DNA from: Psococerastis gibbosa
Taxonomy: Eukaryota > Arthropoda > Insecta > Psocodea > Psocidae
Length of the DNA: 64,000 nucleotides
Reading direction: 5' to 3'
Assembly: GCA_963971405.1 (NCBI GenBank)
Contig: OZ020485.1
Coordinates: forward strand, 38,933,469 to 38,997,468
Position numbers and translations under genes: made by a program. Below the pieces are notes generated by a model that worked only from the letters and a program-made list of their open reading frames with translations, ran no database searches and was not told where the DNA came from. Shown one piece after another: positions 1-64,000 of this stretch. Position 1 is the first letter of the stretch. The number at the start of each line of letters is the position of its first letter.

Positions 1-255
1 CTTGATTCATTATATTGTCCTCGTGGTTCGTAGAGCGTGTCGGAACAACACAGGTGACGTTTTTCTGAAGAGGAAGTGCACGGTCCGTTGGCCACCCCTG
101 ATACTAGCATCCCGCATCATATTGTGCCCACTGAAACTTAATGAAGTTATTCCGAGTCTGCAGCCCACTGACCGGTGCGGCGCCTAGCTTGTCAACCCTC
201 CGTTTCATAATATCTATTGCTGCACTTAATTGATATGACTTCTCAGTGGCGTATA

Positions 256-646
256 CAGGCCCGGATTTAGGAATAGGCAGAGTTGGCAGCTGCCTAGGGG
301 CCCCCACACAAAAGGGGCCCCCACACAAAATTAAAAAAAAAAAAACTAATTTAAAAGGTAAAAAATAAGTAAAATTCTTATGGCAAAATTTAATAATTTT
401 AAATTTTTATTTTGGCGGGAAATTAAATGCACCTGACAGTGACACGTTGCCGTTACAAAGATGTCACGACATGTCATGTAAGGACAAGTTATGCTCTTAT
501 TTTTATTTTCCCCTCTTTTCCTAATATCCCACTATACCCTACATCTGCAGTGCAACAGTGAGGGAAAGCCAATGGAGCTGCTTCTTTTGGGAGGGCCCCC
601 ACAGACAACTGTGCCTAGGGGCCTCCGAAGGCAAAATCGGGCCCTG
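256..646. mobile_element. hAT-type MITE with perfect 8-bp target duplication
   Basis: The ends are inverted copies (CAGGCCCGGATTT at the left, AAATCGGGCCCTG at the right). The 8-bp duplication GGCGTATA lies directly outside at 248-255 and 647-654. An 8-bp duplication with CAG...CTG ends is the mark of the hAT superfamily. The 391-bp body has no transposase, so it is non-autonomous. It carries internal GGGGCCCCC blocks just inside each end. Confidence 0.85.
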
Positions 647-654
647 GGCGTATA

Positions 655-3310
655 TATAAACAATTTTCGGGAGGGGCCGAGACTATAGTTATCAACTTCT
701 TTCCACGAGCAAAGGGCAGAGATGACTTTGAATTCTAATTCTAATTTTGAATTTGTCTGGTGGGGTAATCGTGAGCAGCCTCACAAGCTAAACATTGATA
801 TTGGCTTCTATTCCATTTTTTTGTTGATCCATCACTTAATTTTGGTAATAGAAAGTAATTGTAAACAATTTTGTAGTATCAATAATAAAATTTAATAAAT
901 AAAATAAAAATAATATAGTACGTCAATGTAGAGTATCAAAATTAATGTACTCGGTCATGATTACTGATTTACTCTACTAACGCATCGTAATGCAGTGGTT
1001 TCCTGTCACCTTCGGTAGCCTTATGCCATTAACTCGTCATTGAGTTCCTCCGCCTTCGGGGCCAGTTTCCCAACCCCAGGACAAAAGAGTGCCCTAGTAG
1101 TGGTTGCTTATTATTTAGTGCCGGCAACTATTCGCCCCGCCTCATAGTCACCTCCGACTACTGTGACTCTCTAGACAAGCCTGCACCACCAGACTTGTCA
1201 CCACACCCTCCGACTATGCCACTGCTTCTTCAGGGACTGCTAATATATTATATTGAATTAAATTGAATTGAATTGAAAACGACTTTATTGAAGGAAGAAA
1301 AAGCTAATAAAAATAAAGTCTTCTTTTCATGCGGACCTTAAAAACAAAAATATTGTATTATTAATTATAGATGGATGCTTAAAATCTAATAGACAAGAGA
1401 AGAGAAGAAAAATGAAGGTTAATATATATAGGGGGGGGGGAGAGCTAGCCGCCATATTCTAGGGACCACTTTATCAGTGTGTTTAAAATAAAATAACATG
1501 TACTGTAAATAGTAACAATTTTGAGCATCAGTAGACTTAAACGTACCGTGCCGTCCTGTTAAGTAGTGTAGGTACACACCTATAGGTGCCACACCGCACC
1601 TTTCTAACAGATGTCAGATGGTGTATACACAATGACACCTGATATGGGGGAGAGGGTTATAATAACAATTCATTTAGGCTTAATTTCTTGGACAAAAGAC
1701 ATGGAGGGTTCGTCGAAATGAATCGACGCAAACGTAATGTTGAGAGGCTTCAGGTCTTCTAGACTCCGATGCTTAAATTTGTATTATGGTATATATAAAA
1801 CCGAATGAGACGCCAGAGGATTTCATTAGTTACAATTAAGCAGCAATAATAAATATGTAAATCAATAAATAGTAGGCTCGTCCATCACAGGTAATAAGGA
1901 TTGGCTTGGGGAAAAAACATTCTGCGTAAAAAACGAATGCAATTCTAATATAATGTGATTTGCATGATCGTCTTTTTCCACGCTGTTTTGCTTAATTTTT
2001 TTTTTTTTCAAGTTACAGGTTTCCTATCTCACACAGTATTATTATTATAATCATATAGATTCCAGTTTCTAGTGTCTAGAGACTTGAATTCCCATATAGT
2101 GCCCCCCCCCCCTCCCCTCCAAGTCCATAGCTGCTACAATGATGACAACTTGTATAAAATAGCTATCTCTATGTTACTTTACTTTTTCGTGTCCGGGGTA
2201 GAGACTTCTTGTTTCAGATCTCAGCCAAACCGACGCCATCGTCGTTGCATACACAGAAGAAGAGGAAGGTCTCTTCTCGGTGGTGAAAGGAATAGTCGCT
2301 AGATGTTTCCACTTAACGTTGCCCGGGGTACGCCCGATCGGTTTTTTGTCCACTGTATAAAACCGATCTTCGTGGAGGCTCCTTTCTTGTACCTATGTTT
2401 CTATATGAGGGGAGTATCATGCAATGTCATAACCAGGATTTTTATTTTTAGAGGTTGATCTACGCATAGCCTGCGTTATACTATATAATGAGAAACTGGC
2501 CTCGAAGGTGGAGGAACTCAATGAAGAGTCAACGACATAAGGATGCAGAAGGCAACGAGAAACCACTGCATTACAGTTCCCCAGTACAATCATCATGACC
2601 AGGGACTTTGCCAATACTCTACTACTACTATGTACTTGACTTCCTTTTGGGGAGTCCAAAGTACGGTATCAACGTGTTTACGATTGCAATGATGATCGCC
2701 AATCTTCAATAGAAGAGGCATTCGAAGAAGAAAAAAAAGAAGATGAAGAAGAAGTAGTAGTAGGGCCGAGGCAGTGTGTTCGGCCGAGTCAGCACTCGGT
2801 CCACTGATTTGAAGAGAACCATGTTCTATTTTTCGTGGCCAAGTCCGCCCTCTAGTAGCTCGACCGACTCGTTAGGAGTAATTAGGGCTTTATGGAAGAG
2901 CCGTCGCGTCTGCGCGTCGTGCCTTGAGCAGACAGGCGTGGGGCGAGGGCGCGTGCTGGCGAACCACCTGCTACTGGCAGGGCTTCCCACTCGAACCCTT
3001 TTAAGGATGCTCGCAGCTGTAATTATAACGGACCAACAAGTGCAAATTATGGAATCTGCAAAAGCTTTACTGCTTTGTTTTCATGGCTCTCCCCGTGTTC
3101 TATCTTTACTATTTTATTTTCTCTATAAAAGAACATAACGTAAGACCCAGGGGGTCCAGTTCAGGGTTTTCTCTAAAGAACCCCCTCCCACTATGCATTC
3201 TGTATTTACAGGTATATACTTAATCATAATCGGTGAGCATTTTGAAATTGCGCGGACTGGTATTACGGAATTGTAAGCTAATTGAAGCTAATGTAATGAA
3301 TGATTTAGTG
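655..3310. other. Non-coding stretch, no gene seen
   Basis: AT-rich sequence with a GC-richer patch at about 985-1250 that ends in a run of ATTGA-like units, as a retroelement tail might. A second GC-richer patch lies at about 2760-3010 and follows a GAA/GTA-rich microsatellite at 2727-2763. Homopolymers occur at 1431-1441 (G) and 2103-2111 (C). The open frames here are short, mutually overlapping and match no family I recognise. Confidence 0.5.
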
Positions 3311-3632
3311 CAGGAGTTCTCAAACTTCCATTGCTCGCGGACCCCCTAAAAAAATACTATAATTCCTCGGACCCCAATTCTTTTTAGTCTAAACCCCTCC
3401 CCCTAATGCAAATAATGTATCGGAACATCAACATTAGGTCTTGAAATAAAAAAATGATTGTCGGCTTTCTAACATTGTAAACTGACGGGGAGTATAAAAA
3501 TACAAAAATTACGTGATTAAAATAATGTAATTCTATCTAGTGCTAAAACGGGTACAGGGACTACGCCGCGGACCCCCTGGCAGGTGCTCCTGGGCCCCCT
3601 GGGGTCCGCGGACCGCACTTTGAGAATCTCTC
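3311..3632. mobile_element. Degenerate hAT-type MITE
   Basis: It begins CAGGAGTTCTCAAACTT and ends with an inverted ACTTTGAGAATCTCT. This is the degraded form of hAT ends of the CAGTGGTTCTCAAACTT type. GGACC/GGTCC motifs repeat near both ends. No matching target duplication can be seen, so the right boundary is approximate. Confidence 0.5.
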
Positions 3633-4439
3633 ACCTCTGAATGAGAAACTGACTGGAAGATGATACCTACCTGTAGACTTTGAAGCTCTCTCAGTCTCTT
3701 GTCACCACATTTGCGTGCTGGTATGAAACACTGCTGGATTGAAAGTAAGCGATCAAGTGTTTGAAGTGGATTGTTGGGACAGGTGAGTGACGTGTTTCCG
3801 CTCCCCTTCTCGAAACCAAAGATTGAGATCTCATCATGGCTGTGCCGGAAATTAAACCAACTCTTATTCAGCACCTAATTATCTGAAAAACAGTCAGACG
3901 TCAGCTAGGTGTGATTTTTATTTTTACAACGCTGTGATCCATATTTCTATGCGTAGTTCTACAATTACCCTTTTTTGGGATGGGATATCCTTTAAATAGG
4001 CTACATGCGGTTCTGTGACACACTCATACACACAAGTGTAGCTAATAATAAAATAAACTCATAATAATACATTTTTGAAGGACTATATGGACCCAGGCCT
4101 ACTTATAATGGCCTATAGGTCCCTTCCATATTTCACTATATCACACATTTTTCCATAACTTTATTATAGAAATCTTTAGCTTTTACTATAGCACGCATGG
4201 GGTAGAACTAGAAGCAAAGAATAAGTGAATAATAACTCAAAACACTAATGCTGATATCTCTCTCGAGATTCATAAAGGATGTTTACACAGAAATGCAATT
4301 CCAAGACATTCCGATTAAAACTCAATTTCTTCTCTATCCTTTAATCTTCTTCGTTTTCAAATGACAATTTCTTTTACATAATCTTTGAGAGTACGTAGTG
4401 CATTTTTTATTCGTAAAAAACGTGATAGCCATCACAACG

Positions 4440-4680
4440 GTATCTTCTTCTTGAGCTGCAATCTATGGATTGGTTTGCAGCGAATGTTGTAGTCTTCTTT
4501 TCCACTCTTGTGTGTATTGTGCGGTCCTTTTCAGTCCTTTATAGGTGTCGCACCCGAGTCCCTCATGACATCCTCTAGGTACTCCTTCCTCTGTTGTCCT
4601 CTTGTGTTGGTACCTTCAACCATACCCTCAATGATGTTCTTGAGGAGCCCTTCGCGTCTCAGAATATGCCCCATCCATTA
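4440..4680 (-). pseudogene. Decayed C-terminus of LINE endonuclease/reverse transcriptase
   Basis: Read on the minus strand, the DNA encodes the familiar tail of insect LINE ORF2 proteins. It gives GHILRREGLLKNIIEGM, followed by a glycine/arginine-rich linker, a KEYLEDVM-like segment and a Trp/Lys-rich end, interrupted by a stop. The rest of ORF2 is absent. It ends near the CTTCTTCTT tract at 4444-4453, the reverse complement of the GAA-type tail seen in other copies in this window. Confidence 0.7.
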
Positions 4681-4999
4681 ATATATATATACAGTATATA
4701 CTTTATTTGAATTATAAATACTGTAGCTGCAGCAGTTAGAGGAAACAAAACACTGTGTTTATTCGAATGCAACCTGTTTTGTAATAAACAGTTCAATTAC
4801 TGCTGGTCGAGCAATGCGTGAGATGACAATTTAACATTGTAACTGATACGCCTACGCCATGGTGTTTGCGTTTATTAGCTTTACAATTGCAGTTATTTAC
4901 CCACGAAAAACATAGTATTCGGCCAATTCGGGTTATTTGCCATTGTGGCCACAAACCATTTGCATGAAGTTGTAAACAAGGGTCACGTGACCCTCTATT

Positions 5000-5160
5000 T
5001 AACCATCAAACTTAAATTGAATATTTTTTTCCGTACTAAGTTATTAACATAATAATAGTAAGGGTAATAAATAAATTTTTATAACGGAAAATGCTATTCA
5101 AAATTGCTTTGTTTTCATTTTTAACCCCAAAAATAAGTTAGTGCTAAACGGCATTGTACT
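5000..5160. repeat. Dispersed repeat piece related to the CTGATC MITE family
   Basis: The segment around 5085-5150 recurs in diverged form at about 12920-13000, and inverted inside the small MITE at 10980-11146 (shared core AATAGCA.TTTCC). It is therefore part of one dispersed family. No coding potential. Confidence 0.55.
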
Positions 5161-5164
5161 GCGG

Positions 5165-5805
5165 CCTGATCATGGCGATTTTAATACCGGGGTTAATATA
5201 ATACCATGTCACGTGATGATGCCGGTATTAATTCAATTGTTTAAAATAAATGAACAGTAAATTTCAGAATTTTTTATTTTTTGATGTTGGCAACATTGAA
5301 GAACTGAACTGACGCGGCGCTGCCGTAGCAAATATAAACAGCAAATATAAACACATATCGCCCTAGAAATAAACAAGTTTTAATTTTGAATTAATATATT
5401 ATGAATAAAATTATAAATAATTTGTCTAAATCTAGGGCAGAAAAAATGGAGAAACTCAACAAAAATATAGTTAAAAAGTTAGTTAAGTAGTTAGTAGACA
5501 ATTGAATGATCTTCGGCTATATTTTCTTAATTTTTTCTGACTTAGATTTAGATGTATAATCCTTAATATATTAATTCAAAATTAAAACTTGTTTAATTCT
5601 AGGGCGTTATTTGTTTATATTTGTTATTTATATTTGCTACGGCAGCGTCGCGTTATTCCAGTTCTCCAGTAACATCACAATTTAAAAAAATTTGAAATTT
5701 GCTGTTCATTTATTTTAAACAATTGAATTGACACCATCACGAGACATGGTGTTATATCACCCCCGGTATTATAGTATAATAATACCACATCACCATGATC
5801 AGACT
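5165..5805. mobile_element. Palindromic MITE, about 640 bp
   Basis: The two ends are long inverted copies of each other. The left begins with a CTGATCATGGCG core, then ACCGGGGTTAATA, then TTTAAAATAAATGAACAG. The right carries the reverse complements in mirrored order (CTGTTCATTTATTTTAAA, then CCCCCGGTATTA, then CACCATGATCAG). The inner parts also pair (GCCGTAGCAAATATAAA with its complement near 5620-5645). No transposase and no clear target duplication, so the superfamily is unassigned. Confidence 0.75.
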
Positions 5806-6404
5806 GCTGATGCATTAAAATAGGTTTTCAAAAATTGTCAAATTTGTAGATTTTCATTGTTTTTGGCTTGCCCACTCATAATCTTAACATCACTGTTACA
5901 GAACGATACCTGAATGCCGGCTGTCAGAGTCATCCAGGAAATGCAAATCATGTCGGAATTAATTAATCCTTCTAAGCGCTCATTAACATTAATTCCAGCA
6001 TTAAGGCGACCATATCCATGGTAATAAGCATGAGATACTGAATCCCCACAGATAGCGGACTTCCAGTGTACTAACTCATATAACTTTCCAACTAAGCCTG
6101 CCATAAACCGAGAAAAAGGGCGACTCTGAAAATCAGAAAAGGCGTAAAAAAGCTATTTGACCGAGGAGCATTGTGAAAACTTGATGATACTGACTTTGCG
6201 TTATTTATATGGTTATTACTCTGTCGTAACATACGTAGCATACTGTAAACGAGAACGTTAAAGCAAATTGTATGGACGCTAACGTGTGGATCAAATTTGC
6301 TTTGTGAATCATAGCCATCGTATTTTACTTTCTGTTCTGAACGTGTCAATTTAACGGAAAATCACGAAGAAAAGTTCATACGCAATATTTTGAAATAATG
6401 ATAT

Positions 6405-6573
6405 TTTGTTTTATTACTAAGCCAACCTAGCGGAGTTAGTGCTGTAAAGCCCGCTCTTACTCTCATCTAGGAAAGCCCCAGGACTGCCTGCTTTATATGC
6501 CCTCCAAAGTGTGGTACTCGAACCAATAACCTTTCGGGTGAAAGTCAGAAAAGACCGCACCACTGCATGTTCT
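6405..6573 (-). mobile_element. tRNA-derived SINE (family S1), copy 1
   Basis: Matches the S1 family defined best at 48315-48528. It has the body motif GCCAACCTAGCGGAGTTAG and, on the minus strand, a head with a B-box-like GGTTCGAGTACC. It has diverged, with a small internal deletion between the body and the head. Confidence 0.75.
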
Positions 6574-7353
6574 GAAATGTGTTTCTTTTAAATCACGCGC
6601 GAGTTTGTATAAACGGGGCTGAACTAGTGGATGAAAAGCCTGTAGTCAGGAGGTCTGTAATAGAGTGAAGACTGAAATGGCGGCGAGCCGTGGTTATGTT
6701 GCAAATTTTCCCGCTGTAATTTAAAAATTAGTTCTTAGCTTTATTTAGAGACTAGAAATGAAAAATTATTAATTTATGTGTGAAATTTGGGTAAGAGAAG
6801 GGGGAGAGGGGCTTAAGCCCCATTAGCCCATAGCTGGATCCGCTAGTGTCATATTTATTTATTTACTAGTGGACCCAGTGAACTTCGTACCACCTAACAG
6901 TCAAGGAATATATTAATAACACTAATTGTATATATGTTATTTGATCGTTTAATAAAGGTATTCACAATATTGCATTTATCGAGTTAAAAGTTTTATCCTA
7001 GTTACCACACACCGTAAGTGTTTCAGGTTCACCGCCTTTTCATTTCATTTGAAATCAGTCGCAACCCCGTTTTAACAGCTTAACTCACTTTAGCCAACCC
7101 CGATGAAGTGCGTTTAGCTAACACGCTGGCTAGCTTAGTTTTCCACTTCCACGAGTGTTAACTTAATTCCACTTAACACATTTAACTTAGGATAACCATT
7201 TTACCCCTAAATTGTGAATGCTCTTTCTTACTATACCAAATTTAAACAAACGACATTTCTGCTTTCAAATCTTTCATATGCTGTCATAGGTAGTTTTCAA
7301 AAATATACCTACATAGTGAACATTCAGGATCTAATTATTAAAATATACTTCCC
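6574..7353. other. Non-coding stretch, no gene seen
   Basis: AT-rich intergenic DNA between two SINE copies. I see no reading frame with family character and no paired repeat ends. Confidence 0.5.
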
Positions 7354-7490
7354 AGGACATGTAGAGTAGTGGTACAGACTCCGATTTTTACCCGACAGGT
7401 GTTGGTTTGAGTCTCACACTGGCTACATTTGTAAGAGAGTGTAAGATAGGGTTAACTCCGCTAGGTTGGCTTATACGTAGTAATAGACCA
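7354..7490 (+). mobile_element. tRNA-derived SINE (family S1), copy 2, internally deleted
   Basis: Plus-strand copy. The tRNA-like head starts at GGACATGTAGAG and includes a B-box-like GGTTTGAGTCTC. The distal body (ACTCCGCTAGGTTGGC) follows directly, so about 60 bp of the middle of the SINE is missing. Confidence 0.75.
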
Positions 7491-7935
7491 AAAAGTCAAT
7501 ATTTATATTTATTAAGTATTTTTAGTTTCACAAATTTGGTGAAAATGCATTGTTTTGATTTTCTTTTCGCAAGCTTGTCCAGGGAAAAACCTTTAGAAGA
7601 CTAATTGATGTAGGGAGTGGCCGAGCTGCGTGACTGGAGAAACCCTCATTTGTCGATAATTACCGTGCTAACTTATTTGTTTTCCACGATCACGACTGTC
7701 GGGCAACTTTGGACACTACCGCCCATTATTAGACTACGTGATCGCCCATTTTCCACATCTAAATTCGTCAACCACATATTTTCCGGTTTCCTTGGTCCTG
7801 CTGCCGCCATCACTTTGTGTCCTGCGGTGGCATACGAGTAGGTACCTATACTGTGTAGGGCCGTAGCCAGAAATGTTTTTCGGGAGGGGTCCATCGGACG
7901 TCAGTACTATATGATAACTTATATATAACACTGAC

Positions 7936-8108
7936 CAAGGCCGTGCCCAGGTTTTGTGTTCGGGGGGGGGGGGTCCAAATTTTTTTAATGTAATTTATTA
8001 ATGAATTAATGGATAAATTCTTCAAACCACACAGGTTTACATGCAAAAAGTTATTTCGGGGGGGGGGGGGGTCCGGACCCCATGGACCACCCCCTGGGCA
8101 CGGCCATG
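7936..8108. mobile_element. hAT-type MITE with G-tracts and perfect 8-bp target duplication
   Basis: The inverted ends are CAAGGCCGTGCCCAGG and its near-complement ending CCTGGGCACGGCCATG. ACACTGAC is duplicated at 7928-7935 and 8109-8116. The 173-bp body holds two long G runs facing an AT-rich centre. No coding capacity. Confidence 0.88.
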
Positions 8109-8255
8109 ACACTGACATTAAATTAAATTTGGTTGAAGAGCCAACCTCGTTATAATAAGTAGTTAGATAGTTGTGCAGTTGCGCTACCTGTATAGCAATA
8201 CGAATCATGTCAATACGAGCATATAAATAGATATACATCAACTGTTCTTGTCGAG

Positions 8256-8345
8256 GCTTGTGGTCTAGCGGTTAAGACGACGCCCCGGTTAGACGAGATC
8301 GCGGGTTCGAATTCCACCAAGCCCAGGTTTTCTATATCCGGTAAT
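8256..8345 (+). mobile_element. tRNA-derived SINE head (family S2)
   Basis: A tRNA-like segment with a good A box (TGGTCTAGCGG) and near-perfect B box (GGTTCGAATTCC). The 5' GGCTTG pairs with CAAGCC 3'. The T-stem and anticodon stem are not properly paired and the sequence continues into a non-tRNA body. I read it as the promoter head of a SINE rather than a working tRNA gene. It is distinct from family S1. Confidence 0.65.
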
Positions 8346-8785
8346 TTTTGGTTGAGCATAATACATACCAACTGAAGATGATTCTACTATTATAAATTTA
8401 AGATGCAAGAAATTATATTAATTCTCGTGCCGGCGCTTTGCTGACTTTAGGCCTCTTTGTAGGGCTGTATCATAATCACCTCTGCAGTAAATCTAAATTA
8501 AGAGCAATGAATAAATAATAGGTATGCTCCTTCGTTTCCGCCATTGAAATTTATTGACATAAAGACAAATTAGACCATTGCTAACTTATTCACAATTAGA
8601 ATTCAAGGGGTTGTTAAATACTATGGGGATTTTCCCGAATTTGATTCACAGACGCAATTTGAATAGGCATGATGCTTACACCTGTTACTGAATGAAATGA
8701 GTGAAGTGAAAATTAACTTTGTTTTAGACATTTTCGATGGGGTTTTGCAATGTGGTGCTACTCATCTGCCTACATGTAGCTTCTA

Positions 8786-8890
8786 TGCTTCGGAGGGCAT
8801 GTAAAGCAGGCTGTCCCGGGCCTTTCTAGTTGAGTGTAAGACAGGGCTTTATAGCCCTAACTCCGCTAGATGGGCATAGTAAAAAAAGTC
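8786..8890 (+). mobile_element. tRNA-derived SINE (family S1), copy 3, head missing
   Basis: Contains only the 3' body of S1 on the plus strand (CTTCGGAGGGCATGTAAAGC through CTAACTCCGCTAGATGGGC). The tRNA-like head is absent, as in a 5'-truncated copy. Confidence 0.75.
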
Positions 8891-8914
8891 AATATTATAT
8901 ATATATATGGCGTA

Positions 8915-9345
8915 AATCTTCTACGAGGATATGCTGCGTAGAAAAGTGGCACCCCAAAATTAAATATTTTTCATATTTTATTTCATTAACTCAGCAAGTT
9001 ATTAAGAATTTGGCTCATTTAAGTTTTAAACGGCTACTTCGTGCATCATATAATATAGGGTAGCCTACTTTTAACTTTCGGTGTTGCAGTTTAACTATAA
9101 ATTTTATTTTACGTGAAATGTTAAACCCCAATCATTTTTATGAAAGAACTGAGGTAGCATTAATTAAATATTTCCTATTGGGCTATATGTTGCATAAAGT
9201 AGTCTTCTGCAACTTAAGTTAGCCAAATCATTTATTGTAACCTGCTTTGTTAAAAAAAAATATAGAAAGTCCATAAAAAATCACGCATTTTGGGATGCCA
9301 ATGTTCTATGTAATACATTTTTAATGATTTCCATAGCCTAAAAAG
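8915..9345. mobile_element. Degenerate relative of the TTAA-type element at 14562-15689
   Basis: The left end carries GGATATGCTGCGTAGAAAA and the right end a mirrored segment (ATGCCAATGTTCTATGTAATAC). Inside, AGCAAGTTATTAA on the left faces GTAACCTGCTTTGTTAA on the right. The same motifs bound the clearer element at 14562-15689. No coding capacity. Confidence 0.55.
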
Positions 9346-10979
9346 CTTTCGTTCTTCAATTGCCTATCTGACATTGGCATTATAATATTGAATTTTACTG
9401 AACTGTTGACATTAGCCCCCAAACCTACTGTTTTATTGAGAATTTAATATGGATTTTTGATTTGAATTATTATTTTTGGCCACGATGTTGATAATAAATA
9501 TATAGCGAAACCGGTAGTTTTTGTTTAGTATGTAATAAATAATAACAATAATTCGTATATTTTTCTAAAATGATTGGCGTAACAAATTATTTTGTAGGCC
9601 CCCTTAACCTGAAGGTGTGCGGGGTACCTACCAACTCAAGTTGACAAAATTAATTATAATAATGAAGTAATTAAAAAATAAAATAAAGTATATAGATACA
9701 ATAATACAATAGTACAACAATACATATTTATACCCTATAGTTATTATATATAATCAGCCAAGTAGGCAGCATTAACTGGCAGCAGTGCCTCTGGTATACT
9801 CCAATGCTGCCCTTATATACTACAATAATGACTCACAGTAGTCAATAATTTGTTTTCTATTTAAAGTCCTGGCACCCCCGGTAGATTTTTGAAAAGCATT
9901 ATATGTGACATTTGCTTGGTGCCAAAAACTCCGTCTAGACGTAGTTCTTATGTAGCTGGGCATAAGTTACCTATACATCAAATATCACCTGCAACAGGCA
10001 TTCTTCTGGGCTATAGCATACATTAAAGATTTATGTAAATACGTATGTTATGTATATAAAAATATATTACCTTACAACGTCTTGTGTGGGTGTTTCTAGG
10101 TTGGCTTATCAAAAATGTGTAATTTCTCAGAGTTTTTAAATTATAAAAAATATTTTTATAAAATAACCCTTTTAGGAACTTTAAATTGCCCACTTAACTT
10201 ATCTGACCCATAGGTCTCATAATGCTGCTGTTGCTGTTGTGGCTTCGGAACAGTCATGTCCTAAAATAAGATGAGAACGTACCTTAAATGAAAGCTCTGT
10301 CTGGACCTTTGACGTAAATGTAAGTATCATATTTATATGATGTGGCATCAACGCATCTCAATGATATATGTATATTCATCAACTCGTAAAAACTGAATCC
10401 CGCGCCGCACGTACATTGCTGGCAGGCATCCTTTAAATAAATGAAGGCAGCACCGCACCTACAAATGGCGATATAAGGCTTATTCGTTTAGCTTTATTCA
10501 CGGCCATTTTGTCTTCGTCACGAACTTCAAAATCACCATGGTTGAGGTTGAGTTTTATTTGAGTTGACTCGAGAGTCTAAACTAAGCCGTCAAGTAGCAT
10601 TCACTAATGATGTGCGACTTTTAAATTTGATTTCTCATGCAAACTTGAATCTGCTGGTGAGTTGCTGACCAAATTAGCGAAGTTTGCACTCTCTGGTTTG
10701 TGTGGTAACTAAGGCGCAGGGCTTTTGAAGCTTGATTATGCTGAGAAACTTGACTTTTGGTGGAATTTGTAAAGATAGGTTAATATTCAATTTAGAGGGA
10801 AACGAATATCTTATGGCTAAAGTAAATGTATATCCTATAAAATTGAAGTTTCATTACGTTAATGTTCTTAGGAAGGTGTACATAAGTATTAAATTGAAAA
10901 ATAATGCTCCAAAAGTTTGGAGTTTTGTTAAATTTATGTATCATATTAAATAATGTTAATATAATACATAGTTTATGCA
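9346..10979. other. Non-coding stretch, no gene seen
   Basis: AT-rich sequence. I see no inverted ends, tandem array or family-like reading frame. The open frames near 10730-10950 are low-complexity Lys/Ile/Asn-rich translations of AT-rich DNA. Confidence 0.5.
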
Positions 10980-11146
10980 CCTGCAGTCTGATCGAGGCGT
11001 TTATAATACCGGGGTTAAATAAATACCCTAGGATTATAACTGTAAACAAACAAATTTTGAATAGCACTTTCCATTATAAAATTATCTTGTTTACCAGTGG
11101 ATTAAATAAATACCGGTATTATAAACGCCCCGATCAGGCTGCAGGA
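10980..11146. mobile_element. Short palindromic MITE of the CTGATC family
   Basis: The left end CTGCAGTCTGATCGAGGCG faces an inverted right end CGCCCCGATCAGGCTGCAG. Inside both lie matching ATAATACCGG and TTAAATAAATACC segments. The core matches the repeat piece at about 5085-5150 in the opposite orientation. About 167 bp, non-coding. Confidence 0.75.
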
Positions 11147-12425
11147 GAAACGTGCTAGTGCACTGCGCCATCAAACTAAGATGCCTAGCAACAGAAAAAT
11201 ATCTCTCCACAAACGATATAATTGTTTAAGCATTCCATAAACAATTTAATTTTTACGTACAAATTTGTCTGTTGTGCGTATGGTTCAACTCAGTATAGTT
11301 TGCCATAAAAAATTACTTTACCATGGCGAAGGTAGAACCACATTTCACCAAGATGCATACTTTATTAATTAATTTTTTGTATTATTTGAAAACTAACAAA
11401 TATTTTAAGCTTCTTCTGTTACCAACAAGCCTATCGATCACTATTCCAAATTTAACTCCTCTAGTCGGAAAATTGGCGATCTAAAAATATATAGACTGAG
11501 GGAGAGAGACTTAAGGGTGTCCATTACTAACATAGTCAACCTAGATAGCATATAGGCATACAAGATAACACATTGGGTGATAGGTTAGTACATTAGTATG
11601 TAGCATAAAAAAGGAGATAATGAATCGTCTCTCAGCCTAAATTTTCAGTGAAAATATTCCGTTAAAGGGTCGCTCCTACTTCACTATGGAAACGAGATAC
11701 GATCGCTTTTCTGACGATGATCACTTATTCAGCATACAACTTGCGCGGGCTCTCCAGTAATCTACCTTATCTCTGGAATAGAAAACACCTACTTCTTCCA
11801 AATGAAAGAACTATTAGCGTTTAAAAGAGCCCGGAAACGCATCAGCCTCAATGGAAGCGCCTTCCAATTTACTTTGCACTGTTGACTGGTTTTTTAATAT
11901 TTCCTTGGTCATATTTTCTAAATTTCTTGAGAATTTTCCCTCCTTTTTGCCCGATTGTGTGAACATTATTATATCCTTTGCCAGTTCCCTCTCCTTCTTT
12001 ATACAAAATATTACTTCTAATTTTCTGCGGTTAATGTTAGCGTAATTATACAAATGACAATTTCTTTTAAACCCACCTGGCCAGTTTCAGCTACGGTAGT
12101 TTTAGATGTAATTTTGGGAAATTTAAAGAGCAATTTCTACAAATCTATAAAAAAAAAGCAATGGAATACAATGAGACTAATACTGTAGTGAATTTTCTTC
12201 CTCTTCTTCTTCTTATTCCACCTGTTCTTCTTCATGTTCTTCTGGTTAAATTTCAATATTAATGCATGGGCCTAATGATGGTAGTAATAATATATTTTCA
12301 GTGTGAATGAGCATTCTGTCTTGGAAGGAATTGTAGTTTAATTTAATTTTCTAGACTTCTAGCAAGCTAGAGATCTAGCAACTGCCCGAAAATTAACGTG
12401 GGGTTCCGGATCTCCTAGCTCCCTC
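11147..12425. other. Non-coding stretch, no gene seen
   Basis: AT-rich sequence with a CTT-rich tract at 12197-12246. Overlapping frames on both strands at about 11814-12053 share no family features and look like chance. Confidence 0.5.
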
Positions 12426-12433
12426 CTCTTTCT

Positions 12434-12599
12434 CATAGGGGGATCCAGGATTTTATAGGTCGGGTCGGCCTTGGCCAATCGTAAGGGTGAGGTGAAATAT
12501 TCTCATGACACCCCCCCCCCATTGCAAAATATCCCGATGCTGCCGACCATACTGCCACTGTTACTGGCTTGCGTGCCCCCCTCCCTAAATCCGCCAATG
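12434..12599. mobile_element. hAT-type MITE, 8-bp target duplication with one mismatch
   Basis: The ends CATAGGGGGATCCAGGATTT and (inverted) AAATCCGCCAATG are related. The flanks CTCTTTCT (12426-12433) and CTCCTTCT (12600-12607) match at seven of eight positions. Internal C tracts resemble the G/C-tract MITEs elsewhere in the window. Confidence 0.7.
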
Positions 12600-12607
12600 C
12601 TCCTTCT

Positions 12608-14557
12608 CATACCCTTACACAGCCTTTATAGAGCTTAAAGCAATTTATATACGTTCAGAATCCCCCTATTGCACCCTCGAATGTTGTTCCAATATTAAAT
12701 CGAACAATATTTGATCCAATAAATATGGGCATAAGAAAAAATTGTGCTGTACCTAAATTCAACATAGATATTCCAAATATTTCTTCAACCTAATACGTAC
12801 ATATTGGAATGATATTGGATCTATCTAACTAGTATTGGGGGCCTGCTATGGCGATTAGTTTTAATCTTAATTATTATTTATATAATATTATAGGAATATA
12901 AACGTAATCAACGCAATTTTCGTACGGGAAGTTCTATTTAAAATTGTTTTGTTTACATTGTTAGCCCCACAAATAAGTTAATACAAAACGGCCTAGTAGG
13001 GCCTCAGAAGTTAACCGAATGATTTCAGTTGAAAAGCCCTGTATAAATGACTAACACTAGTACATCGTAGTAGAACAGAATTATGCAACAATTTGCTTCC
13101 TACTGTAGTACATTACACAACATAAACCTGTACTACTCCCCTAGACCCTTTCAGGCTGCTAATTACTGCGAACAAGCCTCCCTTAGCATCAACTTACCCT
13201 CCAATAACTTCCATCCAAGAGTCGCTTCATTTGCCCCCATGCTCATTTTAAACGTGGCCCTTCATGCCGCTTCTATTGCTCGCAGCTTAATTAGCTCGGT
13301 TTGTTGTTAAGAATTCCTTTAGGCAGACTGCGGGTAATTCTCATTCAAAGTTTCTAAATGGCGGTTCCGCAGATAAGAGAGTATATTATAGGCTATTTAC
13401 ATTATTATAGTAACTTATACTGTGTTTAATTGTAAAGCTCTTCCTTTGTAACAGACAATATAACAATGACATAGGAGATGAATTAAAAAAGTATAATATA
13501 TTTCAAGAATGTAGCTTACATTATTACAGATGTCTCCCACTGTAGAAACCTAATTTTCCTAGTTAGCAAAGTTGTCGCCTACGATAGTAGCGTGGTGGTT
13601 TTGCTTAACGACGTCAACGTCGCTTCCAGGAACAGGAAATTCATTACAATCAACCTGCAAAACTTTGTTTTATTAACTATATAACTCAAAGAAGCTTTAA
13701 TGCATATTCATCTATATGGTATTCCTGTTAATTTAATACGAGAACAAGTGGAACAACTTCTATAATTGTACAATGCAAGAAATTGTCTATAGGTATTTGA
13801 CGATAATATGAGCGACAATGTATTGAACATACCATTTTTCAACCAGCATAAGTAGTAGATGATGCTAATAAACGTCCACCTAACGCTTAAGCCCAGTTTC
13901 CTAACGAAGTTCATTTGATTCAAGTAAACCCCAAATTGAATAAGCCTTAATGAGGAACAAGGTTCGTCAATATGGCTTAGTGACTTGAAGTTAAGTTCTC
14001 CCTCGTCTCGTTGTTTCTATCTATGCTGTAACTTGTTTCTGTCTGTAGAGTATAAGTAATTTGCATTTGTTTCCGACACATTTACGAACTTGTTTCAACT
14101 AATTTGACTGCTGTAAAATGCTCTAAATCCCTCATGAATATGAGCTTTACGGAGAAGTATCTCCGTAAGGTATTTATAATAATTGACTTGCTTGGAAAAG
14201 TACCTAATATCTACCTATAGTATTTGTAGCTTGTTGTGCTACCTAATACCCATTTGGGAGGGTCCTCTCAGAAACGTTGTTCCATCTTACTAATTGTACA
14301 TGCATTTGTATTGTAATATAATTAAGCAGTCGCTTTTTTCTGTGTACTATCTGTACCATCAGGTGCCTAAAGATGTAGTGTAGCACTTTGAAGGTCATAA
14401 ACTAGGTCTACGCAAGAAATGGTCTGATCCCATAACTATCCCGACTATCGCAGTGGGGCCCTTTTTCAGACTATACATTGTAGTATCTATCCATATTTTA
14501 TGGAGCAGCAAGGAGAGTGTGAACAATTTCGAAATAGGACAATTTGGGCTCTTCTTG
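12608..14557. other. Non-coding stretch with one diverged dispersed repeat
   Basis: About 12835-13010 is a diverged relative of the repeat at 5000-5175. The remainder is unassigned AT-rich DNA. A 75-codon frame at 13083-13310 shows no family traits. Confidence 0.5.
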
Positions 14558-14561
14558 TTAA

Positions 14562-15689
14562 GAGGACATGCTGCGTAGAAAATTAGCACGTTAAAATTTG
14601 TTTTTTTTATTGACTTTTTGTTTTAGGGAGATTCATCTACCTATTGAGATGGCGACCAATGTTCGACTTTCGGAAAATTTCTTCATAACTTTTCATTTCA
14701 TTCCCCCTGTGCCTAAAACCACCCTCCGTTTAAAATGTTATATATGTATATATATGTATGTTTGTATATCGATTTTAGGAAACACCCTAACTTCCGTAAA
14801 TATTATCTGATTTTGATGAAACTTGGCACAAAAATTGATCATACAAATGTCTTGATCGAGTTCGTTAACCAGCTAGATCCACTATTTAGTTACAAGATGG
14901 CGGCCGATTGAAACCTTATATAATTCATATCGCAGTTAAAATTGGTCGCAGAGGAATGAATTAAAATCTGACTAAAAGCCCGTATTATTATCTACGTCCT
15001 ACGATTATGGTTATAAACACCTTTTACGACAAATCAACGATTTCAAGATGACGTCCCGTCAAAGTAAAAATAATTTAATAAGTAAAAGTTCATAGCCTTA
15101 GTAATTGTTTGGAACACAAGAGTGTTTTGTGTGTTGATGTTGTGGCCGGGAAAATAATGAATTATTTTTTATTTTTTATTACATGTATGTACATAGCGTA
15201 GGTAGCCAAGGGCGAATTTAAGGGGTGGGGGGTTTGAGAGTCCAGACTACTCCCCGCCCCCCAAAATAAAATGATCTAACACTAGATACAGTTTACAGTG
15301 GGAATTAATAATAATTATGTTTTTTAATATTATAATTCACCCCCCCCCCCTAAATTGGAGGCAAAATCCGACCTTGTAGGTAGCGTAGAGGAAAAGCAGG
15401 GTCTGCGGAATCTCCCTACACCTTATCGGCCAGAGCCGAAAGGAATTTTTTAATTAATTAAAAAAGCAAATTACCATAGTTCTTTCAAACAAACCAGAGG
15501 GGACTAAAAAAGCGTAATCTGGGAGATTTTGAAAAACTAAATGTAAAAATACCCGAAATTAGATGAGTAGTCTTCTACCACTTAAATGAGTCAAATTTTT
15601 ATTAACTTGCTTTGTTAATTAATTATAAAAATAAGAAGTCAATAAAACAACAAATTTCGGGATGCTAATTTTCTACGTAGCATGTCCTC
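14562..15689. mobile_element. TTAA-flanked DNA transposon, non-autonomous
   Basis: TTAA lies at both borders (14558-14561 and 15690-15693). About 58 bp of inverted ends follow (GAGGACATGCTGCGTAGAAAA at the left; TTTTCTACGTAGCATGTCCTC at the right). A TTAA target points to Kolobok or piggyBac. No transposase remains. It holds a block shared with 63430-64000 and is itself hit by the MITE at 15206-15375. Confidence 0.75.
15206..15375. mobile_element. hAT-type MITE with perfect 8-bp target duplication
   Basis: GTAGGTAG is duplicated at 15198-15205 and 15376-15383. The ends begin CCAAGGGCGAATTT and finish AAATCCGACCTT. G and C tracts lie just inside. It sits inside the TTAA element, so it inserted later. 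Confidence 0.8.
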
Positions 15690-16199
15690 TTAATAGTTTA
15701 GTTTTTCCTGTCAGAGATACCTATTAATGATGGCAGTTTTCTTGACTACACGGTTTAGCTTAATAGTAGTTTGACATCAAAAGAGTACAAATTTAATTCC
15801 GTAGCCTTGGGCGGAGGTACGCCATGACGTAATTTCCCACCCTTTGCGCTCGTATAATAAACGGATGGAATTTGATTATTTGTTCGCATTTTCTTAGCAA
15901 TTTTCCCTTGACTGCTTTGTTACCATCTGCCTAGCGGGATCCAACGGGGAAAATTGCACCAGGGAATTTGTGTTCCACTCTTCTTTTTATATCCCCTTGA
16001 TTTGGCTTATCTCATCCTTTTCATTTTCAAAAATCTACAGAATTAAAATGAGTAGAAAGTAGAATATTCTTCGTTGCGTGGATAGGAAAGCACCCAAACT
16101 TAGACTAAGCTAAGATTTGCCGGAATACTCAGACAGTATTCGTCAAGATAGTTTCTGATTTGTTTTAAATACATTCTTATTTTAATGCTTCTTCCATCG

Positions 16200-16580
16200 A
16201 AGATTGGCAACCATCAATTTGGACCTTCCAGACAGCTGCTCTGAAAAGGTAAGTCGTGATCTTGACAAACCACTGTCTCAGGTTTCTCAACTAGGATGTT
16301 CTTCTCTTGGATTATTACATGCAGGAGTCGATACTTTTCGTTCCTCATCACACGGCCGAAAGATGCCATTTTCCATTTCTTAATCGTCAGCAGAAACTAG
16401 GCTTCTGTATTCATTCACCTCAAAGCCCTAGCATTAGGGATACGACCTCTCCAGGATATGCGCAGCATTCGTCTTTATACCCACATTTGAAATGCCCTGA
16501 TTCTGTTTTCCATAGCTTGTGTCATGGTCCATCCCTCCATGCACATAATATTTCACCATTCGCAATCGAAGGTCCAACCG
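16200..16580 (-). pseudogene. Decayed C-terminus of LINE endonuclease/reverse transcriptase
   Basis: The minus strand encodes RRMLRISWRGRIPNA and then a segment ending ASFGRVMRNEKYRLL. This is the usual C-terminal signature of an insect LINE ORF2. In-frame stops interrupt it. A second, independently decayed copy lies at 32480-32865 on the same strand. The plus-strand frame over this stretch is an antisense shadow. Confidence 0.75.
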
Positions 16581-17267
16581 CAGATTTCGACTCCAATAAC
16601 TTACACAGTCGCTTCTTCATAATTATGATCTTCTTGGTGTTACAGTCTACATTTAAACATTAAACTATATTACAGATGTGCTCTAACTAGTCTAACTGCA
16701 TCAAGTTTGGTTACGGTTTGTGAATCGACACTAATCACTGTAGCCTAAGTGAAAAATATACAGTATACATAGAACTTTCTGAGAAATCCAATAAAGAAAA
16801 TGTGAGGAAATTACGTGTAAGCAAAAGGCATTACCAAACGCAATTATGAGGAGCCAGCTTAGGTCGTGAATCATCTACCCTTGAACGATCTCTCTCGCAC
16901 AAAAAGGAACATTTTCGGAATCGTTTAATATTTGGGAAAATCATAGGATTTACCCTGCAGTAAAATCTCTTTTAGACCTATGTGACTATCCTATTCTGTG
17001 TAACCGCACGTGCAGCAGCTGTACCCAATGTATTGTATATGCTAAATGCTAAATGTCACATATATTCTGCAAAATGTCATTTTTAGGAACAGCTATCAAA
17101 GCCCATACACATCCATTTTATTTATTTCCAGCGAACTGATGATTGTGAATGCATAAATGGAAAAAAATACACTGGCATGGTTGACAAAAATCTAAAGGTA
17201 AAGGTGTTTTTAGACGATCGAACTGCCTGTATGTCTGATGCACTACATTGGATCACCAATCAGGATC
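16581..17267. other. Non-coding stretch, no gene seen
   Basis: AT-rich intergenic DNA with no repeat ends, tandem units or family-like frames that I can support. Confidence 0.5.
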
Positions 17268-17275
17268 GTGAAAAT

Positions 17276-17819
17276 TAGTGATGTGTAACTCCGCACATTT
17301 TGTGAACATAAGTCCGGATGCACATCCACCGGCAGTGGATTGAATCCAAAGGACTGCATCCAACGGTCTGCATCCACCGGCTCACATCGGACTCACTTGT
17401 TCCATTCTTCTGTTTATTCCACAATGAACACAACATACAACATAATCATCATTGAGTCTAGAAATAGTCAACCCACTGACACCCGCACTTGTCATACATT
17501 AATATAATTTGTGCCATGAACATTTACAATTTTAAATGCACGCGGTGTCCATCTTATGTTACAATGAACAGGTAGGTAAACGCGTGATAGAATCGCTGAC
17601 CTACAGCTACTAATCCTGGGCATCGAGTCCACCGGCTCGGCTAGTCAAAGCCCAGTGTACATGTGATGAGATGGTGCAATTCGCTAACTCTGTTACGTCT
17701 GAGCTGGATTTAATGGAATAGGAATCGGAACAGACGTGACTAGTGGAGTTACGCCCGTTCAGATTCAGTCCGTAGGAATCGATTCCAACTGGAGTTACAT
17801 ACAGGTACCTGTATCACTA
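17276..17819. mobile_element. hAT-type MITE with perfect 8-bp target duplication
   Basis: GTGAAAAT is duplicated at 17268-17275 and 17820-17827. The element starts TAGTGATGTGTAACTCC and ends with inverted GGAGTTAC...ATCACTA; TAG...CTA ends with 8-bp duplications are typical of hAT. The 544-bp interior holds CATCCACCGG-type direct repeats near 17330-17385. No transposase. Confidence 0.82.
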
Positions 17820-17827
17820 GTGAAAAT

Positions 17828-19928
17828 GTGTAAATAGGCAACATACTTTTGAATTCTGAAATCAATAAAGTAATAATTAGTGTCCAATGGACCGTATCCA
17901 ACCAAATTTGTTGGTCTAAGTCTCTATGATCACATTTATTAGCTTACATACTAGTGTAAGGTTAGTTTTTTTTATTAGATGGATATTCCTTTGCCATATC
18001 TTAAACAATGCGCACTGATAATCTTAAAAAAATTAAAGACATAAAAGCCCTGTTAAAAAATATGTCTGCCAATTAGAAGGACAATACTCGCGGACTAATA
18101 GGATCCCTAATCCTCCTTTTTACAATTGTACTTGGAGGAATGTGCTTTGAAAGCCCGTGTCGCGATGTTAACTCGGTAATTTTACCCATAATTTTTCATT
18201 ACCCATCTTAAAACTCTTACTCCTTCCAAATGGCTAACTGTTATTGCTCAAGGAGATGACTGTCATTCCATTAAAATTAAAGGTAATGCCCAGTTTAGTT
18301 TAGGGTGACATCTCTGATGTTGGTCAGCACTCAGTATTTTGTAATTTTTTGTTATTTTGGCAACTTTGATTGTCATCCAGTTGTCACGACAGTAACTCTT
18401 TTTCTCTGCAAATCATATGCATTGTACTATGAAGTGAACTTTTTGTATTGCCTGAGCAGAATTTATAGGACAAGATGTATCCCCAACATCGGCTATATAA
18501 GTACGGTACATTGCTTGCTTTAGAAGCAGCAATGTGTTTTGTGGGTATATTCATAATTCTGGTTTGCTAGATTTTTTATTTTATTATTAGATTATTTCAC
18601 ATACGATAAATACAGTAGAATTTGTAAAAGTCGGTTTGTCAAACATTTTAAAACTTGCTCATAAAAAATAAAAGAAAGGAAAAAAACAAATCAATATACG
18701 TTTTAAGTTAATATAGGCCTGCAATTATTAAATGGCGAACATTGCAGCTTATCACAAATTCTGGTAAACTGCAAGCGTAACACAATAGTATGGGACACAT
18801 TAGAGTCACTATTGGGTTCAGCAGGCTAAATGTTTAAAAGTTTAAATTCGGAAATGAGAAGATACCTTTACAAGTATATACTAGTAAGATAGTTTTGCTA
18901 AAATTTAAAATCGACAAATTGCATCCCATTAAATGTATATAAATAATAAATATAAAAAAAAACATTAAAAATTAACAGCTCACTCTCTAAATATCCGCTG
19001 ATAAACAATTTAAAAATATAATACAATTAATATGGCCGCGACCGCTAGACTGTTTACACAAATTCACGTTTGCATTTAACAGGGTTGGCTAAATTTCGGT
19101 GCCGTGCTAAAAAAATTTCCCTTTGTAATAATTTACGGTCGAGAATGGAATTTTCATTATTTAACATACCATTTAACACGGTTTAGCATGCTAAATACCA
19201 GATAGTGAATACCCCTAGTATATTGTTGTTTATCGATGTTTCTGCGAAGTTTTAGCGGGACACAGACTGCGACGTAGGTACTGTTCTACAGATCAATTTA
19301 TTTTTCAGATGTGGAACAATAATTTTACTGTGATTTGCATTTTCTAACAAATCTGAATAATACGATATTCGTTAGGTATCCAAAACGCAACGACTACGTT
19401 TACGTGTATATACGTTACATGCAACAGCATAATTGCTGAGAATTTCATGAAAACCAACAAGTCAATAGCTGCCGTACTGTAGAAACATTGTATAATACAA
19501 TAGGTTCGTCAATTTTGGATAGAAGATAATGTTATAGTCGGTTCATGATAAGTAGCCATCTATCGTGTCGCCCTCAGCCAAACATGCATAAGTCACGCAG
19601 ATGCTTCCTCGATAATCGCTCCACGGTGTTAAACATGGGCCTGGCAACAGTGCATGCCCGCTACTTGGAACAAGTCCAGCCTGGTTTAGGTACAGCAGAA
19701 TTAATCACTACACAAAAAAGTTGTGGCTTGACAACCCATAAAAGGTTAAAGGCGGATTTGCCCTTCAACGAATTCTTTACGTTTCTGTCACTTCCACATC
19801 CTAATAATTATTATACTTGCAGGGGACTCTAGCCTGACAGTATGTATTGGTTTATAGATCTAAAAAAAAAAAATGCAAGGATTTGCTATGAAACCATTTT
19901 AATACCGTTAAAAAAAATCAACATAGTA
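17828..19928. other. Non-coding stretch, no gene seen
   Basis: AT-rich sequence. Frames at 18305-18523 and 19545-19832 start and stop without any family signature. Confidence 0.5.
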
Positions 19929-19931
19929 TAA

Positions 19932-20073
19932 GGCGGGGTTTCCACATACGTCAATGGTCAATGAGAAATATGGTTTTGACGTGGTAGCGGACATTTTTAG
20001 TATGTCTTCAATGTCTGCTAAAACGTCAATTTCATATTTCTCATTGACCATTGACGTATGTGGAAACCTCGCC
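19932..20073. mobile_element. PIF/Harbinger-type MITE, 142-bp near-complete hairpin
   Basis: The ends GGCGGGGTTTCCACATACG and its inverse CGTATGTGGAAACCTCGCC continue into long pairing arms (TCAATGGTCAATGAGAAATA and its complement), so almost the whole element folds back. It is flanked by TAA and TTA. It shares the GGCG...TTTCCAC end type with the larger family below. Confidence 0.8.
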
Positions 20074-20301
20074 TTAAGTAAGCAGCATGCAACAGATTAA
20101 GCCAAAATAGTAAACATTTCAAAAAAACAGCACACATAAATAGAACACTATATATACTAGTAACATTGATCTCAAAATAAGTTATGGGGCATATTGGGAG
20201 CTATATTGGGAGTATATTGTTATAATCGTGCATAAAGTAAACATTAACGCTATAGAGTAACGGTTACCGACACAGTACACTTCGCAAAACCAAGATTCTT
20301 T

Positions 20302-20682
20302 GGCGCCCATTCCACCGACCGGCTAGGGCTATTTACAAAAACGGTGACGTGGTAGCAGACATTCAAGACTTAGGTGACGATTCCACCGATCTCGCATTGC
20401 AGAATGCAAATGAAATGTTTGTTTTCCTCTATGCCATAGTTAAAATTGATCAATGATCATAGACTAAAATCACAAACAAACTAAAATTAAAAAATGGCTT
20501 CATGGGATATGTTAATTACAAAAATTTTAATAGATTTCTATAAAAAGAAAAACAAACATTTCCGTCAATGTCATTTGCATTCTGCAATGCGAGATCGATG
20601 GAAACCCCGCCTAAGCCTTGAATGTCTGCTACCACGTCACCGTTTTTTTAAATAGCCCTAGCCGGTCGGTGGAATGGGCACC
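20302..20682. mobile_element. PIF/Harbinger-type MITE (family H1), copy 1
   Basis: Ends GGCGCCCATTCCACCGACCG and inverse, with long inverted arms including GACGTGGTAGCAGACATTCA and GCATTGCAGAATGCAAATG and their complements. The right flank is TTA; the left flank TTT has drifted. Non-coding, 381 bp. Confidence 0.75.
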
Positions 20683-20789
20683 TTAAGTCAAGACTGATAT
20701 CCAGAACCACAAAGTTAAAGATCTACGAAACCAGAAAACTGGAATCTAACCGCCCACGACACCAACAAGCGGCGAGTGTTGGAAAGGGA

Positions 20790-20935
20790 GATAATAAAGA
20801 TATTCTATGGAACTACTGACCTCGGCGAGTTGGGAGTCCATGAATGGTGGAGAGCCGTACAAAACCGAGATGACTGGAGGCGAAAGCCCATCAAGGTCTG
20901 TAGAGCCGGAAGAAGAAGACAAAGAAGATAACGTT
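20790..20935 (+). pseudogene. LINE ORF2 C-terminal remnant with GAA tail
   Basis: The plus strand encodes the end of the same LINE ORF2 family as 38160-38425: Leu-Gly-Val-(x)-Trp-Trp, then Asp-Asp-Trp-Arg-Arg, then the terminal segment preceding GAAGAAGAAG. Only the last ~45 codons remain. Confidence 0.7.
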
Positions 20936-21943
20936 ATACGGAGCATTATACAGATAACTTTAAAGGCAACCTATATTTTTGCAATTGTTCCAGAAATTTG
21001 TTTCGTTTCTGTGAAGTCAATAGAGAAACGCTCGCCTACATTTATAAGAAGCATATTAGTATCCGTTCTCAAAATTCATTTTTTACCATTGTACTGAAAC
21101 GCGGCGGGGGGGGGGCATGTTGCTGACTACAATCATGTTGTAGTAGTAAGGCTACTAAGGACATCAATAGTGGTAAGAAGGGGTTTGAAGACCTATCCAA
21201 TCGTATTAGCCTACTAGGACGATGTTATAATTTTATTTTATTTTAATTCAATTCAATGTCGGCTATTTTGTTCCTTTTTAGTAATGGAATGGCATTGGCC
21301 AATTCACATTTTGTACTCACCAAATACCTGTATAGGTTTAAAAGGTTTACGAACTTACGGTATCCAAATCTATCGTACAGAATATTGCATTATGTACAAG
21401 CTTGAAGCGTTCAGAAAGTTTCAGGGTGATTTAAAATAAACCTTCGGATTTTGAAGTGGAACGCTCAAGTATAAAACTTGTTTTTGATTAACCTAGCAAA
21501 GGAAAGTCAGATTGTTAAAGGAAGGAATAAAAAATAAATCCACAATTCATTCTGTTTGGGAAGGTTGAGAGACGTCGCGTGACGAAAAAATTCGAGCTAC
21601 AAAACCTCCGCGAGTCCCTTGACAGATACCCCCATTTTTCTAGTTATTTATGCACGCTGATGCATGCCAAAGTGTTTGAAGCTGTGTTCCTTTGTATAAG
21701 TAGGTCGAGTGTTTCTTGCAAATATGCAAGATAAAGCCATCAAGACGATCTACTCTCTACACATATTCCTTTGTAGTCCACATCATTGCACTTTTATTGC
21801 TTTTGCATACTGTACATCAAGTCCATTCACAATGTGTCGAATTTAGCTTGTTCCCGTCGTATTTCGAATCGCGTTGTTCTATTGCGGAATCGCCTTGTTC
21901 TATTGCGGAATCGCCTAATGGTGAGTGCTGCTTATAATGAAAT
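20936..21943. other. Non-coding stretch, no gene seen
   Basis: AT-rich sequence with a G run at 21105-21114 and a small ATTTT/ATTCA-rich tract near 21229-21257. At 21884-21916 a 17-bp unit (TTCTATTGCGGAATCGC) is repeated twice in tandem. Confidence 0.5.
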
Positions 21944-22434
21944 GTGCTAACGGCCTTACCATGTTGATTCCATGACAGCAGGACATGTTTCAAACTGCGG
22001 CAAACTTGGTAGTGTGCACAGCGTTGGCAGGGGAACATGGTGGGGGACATGACAACGCGCTGAGACTATAAATAAATAAATAAATAAGTACTTTCCTTTG
22101 TTCTATTACTAAGCTAACCCAGCGGAGTTAGGGCTATAAAGCCCTCTCTTACACTCAACTAGGAAGGCCCGGGACCGCCTGCTTTACACACCCTCCGAAG
22201 CATGGCCAGAAAATGTAGTCAGTCTACGCGCGTGTCAAGTCCTGGTCACCTCCGATTTAATCGTGTGACTTTATCATGTTCCCCAAGTGGTTCGGAATCC
22301 ACTATAATCAGGAGGTCCACCCTGTGAGTCAACTCCCCTTTTCCCCGAGGTGAAGGAGTCTGCCCTTTGGGTGCCTCAAGTTAACAAAACGACTCACTCC
22401 CCTCGCCAGGCAGACAGGGTTGCTTAAAAGCTGA
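21944..22434. repeat. Dispersed repeat X, copy 1, split by a SINE
   Basis: Shares about 340 bp with 38907-39238, including GCTAACGGCCTTACCATGTT, GCGGCAAACTTGGTAGTGTG and AGGAGTC...GCTTA-type blocks. The S1 SINE at 22071-22217 interrupts it after GAGACTATA. A third, inverted copy lies at 36088-36300. The family is unassigned; no coding frame is conserved between copies. Confidence 0.75.
22071..22217 (-). mobile_element. tRNA-derived SINE (family S1), copy 4, inside repeat X
   Basis: Carries the AAATA-repeat tail at its left edge and the body GCGGAGTTAGGGCTATAAAG. The tRNA-like head is truncated. Comparison with the uninterrupted repeat X copy at 38907-39238 shows the empty site. Confidence 0.8.
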
Positions 22435-23200
22435 AATTCTGAAAGCAAGCGCTGGACACAACAAATTATAAAGAAATGACCAATATTTTTGTTTACTAGA
22501 AGAAAATTAATTTCTGTGCTACTCGTTGTCCTTAGCCTCAATAGGATGATGCATACTATGGATCAGCAGAGTGCTTATGCTTCAACTAATGGCCTTCGAT
22601 GGCATAGTGGTTGCTTGTTCGAACTTGTGCGAGCCTCAACACACCATGCGATCGGAAACCTGTCGTAACTCAACACAGGTATTGCCTGCAGAGGCGGCTG
22701 AAGAGGTTGTTCAGATACATTCGTTAAATTGAAGACGACAGGGGAAAAACCGGTAATGTGATCAAAAGTTGATTTTTCAGAAATCGAATTTAAAGTTAAA
22801 AGTAGCCGTTTCTTCCCTTGTATTCTAATTTTTCCCCACGCCATTTGTGCAGAACCTTACTTGGTTTTCTTCGGTTTTGTTAGGTCATCTAAAACTACAT
22901 TAAAAACTGAGCATAATATGCCACCATTATCTCAATTTCGACCAAAAGTGCACCTTTACTGTTTTTCCCCTGACGTCTTCAATTCTTTGTATGCGAATAA
23001 TCTTTAAAAAAATAAGAATTAAAGAAAGAAGCAACGTTCTCAATTCACACAGTGACATAGATAAGGCTCTGAAAATAGGTTTATAGTCTACTTATAAAAA
23101 TAAATAGTGGGGAAATATATCGAGGCTGAAGGAAGAAGAAGACGAGACAGCCTAGGCTAATAGTAGAAGCGAAAATTCGACAAGACCTCTGAATTGTAGG
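22435..23200. other. Non-coding stretch, no gene seen
   Basis: No repeat ends or family-like frames that I can support. An 89-codon minus-strand frame at 22575-22844 has no recognisable features. Confidence 0.5.
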
Positions 23201-23229
23201 AGCAACTGCAGGCGAAGCACATAATAGCA

Positions 23230-23700
23230 AGGAATGGAAGAGAACCGGCCGTATCGCTGGGGATCATATAGTAAATAGTGAATACATCGATACTGGTCAC
23301 CCCTACAATTTTAACGACATATTTATACCTTACATACGTAGGAAATTAAATAAAAGATATAAGATCTAACAGATGGTGTAATCCAGGGGTGGATAATATC
23401 AACGGTCATACCTTGCTCTTATATGCACGGAAACATAGTCAGCAACGAAATGGGAGAAGAAAGTTAAAAGTCCGTATCGCTAGGGATAAAAGCCAAGAAA
23501 AAGTAAATAGTGAGTACATTGACATTGATCCCCCCTACAACTTAGATGAAAAGACGAAATATTTGCAACTTACATGTAGGTAATTAAATAAATGTTATAA
23601 GCTCTAACAGCTATGGGGTGGATAATATCAGCGGTCATAGCTTGCTCTTATATGCGGGGAAACATAGTCAGCAACGAAATGGGAGATGAAAGTTACAAGT
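23230..23700. repeat. Two-unit tandem duplication, period about 230 bp
   Basis: GGGGTGGATAATATCA starts at 23386 and again at 23616, and GTATCGCT(A/G)GGGAT occurs near 23244 and 23474. Both spacings are about 230 bp. GGAAACATAGTCAGCAACGA is present in both units. The units have diverged by point changes and small indels. Confidence 0.75.
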
Positions 23701-24109
23701 CCATGAATACATGAATGAATAATGGACTAATTTTAATTTTCATGTAAGTCTCGATAAATATTCAACCTGGTTCTCCTCGTTTTAGCAAGGTCAGCTGCTA
23801 GGGTGCTGACTTTTGCACGCTCAGTTTACCGCAATCCAGCTGTACGTATAATTGCATGTATAATATCCACGTAGAAAATATGGAAAATATATTTTTCAGC
23901 ATACTGCTACAGTAATACAGTACCCCCAACATATGTCTCGAACTTTATGTTTCTATAGCCTAAATGATTATACTTGACGTAATTAGATGTTTTGAAGGAG
24001 CAGTAGTATTCGAGATAGGTCGTGGTCGAACAGAAAGCGGACTTCCAAACGTTTCGTCAACAACTTTGGTCGACATCTTTAGTGACGCTATGACTGTGTG
24101 GACTTCTAA

Positions 24110-24494
24110 GGCGGGGTTTCCACCGAACTCTCATTGCAGAATGTACATACGTTGACGTGGTAGCAGACATTCAATACTTAGGCGGGGTTTCCTCCGACCT
24201 CTTATTGCAGAATGCGCATGACATTGACGGAAATTTGAATTTTTCTTTTTATAGAAATCTATTAAAATGTTTGTACTTAACATATCCCATGACGCCATAT
24301 TTTAATTTTAGTTTGTTTGTTTGTGCTTTTACTCTACGATCATTGATCAATTTTAACTGTGGCACAGAGTAAAACAAAAATTTCATTTGCATTCTGCAAT
24401 GAGAGGTCGGTGGAAACCCCGCCTGTATTAATGATATCTGCTACCACGTCAACGTATGTGCATTCTGCAATGAGAGGTCGGTGGAAACCCCGCC
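24110..24494. mobile_element. PIF/Harbinger-type MITE (family H1), copy 2, with doubled ends
   Basis: TAA is duplicated at 24107-24109 and 24495-24497. The outer ends GGCGGGGTTTCCACCGA face their inverse. A second complete set of ends lies inside (GGCGGGGTTTCCTCCGACC near 24180 and its inverse near 24410). It looks like one element inserted in another of the same family near its ends, or a terminal duplication. Confidence 0.82.
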
Positions 24495-24497
24495 TAA

Positions 24498-25420
24498 GAT
24501 TGTAGGTCTGGGGCTCTGCAGCAACTGCGTCTTCTTGTTGGTTGGCGTATTGAGTTATCACCGGTACCCATGATAATAGATATGTAACTACCAATAGTAG
24601 GTATGTAATGTGGACATGCCGTGTTGAAAAACATGATTTCCAGAACATTTGTCGTGTTTTTGAACATTTCACCATTGGTTGAATATTTTATAATACAATA
24701 AACTGTAAATTTGGAAAGTTCGCCAATTATATACAGCCATTTTATTCCTGAAAATACACTTCAGTCTTCATATTAAAATAAATTTACGCATAGGTAGCTA
24801 TTCTAAATGCTTCTCAAAGCTTTATTTTAGATGGAATGTTTTGCATTGGGGAAAAAGGACATGGGTGACAGGAAATGAAACCAAAATAGCCCCACTGAGT
24901 TTTCCAAACAACACTTTTCTATAGAGGAACCCACTTATCTGCATAAAAATCTACCCACCGTCCAAACTCAATGTCCCTTGGAATGAGAATTTAATCTGAA
25001 TAAACTTTGAATTTTCGCGGGAAACCGACTGAACGATATCAGTTATTCCCAACCGCATATGCTAATTTTGTTTCCACAACAGGTTAATTTGCTACACCCC
25101 CCTCCCCCCTTTGAGTCGCAATTCTCCAGCAAAGGACATTTCCCTGTGTTTTTTTATAAAAAATGTAAATTAAGAAAAAACTGGTTAGAGGCTTCCTCCA
25201 TTTGTGAAACCTTAATATAAGCGTGTTTTTGTTTCCTTCTTTTATAATAATGTTTTGCATTGGCCCATAATTCAGAAATCTTAGCCGGATTCTTAGTGTC
25301 GCATGCTGCGTATCGATGGAAAATGCTCCGAAAGGTTTTCCATGTTCGAACGATTTAGACACATTTCGTCGATTCGTTCTGGTCGAGGCAGTAGACCATG
25401 AGTATTAAATAATGACTAAT
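24498..25420. other. Non-coding stretch, no gene seen
   Basis: AT-rich DNA. Short frames only, none with family traits. Confidence 0.5.
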
Positions 25421-25615
25421 TGTTATATTGTAAAAGTATTACAAAGCCAACTTGGCGGCGTTAGGGTTATAAAACCCACTCTTGCACTCAACGAGGAAGG
25501 CCTTAGACCGCCTCCTTTTGCATGGAATCCGAAGCATGGTCAGAAAATGCAGCAAGTGTTCGATTCGAACCAACAACCTTCCGGGTGAATGTCCGTACAA
25601 CTACTCCGCATGTCC
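25421..25615 (-). mobile_element. tRNA-derived SINE (family S1), copy 5
   Basis: Diverged but near full length. It has the body AGCCAACTTGGCGGCGTTAG, then CTTAGACCGCCTCC, then the head containing (on the minus strand) GGTTCGAATCG and ending in GGACATGCGGAG. Confidence 0.75.
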
Positions 25616-28309
25616 TGTTTTTTTATTTATTTAAATTAACTAGATATTGGAGCGGCTCTTACAGTTAATATGCACCTGGAGTACCTGTAATCAGGATTTT
25701 CAGGGAGTACTGCGATCCGGTAGTGATCCGGTAGTGAATGTCACAAGTCTGGAAAGTTCAAAGTATGGTCGAAACATTTCGAGGGCTGCAGGTTCCCCCT
25801 GGTTACGGACCTGCATGGAGTGTACAATGTCATTGGATGGTAGTCATAGAGAACAAGCGATTTACAGTATACCATATTGTTAAATTGCCCTGATTGAATA
25901 CTGACATTCAAACTACATCTTCTTCAATTTTTTCCAGTGATATAGTAGTAAATTTGTGATACGGGCAGCAGGTGGGTGGGTGGACCTTTGAAGAAACCCA
26001 TAGTGAACGACAGTACAGTTTTTATATAATAATATACAGGATTAGATTCCAGACTACACTGTATGCTTGTTTGGGAATTAACATAATGTTTCATGGCATT
26101 TAATTGCTTGACAAACAGAATAGCTGAATTATTGCACTCTGATATATACTGATTTTTTACAACTATAACTTAAGTACTTTGGGTCAGGGTGGAACCTTAA
26201 AAAATTACTACCCATTGTGATCGACAGTAAAATTTTTTTTTTACAATAATACAGGGCATATACAAGGCAAAATGGACGTGGGTAGGGGAGGGGGTGGAAG
26301 AGGAGCGGAGTATTTTGTTTCTCTCCACACCTAATTTCAAGCTCCGGTGGTTTCTCATTAGTACCGGTGTATCCTAATGTCATTTATATTATTTTCAGGA
26401 AAAAAATTACATTTCACCTTTTAGACATGGGAAATATTTCAGTGTGCGGCAACTTAAAATTATGCTGAGAAATTCATCAAACCTTCTCAATTTTTTCTAT
26501 AGTAGTAACTACTATACTAGGGGCTTCACAGTGTTGGAGTTATCGAGTTAGATGTTATAGAGTTAGATATCCAAGTTAACGCACAATCGTGAGTGGACCT
26601 CGGGAGTCAGTTATATCAAAAACATTGAACAGGATGAACAACGTGGTAAGAATAAACTTCTCATTGGAATTGCTGTTTTTTGTATACCTAGATATGCAGT
26701 AAATAGTCTATTTTAACCCGTTGTTGATTGTTTTCCACGCAATGTCGATATCTACAATTCTCATGTGCCCAGGTTTTCACATTTGTCGCGTAATTCTACT
26801 CAAACATTAGTAGGTTATCGGCCTATATCTACTATAGTCTATACATAGAGAGGGGGCATTGTGATTTTTGATAACTTCGTAGAGTAATTCTATATCTTTG
26901 ATATCTATGTGATAACTACTGTGCGTCTCTACCTTTATAGGACTGGATGTCACTGAAATTGTAAGGAGTCATGTTTTATCATAATAGTTCGTAGATTTTT
27001 TTCATTTGAAGCTTAAAAAAAAATCAAAACAAAATTTAAGGTAAGTAACCTAGGTGCGTTAAAAGTCCAAACTCGGCCCCATGTGTGGTATCTGCTCACA
27101 TGTAAACATTTTATGTTACTTTTGTTTTTATTGTTGAAATTCTATTATTTAAACAAGTTAGTTTGTAAACTTTTTGCAAGGTTGGTAGTCGTATTGCACT
27201 ATTATTAACTTTTAACGTTTCCTGCTCAAACGATTGATAGGTATGGAAGTACTTGCTTGAAAGTTGTAATAAACTTGTGGTATATACACATGCCCGAAGT
27301 GATAGCTGTGCACCGTTCATACCAAAATCTACTTGGCCGATTTGGGCGCCCACAGCGCGAAACAGGTCGCTAACTATAAATATCAAATGCAAATTAGAAA
27401 CATTTTTCATTACCACTGTTCTTCTCCAATGAATGATGATAGGAGTTACAATGTCACCGCAGAAAAGGACCCACAATATTATTGACTCCCGAGGAACAAT
27501 AAGTACAAAGAAGACAAAACCGTTTCCGGTCAGTGAAAGTTTTGTTGTAGATGAAAGACTCATTTCCTACCCCATCTTCATTCATAATCAAAGCAGTGCA
27601 AACAACAAAAGTCAGCCAACAAAGAATGGCGGACTCGGCACGGGGACAAAGCAAGACAAACAGCGGGATTTCTCCAGCAGTGGCCTGCAAATTCCAGACC
27701 ATTCCAGACTATTCTTCTCCAGCTCTCAGCAAAGACATGCATCGCTGTATCACTGAGCAAACAGACCGTATGTTATTTTCATCCCTTCCCGCTTTCATTG
27801 GTCCCACTATATCTATTATATGATAACTCATGAAAAGCGCGCGAGTTTATCAACAGAAGATCTAACTTGAATGGGTTTGGATTTTCTGTGCATTTTACCT
27901 CTTAAAAAGAAGGTAATTAAAAAATTAGTTCCACGAAGCGTGGGACTACCTACTTTGAATTATGAATATACTTTGAATATAGTATGAATAAACGGTTTTA
28001 GAGGACTCTCCCATTTGCTGTGAAAATAAGATAAAAGAATAAATAACTTTGAAGCTCAAAAAATTACCGGCAGTGACAGTTCATTTACGCCGTTTTTTAT
28101 TATTCTTTTATGCAGTTTATTTAAAATATTACATTTTCATTGTAAAAATATATTTTTTTAAATTATACCAAGGGTTAAATTTACATCTTAAATACCATAA
28201 ATTTATGTATATATTGAGATTCTTACATAGAAGAAACTTAACAATATCATAATCGTTTTTGTTCTGTATGTTGTTTATATGTTTGTACAATATTTCTGTT
28301 TTATTATAA
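25616..28309. other. Mostly non-coding; one unresolved open stretch at 27111-27823
   Basis: AT-rich sequence. At 27111-27563 the minus strand has a 150-codon frame, the longest outside the transposons. It overlaps plus-strand frames of 107 and 90 codons in a GC-richer pocket (27430-27790). I recognise no domain, signal peptide or catalytic motif in any of them. This could be an exon, an old retroelement piece or chance. Confidence 0.4.
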
Positions 28310-28312
28310 TTA

Positions 28313-28707
28313 GGCGCCCATTCCACTGACCGGCTAGGGCTATTTACAAAAACGGTGACGTGGTAACAGACATTCAAGACTTAGGCGGGGTTTCCACCGA
28401 CCTCGCATTGCAGAATGCAAATGACATAGACCGAAATGTTTGTTTTCCTCTATGCCATAGTTAAAATTGATCAATGATCATACAGTAAAATCACAAACAA
28501 ACAAACTAAAATTAAAAAATGGCGTCATGGGATATGTTAAGTACAAACATTTTAATAGATTTCTATAAAAAGAAAAACAAACATTTCCGTCAATGTCATT
28601 TGCATTCTGCAATGCGAGGTCGGTGGAAACGCCACCTAAGTCTTGAATGTCTGCTACCACTTCACCGTTTTTGTAAATAGCCCTAGTCGGTCGGTGGAAT
28701 GGGCGCC
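28313..28707. mobile_element. PIF/Harbinger-type MITE (family H1), copy 3
   Basis: TTA is duplicated exactly at 28310-28312 and 28708-28710. Ends GGCGCCCATTCCACTGACCG and inverse. The arms GACGTGGTAACAGACATTCA and GCATTGCAGAATGCAAATGA are mirrored on the right. Non-coding, 395 bp. Confidence 0.88.
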
Positions 28708-28710
28708 TTA

Positions 28711-29141
28711 GTGATGGATTCGGTCCGTTTTGGTCCTTATTTTCGGTCAGAACGAACCGAGAACAGAAGTGAGATGGCTCGAACTGAAGACCGGACCGAA
28801 CGGTCAGAAGCGATGACCGGACAATATCCCTAGAGCGCACATGAGTGGATCGGACATTTTCGGACCTTATCTTGTTGAAAAATCGATGACTGCTTCAGCA
28901 CTAACAAAAAAAAAAAAATGAGTAGAAGTTAGGCATGGTAGATTTTTTGTCGTTTGCGTTTCTCAACATAAGGTCTATTGCTTCCAATGTGCGTGACCTA
29001 TATTTCTTTTTTTTCGGGTCAGAAAAAAATCAATCGGCTTGGCTGTTTGCTAGCATGAGGAATACACCGCGAACGTCTTTATCGGTTCCAGCGGCGGATT
29101 CGTTTAATTTGACAGCTACACGCCATGCCCTCATCGGGTTT
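28711..29141. other. Non-coding stretch with GGACC-rich segment
   Basis: About 28720-28870 contains several repeats of CGGACC/GGTCCG-like words on both strands (CGGTCCG, GGACCGAACGGTC, CGGACATTTTCGGACC). A short inverted-repeat element is possible, but I cannot place its ends. No gene seen. Confidence 0.4.
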
Positions 29142-29690
29142 ACTACACCCCGTCGTAGTTAACATCTAAATATTCCATTATGTAACTTATATAGCTCACG
29201 ATATGGCCTTTTGCCCCTCGCCTCATTTATTTTGTCAGTAGTCTTCCCTTAAGAGCGGTCTTAACGGGGGAACCGAAGCGTTGTAAGGCCCTTCCAAATC
29301 CACTTCCAAAAATATATATTTAAACTGTGTTTTGTGACTACACCCCGTCGTAGTTAACATCTAAGTATTCCATTATTATGTAACTTATATAGCCTAGCTC
29401 ACGATATGGTCTCTTGCCCCTTGTCTCATTTATTTTGTCAGTAGTCTTCCCTTAAGGGCGGCCTTAACGGGGGGAACCGAAGCGATCTAACACCCTTCCA
29501 AATCTTCAAAATATATATTTAAACTGTTTTTTGTGACTACGTAGTTAACATCTACCTGCAAATATTCCATTATGTAACTTATATAGATAACGATATGGTC
29601 TCTTGCATCATTAATTTTGTCAGTACCGGTAGTCATCCCTTGTATGCGGGGCCGTAGGGACCTGGCAAATCGTGAAAAATATTTTTAAAA
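29142..29690. repeat. Three-unit tandem array, period about 195 bp
   Basis: CGTCGTAGTTAACATCTAA begins units near 29142 and 29337. A shortened third unit starts near 29535 (TACGTAGTTAACATCTA). Each unit also carries ATTCCATTATGTAACTTATA, TTTTGTCAGTA and AAATATATATTTAAACTGT-type segments. Small indels separate the units; no conserved frame. Confidence 0.85.
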
Positions 29691-32220
29691 TGCAAGTTTT
29701 GTGACAAATTATATGTTTACAATAATTTAATCTAAAAAACATTTTGGTTTTTAATTGTTGTTCGCCATGTTCACATAAATGGCAATCCTATGACTACATA
29801 CAGTCATGGATTTCAATTATTATTAAGGCAGAGATTTAAAAATAAAAATGACCAGATGAGAAATTCATAAAAAATAAAAGTTTTCTCAAAACGCAGAATA
29901 TGAGCATACCCGGCAAAATTACTACACTAATGTGAATCGATTTTTTTTTTTTAGTCAACTTACTCTGTGAACGCTATAGTGAACCTGTAAACCTCGAGCA
30001 TATTAGGGCAACTCATAATTTACCCTAATGATTTGGCCCATTTTCACCCGTATTAAACACAAAAAATATAATATGGTAATTATATTGTATGCCTCGACGA
30101 ACTACAACTGCAGATTAAATAAGAAATGAGCAATTTCATTTATATTATACATTAGGCCTATTTTTTTTCACAATGCCAGCCGGATTTTATGATCAGTCTC
30201 CTGGTATTAATATTTTATGTGAAAAAATGAACTTAGAAAGCGTGCTTACCGACTGTTACGTACTTTTCAGGTATAAAAGCATAATGGCCTGCACTGCAGT
30301 AGGAAGAATTATTGAATTTGATCGAAAAGCTCTGTTCTTCACTTGTTTATAAATTATCTGGAAATCTCTGCCTCAAACCATGATATTATCCAATTCTTAA
30401 TCAAGATTAAAATGCGCCATTTTGTATTAATTCAGCGCTTTCCCATTAAACTTGATTTACAGCGCACTTTAACTGAACCTCGAATTTTAATCTCTATTGA
30501 AAATTGAAAAAGTCATTCATGTTAATGGTGTGTAGTGTTTTTGTCACTTCGCTATTCCCAGCAGGTTTTTTGGAAATTCACATTATGAGTTATAAGTTTA
30601 TGTCAATTTTATGCGAACAATCGATGTGTTTTTGAAAATGAAAATTTACTTTTCTGTTTTTTGTTAACTCCATGAAAGTAATGTTGTTAATTAACTTGTT
30701 AATTACAAGTTATGCGTGTAATTTTTAATTAATATTTTTCAGACCTTACTGTGTATATGAACCGTACTGTAGGCTACATTGTTATATTATCATATGTTCC
30801 ATAGTTACTTTCGTTATTTATTATAATTACGTTATTCCTTTTTTTTCTTGTTTGCAGGTAAGCAAGCATGCTCGTTGATTGCAGATTTACCCGATTGAAG
30901 CCTAATGGGGAGATAAGTGTAAGTACTTAGAGTAATACAATCTTTAACATTAATTTATTTTTCTTAACAACCCAATTATTTTAAGAAACTGAACGAAATT
31001 CTTAAATAATTAATTGATTGTTCAATTATGTACTTACTTACTTAATTGATTAGTCCAAAAAAGGCATTTGTTTTGAAAACACTTCTTCTTCTTCAGCCTG
31101 TTTTGAAAACAATAAATGATATATAAATAATAATAAATAATAAATTAATCATCAATTTAACAAAATGTTATCCTAAAATATTATTATTAGCCCATGTTGC
31201 AAAAATCGTCGAGCTAAAGTTGCTAATAGGTGATTGTATAATTGTATATGATGTCCACTTTTGGAGCCTTTCATGCATAAAACTAAATACTACATTCCAC
31301 CAACGGTTATTTTAACCAAAATACAACGTTATATTAGCGATTGTCCGGTGTCCCCTGTTATATTACAGTGTTTATCTGTGGGTAGCAAACCACTCAGTTA
31401 CTAGCCTGCCACTTGAATTCTTATTATTATTCCACGTAACTTCTATAGCCCTGGTACCAAATCCTTGGTTCATGTAGGTATCGTAGGTTATTTCAGCATA
31501 AGTTGATGCAAACCAACACGTACGCCATACCCTAGGCTTATTCTCCTAGAAAAAAACTAAAAAAGTCAGGTGTACCTTAAAATGTAGTCTAATAATTTTC
31601 ATGCAAAATTAGCATCTTATTGCGATTTCATGTATCAGTTTTCTCTCTAGTATCCACTAAAGGCACACAACCATTGGTAAATGTACGGATAGTAGAATCC
31701 GAAGGTAATATTTCCCCCTATTCTAATGTATGGCTTCCTTCATGTACCAACAATGGTGGGAGCCACCTCGAGTTAAAGGGGTTGGTCAGCATCATCTTAT
31801 CAAGATATCTTTGGGGAATTATTTTTGATGGGACTCTCAAGAAAGAGATAAGTCACCAGGCAGCTCTGAAAAGAACAAAGGTTTACGACTGGAACGAATC
31901 AGAGCAGTAATAATTTATTGGGATAATGACTCAGCCAGGCACCGCGACAAATGCGCCTCATTCTTCTCTGTCCCCTTGCAATTGTTCAACACACCCACTT
32001 CACCGCAAATTAAACACTCATTTTGCCCCGGTCACAGTCCAGTGGGCAGAGAACTTGGCTGTGGGACGGAAGGTCGATGTTCGAGATACAACATAAAAGA
32101 AATATATTTATTAAATTATTTAGCATATGACAAAATTAACTAATGAGTTAATGTTAATGTTAATGTTAATGTTAATTCCCTTCCTCTATTGGTAGGGGGG
32201 AAATGTGGTTGCCGGTCATG
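29691..32220. other. Non-coding stretch, no gene seen
   Basis: AT-rich intergenic DNA. At about 32147-32176 a GTTAAT hexamer is repeated in tandem four to five times. The 96-codon frame at 31620-31910 has no recognisable features. Confidence 0.5.
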
Positions 32221-32279
32221 TTGCTGATCTTCTTTAAATGAGTCTTCTATCGAAGGCTGGAGATTATCCAGGGGATTTG

Positions 32280-32445
32280 GACTTTGAAGTCTCTGGTTTG
32301 GAGCATTGCACTGATCGGATGGAAAACATGGTGTATAAGTGAGGAATACCTAAAAAAATTGAAGCATTTGAGAGGTGGTGCTATCGTCGCATGCTGTGAA
32401 TACCTTATCAAGCTCATGTTACCAATAGGGATGATGAAGAAGAAG
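32280..32445 (+). pseudogene. LINE ORF2 remnant (RT C-terminal part)
   Basis: The plus strand reads VWSIALIGWKTWCISEEYL, then frameshifts into ERWCYRRML-like sequence. This is the segment that follows the RT domain in many insect LINE ORF2 proteins. It ends in GATGATGAAGAAGAAGAAG, the same kind of 3' tail as other copies here. The long 192-codon frame covering it is a composite. Confidence 0.65.
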
Positions 32446-32479
32446 AAGAATCGACTGCTGCTCTGTAACAAGAAGCCGC

Positions 32480-32865
32480 TCTTACTAAACCACTGCCTTA
32501 TGTTTTTCAACCAGAATGTTCTTCTTCTGCCGGAAGCCACGTTCCCTCGGATTATTACATGCATTATTACAATTTTCATTCCTTATACCATGGTTGATGT
32601 ATGTAAGTTTCCGTTTTTTAACCGTCAGCAGCAACTCGGCTTCAGAATCCGTTTGCCCCAGAACCTCAGCATTAGTGACACGATATCTCCAGGATATGCG
32701 CAGCATTCATCTATATATATTAACATTTCAAATGCACTGATTCTATTCACTATAGCTTTTGTCAATGTCGTTTGGTTCATCCCATCATACTATATAGAAA
32801 TATTGCTGACCGCATCCCAAATAGAGCAGTGGCTAAGAGAAAGCATCGTCTTCCAGGTGTAGATC
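32480..32865 (-). pseudogene. LINE ORF2 C-terminal remnant, opposite orientation
   Basis: The minus strand reads MLRISWRYRVTNAEVLGQ, the same ORF2 segment as at 16200-16580, and then degrades. It lies tail-to-tail with the plus-strand remnant just upstream, so two separate LINE insertions abut. Confidence 0.7.
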
Positions 32866-34130
32866 TTCTATCCCAGGTGTAGGCCCTCGTTGGATTTTCG
32901 TGTCACGGCGTGTTTTTTGTCCTCGAATTGACAGAACTAAGGTATGTTATGTGATAACCCAATCGCTGCGCTGTTGATTAGTTATTTATAGGAAGTATTT
33001 ACTATTTACTATTTGCATTACGATATTGTAACTACCTATTTTATGTTTTGGTTAGTAACTCACATATATATCCTCTGACTTTTTACATGAATATGATACC
33101 ATACACCTAGAGACTATTATACTCAAGATAAATTCTAATATTCTTTATGTAAGCTACTCACAAGTCACAATGCAACGAGTTTGAGAGCGGTAGGTTCGTA
33201 CAGTGCTATTCTAAGTGAAGTATTCACAAGAGGTTCAATATTGCTATTTAATTCTTAAGGTGAAAATGAAAAATGGCGTTTTACACAATAAAAGATGTTT
33301 ATGCCGAGCAAAAATTGTGTTCACTTGCGTGCTTCCCATCTATGAATAACCCATTTCGTAAAAAGCAACAAAACATTTGATAGTTTTCCCATAAGGAACA
33401 ACGGAAAACGATTTCCCGATGGAGTCATAAAAGGTTGTTGTTTTCTTCAAGCCCCCCACCTCCCTTCCTACACTCTCCAACACCCCAGGAGTAGCACTTC
33501 TGGTTGTAGAAGAGCCTTCAGACAAAACCCAGAGGGGGTGAGCCCAACCAGTGTCCACAAAATGAAATATACCTAGCCATAACATCAGAAAAATGACGAT
33601 TTTAAAAAATCTGTAAGCTGTTGTTGCTTTTATTGGATTCCTTTGTTATTTTTTGGGTCAACTAAGACTGAGCCGCATGGAATGACCCTTGTAAAGAGCC
33701 ATAAAACCACTTGCCCGCTACTAACAGAGCACTTTCCAGTTTTTTCTCTCTAAGAAAATTTTCATTCGCATATACTGGTGTTAACGAGTGTCAGCATTTT
33801 AGAGAAATGATAATTCTCACACGAATGTGCCATTTTGTCGTTGAACTGAAGACGGGAAGTCTCATTACTACGGATTACATGTTGTTTAAAAGCTGTATAT
33901 CTTTTGATAAATACTGTTAAGCGACAATTTTCCCACGCCAATTCGCTTTTTTGACTATCCCGTAATGGAAGACGATTTCACAGCTTTTCAGCGTTGTTAT
34001 GTTGGTATGTAGCTTACCTGCTTATCATTATACATTTGCTACCGGAGTTGGCGAACTTCGTACCGCCCAACAGTCAATGAATGTCGTGTTTGTAATTTCC
34101 ATTTTCACCATTCCCCGTTGCCTCTACTAA
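32866..34130. other. Non-coding stretch, no gene seen
   Basis: AT-rich DNA without paired repeat ends or family-like frames. Confidence 0.5.
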
Positions 34131-34137
34131 ATGTGCA

Positions 34138-34294
34138 TTCTTCTTCTCCCTCTCTCTCTTCTTCTTCTTCTTCTTCTTCTTTTTTCTTTCTTTTTTTCTT
34201 CCCCTTCTTCTATTCATTCTTCTTTTTCTTCTTCTTCCCCTTCTCCTATTTCTTCTTCTTCTTTTCTTTTTCTTCTTCTTCTCCTTCTTCTACA
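34138..34294. repeat. Imperfect TTC microsatellite, about 155 bp
   Basis: An almost pure pyrimidine strand of TTC, CTC and TTT units. The Ser/Phe- and Leu-rich frames across it are artefacts of composition. As elsewhere in the window, GAA/TTC repeats adjoin a LINE-like end: TGATGGGCTTAGGCCTGCTCG follows at about 34299. Confidence 0.85.
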
Positions 34295-35534
34295 GCCCTT
34301 GATGGGCTTAGGCCTGCTCGCCACTCCTCCAGACTAAATTTGCATTGGTTAACAATACTTCAACGTTCCCCCTCTTCTTCATCATCTCCTGCAGTAATAA
34401 TAGTAGGTAGTGTGCCTCCAATTTTAAACATTGTCACGGGGCCCTATTTTTTATTTTCGCTATTGAAACAGCCTAAGAGCAATAAACTGAACACATTTTA
34501 ACCTTTTAGCCTACAAATATACTAGGTATATTTGAAGTGCACATGGGCTGTAGTCTGCACTCTGCATAATTATAATTATGATACAGTGGCGTCATTTTAG
34601 CTTTAGCATGGGGGGGGGGGCAACGTTTTACGATGCACGATATACAAAAAAAAGGAATTTCCAATGCCCCTTTTTACATGGATTAATGGAAGGTGAATTC
34701 CCGACCAATGGCCGATCGGGGGGGGGGGGGGGGGTCAGGTTGTCAAGACCCCCCCTCTAACTAAGTAAAATCATAAGATACAATAGTTAAAAAAAATTAA
34801 TTGAATAAAACCTAATTTTTTTCAACAAACAAAATATAACCTTTTAAACTTACATACAACTTGTGACCCCTCCCTAAATGTTACGCTGGATCCGCCCTTG
34901 TTCCCACCATTTATTAACCAAAGAGTCAAATTTATCGACCATTATCAAATTATAGCCACTCTGATCTCTGATATGCAAATTTTGTTTCCATTTTATATTT
35001 TTGTAAACTTATTTATTTACGATTAGATTGGGCATTATTTCGATTTCCTGGTTGATTTTCTTTAAAAACTTTGGTTTCTGGGGAGGGGGGGGGAGGTTAA
35101 CTGCTCAACTACAGTATATACTGTAGAATGTAGATATAATATGTACATACAGAAGCTCACATCATTTCTGGTTTTACGATATGCTCGAAACTTCCCCCTC
35201 CTGACGTTGAACTCCCTAAGGTCACACGCAGCACGTAGCGTGTCTTCCGATAAGAACGTGAAAATGACCGCCACTTGATGGCCTCGACGTGCATCCCTCA
35301 CCTGTTTCATGAGCCTTTTCCGTCTTGAAAGGCCCAATATCCCCACTATTTGAGCCTATAAATGTCCAAATGGGGATTTTTACATTCCTCTTTGCCGATA
35401 GGCTTGAGACGTTATTTTTTTTTTCTAAGTTATCATTTGTTGCAGCGTCGTAGGTACTTATCAGGTTACTTATCGAGGCGATTGAAGATGTTAATGGGAT
35501 GCATTCATTAAACTGTTTGTATGCGATTATTCTT
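34295..35534. other. Non-coding stretch with G-tract segment
   Basis: At 34587-34900 there are CAGTGGCGTCATTTTAGC, two G runs, a C run and a right-hand GGATCCGCCCTTG. This looks like one or two degraded G-tract hAT MITEs, but I find no matching 8-bp flanks. The remainder shows no gene. Confidence 0.45.
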
Positions 35535-35539
35535 TCATA

Positions 35540-35910
35540 TAGTAGTACTAGTAGATTTTGGCAGAGTCCCAGGCCACGGTGAGGGCCCATAGGACACACG
35601 CCCCATCTTGCTCACTCGTACAACCCGATTGCGGTCGCGAAGCGGGCCGCCTCCTTTGGGCGAAGCTGTTTCCCTGCCTGTAGTCCTCCCAAAGCAAAAC
35701 CGACCGAGGAAAGACGTTCTCACCAGACAGCCGGGCAGTCCATCAGCACGTGCCACCCGGTCTCAGGGCCAATCTCGCAAAAGCGGCAATCCTGCGTGGG
35801 AACCTGTAGACCCAAGCGAGCAAGGTAAACCCAGAAGGGGCCGTGTCCCGTCAGCATTGCAGCAGCAGCGCGTACTGCTCGTCGACTGCTGGAGATGAAT
35901 TCTTTCATAT
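35540..35910 (-). pseudogene. 3' end of a LINE ORF2, frameshifted
   Basis: The minus strand reads AAAMLTGHGPFWVYLARLGL, then CRFCEIGPETGWHVLMDC. This is the C-terminal Cys-Cys-His-Cys knuckle typical of Jockey/R1/I-type ORF2 proteins. The reading then shifts frame for the final ~60 codons. Its G+C content is well above its surroundings. RT and endonuclease are absent, so only the tail was inserted or survives. Confidence 0.75.
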
Positions 35911-36087
35911 AAAAAAATACAGATTTTTCCTAAAAATAATAATACGTAGGTTTCTGCAGCCCTGATATTAATTCCCGGTCGTAGGGTCGTAGTAGTATTC
36001 AATTAGGCAGTCCCAGGCCACAGGACACATTCCCGGTCGTAAGTGTTTTTTTTGTATTCCAAAGCATTCTTTCAGTATTTCTGCTTT

Positions 36088-36300
36088 AAACAACCCTGTT
36101 AGTCTGGTGGGGGAGTGAGTCTGTATCTTAATTTGAGGCACCCTAAGGACAGACTCAGGGAAAAGGGAAGCAGGGGACCAGGACTCAAAACTTAGACTGA
36201 CTGGTATAGTCTCAGCCCGTTATCGTGTCCCACAATGTTCCCCTGACAATGCTGTACACACTAAAAAGTTTGCTACAGTTTTAAGCAGGCTCTATGCAGG
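36088..36300. repeat. Dispersed repeat X, copy 3, inverted
   Basis: The reverse complement of 36088-36300 aligns with 38950-39238, sharing TGAGGCACCCTAAGG, AGTCTCAGC and CAACCCTG(T)TAG blocks. It is more diverged than the other two copies. Confidence 0.65.
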
Positions 36301-37910
36301 TGGAGACAACTTGTTACTCGTTACTCTATTTTACTCTATGTTACTCTATGTTACTCTATTTAACACCTAAAATACGGCTGAAGTTAGAGAGCATCGATAG
36401 GAAGGTTCCGCAGAAAAAGTATTATTTTGGAATTTTTCATAAAAATTGAGTCGTGTTTTTTGCCCCCAGAAGCAAACTAGTATCACGGAGCAAGCTTGAT
36501 TTCTGGGCAACTAAATTGTGTGTACTGGTAACTATCATTAATATACAAATTACCTACTGTATGTAATGCTACAATTACACTAGGTCAGTAATTCACGTGA
36601 AATATGCGGTAACATGTACTAACATGTACATGTACATGTAAAAGCATGCCATCTATGTTAACTAGAAAATCGGCAAGAGCTTTTGTGGTGAGCATATGGA
36701 GAGTGCTTTGAAGTTGCGGTATCGCACAGGTAGTAATCGCTCCTCCAAATACTTGCTTCATAAATTAATACAATGTTCAAAGTTTCCAGCTAGCTGCAAG
36801 AATCTCAATTAAGTGGAGGCATTTCAGGGACGTGACATTAGTTTGCAAAGCTTATCGCGCTGTAAGCAGCACATGTTCATATCCCATATTCTGGAAAGCC
36901 TCTCCAAAATTGCTCAATCATTTCTTTACAAGGCATTGGTCGAATGATTGGCTTTGGAAAACTTTAATGACGTTCGCTGAGAAAATAAATTTTATTGGCA
37001 GTCGGGTAGCCTATACGGAGATGAGAAGTCTGCTTGAAGAAGTTTCTACTGAGATGATAAATTTCCGAGTTGGGAAACCCTCCTTCAGGGCTTTTTCCTT
37101 AAAACCTTAAAATACTCTGTTAATTTGTGCAATGATATAGTGTCAAATATTAAATAGGTACACTGCGTGCCATTTTATTTAAATCCAACTAAGCAGATAT
37201 GCACGCCAGTGGCACCCGAACTTGAATTCATACGGAAACAATATAAATAATGTCCGAAATCCTTGGGTTCGCTGGCATTGGACAAGGGACCAATGGGCCA
37301 CTATAAAGGATCACAAAGAGTCCTTCCCTCCTTCAGGACATTACTATTATGTATCCTGATTATCAGTATCAGGATTAATTGTGCCAAACCGGTACTTGTT
37401 TAAATTTTTACTATATGCAGGTGAACGTTATAATATTTTTTATCTTATTATGGGAATAACCATTTTGCTTCTAGTAATATTATATTAATGAACGAACAAA
37501 TCTGGACTGTTTTGTCACCTTGAACGTAACAAAGTTTGCACCATTTTCAACAAATTTTAAAGTCGTTTTCATGTAAATTAATTCGTGACAAAGGGAAAAT
37601 GAGGAACAGTCCTTAAGGGATGTTATGAGGGAAAGTCTGGTGATTTTGAGATGAGTGAGTGAAGAAGCTTCAAGCTGCGCGTTTTTTTTTTCTACTAAAC
37701 ATTAATCAATCATCTCGGAAAGCTCCCTCCTTCCCTAGCGGTTATTCCGTCAATGCTTTGTGAGCCATTGCTTTATTTGGCAGGCCTTTCTTTGAATTCG
37801 GTAACGTACTCGCGTACGCAGACTATCAGTCATAGTGTTGTGCTCACTGCAATAGAAATAATTTGGAGAAAAATTGTAATTTCTTGACAGGCGGTATATA
37901 AATATTGTTT
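36301..37910. other. Non-coding stretch, no gene seen
   Basis: AT-rich sequence. TTACTCTAT repeats at 36318-36360 and a short ACATGTACATGTAC run near 36620. The 92-codon frame at 36832-37110 has no recognisable features. Confidence 0.5.
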
Positions 37911-38106
37911 TTTTTTTTGTTCTATTACTAAGCCAACCTAGCGGAGTTAAGGCTATAAAGCCCTATCTTACACTCAACTAGGAAGACCCGGGACCTACTG
38001 CTTTACAAGCCCTCCGAAGGATGGCCAGAAAATATAGCAAGTGTGAGACTCGAGCCAAGAACCTTTCGGGTGGAAGTCGGAGTCTGTACCGCAACTCTAC
38101 ATGTCC
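37911..38106 (-). mobile_element. tRNA-derived SINE (family S1), copy 6
   Basis: Near full length and close to the reference copy. T-rich left edge, TTCTATTACTAAGCCAACC, body, then a head ending at ACATGTCC. On the minus strand the B box reads GGCTCGAGTCTC. Confidence 0.82.
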
Positions 38107-38159
38107 TGACGATGATGATATATGTCATGGCGCCTTTTAATCTTCCGAACCTTGAGATT

Positions 38160-38425
38160 TATTTGAGGTTTATAAAAGCGCAACGCCTAAAATGGCTGGG
38201 TCAGGTCGTAAGAATGTCAGATGACCGCATTTCAAGCAAGATGTACAAAGCAAGCAGGAGGACGACTGGCGGGACGTCCTCGAAAACGCTTGAAGGATGA
38301 GTTGGAAACTGGCCTTCACGAGTTGGGAGTCCGTAGATGGTGGAGCGTCGTACAACGACTGAAGAAGTTTTGCCGAGCAGGCCAAAGCTCACCAAGGACT
38401 GTTGAGCCAGAAGAAGAAGAAGAAC
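38160..38425 (+). pseudogene. LINE ORF2 C-terminal remnant with GAA tail
   Basis: The plus strand reads AQRLKWLGQVVRMSDDRI, then after a frameshift GRLAGRPRKRLKDELE and ELGVRRWWSVVQRL. This is the standard C-terminus of insect endonuclease/RT LINE proteins. It ends at a stop just before AGAAGAAGAAGAAG. It is the best preserved of the tails in this window and gives the alignment key for 20790-20935 and for the split copy at 39820-44095. Confidence 0.8.
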
Positions 38426-38906
38426 CTTGAGACCTGTAGTTGAAATATCTGTGTAGATTCTTTAAACTCTTCGTTTGAAACTTGTTAAAAAAACAAGTTG
38501 ATGTTTTTTCAGCTAAATTGTATTTCCCTGCATGGAAAAGCACCAAAGCAGCAAATTTAATTCATTCCCCCTTTAGCGCTTTCAATACCGTATCTTCATA
38601 ATTAATTAACAATTGATGTTACCTATATATTTTACTATTAATAAGTAGCTAAAGATAATCAGATAATATTGTGAGAAACATAATAAAATTTAAAACAGGT
38701 AGCAACTACAGGTACGGTACTGCTGATCAGTATTATCAATTTTGATAAAACTGGTTTTATTTATTATTAATATATTTGGCCCTGATTGAAAAGTCTTAGT
38801 ATGGTATAGGTACTGCATGGTGGAACCGTGCAGTATACCTTACCAAGACTTCTCAAGCTATGGGAAGCGCCCTTAAATGTAATCAATCCAAAATTTGTAT
38901 AGTGCT

Positions 38907-39238
38907 AACGGCCTTACCATGTTGAATCCATGAGAGCATAGCATGTTTAAAACTGCGGCAAACTTGGTAGTGTGAACAGCGTTGGCTGGGGAACATGGTG
39001 GGACATGGTAACGCGCTGAGACTATACCAGTCAGTCTTCGTGCGTGTCGAGTCCTGGTCACTTCCGATTTAATCGTGGGAATTGACCATGTTCCCCAAGT
39101 GGTTGGGAATCCACCATAATCAGGAGGTCAACCCTGTCAGTCAACTCCCCTTTCCCCCGAGGTGAAAGAGTCTGCCCTTAGGGTGCCTCAAGTTAAGAAA
39201 CAGACTCACTCTCCCCGCCAGGCTGACAGGGTTGCTTA
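38907..39238. repeat. Dispersed repeat X, copy 2, uninterrupted
   Basis: The intact-looking copy of repeat X, matching 21944-22434 without the SINE and 36088-36300 in inverse. It contains CATGTTCCCCAAGTGGTT and the AGTCTGCCCTTAGGGTGCC block. Family unknown. Confidence 0.75.
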
Positions 39239-39819
39239 TAGTAGAAATGCTGAATGCAGGCGTTGGAAAACAAAACAATATTTGTAAAGTTTTTGACACT
39301 TGATCTTCCATTAGTCCCAATTCAAAGTTGGTATAGGATAACATTTAACTGTCAGCCAATTTATCGCTTTTGATTAATCATAGTTAATAGAGGTTTCCCC
39401 GCAATTTCATTTGGAAGAGCCGCTGACGTTTGTGTGCTTGGGCTGAGCATGCAAATCTCAATATAGATCAGCTACCGACAAAAGACTCGTCGGGGAGAAG
39501 TTAACACGCTAACTCATTCCCGCCTCACAAGTTAAGGAATCCAATACCTACGCCACCAACTCTGAGAACCCCAATTAGAACGCCGTGCTGCAAGTTTCCA
39601 CACTTCATAATTGTATTGCCTTGCACCTATGCGATTCTTTACTCCTTCTAGTTTTTAAAGACTTTACTAATTTAATTAAAAGGGGTGAACAAGAATTAAT
39701 GCAATTGCGTGCTTTCCTATTATTGCATATACATTGCCTTGTACAGCGTTATCGTACAAATATTGCGAACACATGCAAGGAACATGTCTTAACCCTATTG
39801 TTCTCCACATTTATGGAAG
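39239..39819. other. Non-coding stretch, no gene seen
   Basis: No repeat ends or family-like frames. A 79-codon frame at 39585-39824 ends at the start of the split LINE tail and has no features of its own. Confidence 0.5.
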
Positions 39820-39882
39820 GATGAGTTTGAAACTGACCTTCGAGAGTTGGGCGTTCATAGATGGTGGAGCGTTGTACAAAAC
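39820..39882 (+). pseudogene. LINE ORF2 tail, left half (split by insertion)
   Basis: GATGAGTTTGAAACTGACC through TGGTGGAGCGTTGTACAAAA matches 38297-38360. The match stops at 39882, where a 4.1-kb insertion begins. It resumes at 44006 after a repeat of TGTACAAAAC. Confidence 0.8.
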
Positions 39883-40445
39883 AAGAAAATTTAAATGCTG
39901 GCCTTGATCCTTGTTACTGCGCATGTGTCAGTACAATTGGCTCTACCCTTCCAACGAGGAAGGTGTACAACTTACAAGTTCCAGAATTTTAAAATATAGC
40001 CTAAAAGTAAAACCTCCAGCAATAATTTTTATCAATAGCTTTTCATGGTTCTTAAAATTATTATAAACCTAAATGCAACCAGTATCTACTGGATTTTGGT
40101 CATAGCATACCTACCTATAGGTTTTACTGTTAGGCTACATTTTTAAATTCTATGCCATTAACTTTATCAAAATTAATGGTTAATTGTTAGGTATTATTAA
40201 TTTTGGCAGCTAACTTAACTAGTTACTGGGCGAGAGATGCGAAAGACCAAAGATGAAAAATGGTAGGTAAGTTCGGTACTGTAGGCCCTATATTCCATTT
40301 CCAACATACGCACTATGGGAAATTTGAGGGGTGCTAGGTGGCTAATATTATTTAATCGGTCAATTAACATAAAATTTGGCACCTTGTTGTATCGTATTAT
40401 AACTTGTATTATAAGCATATATTTATTTTATTTCTTATTTTTCAA

Positions 40446-40850
40446 AATGGCGGCCAAAAAGGGCAAAATTCTGTGGTGGTCATACTTATTTACCGAATTC
40501 CATGAAATTTTGCACATACCTCTCATTTCATCATAGCTATAAGCGTATTAAGTGGAAAAACAAAAAAAATGCAAAATGGCGACAAAAAATGGCGAAATTC
40601 AGTTGTGGCCATACTTATTCCATAAAATTATACACACAGATTTCATTTAAACATAGATTAAGGCTTATTACGAGGAAAACAGAAAATGCAAAGTGGCGGC
40701 CAAAACGGCGACTAAAATGGCGACCAAACATGTCAAACTTCTGCAGCTGCCATACTTATTTACCAAGTTCCATGAAATTTTACCCACACATCATCATAAC
40801 TGCAGGCTTATTGAGCGGAAAAATAAAAATTCAGAATGGCGGCCGATAAG
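40446..40850. repeat. Three imperfect tandem units of about 130 bp
   Basis: Each unit has an ATGGCG-rich segment, then CATACTTATT(T/C)...CC followed by TGAAATTTT- or TAAAATTATAC-like sequence, then an A-rich stretch with GGAAAAA. Units start near 40446, 40574 and 40694. The last runs into AAGGTGTAGGGAGATTCC, a word also seen at about 15405 (inverted) and 63471. Confidence 0.7.
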
Positions 40851-41196
40851 GTGTAGGGAGATTCCATTTAAGCGCAGACCGCGGATGTAGGCCTAGGCTA
40901 TATACTGTATATACAATATAGTATATACATAACATTTTGAACCCGGGGTGGATTTAGGCTCAGGGGGTCATGGAATGATAAGCTGTGAAGAAGTTTTCCG
41001 GAAGTCAAACATGGCTCGCCGTCTCAATAGATAGAAAATGCACATTTTATTTCGTTTTAGACGTGATAATAATTAATTACTGCCAAGGGCGGTGATTGGC
41101 GGTAATTTTCGAATGTTCCAGTTAAAATCGACAGTTTGGTGATTTAATAAACATACAGATATTCACAGCCAAATACAGCCAAAAAAGTTCTGCTGT

Positions 41197-41197
<1 letters not shown>

Positions 41198-41230
<33 letters not shown>

Positions 41231-43488
41231 GGGGTACAGGTGTTACCTGTGTGCACTTAAGCCTATTGGGCCTATTGTGCCCCCTACAACAAAGAATCTA
41301 CATATCTACATCAGTTCCTCGAGGCCTATTTCCCTCAGGAGAGCCAGGACTTTGAGGGGATTTAGAAGTGGTAGGTCTTTTACATGTAATTGCAAGTTTC
41401 CCAAGCATGCTGCTCTTCTACGTGCGATTGCATCGCAGTGAAGGAGGATATGCTCGGGGTCCTCCGCTCCTTCGTTACAGAATCTGCATGCTCTAGACTC
41501 TCTGACACCTATGTTGGTCAGATGTCCATTCAAGTTGCAATGCCCAGAGAGGAATCCTGTGATCACACGCAGATGTCTCCTGTTCATATTAATCCATACT
41601 TGGGCTCTTTTGCGCTGGTGGCTTCCCAGGAGCATTTTGGCTTGCCGAAGGCCCGGCAATGAGGTCCAGTATTCAGCCACTTTCAGGTTCTCCCTGCCTT
41701 TAACAAATCTGCGGGCGAGGGTTTCCCCAACACCGCAAAAAGGTTCGGGTCCCGTAAAAGGGGAGGTAGCTCCCCTTTTTGCAAGCTGGTCAGCAACCTC
41801 ATTGCCTTCAATGCCTGTGTGCCCAGGCACCCATATCAAGGTAACCTTATTCGCACCGGACAGTATGTCCAGTTTCAATCTACATTCCCACACTAGTTGT
41901 GAGGTGATTTTGTATGCTGTTATTGCTTTAAGGGCTGCTTGGCTATCTGACATGATAACAATTTCTCTCGATCTATATTCCCTGTCGAGATTCATTTGCA
42001 TACATCTGTCAAGGGCACATAACTCAGCCTGGTAGACTGTAGTTGTCTCCCCAAGAGACTCCAGATATTTCACCCCAGGACCAAAGACGCCAAGACCTGT
42101 TCTTGGTCTTGTACGTCCCAGCCTAGAGCCATCAGTGAACCACTTAATTGTGTGACTATTGAGAATTCCTGCTGATTCGCAGTATTCTTTCTTTGTCCCT
42201 AATATAGTTTCGAATTCCCTCTTAAAACAGTATTTTGGGTGAATTCTATCGCTTGGCATATCCAGGCAGTGGTCAGACGTAGTCAGAGAGGCTGAGTCTC
42301 TCTTAATTGCCCTTCCACTCCTTTTTACCCCGCTCCTAATAATCCGTAGCCTTGCCATTTCGGCTGACGTTTCCACTGCAATATGGAGGGGTGGGAAGTC
42401 CAGCACAATCTCCATTGCTGCAGTGGGACAGGATTTCATAGCCCCTGTAATGCATACACAGGCCAGTCTTTGTACTTTAGTGAGGGTGTCTCTTATACTT
42501 TGTACTGCAGTCCTGTGGGCCCAAGTCACACTTCCATACGTAATAATGGGCCTTACAATCAATAAATACAAATCTCGGAGGGCTCTGGGGGAAGTGCCCC
42601 ATTTCTTCCCCGCCATTCTCCTGCAAATCATAATAGATCGTTTGGCTTTAACCACTACGTCTTCTATATGCTTCTTGTAATTTAGTTTAGTATCCAGGGT
42701 TACTCCTAAATACTTGACTTGCCGTTCCCATGCTATTGGTTTGCCCCCAATGAGGACTTGCTTCAATGATAGCTTCCTTCTATTAGTGAAGGGAACTAGA
42801 CATGTTTTGGCCACATTTAGTTTGAGGCCTACTGTTTTGCACCATTCAGCAATAATATCAACCACGTGCTGCAGGAGCTCGCACAGTGTACTGTCATTTT
42901 TCCCTCTGACCATGGCCACGACGTCATCAGCATAGCCAATGCATTCTATGCCCCTGTCAGTAAGTATTTGTAGAAGCTTTTCTACTACAATCGTCCACAA
43001 TAGCGGTGACAGCACACCCCCCTGGGGGCATCCCCTAGTGGTTTTCATAGCCACCCCCTGTGCCACCGCTACCCTGCTAGTTAGGGCTGCCATTACCCAG
43101 TCTATAATAGTCGGGTCAACCTCCTTGTCGTTGAGGGCATTCTCAATAGACGAGTGGGATGTATTGTCAAAGCAGCCTTCAATATCTGTAAAAACACAGA
43201 AGACTGTGTCCTTACATTCGATAGCATCGGCAATAAAATTTGTCAATTGATATAGTGCCGTTTCCGTTGACCTCCCTGTGCGGTATGCGTGTTGGGAGGG
43301 GTGGAGTGGGCTTCGCAATAATGTGTTGTTTCTAATATAGTTGTCTATAATTTTCTCCAAAGTCTTTAACAGAAAGGAGGTTAGACAAATAGGTCTATAC
43401 GATTTGGCGGCCGTCGTGTCTTTTTTCCCAGATTTGGGGATAAAAACTACGACTGCATTCCTCCAAGGCTTGGGTATGTATCTGTAAA
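41198..43488 (-). mobile_element. 5'-truncated LOA-like LINE with poly(A) and 11-bp target duplication
   Basis: The element lies on the minus strand. Its 3' end is the T run at 41198-41225 (poly(A) on its own strand) and its 5' end is at about 43488. TCTGCTGTGTT occurs at 41189-41199 and 43489-43499 as the target duplication. Only the RT-RNase H half of ORF2 was copied; ORF1 and the endonuclease are missing, as is usual for incomplete reverse transcription. Confidence 0.88.
41306..43488 (-). CDS. LINE ORF2 fragment: reverse transcriptase + RNase H + zinc knuckle
   Basis: A continuous 766-codon frame opens at 43606, but its first ~39 codons are flanking DNA. Retroelement sequence starts near residue 40, directly inside the target duplication. 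Visible in order are RT motif A (FTDIEGCFDN, Asp141), GCPQGGVLSPLLW at 192-204 and YADD at 225-228. The RNase H catalytic set follows: Asp492 in TDGS, Glu528 in AEL, Asp554 in SDS, and Asp606 in EVAD with His596 in PGHTG. A C-terminal knuckle has Cys707, Cys710, His719 and Cys724. The CPQGGVLSPLLW wording and the RNase H after RT fit the LOA/I group better than Jockey or R1. The frame is intact, so the insertion is young, but it lacks endonuclease and ORF1 and cannot move by itself. The plus-strand frames across it are antisense shadows. Confidence 0.88.
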
Positions 43489-44005
43489 TCTGCTGTGTTA
43501 AAAAAGATACATTTTTCATGATTTTTCGGAAACTAATACATTTGTACCAACCCTGTTTATTTAACTTAAATCCAAAATACACATATGTTGCATAAAAATG
43601 TTCCACATACCTTCGTCCTCACGAGAAATTAATTATCAATCAATGAAAAACCAACATTAAAAGATATAAATTTTTTTTTAGTGTTTTTTTTTGGCTATAT
43701 TGAAAAAGAGAAAAAACACACAATGGGTGACTTTTGCGGTGGAATATCTCATGAACCCTAGTAAGTTTTGTCGCTATTTTTTAAATTTCGGTGTCTCTGG
43801 AGTTTCTTTTCAACATAATGACAACATTTAGACCCAAATTAGAACATTCATGTTTTTTTGTTTTTGGCCACCTAGCACCTCTCAAATTTCCCATAGTGAT
43901 ACGGCACGACATATAATAGAATTCAGTAGATTCTCGATTTCATCATTGAAAATAGTCAAAACAGTAACTAATTAGTTCAGGTTCAGGCCAGCATTTAAGT
44001 TTTCG

Positions 44006-44095
44006 TGTACAAAACTGAGATGACTGGAGAAATGTTGTCGAATGTCGAGCAGGCCAAAGCTCATCAAGGGCTGTAGAGCCAGTAGAAGAAGATTG
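44006..44095 (+). pseudogene. LINE ORF2 tail, right half (split by insertion)
   Basis: It continues 39820-39882 from the duplicated TGTACAAAAC: TGAGATGACTGGAGA, then GCCAAAGCTCATCAAGGGC and a stop before AGTAGAAGAAGA. It matches 38385-38420 and 20865-20935. Confidence 0.8.
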
Positions 44096-44905
44096 TAGTA
44101 TTTATTTTCTCAATTTTAAATGAACACAGTTAAAGACAGATCTCACCAACTTCGGAACCTTTTCCAGATCATGAAAATCAAAACTATAATAATAAATAAG
44201 CATTATTAAGACCATTTATTGCTTCAATTCAAAATAAAAGCTATAATTTATTGATGAACTCTCTCAAAATTGATGTGAGTATTGATCCTTCGAAAGTTGA
44301 AGACAGCCGCAAAATGCCTAACAATATGAAATTATGTAGTAGGAAACGGGTTAATTATATCGTAAAGGCGGTTAGAGGGTGGGGGTAGTTACGAACTCTC
44401 CCCCTGCTTGGTGCTGACGATGCGCTCTTCAGCCCCTATCGCCCCCCTTCTTATAACCTCCCCTTGAAAAGGAAAGTGCCGTCAGCAAAGGAATACAGCG
44501 TGTACGTAGTGGAAAGTCACGTCTTGATTGCTGATAATAAGTTGAAAATATGCGTATGCCATTTATTACGTAGCATTGAGTTGAAATCGAGTATTCAGTC
44601 AAATAAAATTAAAGTCTAAAATTGAAATTCTTGCCATCATACAATTGCATGATTTTAGGTTCATAACATGATCAATGACTTTGGACACTTATGCACATGC
44701 AAAGACTAAAGCAAAACAAAAGGTTCTGAAGATTTTTAAAACGTTTTAGGTAGGTATGCAGGTATAGGTAATACCTGTCATTTCTGTTTCAACATTAATC
44801 AAATTCTAATACCGTGTTTTACGTATGTTGTACTGTATATAATGTAAACTGCGGAAAAGTTAAATTTGTCTAAACGGAGAAATGTATATCTGTATGCAAT
44901 TTGTA
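44096..44905. other. Non-coding stretch, no gene seen
   Basis: AT-rich, with a GC-richer pocket near 44365-44480. No repeat ends or family-like frames. Confidence 0.5.
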
Positions 44906-44913
44906 ACACTAAC

Positions 44914-45438
44914 CAGGCGCGGATCTAGAATCAGACCAGGGAGGGGGCTAAGATTAAATACTAAAACAAAAGATCAGTTTCAAAAAATTACCAATAGAAT
45001 CAGAGGTGGCCCCAGACCTCTTAAAAGGGGGAAGCACTCGTCAGTGGCTTAACGATAGGTTTTCGAAGGGGGCGGTGGATAATTTGGCGCCCCTCCAACC
45101 ATTTTCATAAAGGTGTATAAAATGAGGAAAGCCGTTCTCATGGACGTACGCAGCTTTTAACATAATGGTCTTAGTGCGCATGAGTCAGAGGGTGAAAGGG
45201 GGCCCGGGGGTCACCCCCGTTGAAAATTGTTCAAAAATAGGGCTTAAATATTGGGGTTTTACGACGCATTTTCTGAGCAACAAGTGTTCTATATTAGGTA
45301 ATTAATACAATTAAGCACAAGGGGGGCTCGGGGGTCTCCCCCGGGAGATAATTTGTGAAAAATAGGACTGAAATAGTGGGTTTTACGCATTTTGAGGAAT
45401 CTAATGGGGGGGGGGGGGCTCCCGTAGATCCGCGCCTG
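44914..45438. mobile_element. hAT-type MITE, 14-bp perfect inverted ends
   Basis: Begins CAGGCGCGGATCTA and ends TAGATCCGCGCCTG, exact complements. The flanks ACACTAAC (44906-44913) and ACACTATA (45439-45446) agree at six of eight positions. The 525-bp interior has repeated GGGGG(C/T)C...TCCCCC segments, perhaps from a second nested MITE (CAGTGGCTTAACGATAGG near 45045). Confidence 0.75.
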
Positions 45439-45446
45439 ACACTATA

Positions 45447-47140
45447 GTAGTTACTATGCTACTAACTGTATTTATTGCCTATTCTTTTAAGTCTTATTGG
45501 ACTTGTAATTCAGCCTAATGACTGAAATAAAATTTCACACAATGGCCAGTGCGATTCATATGCAGGCTAATAATTCTACTAATCTATTAAATATTTTTCA
45601 TGTGGGACTTTTAGAAGCCCAGCATAAGAAGTCTTAACCAATGCCGTTTCAAAAGGGTATGTCGACCAACGCTGTAATGAAAGCACTCGAACATATATAT
45701 TGATAAATAACTCAAAACAGCCCCCCAGCCGTAAACGCTTGTCTACCTAGATCTCACTGCCGCATTCAATTGTGTACAACATAAATTACTTCTTAAAAAA
45801 GGGGTGACTATGTATATGTCTACGTTCCACATCCTAATATAAATCAATAAAATAGTCTGTCTCAAAATATATTTTCCACTATGATAATTTCAATAGATCA
45901 CCATTTGATGATTATAAGTTCAACCACAGCTTTGAAAAATCCCCTGAGAATGTTTCTCGTAAACCCCAAGGAGCTGTGAGTACCCTTAAAAGGCACAATT
46001 TCATGATAGACTAGCAAAAGAAAGAGGTTCCACGTGGGGAGCTGACACAGGAAGTGCTCCGGGCATTTTCGCGCCTACCTCAGCAGAATTACAAATGACT
46101 GTCTTTTAGTGAGTTGTTTCCCACCCAAAGGCTCAACTTTTACTTCTTTTCTTTCATTGGCCTCCCCAAAAAACTTCATTTCCCTCTTAAAACCGTAAAA
46201 ATATGTATATTTAATTTCTCTCAAATTATCTCAGTTGTCAGCATCGTCCTTTTTTCTGCTTCGTGAAGAAAAGTGGAGGTGGATCCACTTCTTTTGATGT
46301 TTTATTCGAAGAGAAACGTGAGATGTATTATAACAGGGGTGTTCTCTTTAAAAGGTTATCTTTCTATTGATGTGCTTTTAATAATGTAATTATCAAAGTG
46401 TTCAGCGCATTCAATTAATGAAGTTCTTTCTTACGGAGAAATACATAATCGATAAAAAATTTCCCATGGCAAGGTCTTGTTTGAAAGTACACTGTATTTT
46501 GGTAAATATAAAATAGTCTACAGCCAACTCCGTGCCCTGTACACGAACTGTTGGGAATCTGCGTGAACTTACGGTAAATTACAATAATTTATGAACATGC
46601 AAAACGGAGTGAGCAAGAACCGCATTCCCCTTGATAGTTTAATTCAGGATGTGAAAAAATGAAAAAGACTCAATTTTCATGAAAAATAACTAAATAAAAT
46701 TATTTCTCTGGGGAACCTTTCTACCGATGCCTTTTAACTTCTGGAATATTTTAGGTTCTGAATAGAGTAACAAACCCTAATAGAATAGGTCGGTTTCTCA
46801 ATCAAGGTTTGGGTACCTATTGAAGAAACACTTATATTTTGAAGATGGGTATTATGGATAATCTGGGCCCTAATAAATAAATAAATAAAACAAATAAATA
46901 TTGCATTTTTGTTCTATTATTATAATATATATTAATATATATATATATATTAATATATTCTAATGATATATATATAGAATATGTCGCGTTTGATAGACGA
47001 AGACACAGTTTTCTAGCCGGCCGTGGTTCAATTCTCGGAAATAAGAGAGTGCGTATGATTGTAGTTCATGCAATAGACAATGATAGCGGCAGATTGGCGA
47101 TAAGCAGTCTCTAGACGCAGTAGACACATATTCTCGGATC
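45447..47140. other. Non-coding stretch, no gene seen
   Basis: AT-rich DNA with an AAATA run at 46870-46900 and an AT dinucleotide tract at 46921-46980. No supported gene. Confidence 0.5.
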
Positions 47141-47615
47141 TCTTTGTCATACAGTCACCTTCGCATTAAAATTTCATTTTTCAAAATTCGGCAACCCTCA
47201 TTCTGGCCAGGATTTTTGCAGGCAGCCCTACATCATCGCGTTCGCAATAAAACGGCGCTTATTTCTATGTTTAATTCATCCCATAAACAACTAGGTGAAG
47301 CTGCCTATATTTTTAGTACCTGTTTAAACCTTGGCAACCCTATGTCTGGCCAAGAAAAATATAGGCAACCCTACGTTTTCATACTCTATAGACTTAGTAC
47401 TTATGGCTAGTGTAAAAAATTTTCCATAAACAGATCGGTGAAAATTCGACAAAAAATTGATTTTTGAATTTTGAATTAATGGTAGCCTGGGCAGGATTTC
47501 TCCAGGCAAACCCATTATTTTTATGATCTTTAGCCTACTAAATTGCTTATCAAACCATTTTCAACCCATAACCAGATCGGTAAAGGTCGATCTTACTTCG
47601 GATTTCCTACTATAC
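47141..47615. repeat. Degenerate tandem repeat flanking the Polinton
   Basis: CATAAACA(A/G)(C/A)T-GGTGAA-like words recur near 47280, 47430 and 47565, each following a GGCAACCCTA- or CAGGATTT-type segment. This suggests three decayed units of about 140-150 bp. No gene seen. Confidence 0.5.
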
Positions 47616-47716
47616 AGTGTTCCTACCCGACCACGATAGGATGGCAATTGGAACGCTTATCAAAATCGAATAAACTTGGTGTTCCACTCTTTGCAAGTTT
47701 TCGAATGAACAAAGTA

Positions 47717-47921
47717 GTAGATATAAAAGGGGGTTCCTGGGACACTTTTAGGCCACTCTTGCTTTTTACCTCCGGGCATGGGGGTTCCTGGGACACTTTT
47801 AGGCCACTCTTGCTTTTTACCTCCGGGCATCATTATTGTTCTAATTGTACATTGTCAGCCTCCGGCTATCACTTATTTTATACTACTTCTATGCTAACCT
47901 TGTAGCCTATAAAACCACAAC
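47717..47921. repeat. Polinton left terminal inverted repeat (conserved part)
   Basis: Positions 47729-47921 match 58398-58590 in inverse at equal length (193 bp). GTAGATATAAAA (47717-47728) matches just outside. It contains two tandem 51-bp units starting GGGGGTTCCTGGGACACTTT. Outside it the left end has about 50 bp not found on the right. Confidence 0.85.
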
Positions 47922-48218
47922 ACATCATATCACAGGGGGTTTCTGGGACACTTTTAGGCCACTCTTGCTTTTTACCTCCGGGCATCATTTATGTTCTTAT
48001 TGTACGTTGTCAGCCTCCGGCTATCAATTATTTTATACTACTTATATGCTAACCTTGTAGCCTATAAAACCACAACACATCATATCACAGGGGGTTTCTG
48101 GGACACTTTTAGGCCACTCTTGCTTTCTACCTCCGGGCATCATTATTGTTCTTATTCTACGTTGTCAGCCTCCGGCTACCACTTATTTTATACTATACTT
48201 ATATGCTAACCTTGTAGC
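47729..48218. repeat. Tandem array in left Polinton end (51-bp and 155-bp units)
   Basis: The 51-bp unit is present at 47729 and 47780. It recurs at 47935 and 48090 as part of a 155-bp unit that also includes GTCAGCCTCCGGCTA and AACCTTGTAGCCTATAAAAC. The right end retains only the first two short units plus part of one long unit. Not a CRISPR array: units are contiguous and eukaryotic. Confidence 0.85.
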
Positions 48219-48314
48219 CTTTCTTCTTCTTCCCTTCTCTTCTTCTTCTTCTTCTTCTTCACACAGTGTAAGGGGGTCGCCCCCTCCTGTTATCGGACAT
48301 CATTCTCATTGTTT

Positions 48315-48528
48315 AAATAAATAAATAAATAAGGACTTTTTGTTCTATTACTAAGCCAACCTAGCGGAGTTAGGGCTATAAAGCCCTCTCTTACACTCAA
48401 CTAGGAAGACCCGGGACCGCCTGCTTTACATGCCCTCCGAAGCATGACCAGAAAATGTAGCAAGTGTAGGACTCGAACCAACAACCTTTCGGGTGAAAGT
48501 TGGAGTCCGTACCACCACTCTACATGTC
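48315..48528 (-). mobile_element. tRNA-derived SINE (family S1), full-length reference copy, inside the Polinton
   Basis: CATTCTCATTGTTT is duplicated exactly at 48301-48314 and 48529-48542. The 214-bp SINE reads on the minus strand: head GGACATGTAGAGTGGTGGT (A box), GGTTGGTTCGAGTCC-like B box, body, then a tail of TATTT repeats. It shows the family's true length and that S1 was still active after the Polinton arrived. Confidence 0.92.
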
Positions 48529-48542
48529 CATTCTCATTGTTT

Positions 48543-48849
48543 CTTCTTCTTCTTCACGTAGCCTACATACCGTATTTCGGGCGATTTCGCCTCCGCAATG
48601 ATTATTTATTTGATTTACATCATTTCATAGTCTATGATTAAGATAATCTTTCACCTTCACCATTATTATTGAAGCAATAGTATGTTTCTTTCAACCATTG
48701 GTTTTTAATAATCGTTATCTAATTATAAGCTTAAAACTAGTTATGTAATTAATAAAACAAAAACAGAAATATTTAAAGAAATTATTCATATATTTACATT
48801 TCATATTATTGGTGTAGTTAACATAATACTTCAGTACATAATGAAATCT
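48543..48849. other. Polinton arm, non-coding
   Basis: AT-rich spacer between the SINE and the 101-codon gene; no frame or repeat seen. It is the 3' flank of that minus-strand gene. Confidence 0.5.
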
Positions 48850-49155
48850 TCATTCTAGGATCTGTATGTTGACACTATTTTTTCCCCTATGGCTTGGAAC
48901 GATGAGATACATCTCAGCTCCTGGAGTGACTTTGCTTCCTTGAAAGGCTGACAGGTATAGTTGAGGTATAAAACACTCCACAACTTCTTTTTCCGGTCCT
49001 CGCAGTATCACTTTCACAGCTGGCCCATATTCTGTTTTGTCTATCTGCACTATTTTCAGTATTTGGTACTTAGCTCCAATCACCAGTTTTCGCATTGACA
49101 TGGTGGGCCCGGCTTCTTGGTTGATGGCATTAACTTTATCACATAGAGATGCCAT
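48850..49155 (-). CDS. Small Polinton protein, possible OB-fold/ssDNA-binding type
   Basis: 101 codons from ATG at 49155. The centre has the alternating pattern YQILKIVQIDKTEYGPAVKV, followed by a VxCFIPQLYL segment and a basic hydrophilic end. A short beta-barrel with a Lys/Thr/Tyr-Gly turn of this kind is seen in small single-strand-binding proteins carried by Polintons and related viruses. This is resemblance by pattern only, not proof. It lies in the left arm, divergent from the 231-codon gene across about 400 bp. The corresponding region is deleted from the right arm, so only one copy exists. Confidence 0.6.
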   Translation of the reverse strand: MASLCDKVNAINQEAGPTMSMRKLVIGAKYQILKIVQIDKTEYGPAVKVILRGPEKEVVECFIPQLYLSAFQGSKVTPGAEMYLIVPSHRGKNSVNIQILE

Positions 49156-49558
49156 GTTCTAAGATTACACAAATTCACTTGTAAAGTTGGCGTAGTATTA
49201 CTTGAATGAAGGTTTGGTCTCAACTAAGCCCCTCAACTGAGATGAGGGTGTATATCAGGTAAAATCATGTTGTGAGGGTCACAGCCGGAGGGGGATAGTT
49301 AAGTAATTTCTCCATTGCACCATATTTGTTAATGTAGGAATCGTTTCTTAATGTTGATCTCTCATACACATCGGTGTATTATAGGCAGCTTACAACCTTA
49401 AATCAAATGACTGATTTGTCCTTCTGTACCTAAGGCACTACATTTATGGTACCCCACCTAGTTCTAAATCGATTGTGTCTCATTATCTCTCTTTAATGAC
49501 CATAATTAACCGGGTTGTATATGTAACATGTGTGAAATAGCATCAGTTGCAATTGAAA
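49156..49558. promoter_or_regulatory. Divergent intergenic region, probable bidirectional promoter
   Basis: About 400 bp separate the start of the minus-strand 101-codon gene and the plus-strand 231-codon gene, so both must start transcription here. I see AT-rich words such as TGTATTATAGGC near 49374 but no certain core promoter. Confidence 0.3.
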
Positions 49559-50254
49559 ATGAAGGGTGTCTTGACCACATATTATCCACTTCGTGATGGA
49601 CTAAGCATTATTGTTGGTTTGCAATTCAAAGCATCAGCATTCGAAGTATACATCATAGTTGGTGATAAGGATCATGAAATTATATTCAATATGATCGAAT
49701 GGCAGTCATGGTGTGCAACATTACAATCCTTTCGTTTATATCTACATAAGAAAACAATGTGTGGAAATATGATATGGACTCCTAATTTCATCAAATCAAA
49801 CCTGACGATGATGTTAACGAATGATAATGAATTGGAAATGAAGTCCTCATCATCACATATTAAACTATCTAAAATAAATATTGAGAACATACAAGCGTTG
49901 AAAGCAATTCTTCATATTGTTTGCCATGAGTTGGAAAAGAAGAAGAGGTTGGCTAATTTCCATCTAAAAAATATTATGGAAGAGATATTTATAGAGTTGG
50001 AAACAGATGATGTTTCAATGGAAGCTCTTTTACAGTTTGCCCAATCTCCAGCTCCAATAGTAGCTACTATCGAGGATGTTCGCAGTAAACTATTGCGGAA
50101 GAAGCATCAAAATCAATCAAATCGTATGTATTTAGAAATTATAACCATCTATGAAAATGAGTTGTGCTATGAGATACTTAAGCGCTGGTTGGAGCGAGCT
50201 AAAGTCATTATCAATCAGACTGTTGAACACGATGGAACCGCTGGGGATAATTGA
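49559..50254 (+). CDS. Polinton arm protein, 231 codons, unknown (PC4-like pattern)
   Basis: The frame is open from a TTG at 49547; the first ATG, at 49559, is taken as the start. Residues ~10-60 have a beta-rich pattern (VYIIVGDKDHEIIFNMIEW) resembling the short PC4/p15 single-strand DNA-binding fold: strand, Gly turn, strand, then an acidic/Trp helix. That is a tentative likeness. The C-terminal half is helical and charged. It overlaps the next gene by up to 100 nt in another frame. Only its last ~60 codons survive in the right arm (about 58200-58397), which shows where the right arm was cut. Confidence 0.6.
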   Translation: MKGVLTTYYPLRDGLSIIVGLQFKASAFEVYIIVGDKDHEIIFNMIEWQSWCATLQSFRLYLHKKTMCGNMIWTPNFIKSNLTMMLTNDNELEMKSSSSHIKLSKINIENIQALKAILHIVCHELEKKKRLANFHLKNIMEEIFIELETDDVSMEALLQFAQSPAPIVATIEDVRSKLLRKKHQNQSNRMYLEIITIYENELCYEILKRWLERAKVIINQTVEHDGTAGDN

Positions 50255-51453
50255 GTTTCAAGGTTTCAAAGATAATGAAAATAATTTCATCATCAAAGAA
50301 TTGGCTATGGGCCCTGCATGCAAGAACCAGTATGAACATTGGTTTTTCCGTCCACCCTTTCCATTCACCAATCTTACAAATCAAGTAAAAAGCAACAACA
50401 CATGGTGCACAAATAATCTCCATAAGCTTCGTTGGGAAGAGGGGAACGTGGACTACATTCATTTAAAGAATATTTTACTAGAGTTTGCTAACCAATATGT
50501 TAGAATTGCTACTAAAGGAAAGGAGAAACAAGTTTGGCTTGCAGGAATACTAGAATGTGTTGTGTATGACTTGGACTCTGTGCTTCTGAGGAGTTTTGAG
50601 AAGTTACCTCATCTAGAAGCTAAGAAATGTATTCATACAGGAAACTGTGCAATGATCAATTTGAGGAAACTACAGAAATGGTTTCAAGATGTCAATTGTT
50701 TAATTGATGATGATGTTGATTAAAATAAAGTTATGTTTATAAAATTTCCGTTTTATTAATCCATGTAGGTTTCGGGAAACCAAGCCACTTCACATACAAT
50801 TTATCCTTAGACTTTTTCAACACTTTCTCCACCAAATATACATCTGTGTGCTTGGTTTTCTGCAACTCTTCCATATACCACGACCCTAATATAGGTTCAC
50901 CATCCATAGCCTCAAGGAGATAGGTAGTAGGTCGAGTAGGTTGTACAAGACGCACACGAAATACTTCTGTAGACCAGTTCGGTTGGTAACCCTTCTCAAA
51001 TAAGGCTTTCTGCTTGCTGATTCTGACGGGATCACCCTCTCGAAATTTCTGTTTGGTACTACCTTTCTCATCAACAGCTCTATACATAGATAATAATTTT
51101 GCTTCATGTTCTTCTCCCACATCGGCAGGACACATCTTAATGGTCCTATGCTTCGTAGTGTTGTATTGTTGCACTAAGCGAGGTACTAAATGTAACCACT
51201 TATAACCACCCTGCAAGCTGAATTCCTTCCACATTCGATTTTTCAGAGTGCGATTCCAACGTTCAATAATTGAAGCTTTCAGTGTAGAATAAGTAGCATA
51301 ATGATTAATGTTATATTGTTTTAGAATACATTTCATTTGTATATTGAAAAATTCCAGTCCCATATCTGTCTGAAGGTGGGCAGGAGCTTGAGGAGCTCTA
51401 TCGAGAATTTTTACAAAAGCTTCAGTTACATCCTTCATAGATTTAGTTTTAAC
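50027..51453. repeat. Left copy of the 1,427-bp inverted duplication
   Basis: Pairs base for base in inverse with 56971-58397. The two copies have the same length and encode identical proteins over the whole shared part. The inner border follows GTTTTAAC at 51453, where sequence changes from integrase to polB. The outer border is at CTTTTACAG at 50027. Confidence 0.93.
50151..50723 (+). CDS. Conserved Polinton arm protein, 190 codons (left copy)
   Basis: The open frame starts at 50151. The Met at codon 28 (50232) is the likelier start, because conserved-looking sequence begins just after it (GIIEFQGFKDNENNFIIKEL) and overlap with the preceding gene drops to about 23 nt. Later features are WFFRPPFPF, W-C-T-N, KGKEKQVWLAG, DLDS and a closing C-x-H-x3-C-A followed by a WF helix. 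The order of an early acidic residue in a beta strand and later DLD and His/Cys sites suggests a nuclease-like RNase H/exonuclease fold. I offer that as a guess. AATAAA follows the stop directly (50724-50729). Confidence 0.65.
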   Translation: MKMSCAMRYLSAGWSELKSLSIRLLNTMEPLGIIEFQGFKDNENNFIIKELAMGPACKNQYEHWFFRPPFPFTNLTNQVKSNNTWCTNNLHKLRWEEGNVDYIHLKNILLEFANQYVRIATKGKEKQVWLAGILECVVYDLDSVLLRSFEKLPHLEAKKCIHTGNCAMINLRKLQKWFQDVNCLIDDDVD

Positions 51454-51489
51454 GTGGGGACGTTTAAAGATGAGAATGCTCATTCTCAC
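50737..51489 (-). pseudogene. Truncated integrase (left copy), first catalytic Asp missing
   Basis: From residue 15 onward it equals residues 68 to 304 of the intact integrase at 56773-57687, keeping the second Asp (TDMGLEF), the Glu (IIERWNRT) and the chromodomain. It lacks the first ~67 residues, including the WQADLVEM Asp that starts the DDE triad. Its opening ~14 codons are antisense polB sequence gained at the junction at 51453/51454. It is expected to be inactive. It could give a protein able to bind DNA or chromatin if translated, but there is no evidence for that. Confidence 0.9.
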
Positions 51490-51804
51490 ATTTTACAATG
51501 TGTTGCTTTACGCCCCAAATTGTATTCCTTGTTTGAGGAGGGAAAAGAAAAGAAAGTGGGCAAAGGTATAGTTCGCTCAACACTCAAACATCATATTTCC
51601 CATCAAGACTATTACAATACCCTATTTAAGTCCTACAGTGTAAAAGACTCGTGTAAACCAATGTACCGTATTCAAAGTATTGATCATAAACTTTTTACAA
51701 TTAAACAACAAAAACTCACTCTCAGCCCTTATGATGATAAACGGTATGTGTGTCGTAATGGAATTGATAGTTTAGCTCACGGTCATTATCGCATTTCACT
51801 CTAA
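51454..51804 (+). pseudogene. C-terminal remnant of protein-primed DNA polymerase B
   Basis: About 117 codons in frame to a stop at 51804. They read GTFKDENAHSHILQC, then VALRPKLYSL, a Lys/Gly-rich KKVGKGIVRSTLK, HISHQDYYNTLF, then SPYDDKRYV and GIDSLAHGHY. This is the closing thumb-region pattern of Polinton PolB (Phe-Lys-Asp-Glu; Leu-Arg-x-Lys-x-Tyr-Ser; Asp-Asp-Lys-Arg; Leu-Ala-x-Gly-His-Tyr). The exonuclease and palm with catalytic Asp residues are absent; the sequence changes to inverted integrase at 51453. The open frame to the left (from 51337) is antisense integrase. A full Polinton PolB is around a thousand residues, so roughly nine-tenths is lost. Confidence 0.85.
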
Positions 51805-52085
51805 TTGTATCGCAACCCTGGAGCTAATTACCAGCAGAACAAACACAAATAATCTAACTAAGTGATTATAATGACATTGATTTCTTTTAAAATACCTCAC
51901 CCTAATTGTAAATGATTGTAAGGCTCTTAGAACTAATTACCAGCAAACATTAATAACCTAACTAACCTTGTGTTGGAGGTTTATCTTAAGTGATTATAAC
52001 GACATTGATTTCTATTAAAATACATGTATTATAAAATTGTTATATCATTAAATGGTTTACATTCATTTACCGGATATCAAGGGTT
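51805..52085. other. Convergent spacer with an imperfect direct repeat
   Basis: Lies between polB (plus) and the MCP gene (minus), where both must terminate. Two copies of CTAATTACCAGCA(A/G)A...AAGTGATTATAA(T/C)GACATTGATTTCT occur at about 51820-51895 and 51930-52020. The second copy carries about 20 extra bases. Confidence 0.7.
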
Positions 52086-53300
52086 CTACTGTAGTTGATG
52101 TACAATACCTGTTAAAGGTACATATTCATATAAGCAGTCACTAATGAGTAGACAGTAGGCACTCATTTTATCAGGGAAATTAGTTTGACAGTGAATTTCC
52201 AAACGTATATCAACACCACTAGTTTTCATGAGCTCATTCTGTCGTGAGCAATCGATAACCCAAATGGGGTATGATTTTAGAAATTCACTACGGGAAACGT
52301 TTGGAGTTGCTTCATCCTGCATGTAGTAGTGTTTCCGGAAATTGAGAAAATTTTCATATAATACAGCAACAGTATTTTTGCTGAAGTTCGCCTGTAGCGG
52401 ATGGTATGGATAGCATTCTGAGCCGAGGAATAGTTGTATTTGTCGTATAGCGCATTGATCAAAAACACTAGCATCTTCCTTAACATCATCTGTGCGTGCT
52501 GCTTGGAAGCCAATAATAGCAAACCGTGGTTTTTCACTTGAAGAAATCATTCGCACAGGCCAATTAATTGATGATGTTGATGAGGGAATGTTGGGATATT
52601 CATACAGTTGCCATGTTCGGAAGCCAATCGGCAACCGAATATTTTCCCTTAGTACACTCAACAATTCAAGGCGCTGACTATCACTCACACTTACGAAAGG
52701 TATTTCCCACATCACAGTAGTCAGTTTCAATGTCAAGTCTTTAGTGTTTGAAATATCCCGCATGGCATTCGTATTGCTGCGTGATCGTACTAAGACAAGC
52801 TCTTGTTTAACGTTGAGTAGAACTCGTCGGAAATCCTCGCAAAATCCAAACAACATTTTCAATGGCAAACAGAAATTAAAGTTCCTCTCAGTTTTATTTG
52901 TATCTGTATAAAATGAGTTGTTTGTAAGACGTTGTGCATCTTGAGCGGTGAATGATACTAACCCTTTAAGCTGAGTGGTAATACCAGGATTTCGCACATG
53001 ATCAATAGTTATTCCATTGAGTTCATAGCGTATTTCAGAGAATAAGTGTGCCATAGCATTAGCACTAAGCCCATCATCATCCTCATAAGCAATTGTTTTC
53101 ACACCTTTTTCTAACACACCTTCAATATACAGTCGGCTTTCACATGGTAGAGTAAGTATATCTTGTTGATGGATTGGTATGCGAATTTCATCATTATTAT
53201 TTAGACTGCTTGATGAATAGGGTGCAATCTTATGGTATTCATAACGTGTTAAACTTTCATCCACGAGAATGGACTCCTTCACGTTTAGCATTGATGTCAT
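52086..53300 (-). CDS. MCP: Major capsid protein (double jelly-roll)
   Basis: 404 codons from ATG at 53300; an ATG three codons later is also possible. It has the features of the double jelly-roll capsid proteins of Polintons: IHQQDILTLPCESRLYIEG early, then a helix-turn LFSEIRYELNG, then VRNPGITTQLKG. A second beta-rich half includes RLPIGFRTWQLYEYPN, SSEKPRFAIIGFQ, ECYPYHPL, an NFRKHYY segment and a closing PIWVIDCSRQNELM...DIRLEIH. Its predicted role is to form the hexameric capsomers. The frame is complete, with no stops or shifts. It sits in a minus-strand block with the minor capsid, protease and PLA2-like genes, the morphogenesis cluster. Its start overlaps the 57-codon gene by 44 nt. 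Confidence 0.88.
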   Translation of the reverse strand: MTSMLNVKESILVDESLTRYEYHKIAPYSSSSLNNNDEIRIPIHQQDILTLPCESRLYIEGVLEKGVKTIAYEDDDGLSANAMAHLFSEIRYELNGITIDHVRNPGITTQLKGLVSFTAQDAQRLTNNSFYTDTNKTERNFNFCLPLKMLFGFCEDFRRVLLNVKQELVLVRSRSNTNAMRDISNTKDLTLKLTTVMWEIPFVSVSDSQRLELLSVLRENIRLPIGFRTWQLYEYPNIPSSTSSINWPVRMISSSEKPRFAIIGFQAARTDDVKEDASVFDQCAIRQIQLFLGSECYPYHPLQANFSKNTVAVLYENFLNFRKHYYMQDEATPNVSRSEFLKSYPIWVIDCSRQNELMKTSGVDIRLEIHCQTNFPDKMSAYCLLISDCLYEYVPLTGIVHQLQ

Positions 53301-53430
53301 CGTGGATTTTAAAACCTATTGATTGTAAATATCGTCTGTTCTCATTAGTGAGCTTAACACAGCGTACTTGTGTGGAAGCTCGAGTTGGAATGTTGTATGG
53401 TGTATACCGCTGTGAAATATATACTCTCAT
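53257..53430 (-). CDS. Small Polinton protein, 57 codons, between the capsid genes
   Basis: Short frame from ATG at 53430 to TGA ending at 53257. Its ATG overlaps the stop of the minor capsid gene as ATGA (53427-53430), and its end overlaps the MCP start by 44 nt. The product is basic, opens VYISQRYTPYNIPTRAS and contains VKLTNENRRYLQSIGFKI. Small basic proteins with a Leu-Thr-x-x-Asn...Tyr/Phe-Leu-x-Ser-(Ile/Leu)-Gly element occur next to Polinton capsid genes, from my general memory of the group. Function unknown. Tight packing on both sides supports it as real. Confidence 0.6.
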   Translation of the reverse strand: MRVYISQRYTPYNIPTRASTQVRCVKLTNENRRYLQSIGFKIHDDINAKREGVHSRG

Positions 53431-54122
53431 GATTGTTTACGTAAATGAAGACGTAAAGTAATAGTTTCCCCTCGGAAATCGACCGTGTTGTTGTCTTGAT
53501 CGACAATGTCTAATGTTAGACTTGTAAGTATATTTGTATTTATAGCATGGTAGACGATTGTATGTGGTGCTTCAACAATCCGATAACCAGGTGGTACATT
53601 AGGATAAAATTCATGAACAGCATGTGATGGTCTACCATTCAAATATGATCCTCTTGTAATATTACAATTAATTCGAATTGCATTGACTTTAGATATTTTA
53701 ATGCTATCTGTTGATTTATATATTCCACTTGTGAGAAATGTCACCCCATCATAACCAAAGCCTAGCAGGTATCCTAGTTCTTCATTTACTTCAATCGTGA
53801 AGCCATCAAGTATTATCCAAACTACGGAATGCATGGTGTTCCGATTCGCGCTTATCGATACGATTTCAGTACCCCACTCTTCATTTATATATTTAGCTAT
53901 GTCTGATAATTCGTAAGATCCTATTGGTAATTCAATTATTGTAGCCTCCAGAGGTTTTGAATCGTTTATAATTTTAATCACACCCTTTGAGAGATTAGGT
54001 ATTGAATTATATGTTTCAAGGTCAAGCAAGCCGATTTCCCATACACCTTCAAGTATAATTGGAGGGAAGTAATTGCTACCTAGGAATGACTTGTTACCAC
54101 TTAGTGTCAATGTTAGCGACAT
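53427..54122 (-). CDS. Minor capsid protein (single jelly-roll, penton type)
   Basis: The open frame extends back to a TTG at 54137; the first ATG, at 54122 (MSLTLTLSGNKSFLGSNYFP), is taken as the start, giving 231 residues. Polinton minor-capsid features are SNYFPPIIL, GLLDLETYNSIPN, ELPIGSYELSDI, a LGYLLGF turn, RINCNITRGSYLNG, HEFYPNVPPGYRI and the closing DFRGETITLRLHL. It is predicted to form the pentons at capsid vertices. Complete frame; 28 bp separate it from the protease gene upstream on the same strand, and ATGA links it to the small gene downstream. Confidence 0.86.
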   Translation of the reverse strand: MSLTLTLSGNKSFLGSNYFPPIILEGVWEIGLLDLETYNSIPNLSKGVIKIINDSKPLEATIIELPIGSYELSDIAKYINEEWGTEIVSISANRNTMHSVVWIILDGFTIEVNEELGYLLGFGYDGVTFLTSGIYKSTDSIKISKVNAIRINCNITRGSYLNGRPSHAVHEFYPNVPPGYRIVEAPHTIVYHAINTNILTSLTLDIVDQDNNTVDFRGETITLRLHLRKQS

Positions 54123-54150
54123 AATATAATAAATCAAACATATGCATAGC

Positions 54151-54531
54151 TTATATAACTTTTAATATCATGGAAAATGGATCTTTCATGTAGAGAAATT
54201 TTAGGCATAACTGCCCACAATTTGATGTTGAATAGGTTTGATATGATTGATAGTTGTAGTATATTGCACAGTTGTGAAAATATTGTTTCAATTCTAAAGG
54301 TGGTTTCAAGTCTCCAAAGCTATCGAAGTATATAACTTGGTTTCTAATCTTGCGGTAAGCAACCCAATGTGTGCCGGGTCCCATAGCATCATCTAAATTA
54401 ATTATTCCAGCTTCATAATGTTGCCATGGTATGTGAGGTAGTGCATTTCGCATGAACACACCACGAAAATGAGGAACATTAGCGGCGAATTTTATAAGTT
54501 CCACATTAGTCAGTGGACGGTTCCGAGGCAT
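54151..54531 (-). CDS. PRO: Adenain-like cysteine protease (capsid maturation)
   Basis: 126 codons from ATG at 54531. It carries the adenovirus-protease layout: His55 in GTHWVAY, Asp70 in VIYFDSFG, a Gln near residue 98 and Cys105 in SNCGQLCLKFL. Expected role: cleavage of capsid or core precursors during assembly. The C-terminus is short, ending about 20 residues after the Cys, which is at the low end for the family, but all catalytic positions are present. It lies between the minor capsid and PLA2-like genes, only 5 bp after the latter. Confidence 0.88.
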   Translation of the reverse strand: MPRNRPLTNVELIKFAANVPHFRGVFMRNALPHIPWQHYEAGIINLDDAMGPGTHWVAYRKIRNQVIYFDSFGDLKPPLELKQYFHNCAIYYNYQSYQTYSTSNCGQLCLKFLYMKDPFSMILKVI

Positions 54532-54536
54532 GCAAC

Positions 54537-55256
54537 TTAGTTTTTTGAATAAGGATGTAAGTAGAGTCCACTCCCATTCTTGTATGGTGCTAAATATAAG
54601 CCTTTTCCAATGGCTATAGATTCCATAGTTTGATTATGACGTTTCATTTCTTCATACTTTTTCTGTGCACTATGGGCTTTATTAGCAGCCGATGCAATTC
54701 CTGCAGCACCACCAGAGAGAGCACCTAGGGCAGAAAGCCCCGCAAATATCGGGATAAGTGGTAATATACCACCTGTCTTGGCAATAGGTATGATTCGAGG
54801 AGGTTTCCTTTTATCTCCCTTTAAATTTTTCACAGATTTATATGCGATCTTGATTGCATCCGCCACAGTGGGTGGTTTTGTAAGCTTTATCGCTTTCTTA
54901 GCTGAAGTCAATAGTGATCTGAAAGACACTTTCCGCTTCAACCCAAATCCCAGCTTTCGTTTAACTTTCATTGCAGCTGCTACACCTAAAGCAACGATTT
55001 TTTCCCCTACAGACGAATCTTTTGCTTTTACACGTTGCCACGCTTGATCTGCCAAATTTTTATCAGCCACGTGTCGACTAGTTATATCTGATGATTGTGA
55101 ATAGGCTATATCATGTTCACGACAAGCTTGATCAAGTTTGTTTCTCCCTCGATCTCCACGAAGTAATCGTTTTTCTAACTTAGTGCCTGGTCCGCAAAAT
55201 TGATAGCCGGGGATATGTGCTTCAATTGGTAACTTATTAATTATGTTGTTCAACAT
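54537..55256 (-). CDS. Phospholipase A2-like, glycine/alanine-rich virion protein
   Basis: The frame opens at a TTG (55268), but the first ATG, at 55256, is taken as the start (239 residues). The N-terminal domain has the calcium-loop YQFCGPGT and the active-site helix DQACREHDIAY with the His-Asp pair, the compact PLA2 form known from parvovirus VP1 and found in Polintons. Basic linkers follow, then a Gly/Ala-rich hydrophobic segment (GILPLIPIFAGLSALGALSG). The end carries two GLYLxPY motifs (GLYLAPY and GLYLHPY). Probable role: membrane breach or disruption during entry. It diverges from the ATPase gene across a very short gap. Confidence 0.85.
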   Translation of the reverse strand: MLNNIINKLPIEAHIPGYQFCGPGTKLEKRLLRGDRGRNKLDQACREHDIAYSQSSDITSRHVADKNLADQAWQRVKAKDSSVGEKIVALGVAAAMKVKRKLGFGLKRKVSFRSLLTSAKKAIKLTKPPTVADAIKIAYKSVKNLKGDKRKPPRIIPIAKTGGILPLIPIFAGLSALGALSGGAAGIASAANKAHSAQKKYEEMKRHNQTMESIAIGKGLYLAPYKNGSGLYLHPYSKN

Positions 55257-55331
55257 AGGTATTCTCAAATGCGAATGAGTAAAATGTTTGTATATACAGT
55301 GGTATTTATAGCTTTTTTAATCACTCATATA
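55257..55331. promoter_or_regulatory. Divergent promoter between PLA2-like and ATPase genes
   Basis: If the minus gene starts at 55256 and the ATPase at 55332, 75 bp lie between them. The interval includes TTTGTATATACAGTGG and TATTTATAG, AT-rich words that could serve as TATA-like elements for the rightward gene. Upstream ATGs at 55269, 55275 and 55284 fall inside this stretch. Confidence 0.35.
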
Positions 55332-56027
55332 ATGAAGCTTGTACCACAAAGACATAAGTTCAGTGTGATTCTAAGTCAAGAAGATGAAAATGTACGGAGT
55401 AATAGAAAGAATGGGCCTTTACTTCCTGCATCGATTCGTGGTACAATCTGCGGTCCATCAGGTTGTGGTAAAACAAGCCTACTATGCAGCATGATATATC
55501 ATCCGTTTGGTCTACGATTTGAAAATGTGTACTTATTCTGCAAGACATTGTTTCAACATAAATACCAGCAGCTTGAGAAAAATATCAATTCTATTCGTGG
55601 GATGACTTTCACAGGGTCAGGCGATTCGGTTACACCACTCTCTGACATCAAACCTAACTCTGTGCTAATATTCGATGATGTTTCATGTGAATCTCAAGGG
55701 GAAATTCGAAATGTCTACTCTATGGGTCGTCATAAAGGGGTTGATTGCTTCTATCTCACTCAGACCTATACCTCCATTCCGAAACATTTGCTGCGAGATA
55801 ATTTGAATTTTATCGTATTATTCAAACAGGATTTGCTTAATATAAAGAATGTGTATAGAGACCATGTTGCGGGAGATATGAATTTAGCGACATTCATGAA
55901 ACTCTGTGCGGAAGCATGGAAAGAGTCACATACATTCCTAGTTATTGCAAAAGATTTTGGATTAAATGATGGACGATATCGGCAGGGATTCGATCACTAT
56001 TTCAAAGATATAAATAACTCTGCTTAA
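55332..56027 (+). CDS. ATPase: DNA-packaging ATPase (A32/FtsK-HerA type)
   Basis: In-frame ATGs exist from 55269, giving 252 codons. I prefer 55332 (MKLVPQRHKF), because the upstream codons are hydrophobic, unlike the family N-terminus, and coincide with the likely promoter. Counted from the first ATG, Walker A is GPSGCGKTS (62-70), Walker B LIFDDV (133-138) and a sensor Gln is in YLTQTY (165). The fold matches the packaging ATPases of Polintons, adenovirus-like and NCLDV elements. Expected role: pumping the linear genome into the capsid. Complete frame. It starts the plus-strand block that continues with the 233-codon protein and integrase. Confidence 0.9.
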   Translation: MKLVPQRHKFSVILSQEDENVRSNRKNGPLLPASIRGTICGPSGCGKTSLLCSMIYHPFGLRFENVYLFCKTLFQHKYQQLEKNINSIRGMTFTGSGDSVTPLSDIKPNSVLIFDDVSCESQGEIRNVYSMGRHKGVDCFYLTQTYTSIPKHLLRDNLNFIVLFKQDLLNIKNVYRDHVAGDMNLATFMKLCAEAWKESHTFLVIAKDFGLNDGRYRQGFDHYFKDINNSA

Positions 56028-56074
56028 CACGTAACTCATCATTATTCATTCGACTATAACACGGTGTAGTAGAT

Positions 56075-56776
56075 ATGGATACCAAAGTTATCAAGAATAT
56101 TATCAACATACGCAAAGCTCTGCAACAAAAGTACCTTAATCTTAAACGTGATCTACACAATGAGGCTTCTCAGCAAGAGCGGAAGTTAAAACCTGTCTTG
56201 AAACCTCTACAAGAATTAATTGAGCTGAACAAACAAACAGCGATAGCAAGAGCAATTCATAAACCTGGAGTTAGCAAATATTTAGACTTATTAATGCCTA
56301 ATCAATATAATAGGAAAACCATTGATACATACTATGGAGTAACACGAAGTAATGAAGGTGTATTTATGCTGGGTTCATACCCTGTACATTTTAATGCTGA
56401 TGATGATTCGATCACAATCGAAGATAAAACATGGCAAGGCACATTGGGTTTGTATCAATTATTAACATTGAACAAACCTGAAAACTATACTTTGGAAGAT
56501 TTACAAGCCTATAAAGATATATTGGAAAGAACTGGAGCTCATTTAACCACTAGTGGTCGTCTTAGGAGCAGTCAACGTTATAAATATAAAAATATTGTTA
56601 AACAGCTTTTTGGAATAAAATCTGGTGGTGAATATCAATATTGGAATGATCCAAATGAATTAGTTGAACGATTACGCTTACTTAATGCATCACATGCCGC
56701 AGGACATACAAGCCATCAAAACGAAATCATTAATATTATCAACGAATTGCGAGAAGCAAATATTATTATTCAATGA
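56075..56776 (+). CDS. Conserved Polinton protein of unknown function
   Basis: 233 codons from ATG at 56075. The N-terminus is a charged helix or coiled coil (KALQQKYLNLKRDLHNEA). The centre has a conserved Polinton pattern: TYYGV...GVFMLGSYPVHF, ADDDSITIEDKTWQGTLGLY, QLLTLNKP and a YKDILERTGAH helix. A basic segment with the Lys-Tyr-Lys-Asn-Ile-Val-Lys motif then follows. I recognise this as a protein that commonly accompanies Polinton core genes, but I know no assigned activity. Its stop overlaps the integrase start as ATGA (56773-56776). Confidence 0.75.
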   Translation: MDTKVIKNIINIRKALQQKYLNLKRDLHNEASQQERKLKPVLKPLQELIELNKQTAIARAIHKPGVSKYLDLLMPNQYNRKTIDTYYGVTRSNEGVFMLGSYPVHFNADDDSITIEDKTWQGTLGLYQLLTLNKPENYTLEDLQAYKDILERTGAHLTTSGRLRSSQRYKYKNIVKQLFGIKSGGEYQYWNDPNELVERLRLLNASHAAGHTSHQNEIINIINELREANIIIQ

Positions 56777-57687
56777 AACAAGCTTTGGTTGATGAAATTC
56801 ATCGACCTGCTCGACGGAATTATCCCCGACGCCATGTGACTGTTAAAGGAATGCATGATTTATGGCAAGCAGATCTGGTGGAAATGATTCCATATTCAAA
56901 GATTAATAAAGGATATAAATATATTCTAACAGTGATAAATGCATTCACAAAGTTCGGCTATGCAGAAGCAGTTAAAACTAAATCTATGAAGGATGTAACT
57001 GAAGCTTTTGTAAAAATTCTCGATAGAGCTCCTCAAGCTCCTGCCCACCTTCAGACAGATATGGGACTGGAATTTTTCAATATACAAATGAAATGTATTC
57101 TAAAACAATATAACATTAATCATTATGCTACTTATTCTACACTGAAAGCTTCAATTATTGAACGTTGGAATCGCACTCTGAAAAATCGAATGTGGAAGGA
57201 ATTCAGCTTGCAGGGTGGTTATAAGTGGTTACATTTAGTACCTCGCTTAGTGCAACAATACAACACTACGAAGCATAGGACCATTAAGATGTGTCCTGCC
57301 GATGTGGGAGAAGAACATGAAGCAAAATTATTATCTATGTATAGAGCTGTTGATGAGAAAGGTAGTACCAAACAGAAATTTCGAGAGGGTGATCCCGTCA
57401 GAATCAGCAAGCAGAAAGCCTTATTTGAGAAGGGTTACCAACCGAACTGGTCTACAGAAGTATTTCGTGTGCGTCTTGTACAACCTACTCGACCTACTAC
57501 CTATCTCCTTGAGGCTATGGATGGTGAACCTATATTAGGGTCGTGGTATATGGAAGAGTTGCAGAAAACCAAGCACACAGATGTATATTTGGTGGAGAAA
57601 GTGTTGAAAAAGTCTAAGGATAAATTGTATGTGAAGTGGCTTGGTTTCCCGAAACCTACATGGATTAATAAAACGGAAATTTTATAA
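56773..57687 (+). CDS. INT: Integrase: DDE core plus C-terminal chromodomain (intact copy)
   Basis: 304 codons from ATG at 56773. A catalytic triad is visible: Asp34 in LWQADLVEM, Asp96 in LQTDMGLEF and Glu130 in IIERWNRT, as in retroviral-type integrases. An SH3-like segment follows (FREGDPVRIS...YQPNWSTEVFRV). The last ~36 residues form a chromodomain-like end (VEKVLKKSKDKLYVKWLGF...TW), which could steer integration to marked chromatin. The N-terminal zinc-binding domain is absent or very short. Residues 68-304 are duplicated in inverse at 50737-51453. Only 13 bp separate it from the convergent 190-codon gene. Confidence 0.93.
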   Translation: MKQALVDEIHRPARRNYPRRHVTVKGMHDLWQADLVEMIPYSKINKGYKYILTVINAFTKFGYAEAVKTKSMKDVTEAFVKILDRAPQAPAHLQTDMGLEFFNIQMKCILKQYNINHYATYSTLKASIIERWNRTLKNRMWKEFSLQGGYKWLHLVPRLVQQYNTTKHRTIKMCPADVGEEHEAKLLSMYRAVDEKGSTKQKFREGDPVRISKQKALFEKGYQPNWSTEVFRVRLVQPTRPTTYLLEAMDGEPILGSWYMEELQKTKHTDVYLVEKVLKKSKDKLYVKWLGFPKPTWINKTEIL

Positions 57688-57700
57688 ACATAACTTTATT

Positions 57701-58273
57701 TTAATCAACATCATCATCAATTAAACAATTGACATCTTGAAACCATTTCTGTAGTTTCCTCAAATTGATCATTGCACAGTTTCCTGTATGAATACATTTC
57801 TTAGCTTCTAGATGAGGTAACTTCTCAAAACTCCTCAGAAGCACAGAGTCCAAGTCATACACAACACATTCTAGTATTCCTGCAAGCCAAACTTGTTTCT
57901 CCTTTCCTTTAGTAGCAATTCTAACATATTGGTTAGCAAACTCTAGTAAAATATTCTTTAAATGAATGTAGTCCACGTTCCCCTCTTCCCAACGAAGCTT
58001 ATGGAGATTATTTGTGCACCATGTGTTGTTGCTTTTTACTTGATTTGTAAGATTGGTGAATGGAAAGGGTGGACGGAAAAACCAATGTTCATACTGGTTC
58101 TTGCATGCAGGGCCCATAGCCAATTCTTTGATGATGAAATTATTTTCATTATCTTTGAAACCTTGAAACTCAATTATCCCCAGCGGTTCCATCGTGTTCA
58201 ACAGTCTGATTGATAATGACTTTAGCTCGCTCCAACCAGCGCTTAAGTATCTCATAGCACAACTCATTTTCAT
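57701..58273 (-). CDS. Conserved Polinton arm protein, 190 codons (right copy)
   Basis: Identical in protein to the left copy at 50151-50723. The same choice of start applies: codon 28, at 58192, is the likelier one. It converges on the integrase; AATAAA for this strand lies directly after its stop, inside the 13-bp gap and the integrase end. Two identical copies mean that either could supply the function. Confidence 0.65.
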   Translation of the reverse strand: MKMSCAMRYLSAGWSELKSLSIRLLNTMEPLGIIEFQGFKDNENNFIIKELAMGPACKNQYEHWFFRPPFPFTNLTNQVKSNNTWCTNNLHKLRWEEGNVDYIHLKNILLEFANQYVRIATKGKEKQVWLAGILECVVYDLDSVLLRSFEKLPHLEAKKCIHTGNCAMINLRKLQKWFQDVNCLIDDDVD

Positions 58274-58397
58274 AGATGGTTATAATTTCTAAATACATAC
58301 GATTTGATTGATTTTGATGCTTCTTCCGCAATAGTTTACTGCGAACATCCTCGATAGTAGCTACTATTGGAGCTGGAGATTGGGCAAACTGTAAAAG
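58201..58397 (-). pseudogene. Residual 3' end of the 231-codon arm gene
   Basis: Corresponds to the last ~60 codons of 49559-50254 (from LLQFAQSPAPIV onward). The 5' part is replaced by terminal-repeat sequence at 58398, so it cannot be expressed as in the left arm. Confidence 0.8.
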
Positions 58398-58602
58398 GTT
58401 GTGGTTTTATAGGCTACAAGGTTAGCATAGAAGTAGTATAAAATAAGTGATAGCCGGAGGCTGACAATGTACAATTAGAACAATAATGATGCCCGGAGGT
58501 AAAAAGCAAGAGTGGCCTAAAAGTGTCCCAGGAACCCCCATGCCCGGAGGTAAAAAGCAAGAGTGGCCTAAAAGTGTCCCAGGAACCCCCTTTTATATCT
58601 AC
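58398..58602. repeat. Polinton right terminal inverted repeat
   Basis: Inverse of 47717-47921, including two 51-bp units (ending GGAACCCCC at 58539 and 58590) and GTAGATATAAAA in inverse at 58591-58602. It joins 58397 without the ~2.1 kb that separates the same two points on the left. Confidence 0.85.
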
Positions 58603-58655
58603 TCAAAGTGTTCCAAGTGCCATCCTATAGTGGTCGGGTAGTACAATGCTTTATT

Positions 58656-60140
58656 GTTGAAGTGTGGAAATATTTAGGAAGTGTTGAACGAATTTGTAAT
58701 AAAATGAGAGAATGGTACGTACGTTTTTCAATGCATAATTCATTTGGCTTTTAATTGGACGGGAAACGGAAGTTTACAGCGGAAAATTTTAAAAATGTCA
58801 AACGCTCTTTGCAAAGTTAGCAATGGCATACTCATTATTTATCCAAAATTCTAGAGATTGGTGGGTCAGCGTCAACCGAATATATAAATTGACCACTTTT
58901 GGGAGAAGTACCTAAATGGTTTTTTCACTTGTTTTAAACCTCTTCCTTTTGATATATTCATCGTAAGAGAAGTTTCATGCGGAGAAATGCCACTGTCAAT
59001 TCAAGTTCGCTCCTCGCATATTATTGCTGATAAGTGCAATATTATCGTGATAAGCTAAAATACTTCAATAAGCAAAATTTTATCAGAAAACGCTTTTTCA
59101 CTTCATCAAGATTTTGAAGAGGGCGTTTGAAGTGTGGAAATAGTTATTTAGTTATTAACATTTTTTGACATAAAAATAATAGATTTTCCTCTTTTTAGGA
59201 AGAAAAAAGAGGTAGAGTCTTTTAACTGAATATAATGTTACAATATACTGTGATATAAAATAAATTAACAGCATGATGACATGTACACGATGTACATTTT
59301 TCAATAATTGGTGGTAGGGGAACAATTTGCTGCAGTTAGATAGATAGGCTATGTGTATATGGACCTAGAAGCCCTAACTCTTGATATTATCATAGCGGTG
59401 TTTTTTTAAAAATACAACATCGAAGTAGGGTGTATAGATAACACCACGTTAGCCACGTTGAATATGAGAAAGAACGCCCTATGTGTACAACCCAAATCCA
59501 CGGTCTCGAACATAGGGTGTTTTCGCGTTAATTTTGTTACAAAGGGTATTCTTTCAACATCAACCATCTAAAATTCAAGTTAGAGCAAACTTAAATTAAT
59601 TTAAGTTTGCCCTGACTTGAATTATTGTCAAATATCCCAGGAAATACATTTACGTATGTTGACGCTATGGGGAAAGTTGCGTCTACCTCATAAGAATAGG
59701 AAAATGCTAAAATAAATAATTTCGTAAATTTGTTGGTTTAGCGTGTTTTAGCTTAGCACGGCAAAATATAGCCAATACCTACTGAGCAATTAAGGAACCA
59801 AATTAATTCGCGTTCCAGAATACCATTTGTGCTGTAGGTACACGAATGACCACAGCGCGTCGTCGATTCTGCCCCCATGGTCATTACGTTGGAAGACGTG
59901 AGGGCAAGCAGACACCTGTTCATTCCAGTTAACCCACCCCGAAACTTAACTAGAAAATACGGCGAAACAAATTGCTGCAATATATTGCATCAGGTTCTAA
60001 GTCGCACGTGACTTCCTTTCTCTCCTGGATTACTCTGCTGTCTAATTCTTATTAAATAAAGCTAAATTAAAAAAGTTAAAAAGCTTTGTGAAGAGAAGCA
60101 CACAAGTCCCTAGCGTAATGCCACTCAATTAGATAACCCC
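58656..60140. other. Non-coding stretch, no gene seen
   Basis: AT-rich DNA to the right of the Polinton. GTTTGAAGTGTGGAAATA-like words occur near 58655 and 59125. Short inverse words (TTAAGTTTGC with GCAAACTTAA) near 59587-59612 make a small hairpin. No supported gene. Confidence 0.45.
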
Positions 60141-60200
60141 TAGTTTAGAATATAAAAATATGCGTAAATGTTAATTTTTACATACTGTATTGGTCTAGTA

Positions 60201-60822
60201 CAGTGGTTCCCAACCAGTAGTCTGCAAGACCCTGGCAAATGATCCGCGAGAATGAATGCAGTAACTAAGAGTTGCTATTAACAAGAACATTAAACCGAGA
60301 ATACAACAACTTGTAAAAAACATGCGTGCCCAAGTTTCACATTATTTTTGTAGTACATTAAAATTATACTTTAAGCTAAATATAGTGATACCCTTGAAAG
60401 CCTTCTAATTCTTTAGAAAAAAAAAATAGATGTAAGGGGTGTAAACAAGTCTATACATGTGTTGGCGAGCAGACACCAGATATACTTAAATCAGTTGCAT
60501 ACTCGCTATGACAGCATTCGGTAATCATTTCGGCTTTCTTACCTTCTCTTAACTTAATTACGTTATATTTACCAACACAACCCGTACCTAGTGATTAACC
60601 TCGACACAGACAGCAAGGAGACAATCACAAGGAGCGGCACTACATAGAGTCCTCTCAACATCAGTCGCCGAACCAAGGGTGAGTGTCGTTAATGTTGCAA
60701 GGCGTCGCCAGGTACGGCCACTGTCTATATATAGTAATCATTACTACTTACTAGGGTGGTCCGCAGCGACACTTTGTCGGCCTGTGTGGTCTGCACGCAC
60801 CGTCACTAGTTGGGAACCACTG
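60201..60822. mobile_element. hAT-type MITE with perfect 8-bp target duplication
   Basis: GTCTAGTA is duplicated at 60193-60200 and 60823-60830. The ends CAGTGGTTCCCAACCAGTAG and inverse (CTAGTTGGGAACCACTG) are the classic hAT form. 622 bp, non-coding. It was inserted in the first unit of the satellite array. Confidence 0.9.
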
Positions 60823-60840
60823 GTCTAGTACGTCTTCTAA

Positions 60841-61229
60841 GGCGCGGTTTCCACCGACCGGCTAGGGCTAAATACAAATACGGTGACGTGGTAACAGACA
60901 TTCAAGACTTAGGCGGTGTTTCCACCGACCTCACATTGCAGAATGCAAGTGGCATTGACGGAAATGTTTGTTTTACTCTATGCCATAGTTAAAATTCATC
61001 AATGATCATAGAGTAAAATCACAAACAAACTAACGAAAATTAAAAAATGGTGTCATGGGATATGTTAATTACAAACATTTTAATAGATTTCTATAAAAAG
61101 AAAAACTAACATTTCCGTCAATGCCACTTGCATTCTGCAGGTCGGTGGAATCCCCGCCTAAGTCTTGAATGTCTGTTACCACGTCACCGTATTTGTATTT
61201 AGCCCTAGCCGGTCGGTGGAAACCGCGCC
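60841..61229. mobile_element. PIF/Harbinger-type MITE (family H1), copy 4
   Basis: TAA is duplicated at 60838-60840 and 61230-61232. Ends GGCGCGGTTTCCACCGACCG and inverse; arms as in the other H1 copies. It lies 10 bp beyond the hAT duplication, in the same array unit. Confidence 0.9.
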
Positions 61230-62275
61230 TAAGATAGATTTGACCCCTTCAACAATAACGCCCATTTCGATTCCAATCAAATTCATCATTAATGAACCGG
61301 GTCGTTCGCAAATAAAAAGTATCGTTATAATATTAATGCAAAACTTAACACGATTAATATTTCACTTGACGTGTTTTATATTTAAGCAACTGAAACTATG
61401 CGTAAAGGTTACCTTTTGCATACTGTATTGGTCTCTTACATCTTCTAAGATAGATTTGATCCCTTCAACAATAACGCCCATTTCGATTCCAATCAAATTC
61501 ATCATTAATGAACCAGGTCGTTCGCAAATAAAAAGTACCGTTATAATATTAATGCATAACTTAACACAATTAATATTTCTCTTGACGTGTTTTGTTTTCA
61601 GCAACTAAAAATTTGCGTAGCGGTTACCTTTTGCATACTGTATTAGTCTATTACGTCTTCTATTATACAATAGATTTGATCCCTTCAACAACAACGCCCA
61701 TTTTTATTTCATTCAAATCACTGCTTTTATCATGAATGAACAGGGACATTCCCAAACAATAAGTAATAATATTAATGCATAACTTAACACAATTGATATT
61801 TCTCTTGAACCGTTTTGTTTTCAGCAAATACAAATATGCGTAAATATTACCTTTTACATACTGTCTTCGTCTATTACGTCTTTGTAATATAGATTTGATC
61901 CCTTCAACAATAACGCTCATTTCTATTCCATTCAAATCACAGTCTTTATCATTAATGGACAGGGTCATTCGCAAGCAACGGGTAGTAACATTAATGCATA
62001 ACTTAACACAATTGATATTTCTCTTGAACCGTTTTGTTTTCAGCAACTAGAAATATGCGTAAATATTACCTTTTACATACCGTCTTGGTCTATTACGTCT
62101 TTGTATTATAGATTTGATCCCTTCAACAATAACGCTCATTTCTATTCCATTCAAATCACAGTCTTTATCGTTAATGGACAGGGTCATTCGCAAGCAACGG
62201 GTAGTAACATTAATGCATAACTTAACACAATTCATATTATTTTCTCTTGAAGTGTTTTGTTTTCAGCAACAGCTA

Positions 62276-63240
<965 letters not shown>

Positions 63241-63243
63241 TAC

Positions 63244-63310
63244 CATACGTCCCGGTTTGGCCGGGATAGTCCCAGATTAAAAGCCAGCCATGAATTTGTC
63301 CCAGCTTTTA
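63244..63310. mobile_element. Possible end of a hAT-like element
   Basis: CTTACCATACGTCCCGGTTT followed by GGCCGGGATAGTCCCAG resembles a widespread hAT end. The partner end is not visible, so this is a fragment at most. Confidence 0.35.
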
Positions 63311-63429
63311 AAATTAATTTAACATGCCCTCAATTCGTTGAATCTATTCCTCCCTATTACACACCCGACTATTGTACTGTCAATATTCGATCCAAAATTT
63401 AGATGCTAAACATGTAGTCAATTAAACGC

Positions 63430-64000
63430 ATAAAAGTAAAAAAATCCCTTTCGGCTATGGCCGATCAGGTGTAGGGAGATTCCGCAGACCCTGCTTTTCC
63501 TCTACGCTACCCAGAGGTGTAAAGTTTTAGAATGATGGCGGGGGAAAAACTAAGTAGACCTTATGATGTCATCAGGCAGGATTGAAGAAAAAATTGATAA
63601 TATAATAGAAAAATTGTAGAGTTTTACGCATTTTTTAATAGTTGTAAAGTATAGCTGTAGATTTTACTAAGCTAAAAAAAGAATGCTTATATTCATATGG
63701 CTGCAAAGGGGACTATGAAGTAAGAACCACGTGTTACAATGCTCGAAGCTGGGGGGGGGGGTAAAGCCAAAAGGAGCTGGGGGGGGCAAGTTGGACCATG
63801 CCCCCCCCCCCCCGCCCAACTTTACGCCCCTGGCGCTATGTGTAATAGAAAATAAAAAAACGTCATTATTTTCCCGATCACAACATCAACACACAAAACA
63901 CTCTTGTGTTCCAAACTATGACGACTATGAACTTTTACTTATTAAATTATTTTTACTTTGACTGGACGTCATCTTGAAATCGTTAATTTGTCGTAAATAT
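63430..64000. repeat. Inverted copy of the interior of the TTAA element, cut by the window end
   Basis: In inverse orientation it matches 15010-15190 and 15370-15450 (AGCAGGGTCTGCGGAATCTC and ACACTCTTGTGTTCCAAAC, for example). It is interrupted at 63512-63832 by a G/C-tract MITE. The match runs to the last base, so the element continues beyond this window. Confidence 0.75.
63512..63832. mobile_element. hAT-like G-tract MITE, flanks imperfect
   Basis: Ends CAGAGGTGTAAAGTT and inverse AACTTTACGCCCCTG. G and C runs (63751-63760, 63780-63786, 63801-63813) lie towards the right end. The 8-bp flanks ACGCTACC and GCGCTATG match at only five positions, so the target duplication is not proven. Confidence 0.6.

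What the first reader, a model, noticed from the sequence alone, without database searches (positions are those of the whole stretch)
50027..58397. Polinton whose left end has been replaced by an inverted copy of its right end, destroying polB
Seen: 50027-51453 and 56971-58397 are inverse copies of equal length (1,427 bp) with identical proteins. The right copy runs on into the missing integrase N-terminus, so it is the source. The left copy stops exactly where polB sequence begins (51453/51454), and only the last ~117 polB codons remain. Known: protein-primed linear genomes such as adenoviruses produce defective molecules carrying an inverted copy of one end. Inference: this is a defective, snap-back-type Polinton genome fixed in a chromosome. 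It would mean Polintons make the same replication errors as their viral relatives, with integrase copying the defective product into the host. All virion genes remain open, so it might still be packaged with polymerase from another copy.
Basis: partly seen in the sequence, partly recalled or inferred. Interest (0 to 1): 0.92.

Follow-up and report, generated by a model that had tools for sequence, protein, structure and literature searches.

The report
Polinton with one end copied over
This is an integrated virus-like transposon (a Polinton) in which the end that carried the DNA polymerase gene appears to have been overwritten by a mirror-image copy of the opposite, integrase-bearing end, leaving an element that lacks its own polymerase; the same kind of end-copying is known in other mobile elements and viruses.

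Summary
The inverted copies are real: 50027-51453 and 56971-58397, 1427 bp, no mismatch. They are not the element's ends. A second perfect pair, 47716-47921 / 58398-58603, with CAAAGT repeated directly outside, makes the Polinton 47716-58603 (10,888 bp). The right arm is one 1633-bp block; the left arm is the same block plus 2105 bp holding most of a tandem array, a SINE and ORFs. Both edges of that stretch cut features continuous on the left, so the right arm probably has a deletion. polB homology starts at 51454; 116 codons remain, the DTDS region of relatives is gone. So the polB end was replaced, to the terminus, by a copy of the integrase end. The SINE hints weakly at the chromosome. The host genome could not be searched (14 of 14 calls unanswered), so other copies of the junction were not sought there. 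New member of a known kind.

The parts
47710..47715 (.). left target-site duplication CAAAGT
47716..47921 (+). left terminal inverted repeat, part shared with the right end (206 bp, 100%)
47780..48220 (+). 155-bp tandem array, 2.8 copies; the right arm stops 13 bp before the end of unit 1
47922..50026 (+). 2105 bp of left arm absent from the right arm (read as deleted there)
48301..48542 (+). tRNA-type SINE (48315-48528; type judged by eye) with 14-bp target-site duplication (48301-48314, 48529-48542)
48850..49155 (-). 101-aa ORF, function unknown
49559..50254 (+). 231-aa ORF crossing 50027 without a stop, function unknown
50027..51453 (+). inverted copy of 56971-58397 (main shared arm, left)
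50232..50723 (+). 163-aa gene, left copy; homologues P0001-P0003
50737..51453 (-). integrase C-terminal fragment, codons 67-304; lacks the first Asp of the presumed triad
51454..51804 (+). polB remnant, last 116 codons and stop; DTDS region of relatives absent
52086..53300 (-). major capsid protein, double jelly roll (PF21738, E 1.9e-92)
53427..54137 (-). probable minor capsid (penton) protein; assignment recalled, no Pfam hit
54151..54531 (-). probable adenovirus-type protease (PF00770, E 0.03, below cut-off)
54537..55268 (-). phospholipase A2-like domain protein (PF08398)
55269..56027 (+). A32-type packaging ATPase (PF04665)
56075..56776 (+). 233-aa ORF, unknown, overlaps the integrase start by 4 bp
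56773..57687 (+). 304-aa integrase ORF (PF00665); D34, D96, E130 at recalled motif positions
56971..58397 (+). main shared arm, right
57701..58192 (-). 163-aa gene, right copy
58170..58397 (-). remnant of the 231-aa ORF (last 76 codons incl. stop)
58398..58603 (+). right terminal inverted repeat
58604..58609 (.). right target-site duplication CAAAGT

Best explanation
Shown by the sequence: a 10.9-kb Polinton with a 6-bp target-site duplication, in which the polB side carries, from the very terminus to integrase codon 67, an inverted copy of the integrase side, and only 116 codons of polB remain. Inferred: the original polB-side end was lost and replaced by that copy; the donor (right) end, later or in the same episode, lost 2105 bp. 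Inferred mechanism: the polB side was broken or left incomplete, the terminal repeat still standing at the left end paired with the matching repeat of the right end and was extended inward by copying (SINE, 101-aa, 231-aa and 163-aa ORFs, part of integrase), and the new end was joined to what was left of polB. I think it slightly more likely that this took place in a resident chromosomal copy (break repair from one terminal repeat onto the other, as proposed for Galileo) than in an extrachromosomal replicating genome. The product keeps an integrase and open capsid-block genes but no polymerase, so it should be non-autonomous.
For: End replacement: two perfect inverted pairs, 1427 and 206 bp, that abut on the right; CAAAGT exactly outside both ends; polB homology starts at base 51454 with both relatives found, whose upstream DTDS region has no counterpart here, and tblastn at E <= 1 finds no other match to them in the window; only the right arm continues into a whole integrase ORF. 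Deletion on the right: the 2105-bp edges cut a 155-bp tandem unit 13 bp before its end and an ORF that runs through in the left arm (156 codons left of the edge open in 2 of 20,000 dinucleotide shuffles); no duplication flanks the stretch. Chromosomal site: the SINE has 2 private differences in 209 compared columns (alignment, count), against none between the arms in 1427 + 206 bp, which hints that the SINE was there before the copying; the published model for Galileo gives the same kind of product, and that paper says inverted-repeat expansion was reported for Polintons (PMC3573991, passages).
Against: The SINE clock is weak: the two differences may belong to its subfamily (five other copies, three of them covering one of the two columns), and gene conversion between the arms could have wiped out differences. 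The anatomy is equally expected if a replicating genome was rearranged and then integrated. No intact relative of this element was obtained, so the ancestral integrase end (integrase, 163-aa, 231-aa, 101-aa ORF, repeat) is inferred from this copy alone. The original left repeat that would prime the copying is no longer visible, and microhomology at 51453/51454 cannot be judged because the lost polB sequence is unknown.
Confidence: 0.47

Rival explanations
1. Snap-back or inter-molecular end replacement in a replicating Polinton genome, followed by integration: during protein-primed synthesis a nascent strand at polB switched to the integrase end, or two genomes in opposite orientation joined, and integrase inserted the product with a new 6-bp target-site duplication.
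For: Target-site duplication and termini are intact; the copy reaches the exact terminus; if two genomes joined, one may already have carried the 2105-bp deletion, so the unequal arms would need no later event; in mpox virus one end replaced by an inverted copy of the other, with gene loss there, is reported and explained by nonhomologous recombination between two genomes in reverse orientation (PMC10230479, passages).
Against: The one-molecule snap-back needs a separate 2105-bp deletion; the SINE must have come later or travelled in the viral genome, and its 2 private differences sit badly with arms that show none. Adenovirus precedents are recalled only: searches (20 of 85, 15 of 123 and 12 of 20 papers listed) showed none by title or abstract start.
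Confidence: 0.35
2. Core-inverted version: the left arm, with all its genes, is the original integrase end; the shorter right arm is the copy, made with a 2105-bp skip; the 5517-bp core was later flipped by recombination between the 1427-bp arms, or its orientation was set wrongly by the assembler.
For: 1427-bp perfect inverted arms would allow flipping and can defeat short-read assembly (inference); the fuller arm is the left one; duplication and deletion would then be one copying event.
Against: Needs an inversion for which there is no direct sign; the window as given joins polB to the left arm.
Confidence: 0.1
3. Assembly artefact: the left arm was filled in with sequence of the right arm or of another copy.
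For: The shared parts of the arms are identical and no reads were available to me.
Against: The arms differ by 2105 bp with clean edges, the left arm has its own SINE with a 14-bp duplication, the target-site duplication fits the two outer ends exactly, and the window has no N.
Confidence: 0.08

Closest known systems
Polinton / Maverick self-synthesizing transposons (vertebrate set, PMC8097293, passages read)
   Same: Terminal inverted repeats, 6-bp target-site duplication, integrase, packaging ATPase, double-jelly-roll capsid protein, polB (here a remnant).
   Different: Intact vertebrate elements there are 12,723-24,620 bp with terminal repeats of 46-1,447 bp and end motifs (AG)3 or (AGT)2; this one is 10,888 bp, begins AGTAGA, its arms (1,633 bp on the right, 3,738 bp on the left) carry genes, and polB is lost.
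Galileo elements with expanded terminal repeats (PMC3573991, passages read)
   Same: One end copied onto the other so that internal sequence becomes inverted repeat (TIR1-F1-F1-TIR2).
   Different: Galileo is classified with the P element (abstract start); here the overwritten part is a viral-type polymerase gene.
Mpox virus genomes with terminal-repeat expansion (PMC10230479, passages read)
   Same: Inverted copy of one end replaces genes of the other end.
   Different: Free virus that does not integrate (recalled).
Adenovirus defective genomes with an inverted copy of one end (recalled, not seen in any call)
   Same: Linear protein-primed genome with a duplicated end.
   Different: No integrase and no chromosomal target-site duplication (recalled).

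Membership tests
Polinton/Maverick | terminal inverted repeats | tested here: met
Polinton/Maverick | end motif (AG)3 or (AGT)2, as used for vertebrate elements in PMC8097293 | tested here: not met
   the element begins AGTAGATATA, i.e. AGT and then AGA; the motif is one of vertebrate elements and not taken as defining for other hosts
Polinton/Maverick | 6-bp target-site duplication | tested here: met
   CAAAGT on both sides
Polinton/Maverick | retroviral-type integrase | tested here: met
   PF00665, E 4.9e-10, above cut-off; D34, D96, E130
[quoted passage not shown]
   C-terminal 116 codons match two proteins that carry a DTDS motif; neither these nor the remnant has a Pfam polymerase match; the polB name rests on recalled motifs. 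The gene is destroyed here.
Polinton/Maverick | double-jelly-roll capsid protein and packaging ATPase | tested here: met
   PF21738 and PF04665 above cut-off
Snap-back (replication-born) defective genome | rearranged form arose before integration, so that it can be found at more than one site | not testable with these tools
   The genome search on the own genome unanswered in 14 of 14 tries
Snap-back (replication-born) defective genome | two ends identical from the terminus to the junction | tested here: not met
   2105 bp missing on the right; a later deletion could explain it
TIR expansion by end copying (Galileo type) | internal sequence next to one terminal repeat appears in inverted orientation next to the other | tested here: met

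The most novel reading that the evidence does not exclude
Polintons form defective genomes by copying one end onto the other during extrachromosomal, protein-primed replication, and integrase fixes these polymerase-less genomes in host chromosomes, where they could act as satellites of intact copies.
Probability: 0.3. Interest if true: 0.68.

Novelty: new member of a known kind. Interest (0 to 1): 0.42.

Why it matters
It is a clean example, with no difference between the shared parts of the arms, of how a self-synthesizing transposon can lose its polymerase while keeping integrase, capsid-block genes and both termini. If other insertions share the junction it would be evidence for extrachromosomal Polinton replication and for satellite-like forms; if not, it is another case of terminal-repeat expansion in a chromosome.

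Tried and rejected
Rejected: 50027 and 58397 as element ends (the 206-bp pair and CAAAGT lie outside). Rejected: the 2105 bp as an insertion into the left arm (no flanking duplication; it cuts a tandem unit and an ORF). Rejected: the 235-aa and 190-aa ORFs as one frame-shifted gene; homologues P0001-P0003 start at about the Met of the 163-aa frame, so I read two overlapping genes.

Led nowhere: viral contigs by integrase, capsid protein, 163-aa alignment, capsid alignment and polB remnant and by exact junction and terminus letters gave no related locus; that collection is not of animal genomes, so this says little. Genome contigs by the capsid alignment gave one distant locus (L001, 30%). Junction-spanning ORF in the protein database: 2 proteins at E <= 0.01 among 9 candidates, both covering 74% of the query, which is the polB part, so no shared junction seen; the search draws on short exact words and length limits. 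Fold of the 101-aa ORF from a single sequence: mean pLDDT 56.7, not used. No match for it in solved structures at E <= 1, nor for P0124 at E <= 10. PHROGs: one match at E 0.086 for the 163-aa protein among six proteins scanned, taken as chance. Nine paper searches listed 20 of 89, 20 of 85, 20 of 56, 15 of 123, 0 of 0, 15 of 16, 12 of 20, 15 of 26 and 10 of 36 papers; none of those listed describes an end-replaced Polinton by its title or abstract start. The sources that PMC3573991 cites beside its remark on Polinton repeat expansion (three references, among them a 2007 review by Jurka and others) were not seen, nor was a 2006 Polinton paper that I looked up by a recalled DOI (not held). Papers: passages only of PMC8097293, PMC3573991, PMC12220804 and PMC10230479; the rest as search listings.

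Full report
What is there. The repeat finder gives an inverted pair 50027-51453 / 56971-58397, 1427 bp without a mismatch, as reported, and a second perfect pair 47716-47921 / 58398-58603 of 206 bp. On the right the two abut, so the right arm is one block, 56971-58603, 1633 bp. On the left they are 2105 bp apart (47922-50026). Immediately outside the outer pair stands CAAAGT on both sides in direct orientation (47710-47715 and 58604-58609); the first 18 bp of the terminus occur twice in the window, at the two ends, also when 3 mismatches are allowed. Random pairs of window positions show such a 6-mer match at a rate of 0.00052 (200,000 draws).

Genes. Of ten ORFs scanned, five had no Pfam match at E <= 0.1; above cut-off were the double-jelly-roll capsid protein (PF21738), a phospholipase A2-like protein (PF08398), an A32-type ATPase (PF04665) and the integrase (PF00665); the protease matched below cut-off. 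The 233-aa ORF had no match. The minor capsid assignment is recalled. All nine frames checked end in their only stop; the minor-capsid and PLA2 frames as listed begin at a TTG, so their real starts may lie further in. The integrase ORF has D34, D96 and E130 at recalled motif positions. The capsid protein has 1083 relatives at E <= 0.001 among 3411 candidates, 120 listed; six of the 120 rows name an organism, five species in all: a bee, an ant, a beetle and two aphids. The host of the window was not identified.

polB. The frame 51454-51804 matches P0124 (57%) and P0125 (44%), and both matches begin at base 51454; in the alignment their upstream parts, with a DTDS motif, have no counterpart here. 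Neither they nor the remnant reaches a Pfam polymerase model, so the name polB rests on recalled motifs. tblastn at E <= 1 finds no other match to them in the window.

Which arm is the copy. The right arm runs into a whole integrase ORF and the left arm stops at integrase codon 67 against polB, so at the inner junction the right is the donor. At the outer side the left is the fuller: its extra 2105 bp hold the rest of a 155-bp tandem array, of which the right arm keeps one unit less its last 13 bp, a SINE, a 101-aa ORF and most of a 231-aa ORF, of which the right arm keeps the last 76 codons counting the stop. The 156 codons of that ORF left of 50027 stay open in 2 of 20,000 dinucleotide shuffles. 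There is no microhomology or duplication at the edges of the 2105 bp (read). So I read a deletion in the right arm. Microhomology at 51453/51454 cannot be judged, as the lost polB sequence is unknown. An alternative with the core flipped, in which the left arm is the original, is kept as a rival, since 1427-bp inverted arms can recombine or mislead an assembler.

The SINE. A tRNA-type SINE (48315-48528; type judged by eye) with a 14-bp perfect duplication sits in the left arm; relatives lie elsewhere in the window. Against five of these it has 2 private differences in 209 columns compared, one column covered by all five others and one by three, while the arms have no difference. If the two differences arose after insertion, the SINE is older than the copying, and the copying happened in, or from, a chromosomal copy. 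With so few SINE copies, and with gene conversion between arms possible, this is a hint only. With assumed mutation rates of 1e-9 to 5e-9 per site and generation, no difference in 1633 bp gives a 95% upper bound of about 0.9 to 0.2 million generations, again unless conversion kept the arms alike.

Mechanism. That one end is an inverted copy of the other follows from the anatomy; where the copying took place does not. A replicating linear genome could do it by strand switching or by joining of two genomes in opposite orientation; the latter is the model given for mpox genomes with expanded terminal repeats (PMC10230479, passages), and it could bring in the unequal arms at once if one of the two genomes already had the deletion. 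A chromosomal element could do it by break repair from one terminal repeat onto the other; PMC3573991 describes this for Galileo with the product TIR1-F1-F1-TIR2 and adds that such expansion was reported for Polintons (passages; its sources not seen). The target-site duplication is kept in both. The SINE, and the Galileo precedent, make me lean slightly to the chromosome.

Comparison. Intact vertebrate Mavericks have 46-1,447-bp terminal repeats and are 12,723-24,620 bp long, with end motifs (AG)3 or (AGT)2 (PMC8097293, passages). The present element is shorter, begins AGTAGA, and its arms carry genes. My nine paper searches (numbers and list sizes under Tried and rejected) showed no report of an end-replaced Polinton by title or abstract start, but the lists were capped, the library lacks most subscription papers, and the remark in PMC3573991 means that the kind of event is known.

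So other copies in the host, intact relatives and assembly support were not tested. The junction-spanning ORF found no protein that shares the junction (2 matches among 9 candidates, both the polB part only).

Noticed in passing
window 48315-48528; also about 37895, 22069, 25418, 6393, 8766(-): A tRNA-type SINE family with at least six copies in the window; the copy in the Polinton arm has a perfect 14-bp target duplication.
   Followed up: partly
window 41306-43606 (-): Long ORF with reverse transcriptase and RNase H domains, probably a non-LTR retrotransposon (domains; type recalled).
   Followed up: no
window 20297-20685, 24107-24424, 28310-28711, 60836-61238: Four related copies of a short repeat with inverted halves, MITE-like.
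   Followed up: no
window 61229-62319: Tandem array with a period of about 215-223 bp, 2.6 kb to the right of the element.
   Followed up: no
L001 261-1505: A 4.1-kb contig filed under a Balneolales bacterium MAG encodes a 30% relative of the Polinton capsid protein, perhaps a stray eukaryotic virus contig.
   Followed up: no
window 49559-50254 and 50232-50723: Two small ORFs at the integrase end overlap by 23 bp; the second has three homologues in the protein database and no Pfam match.
   Followed up: partly
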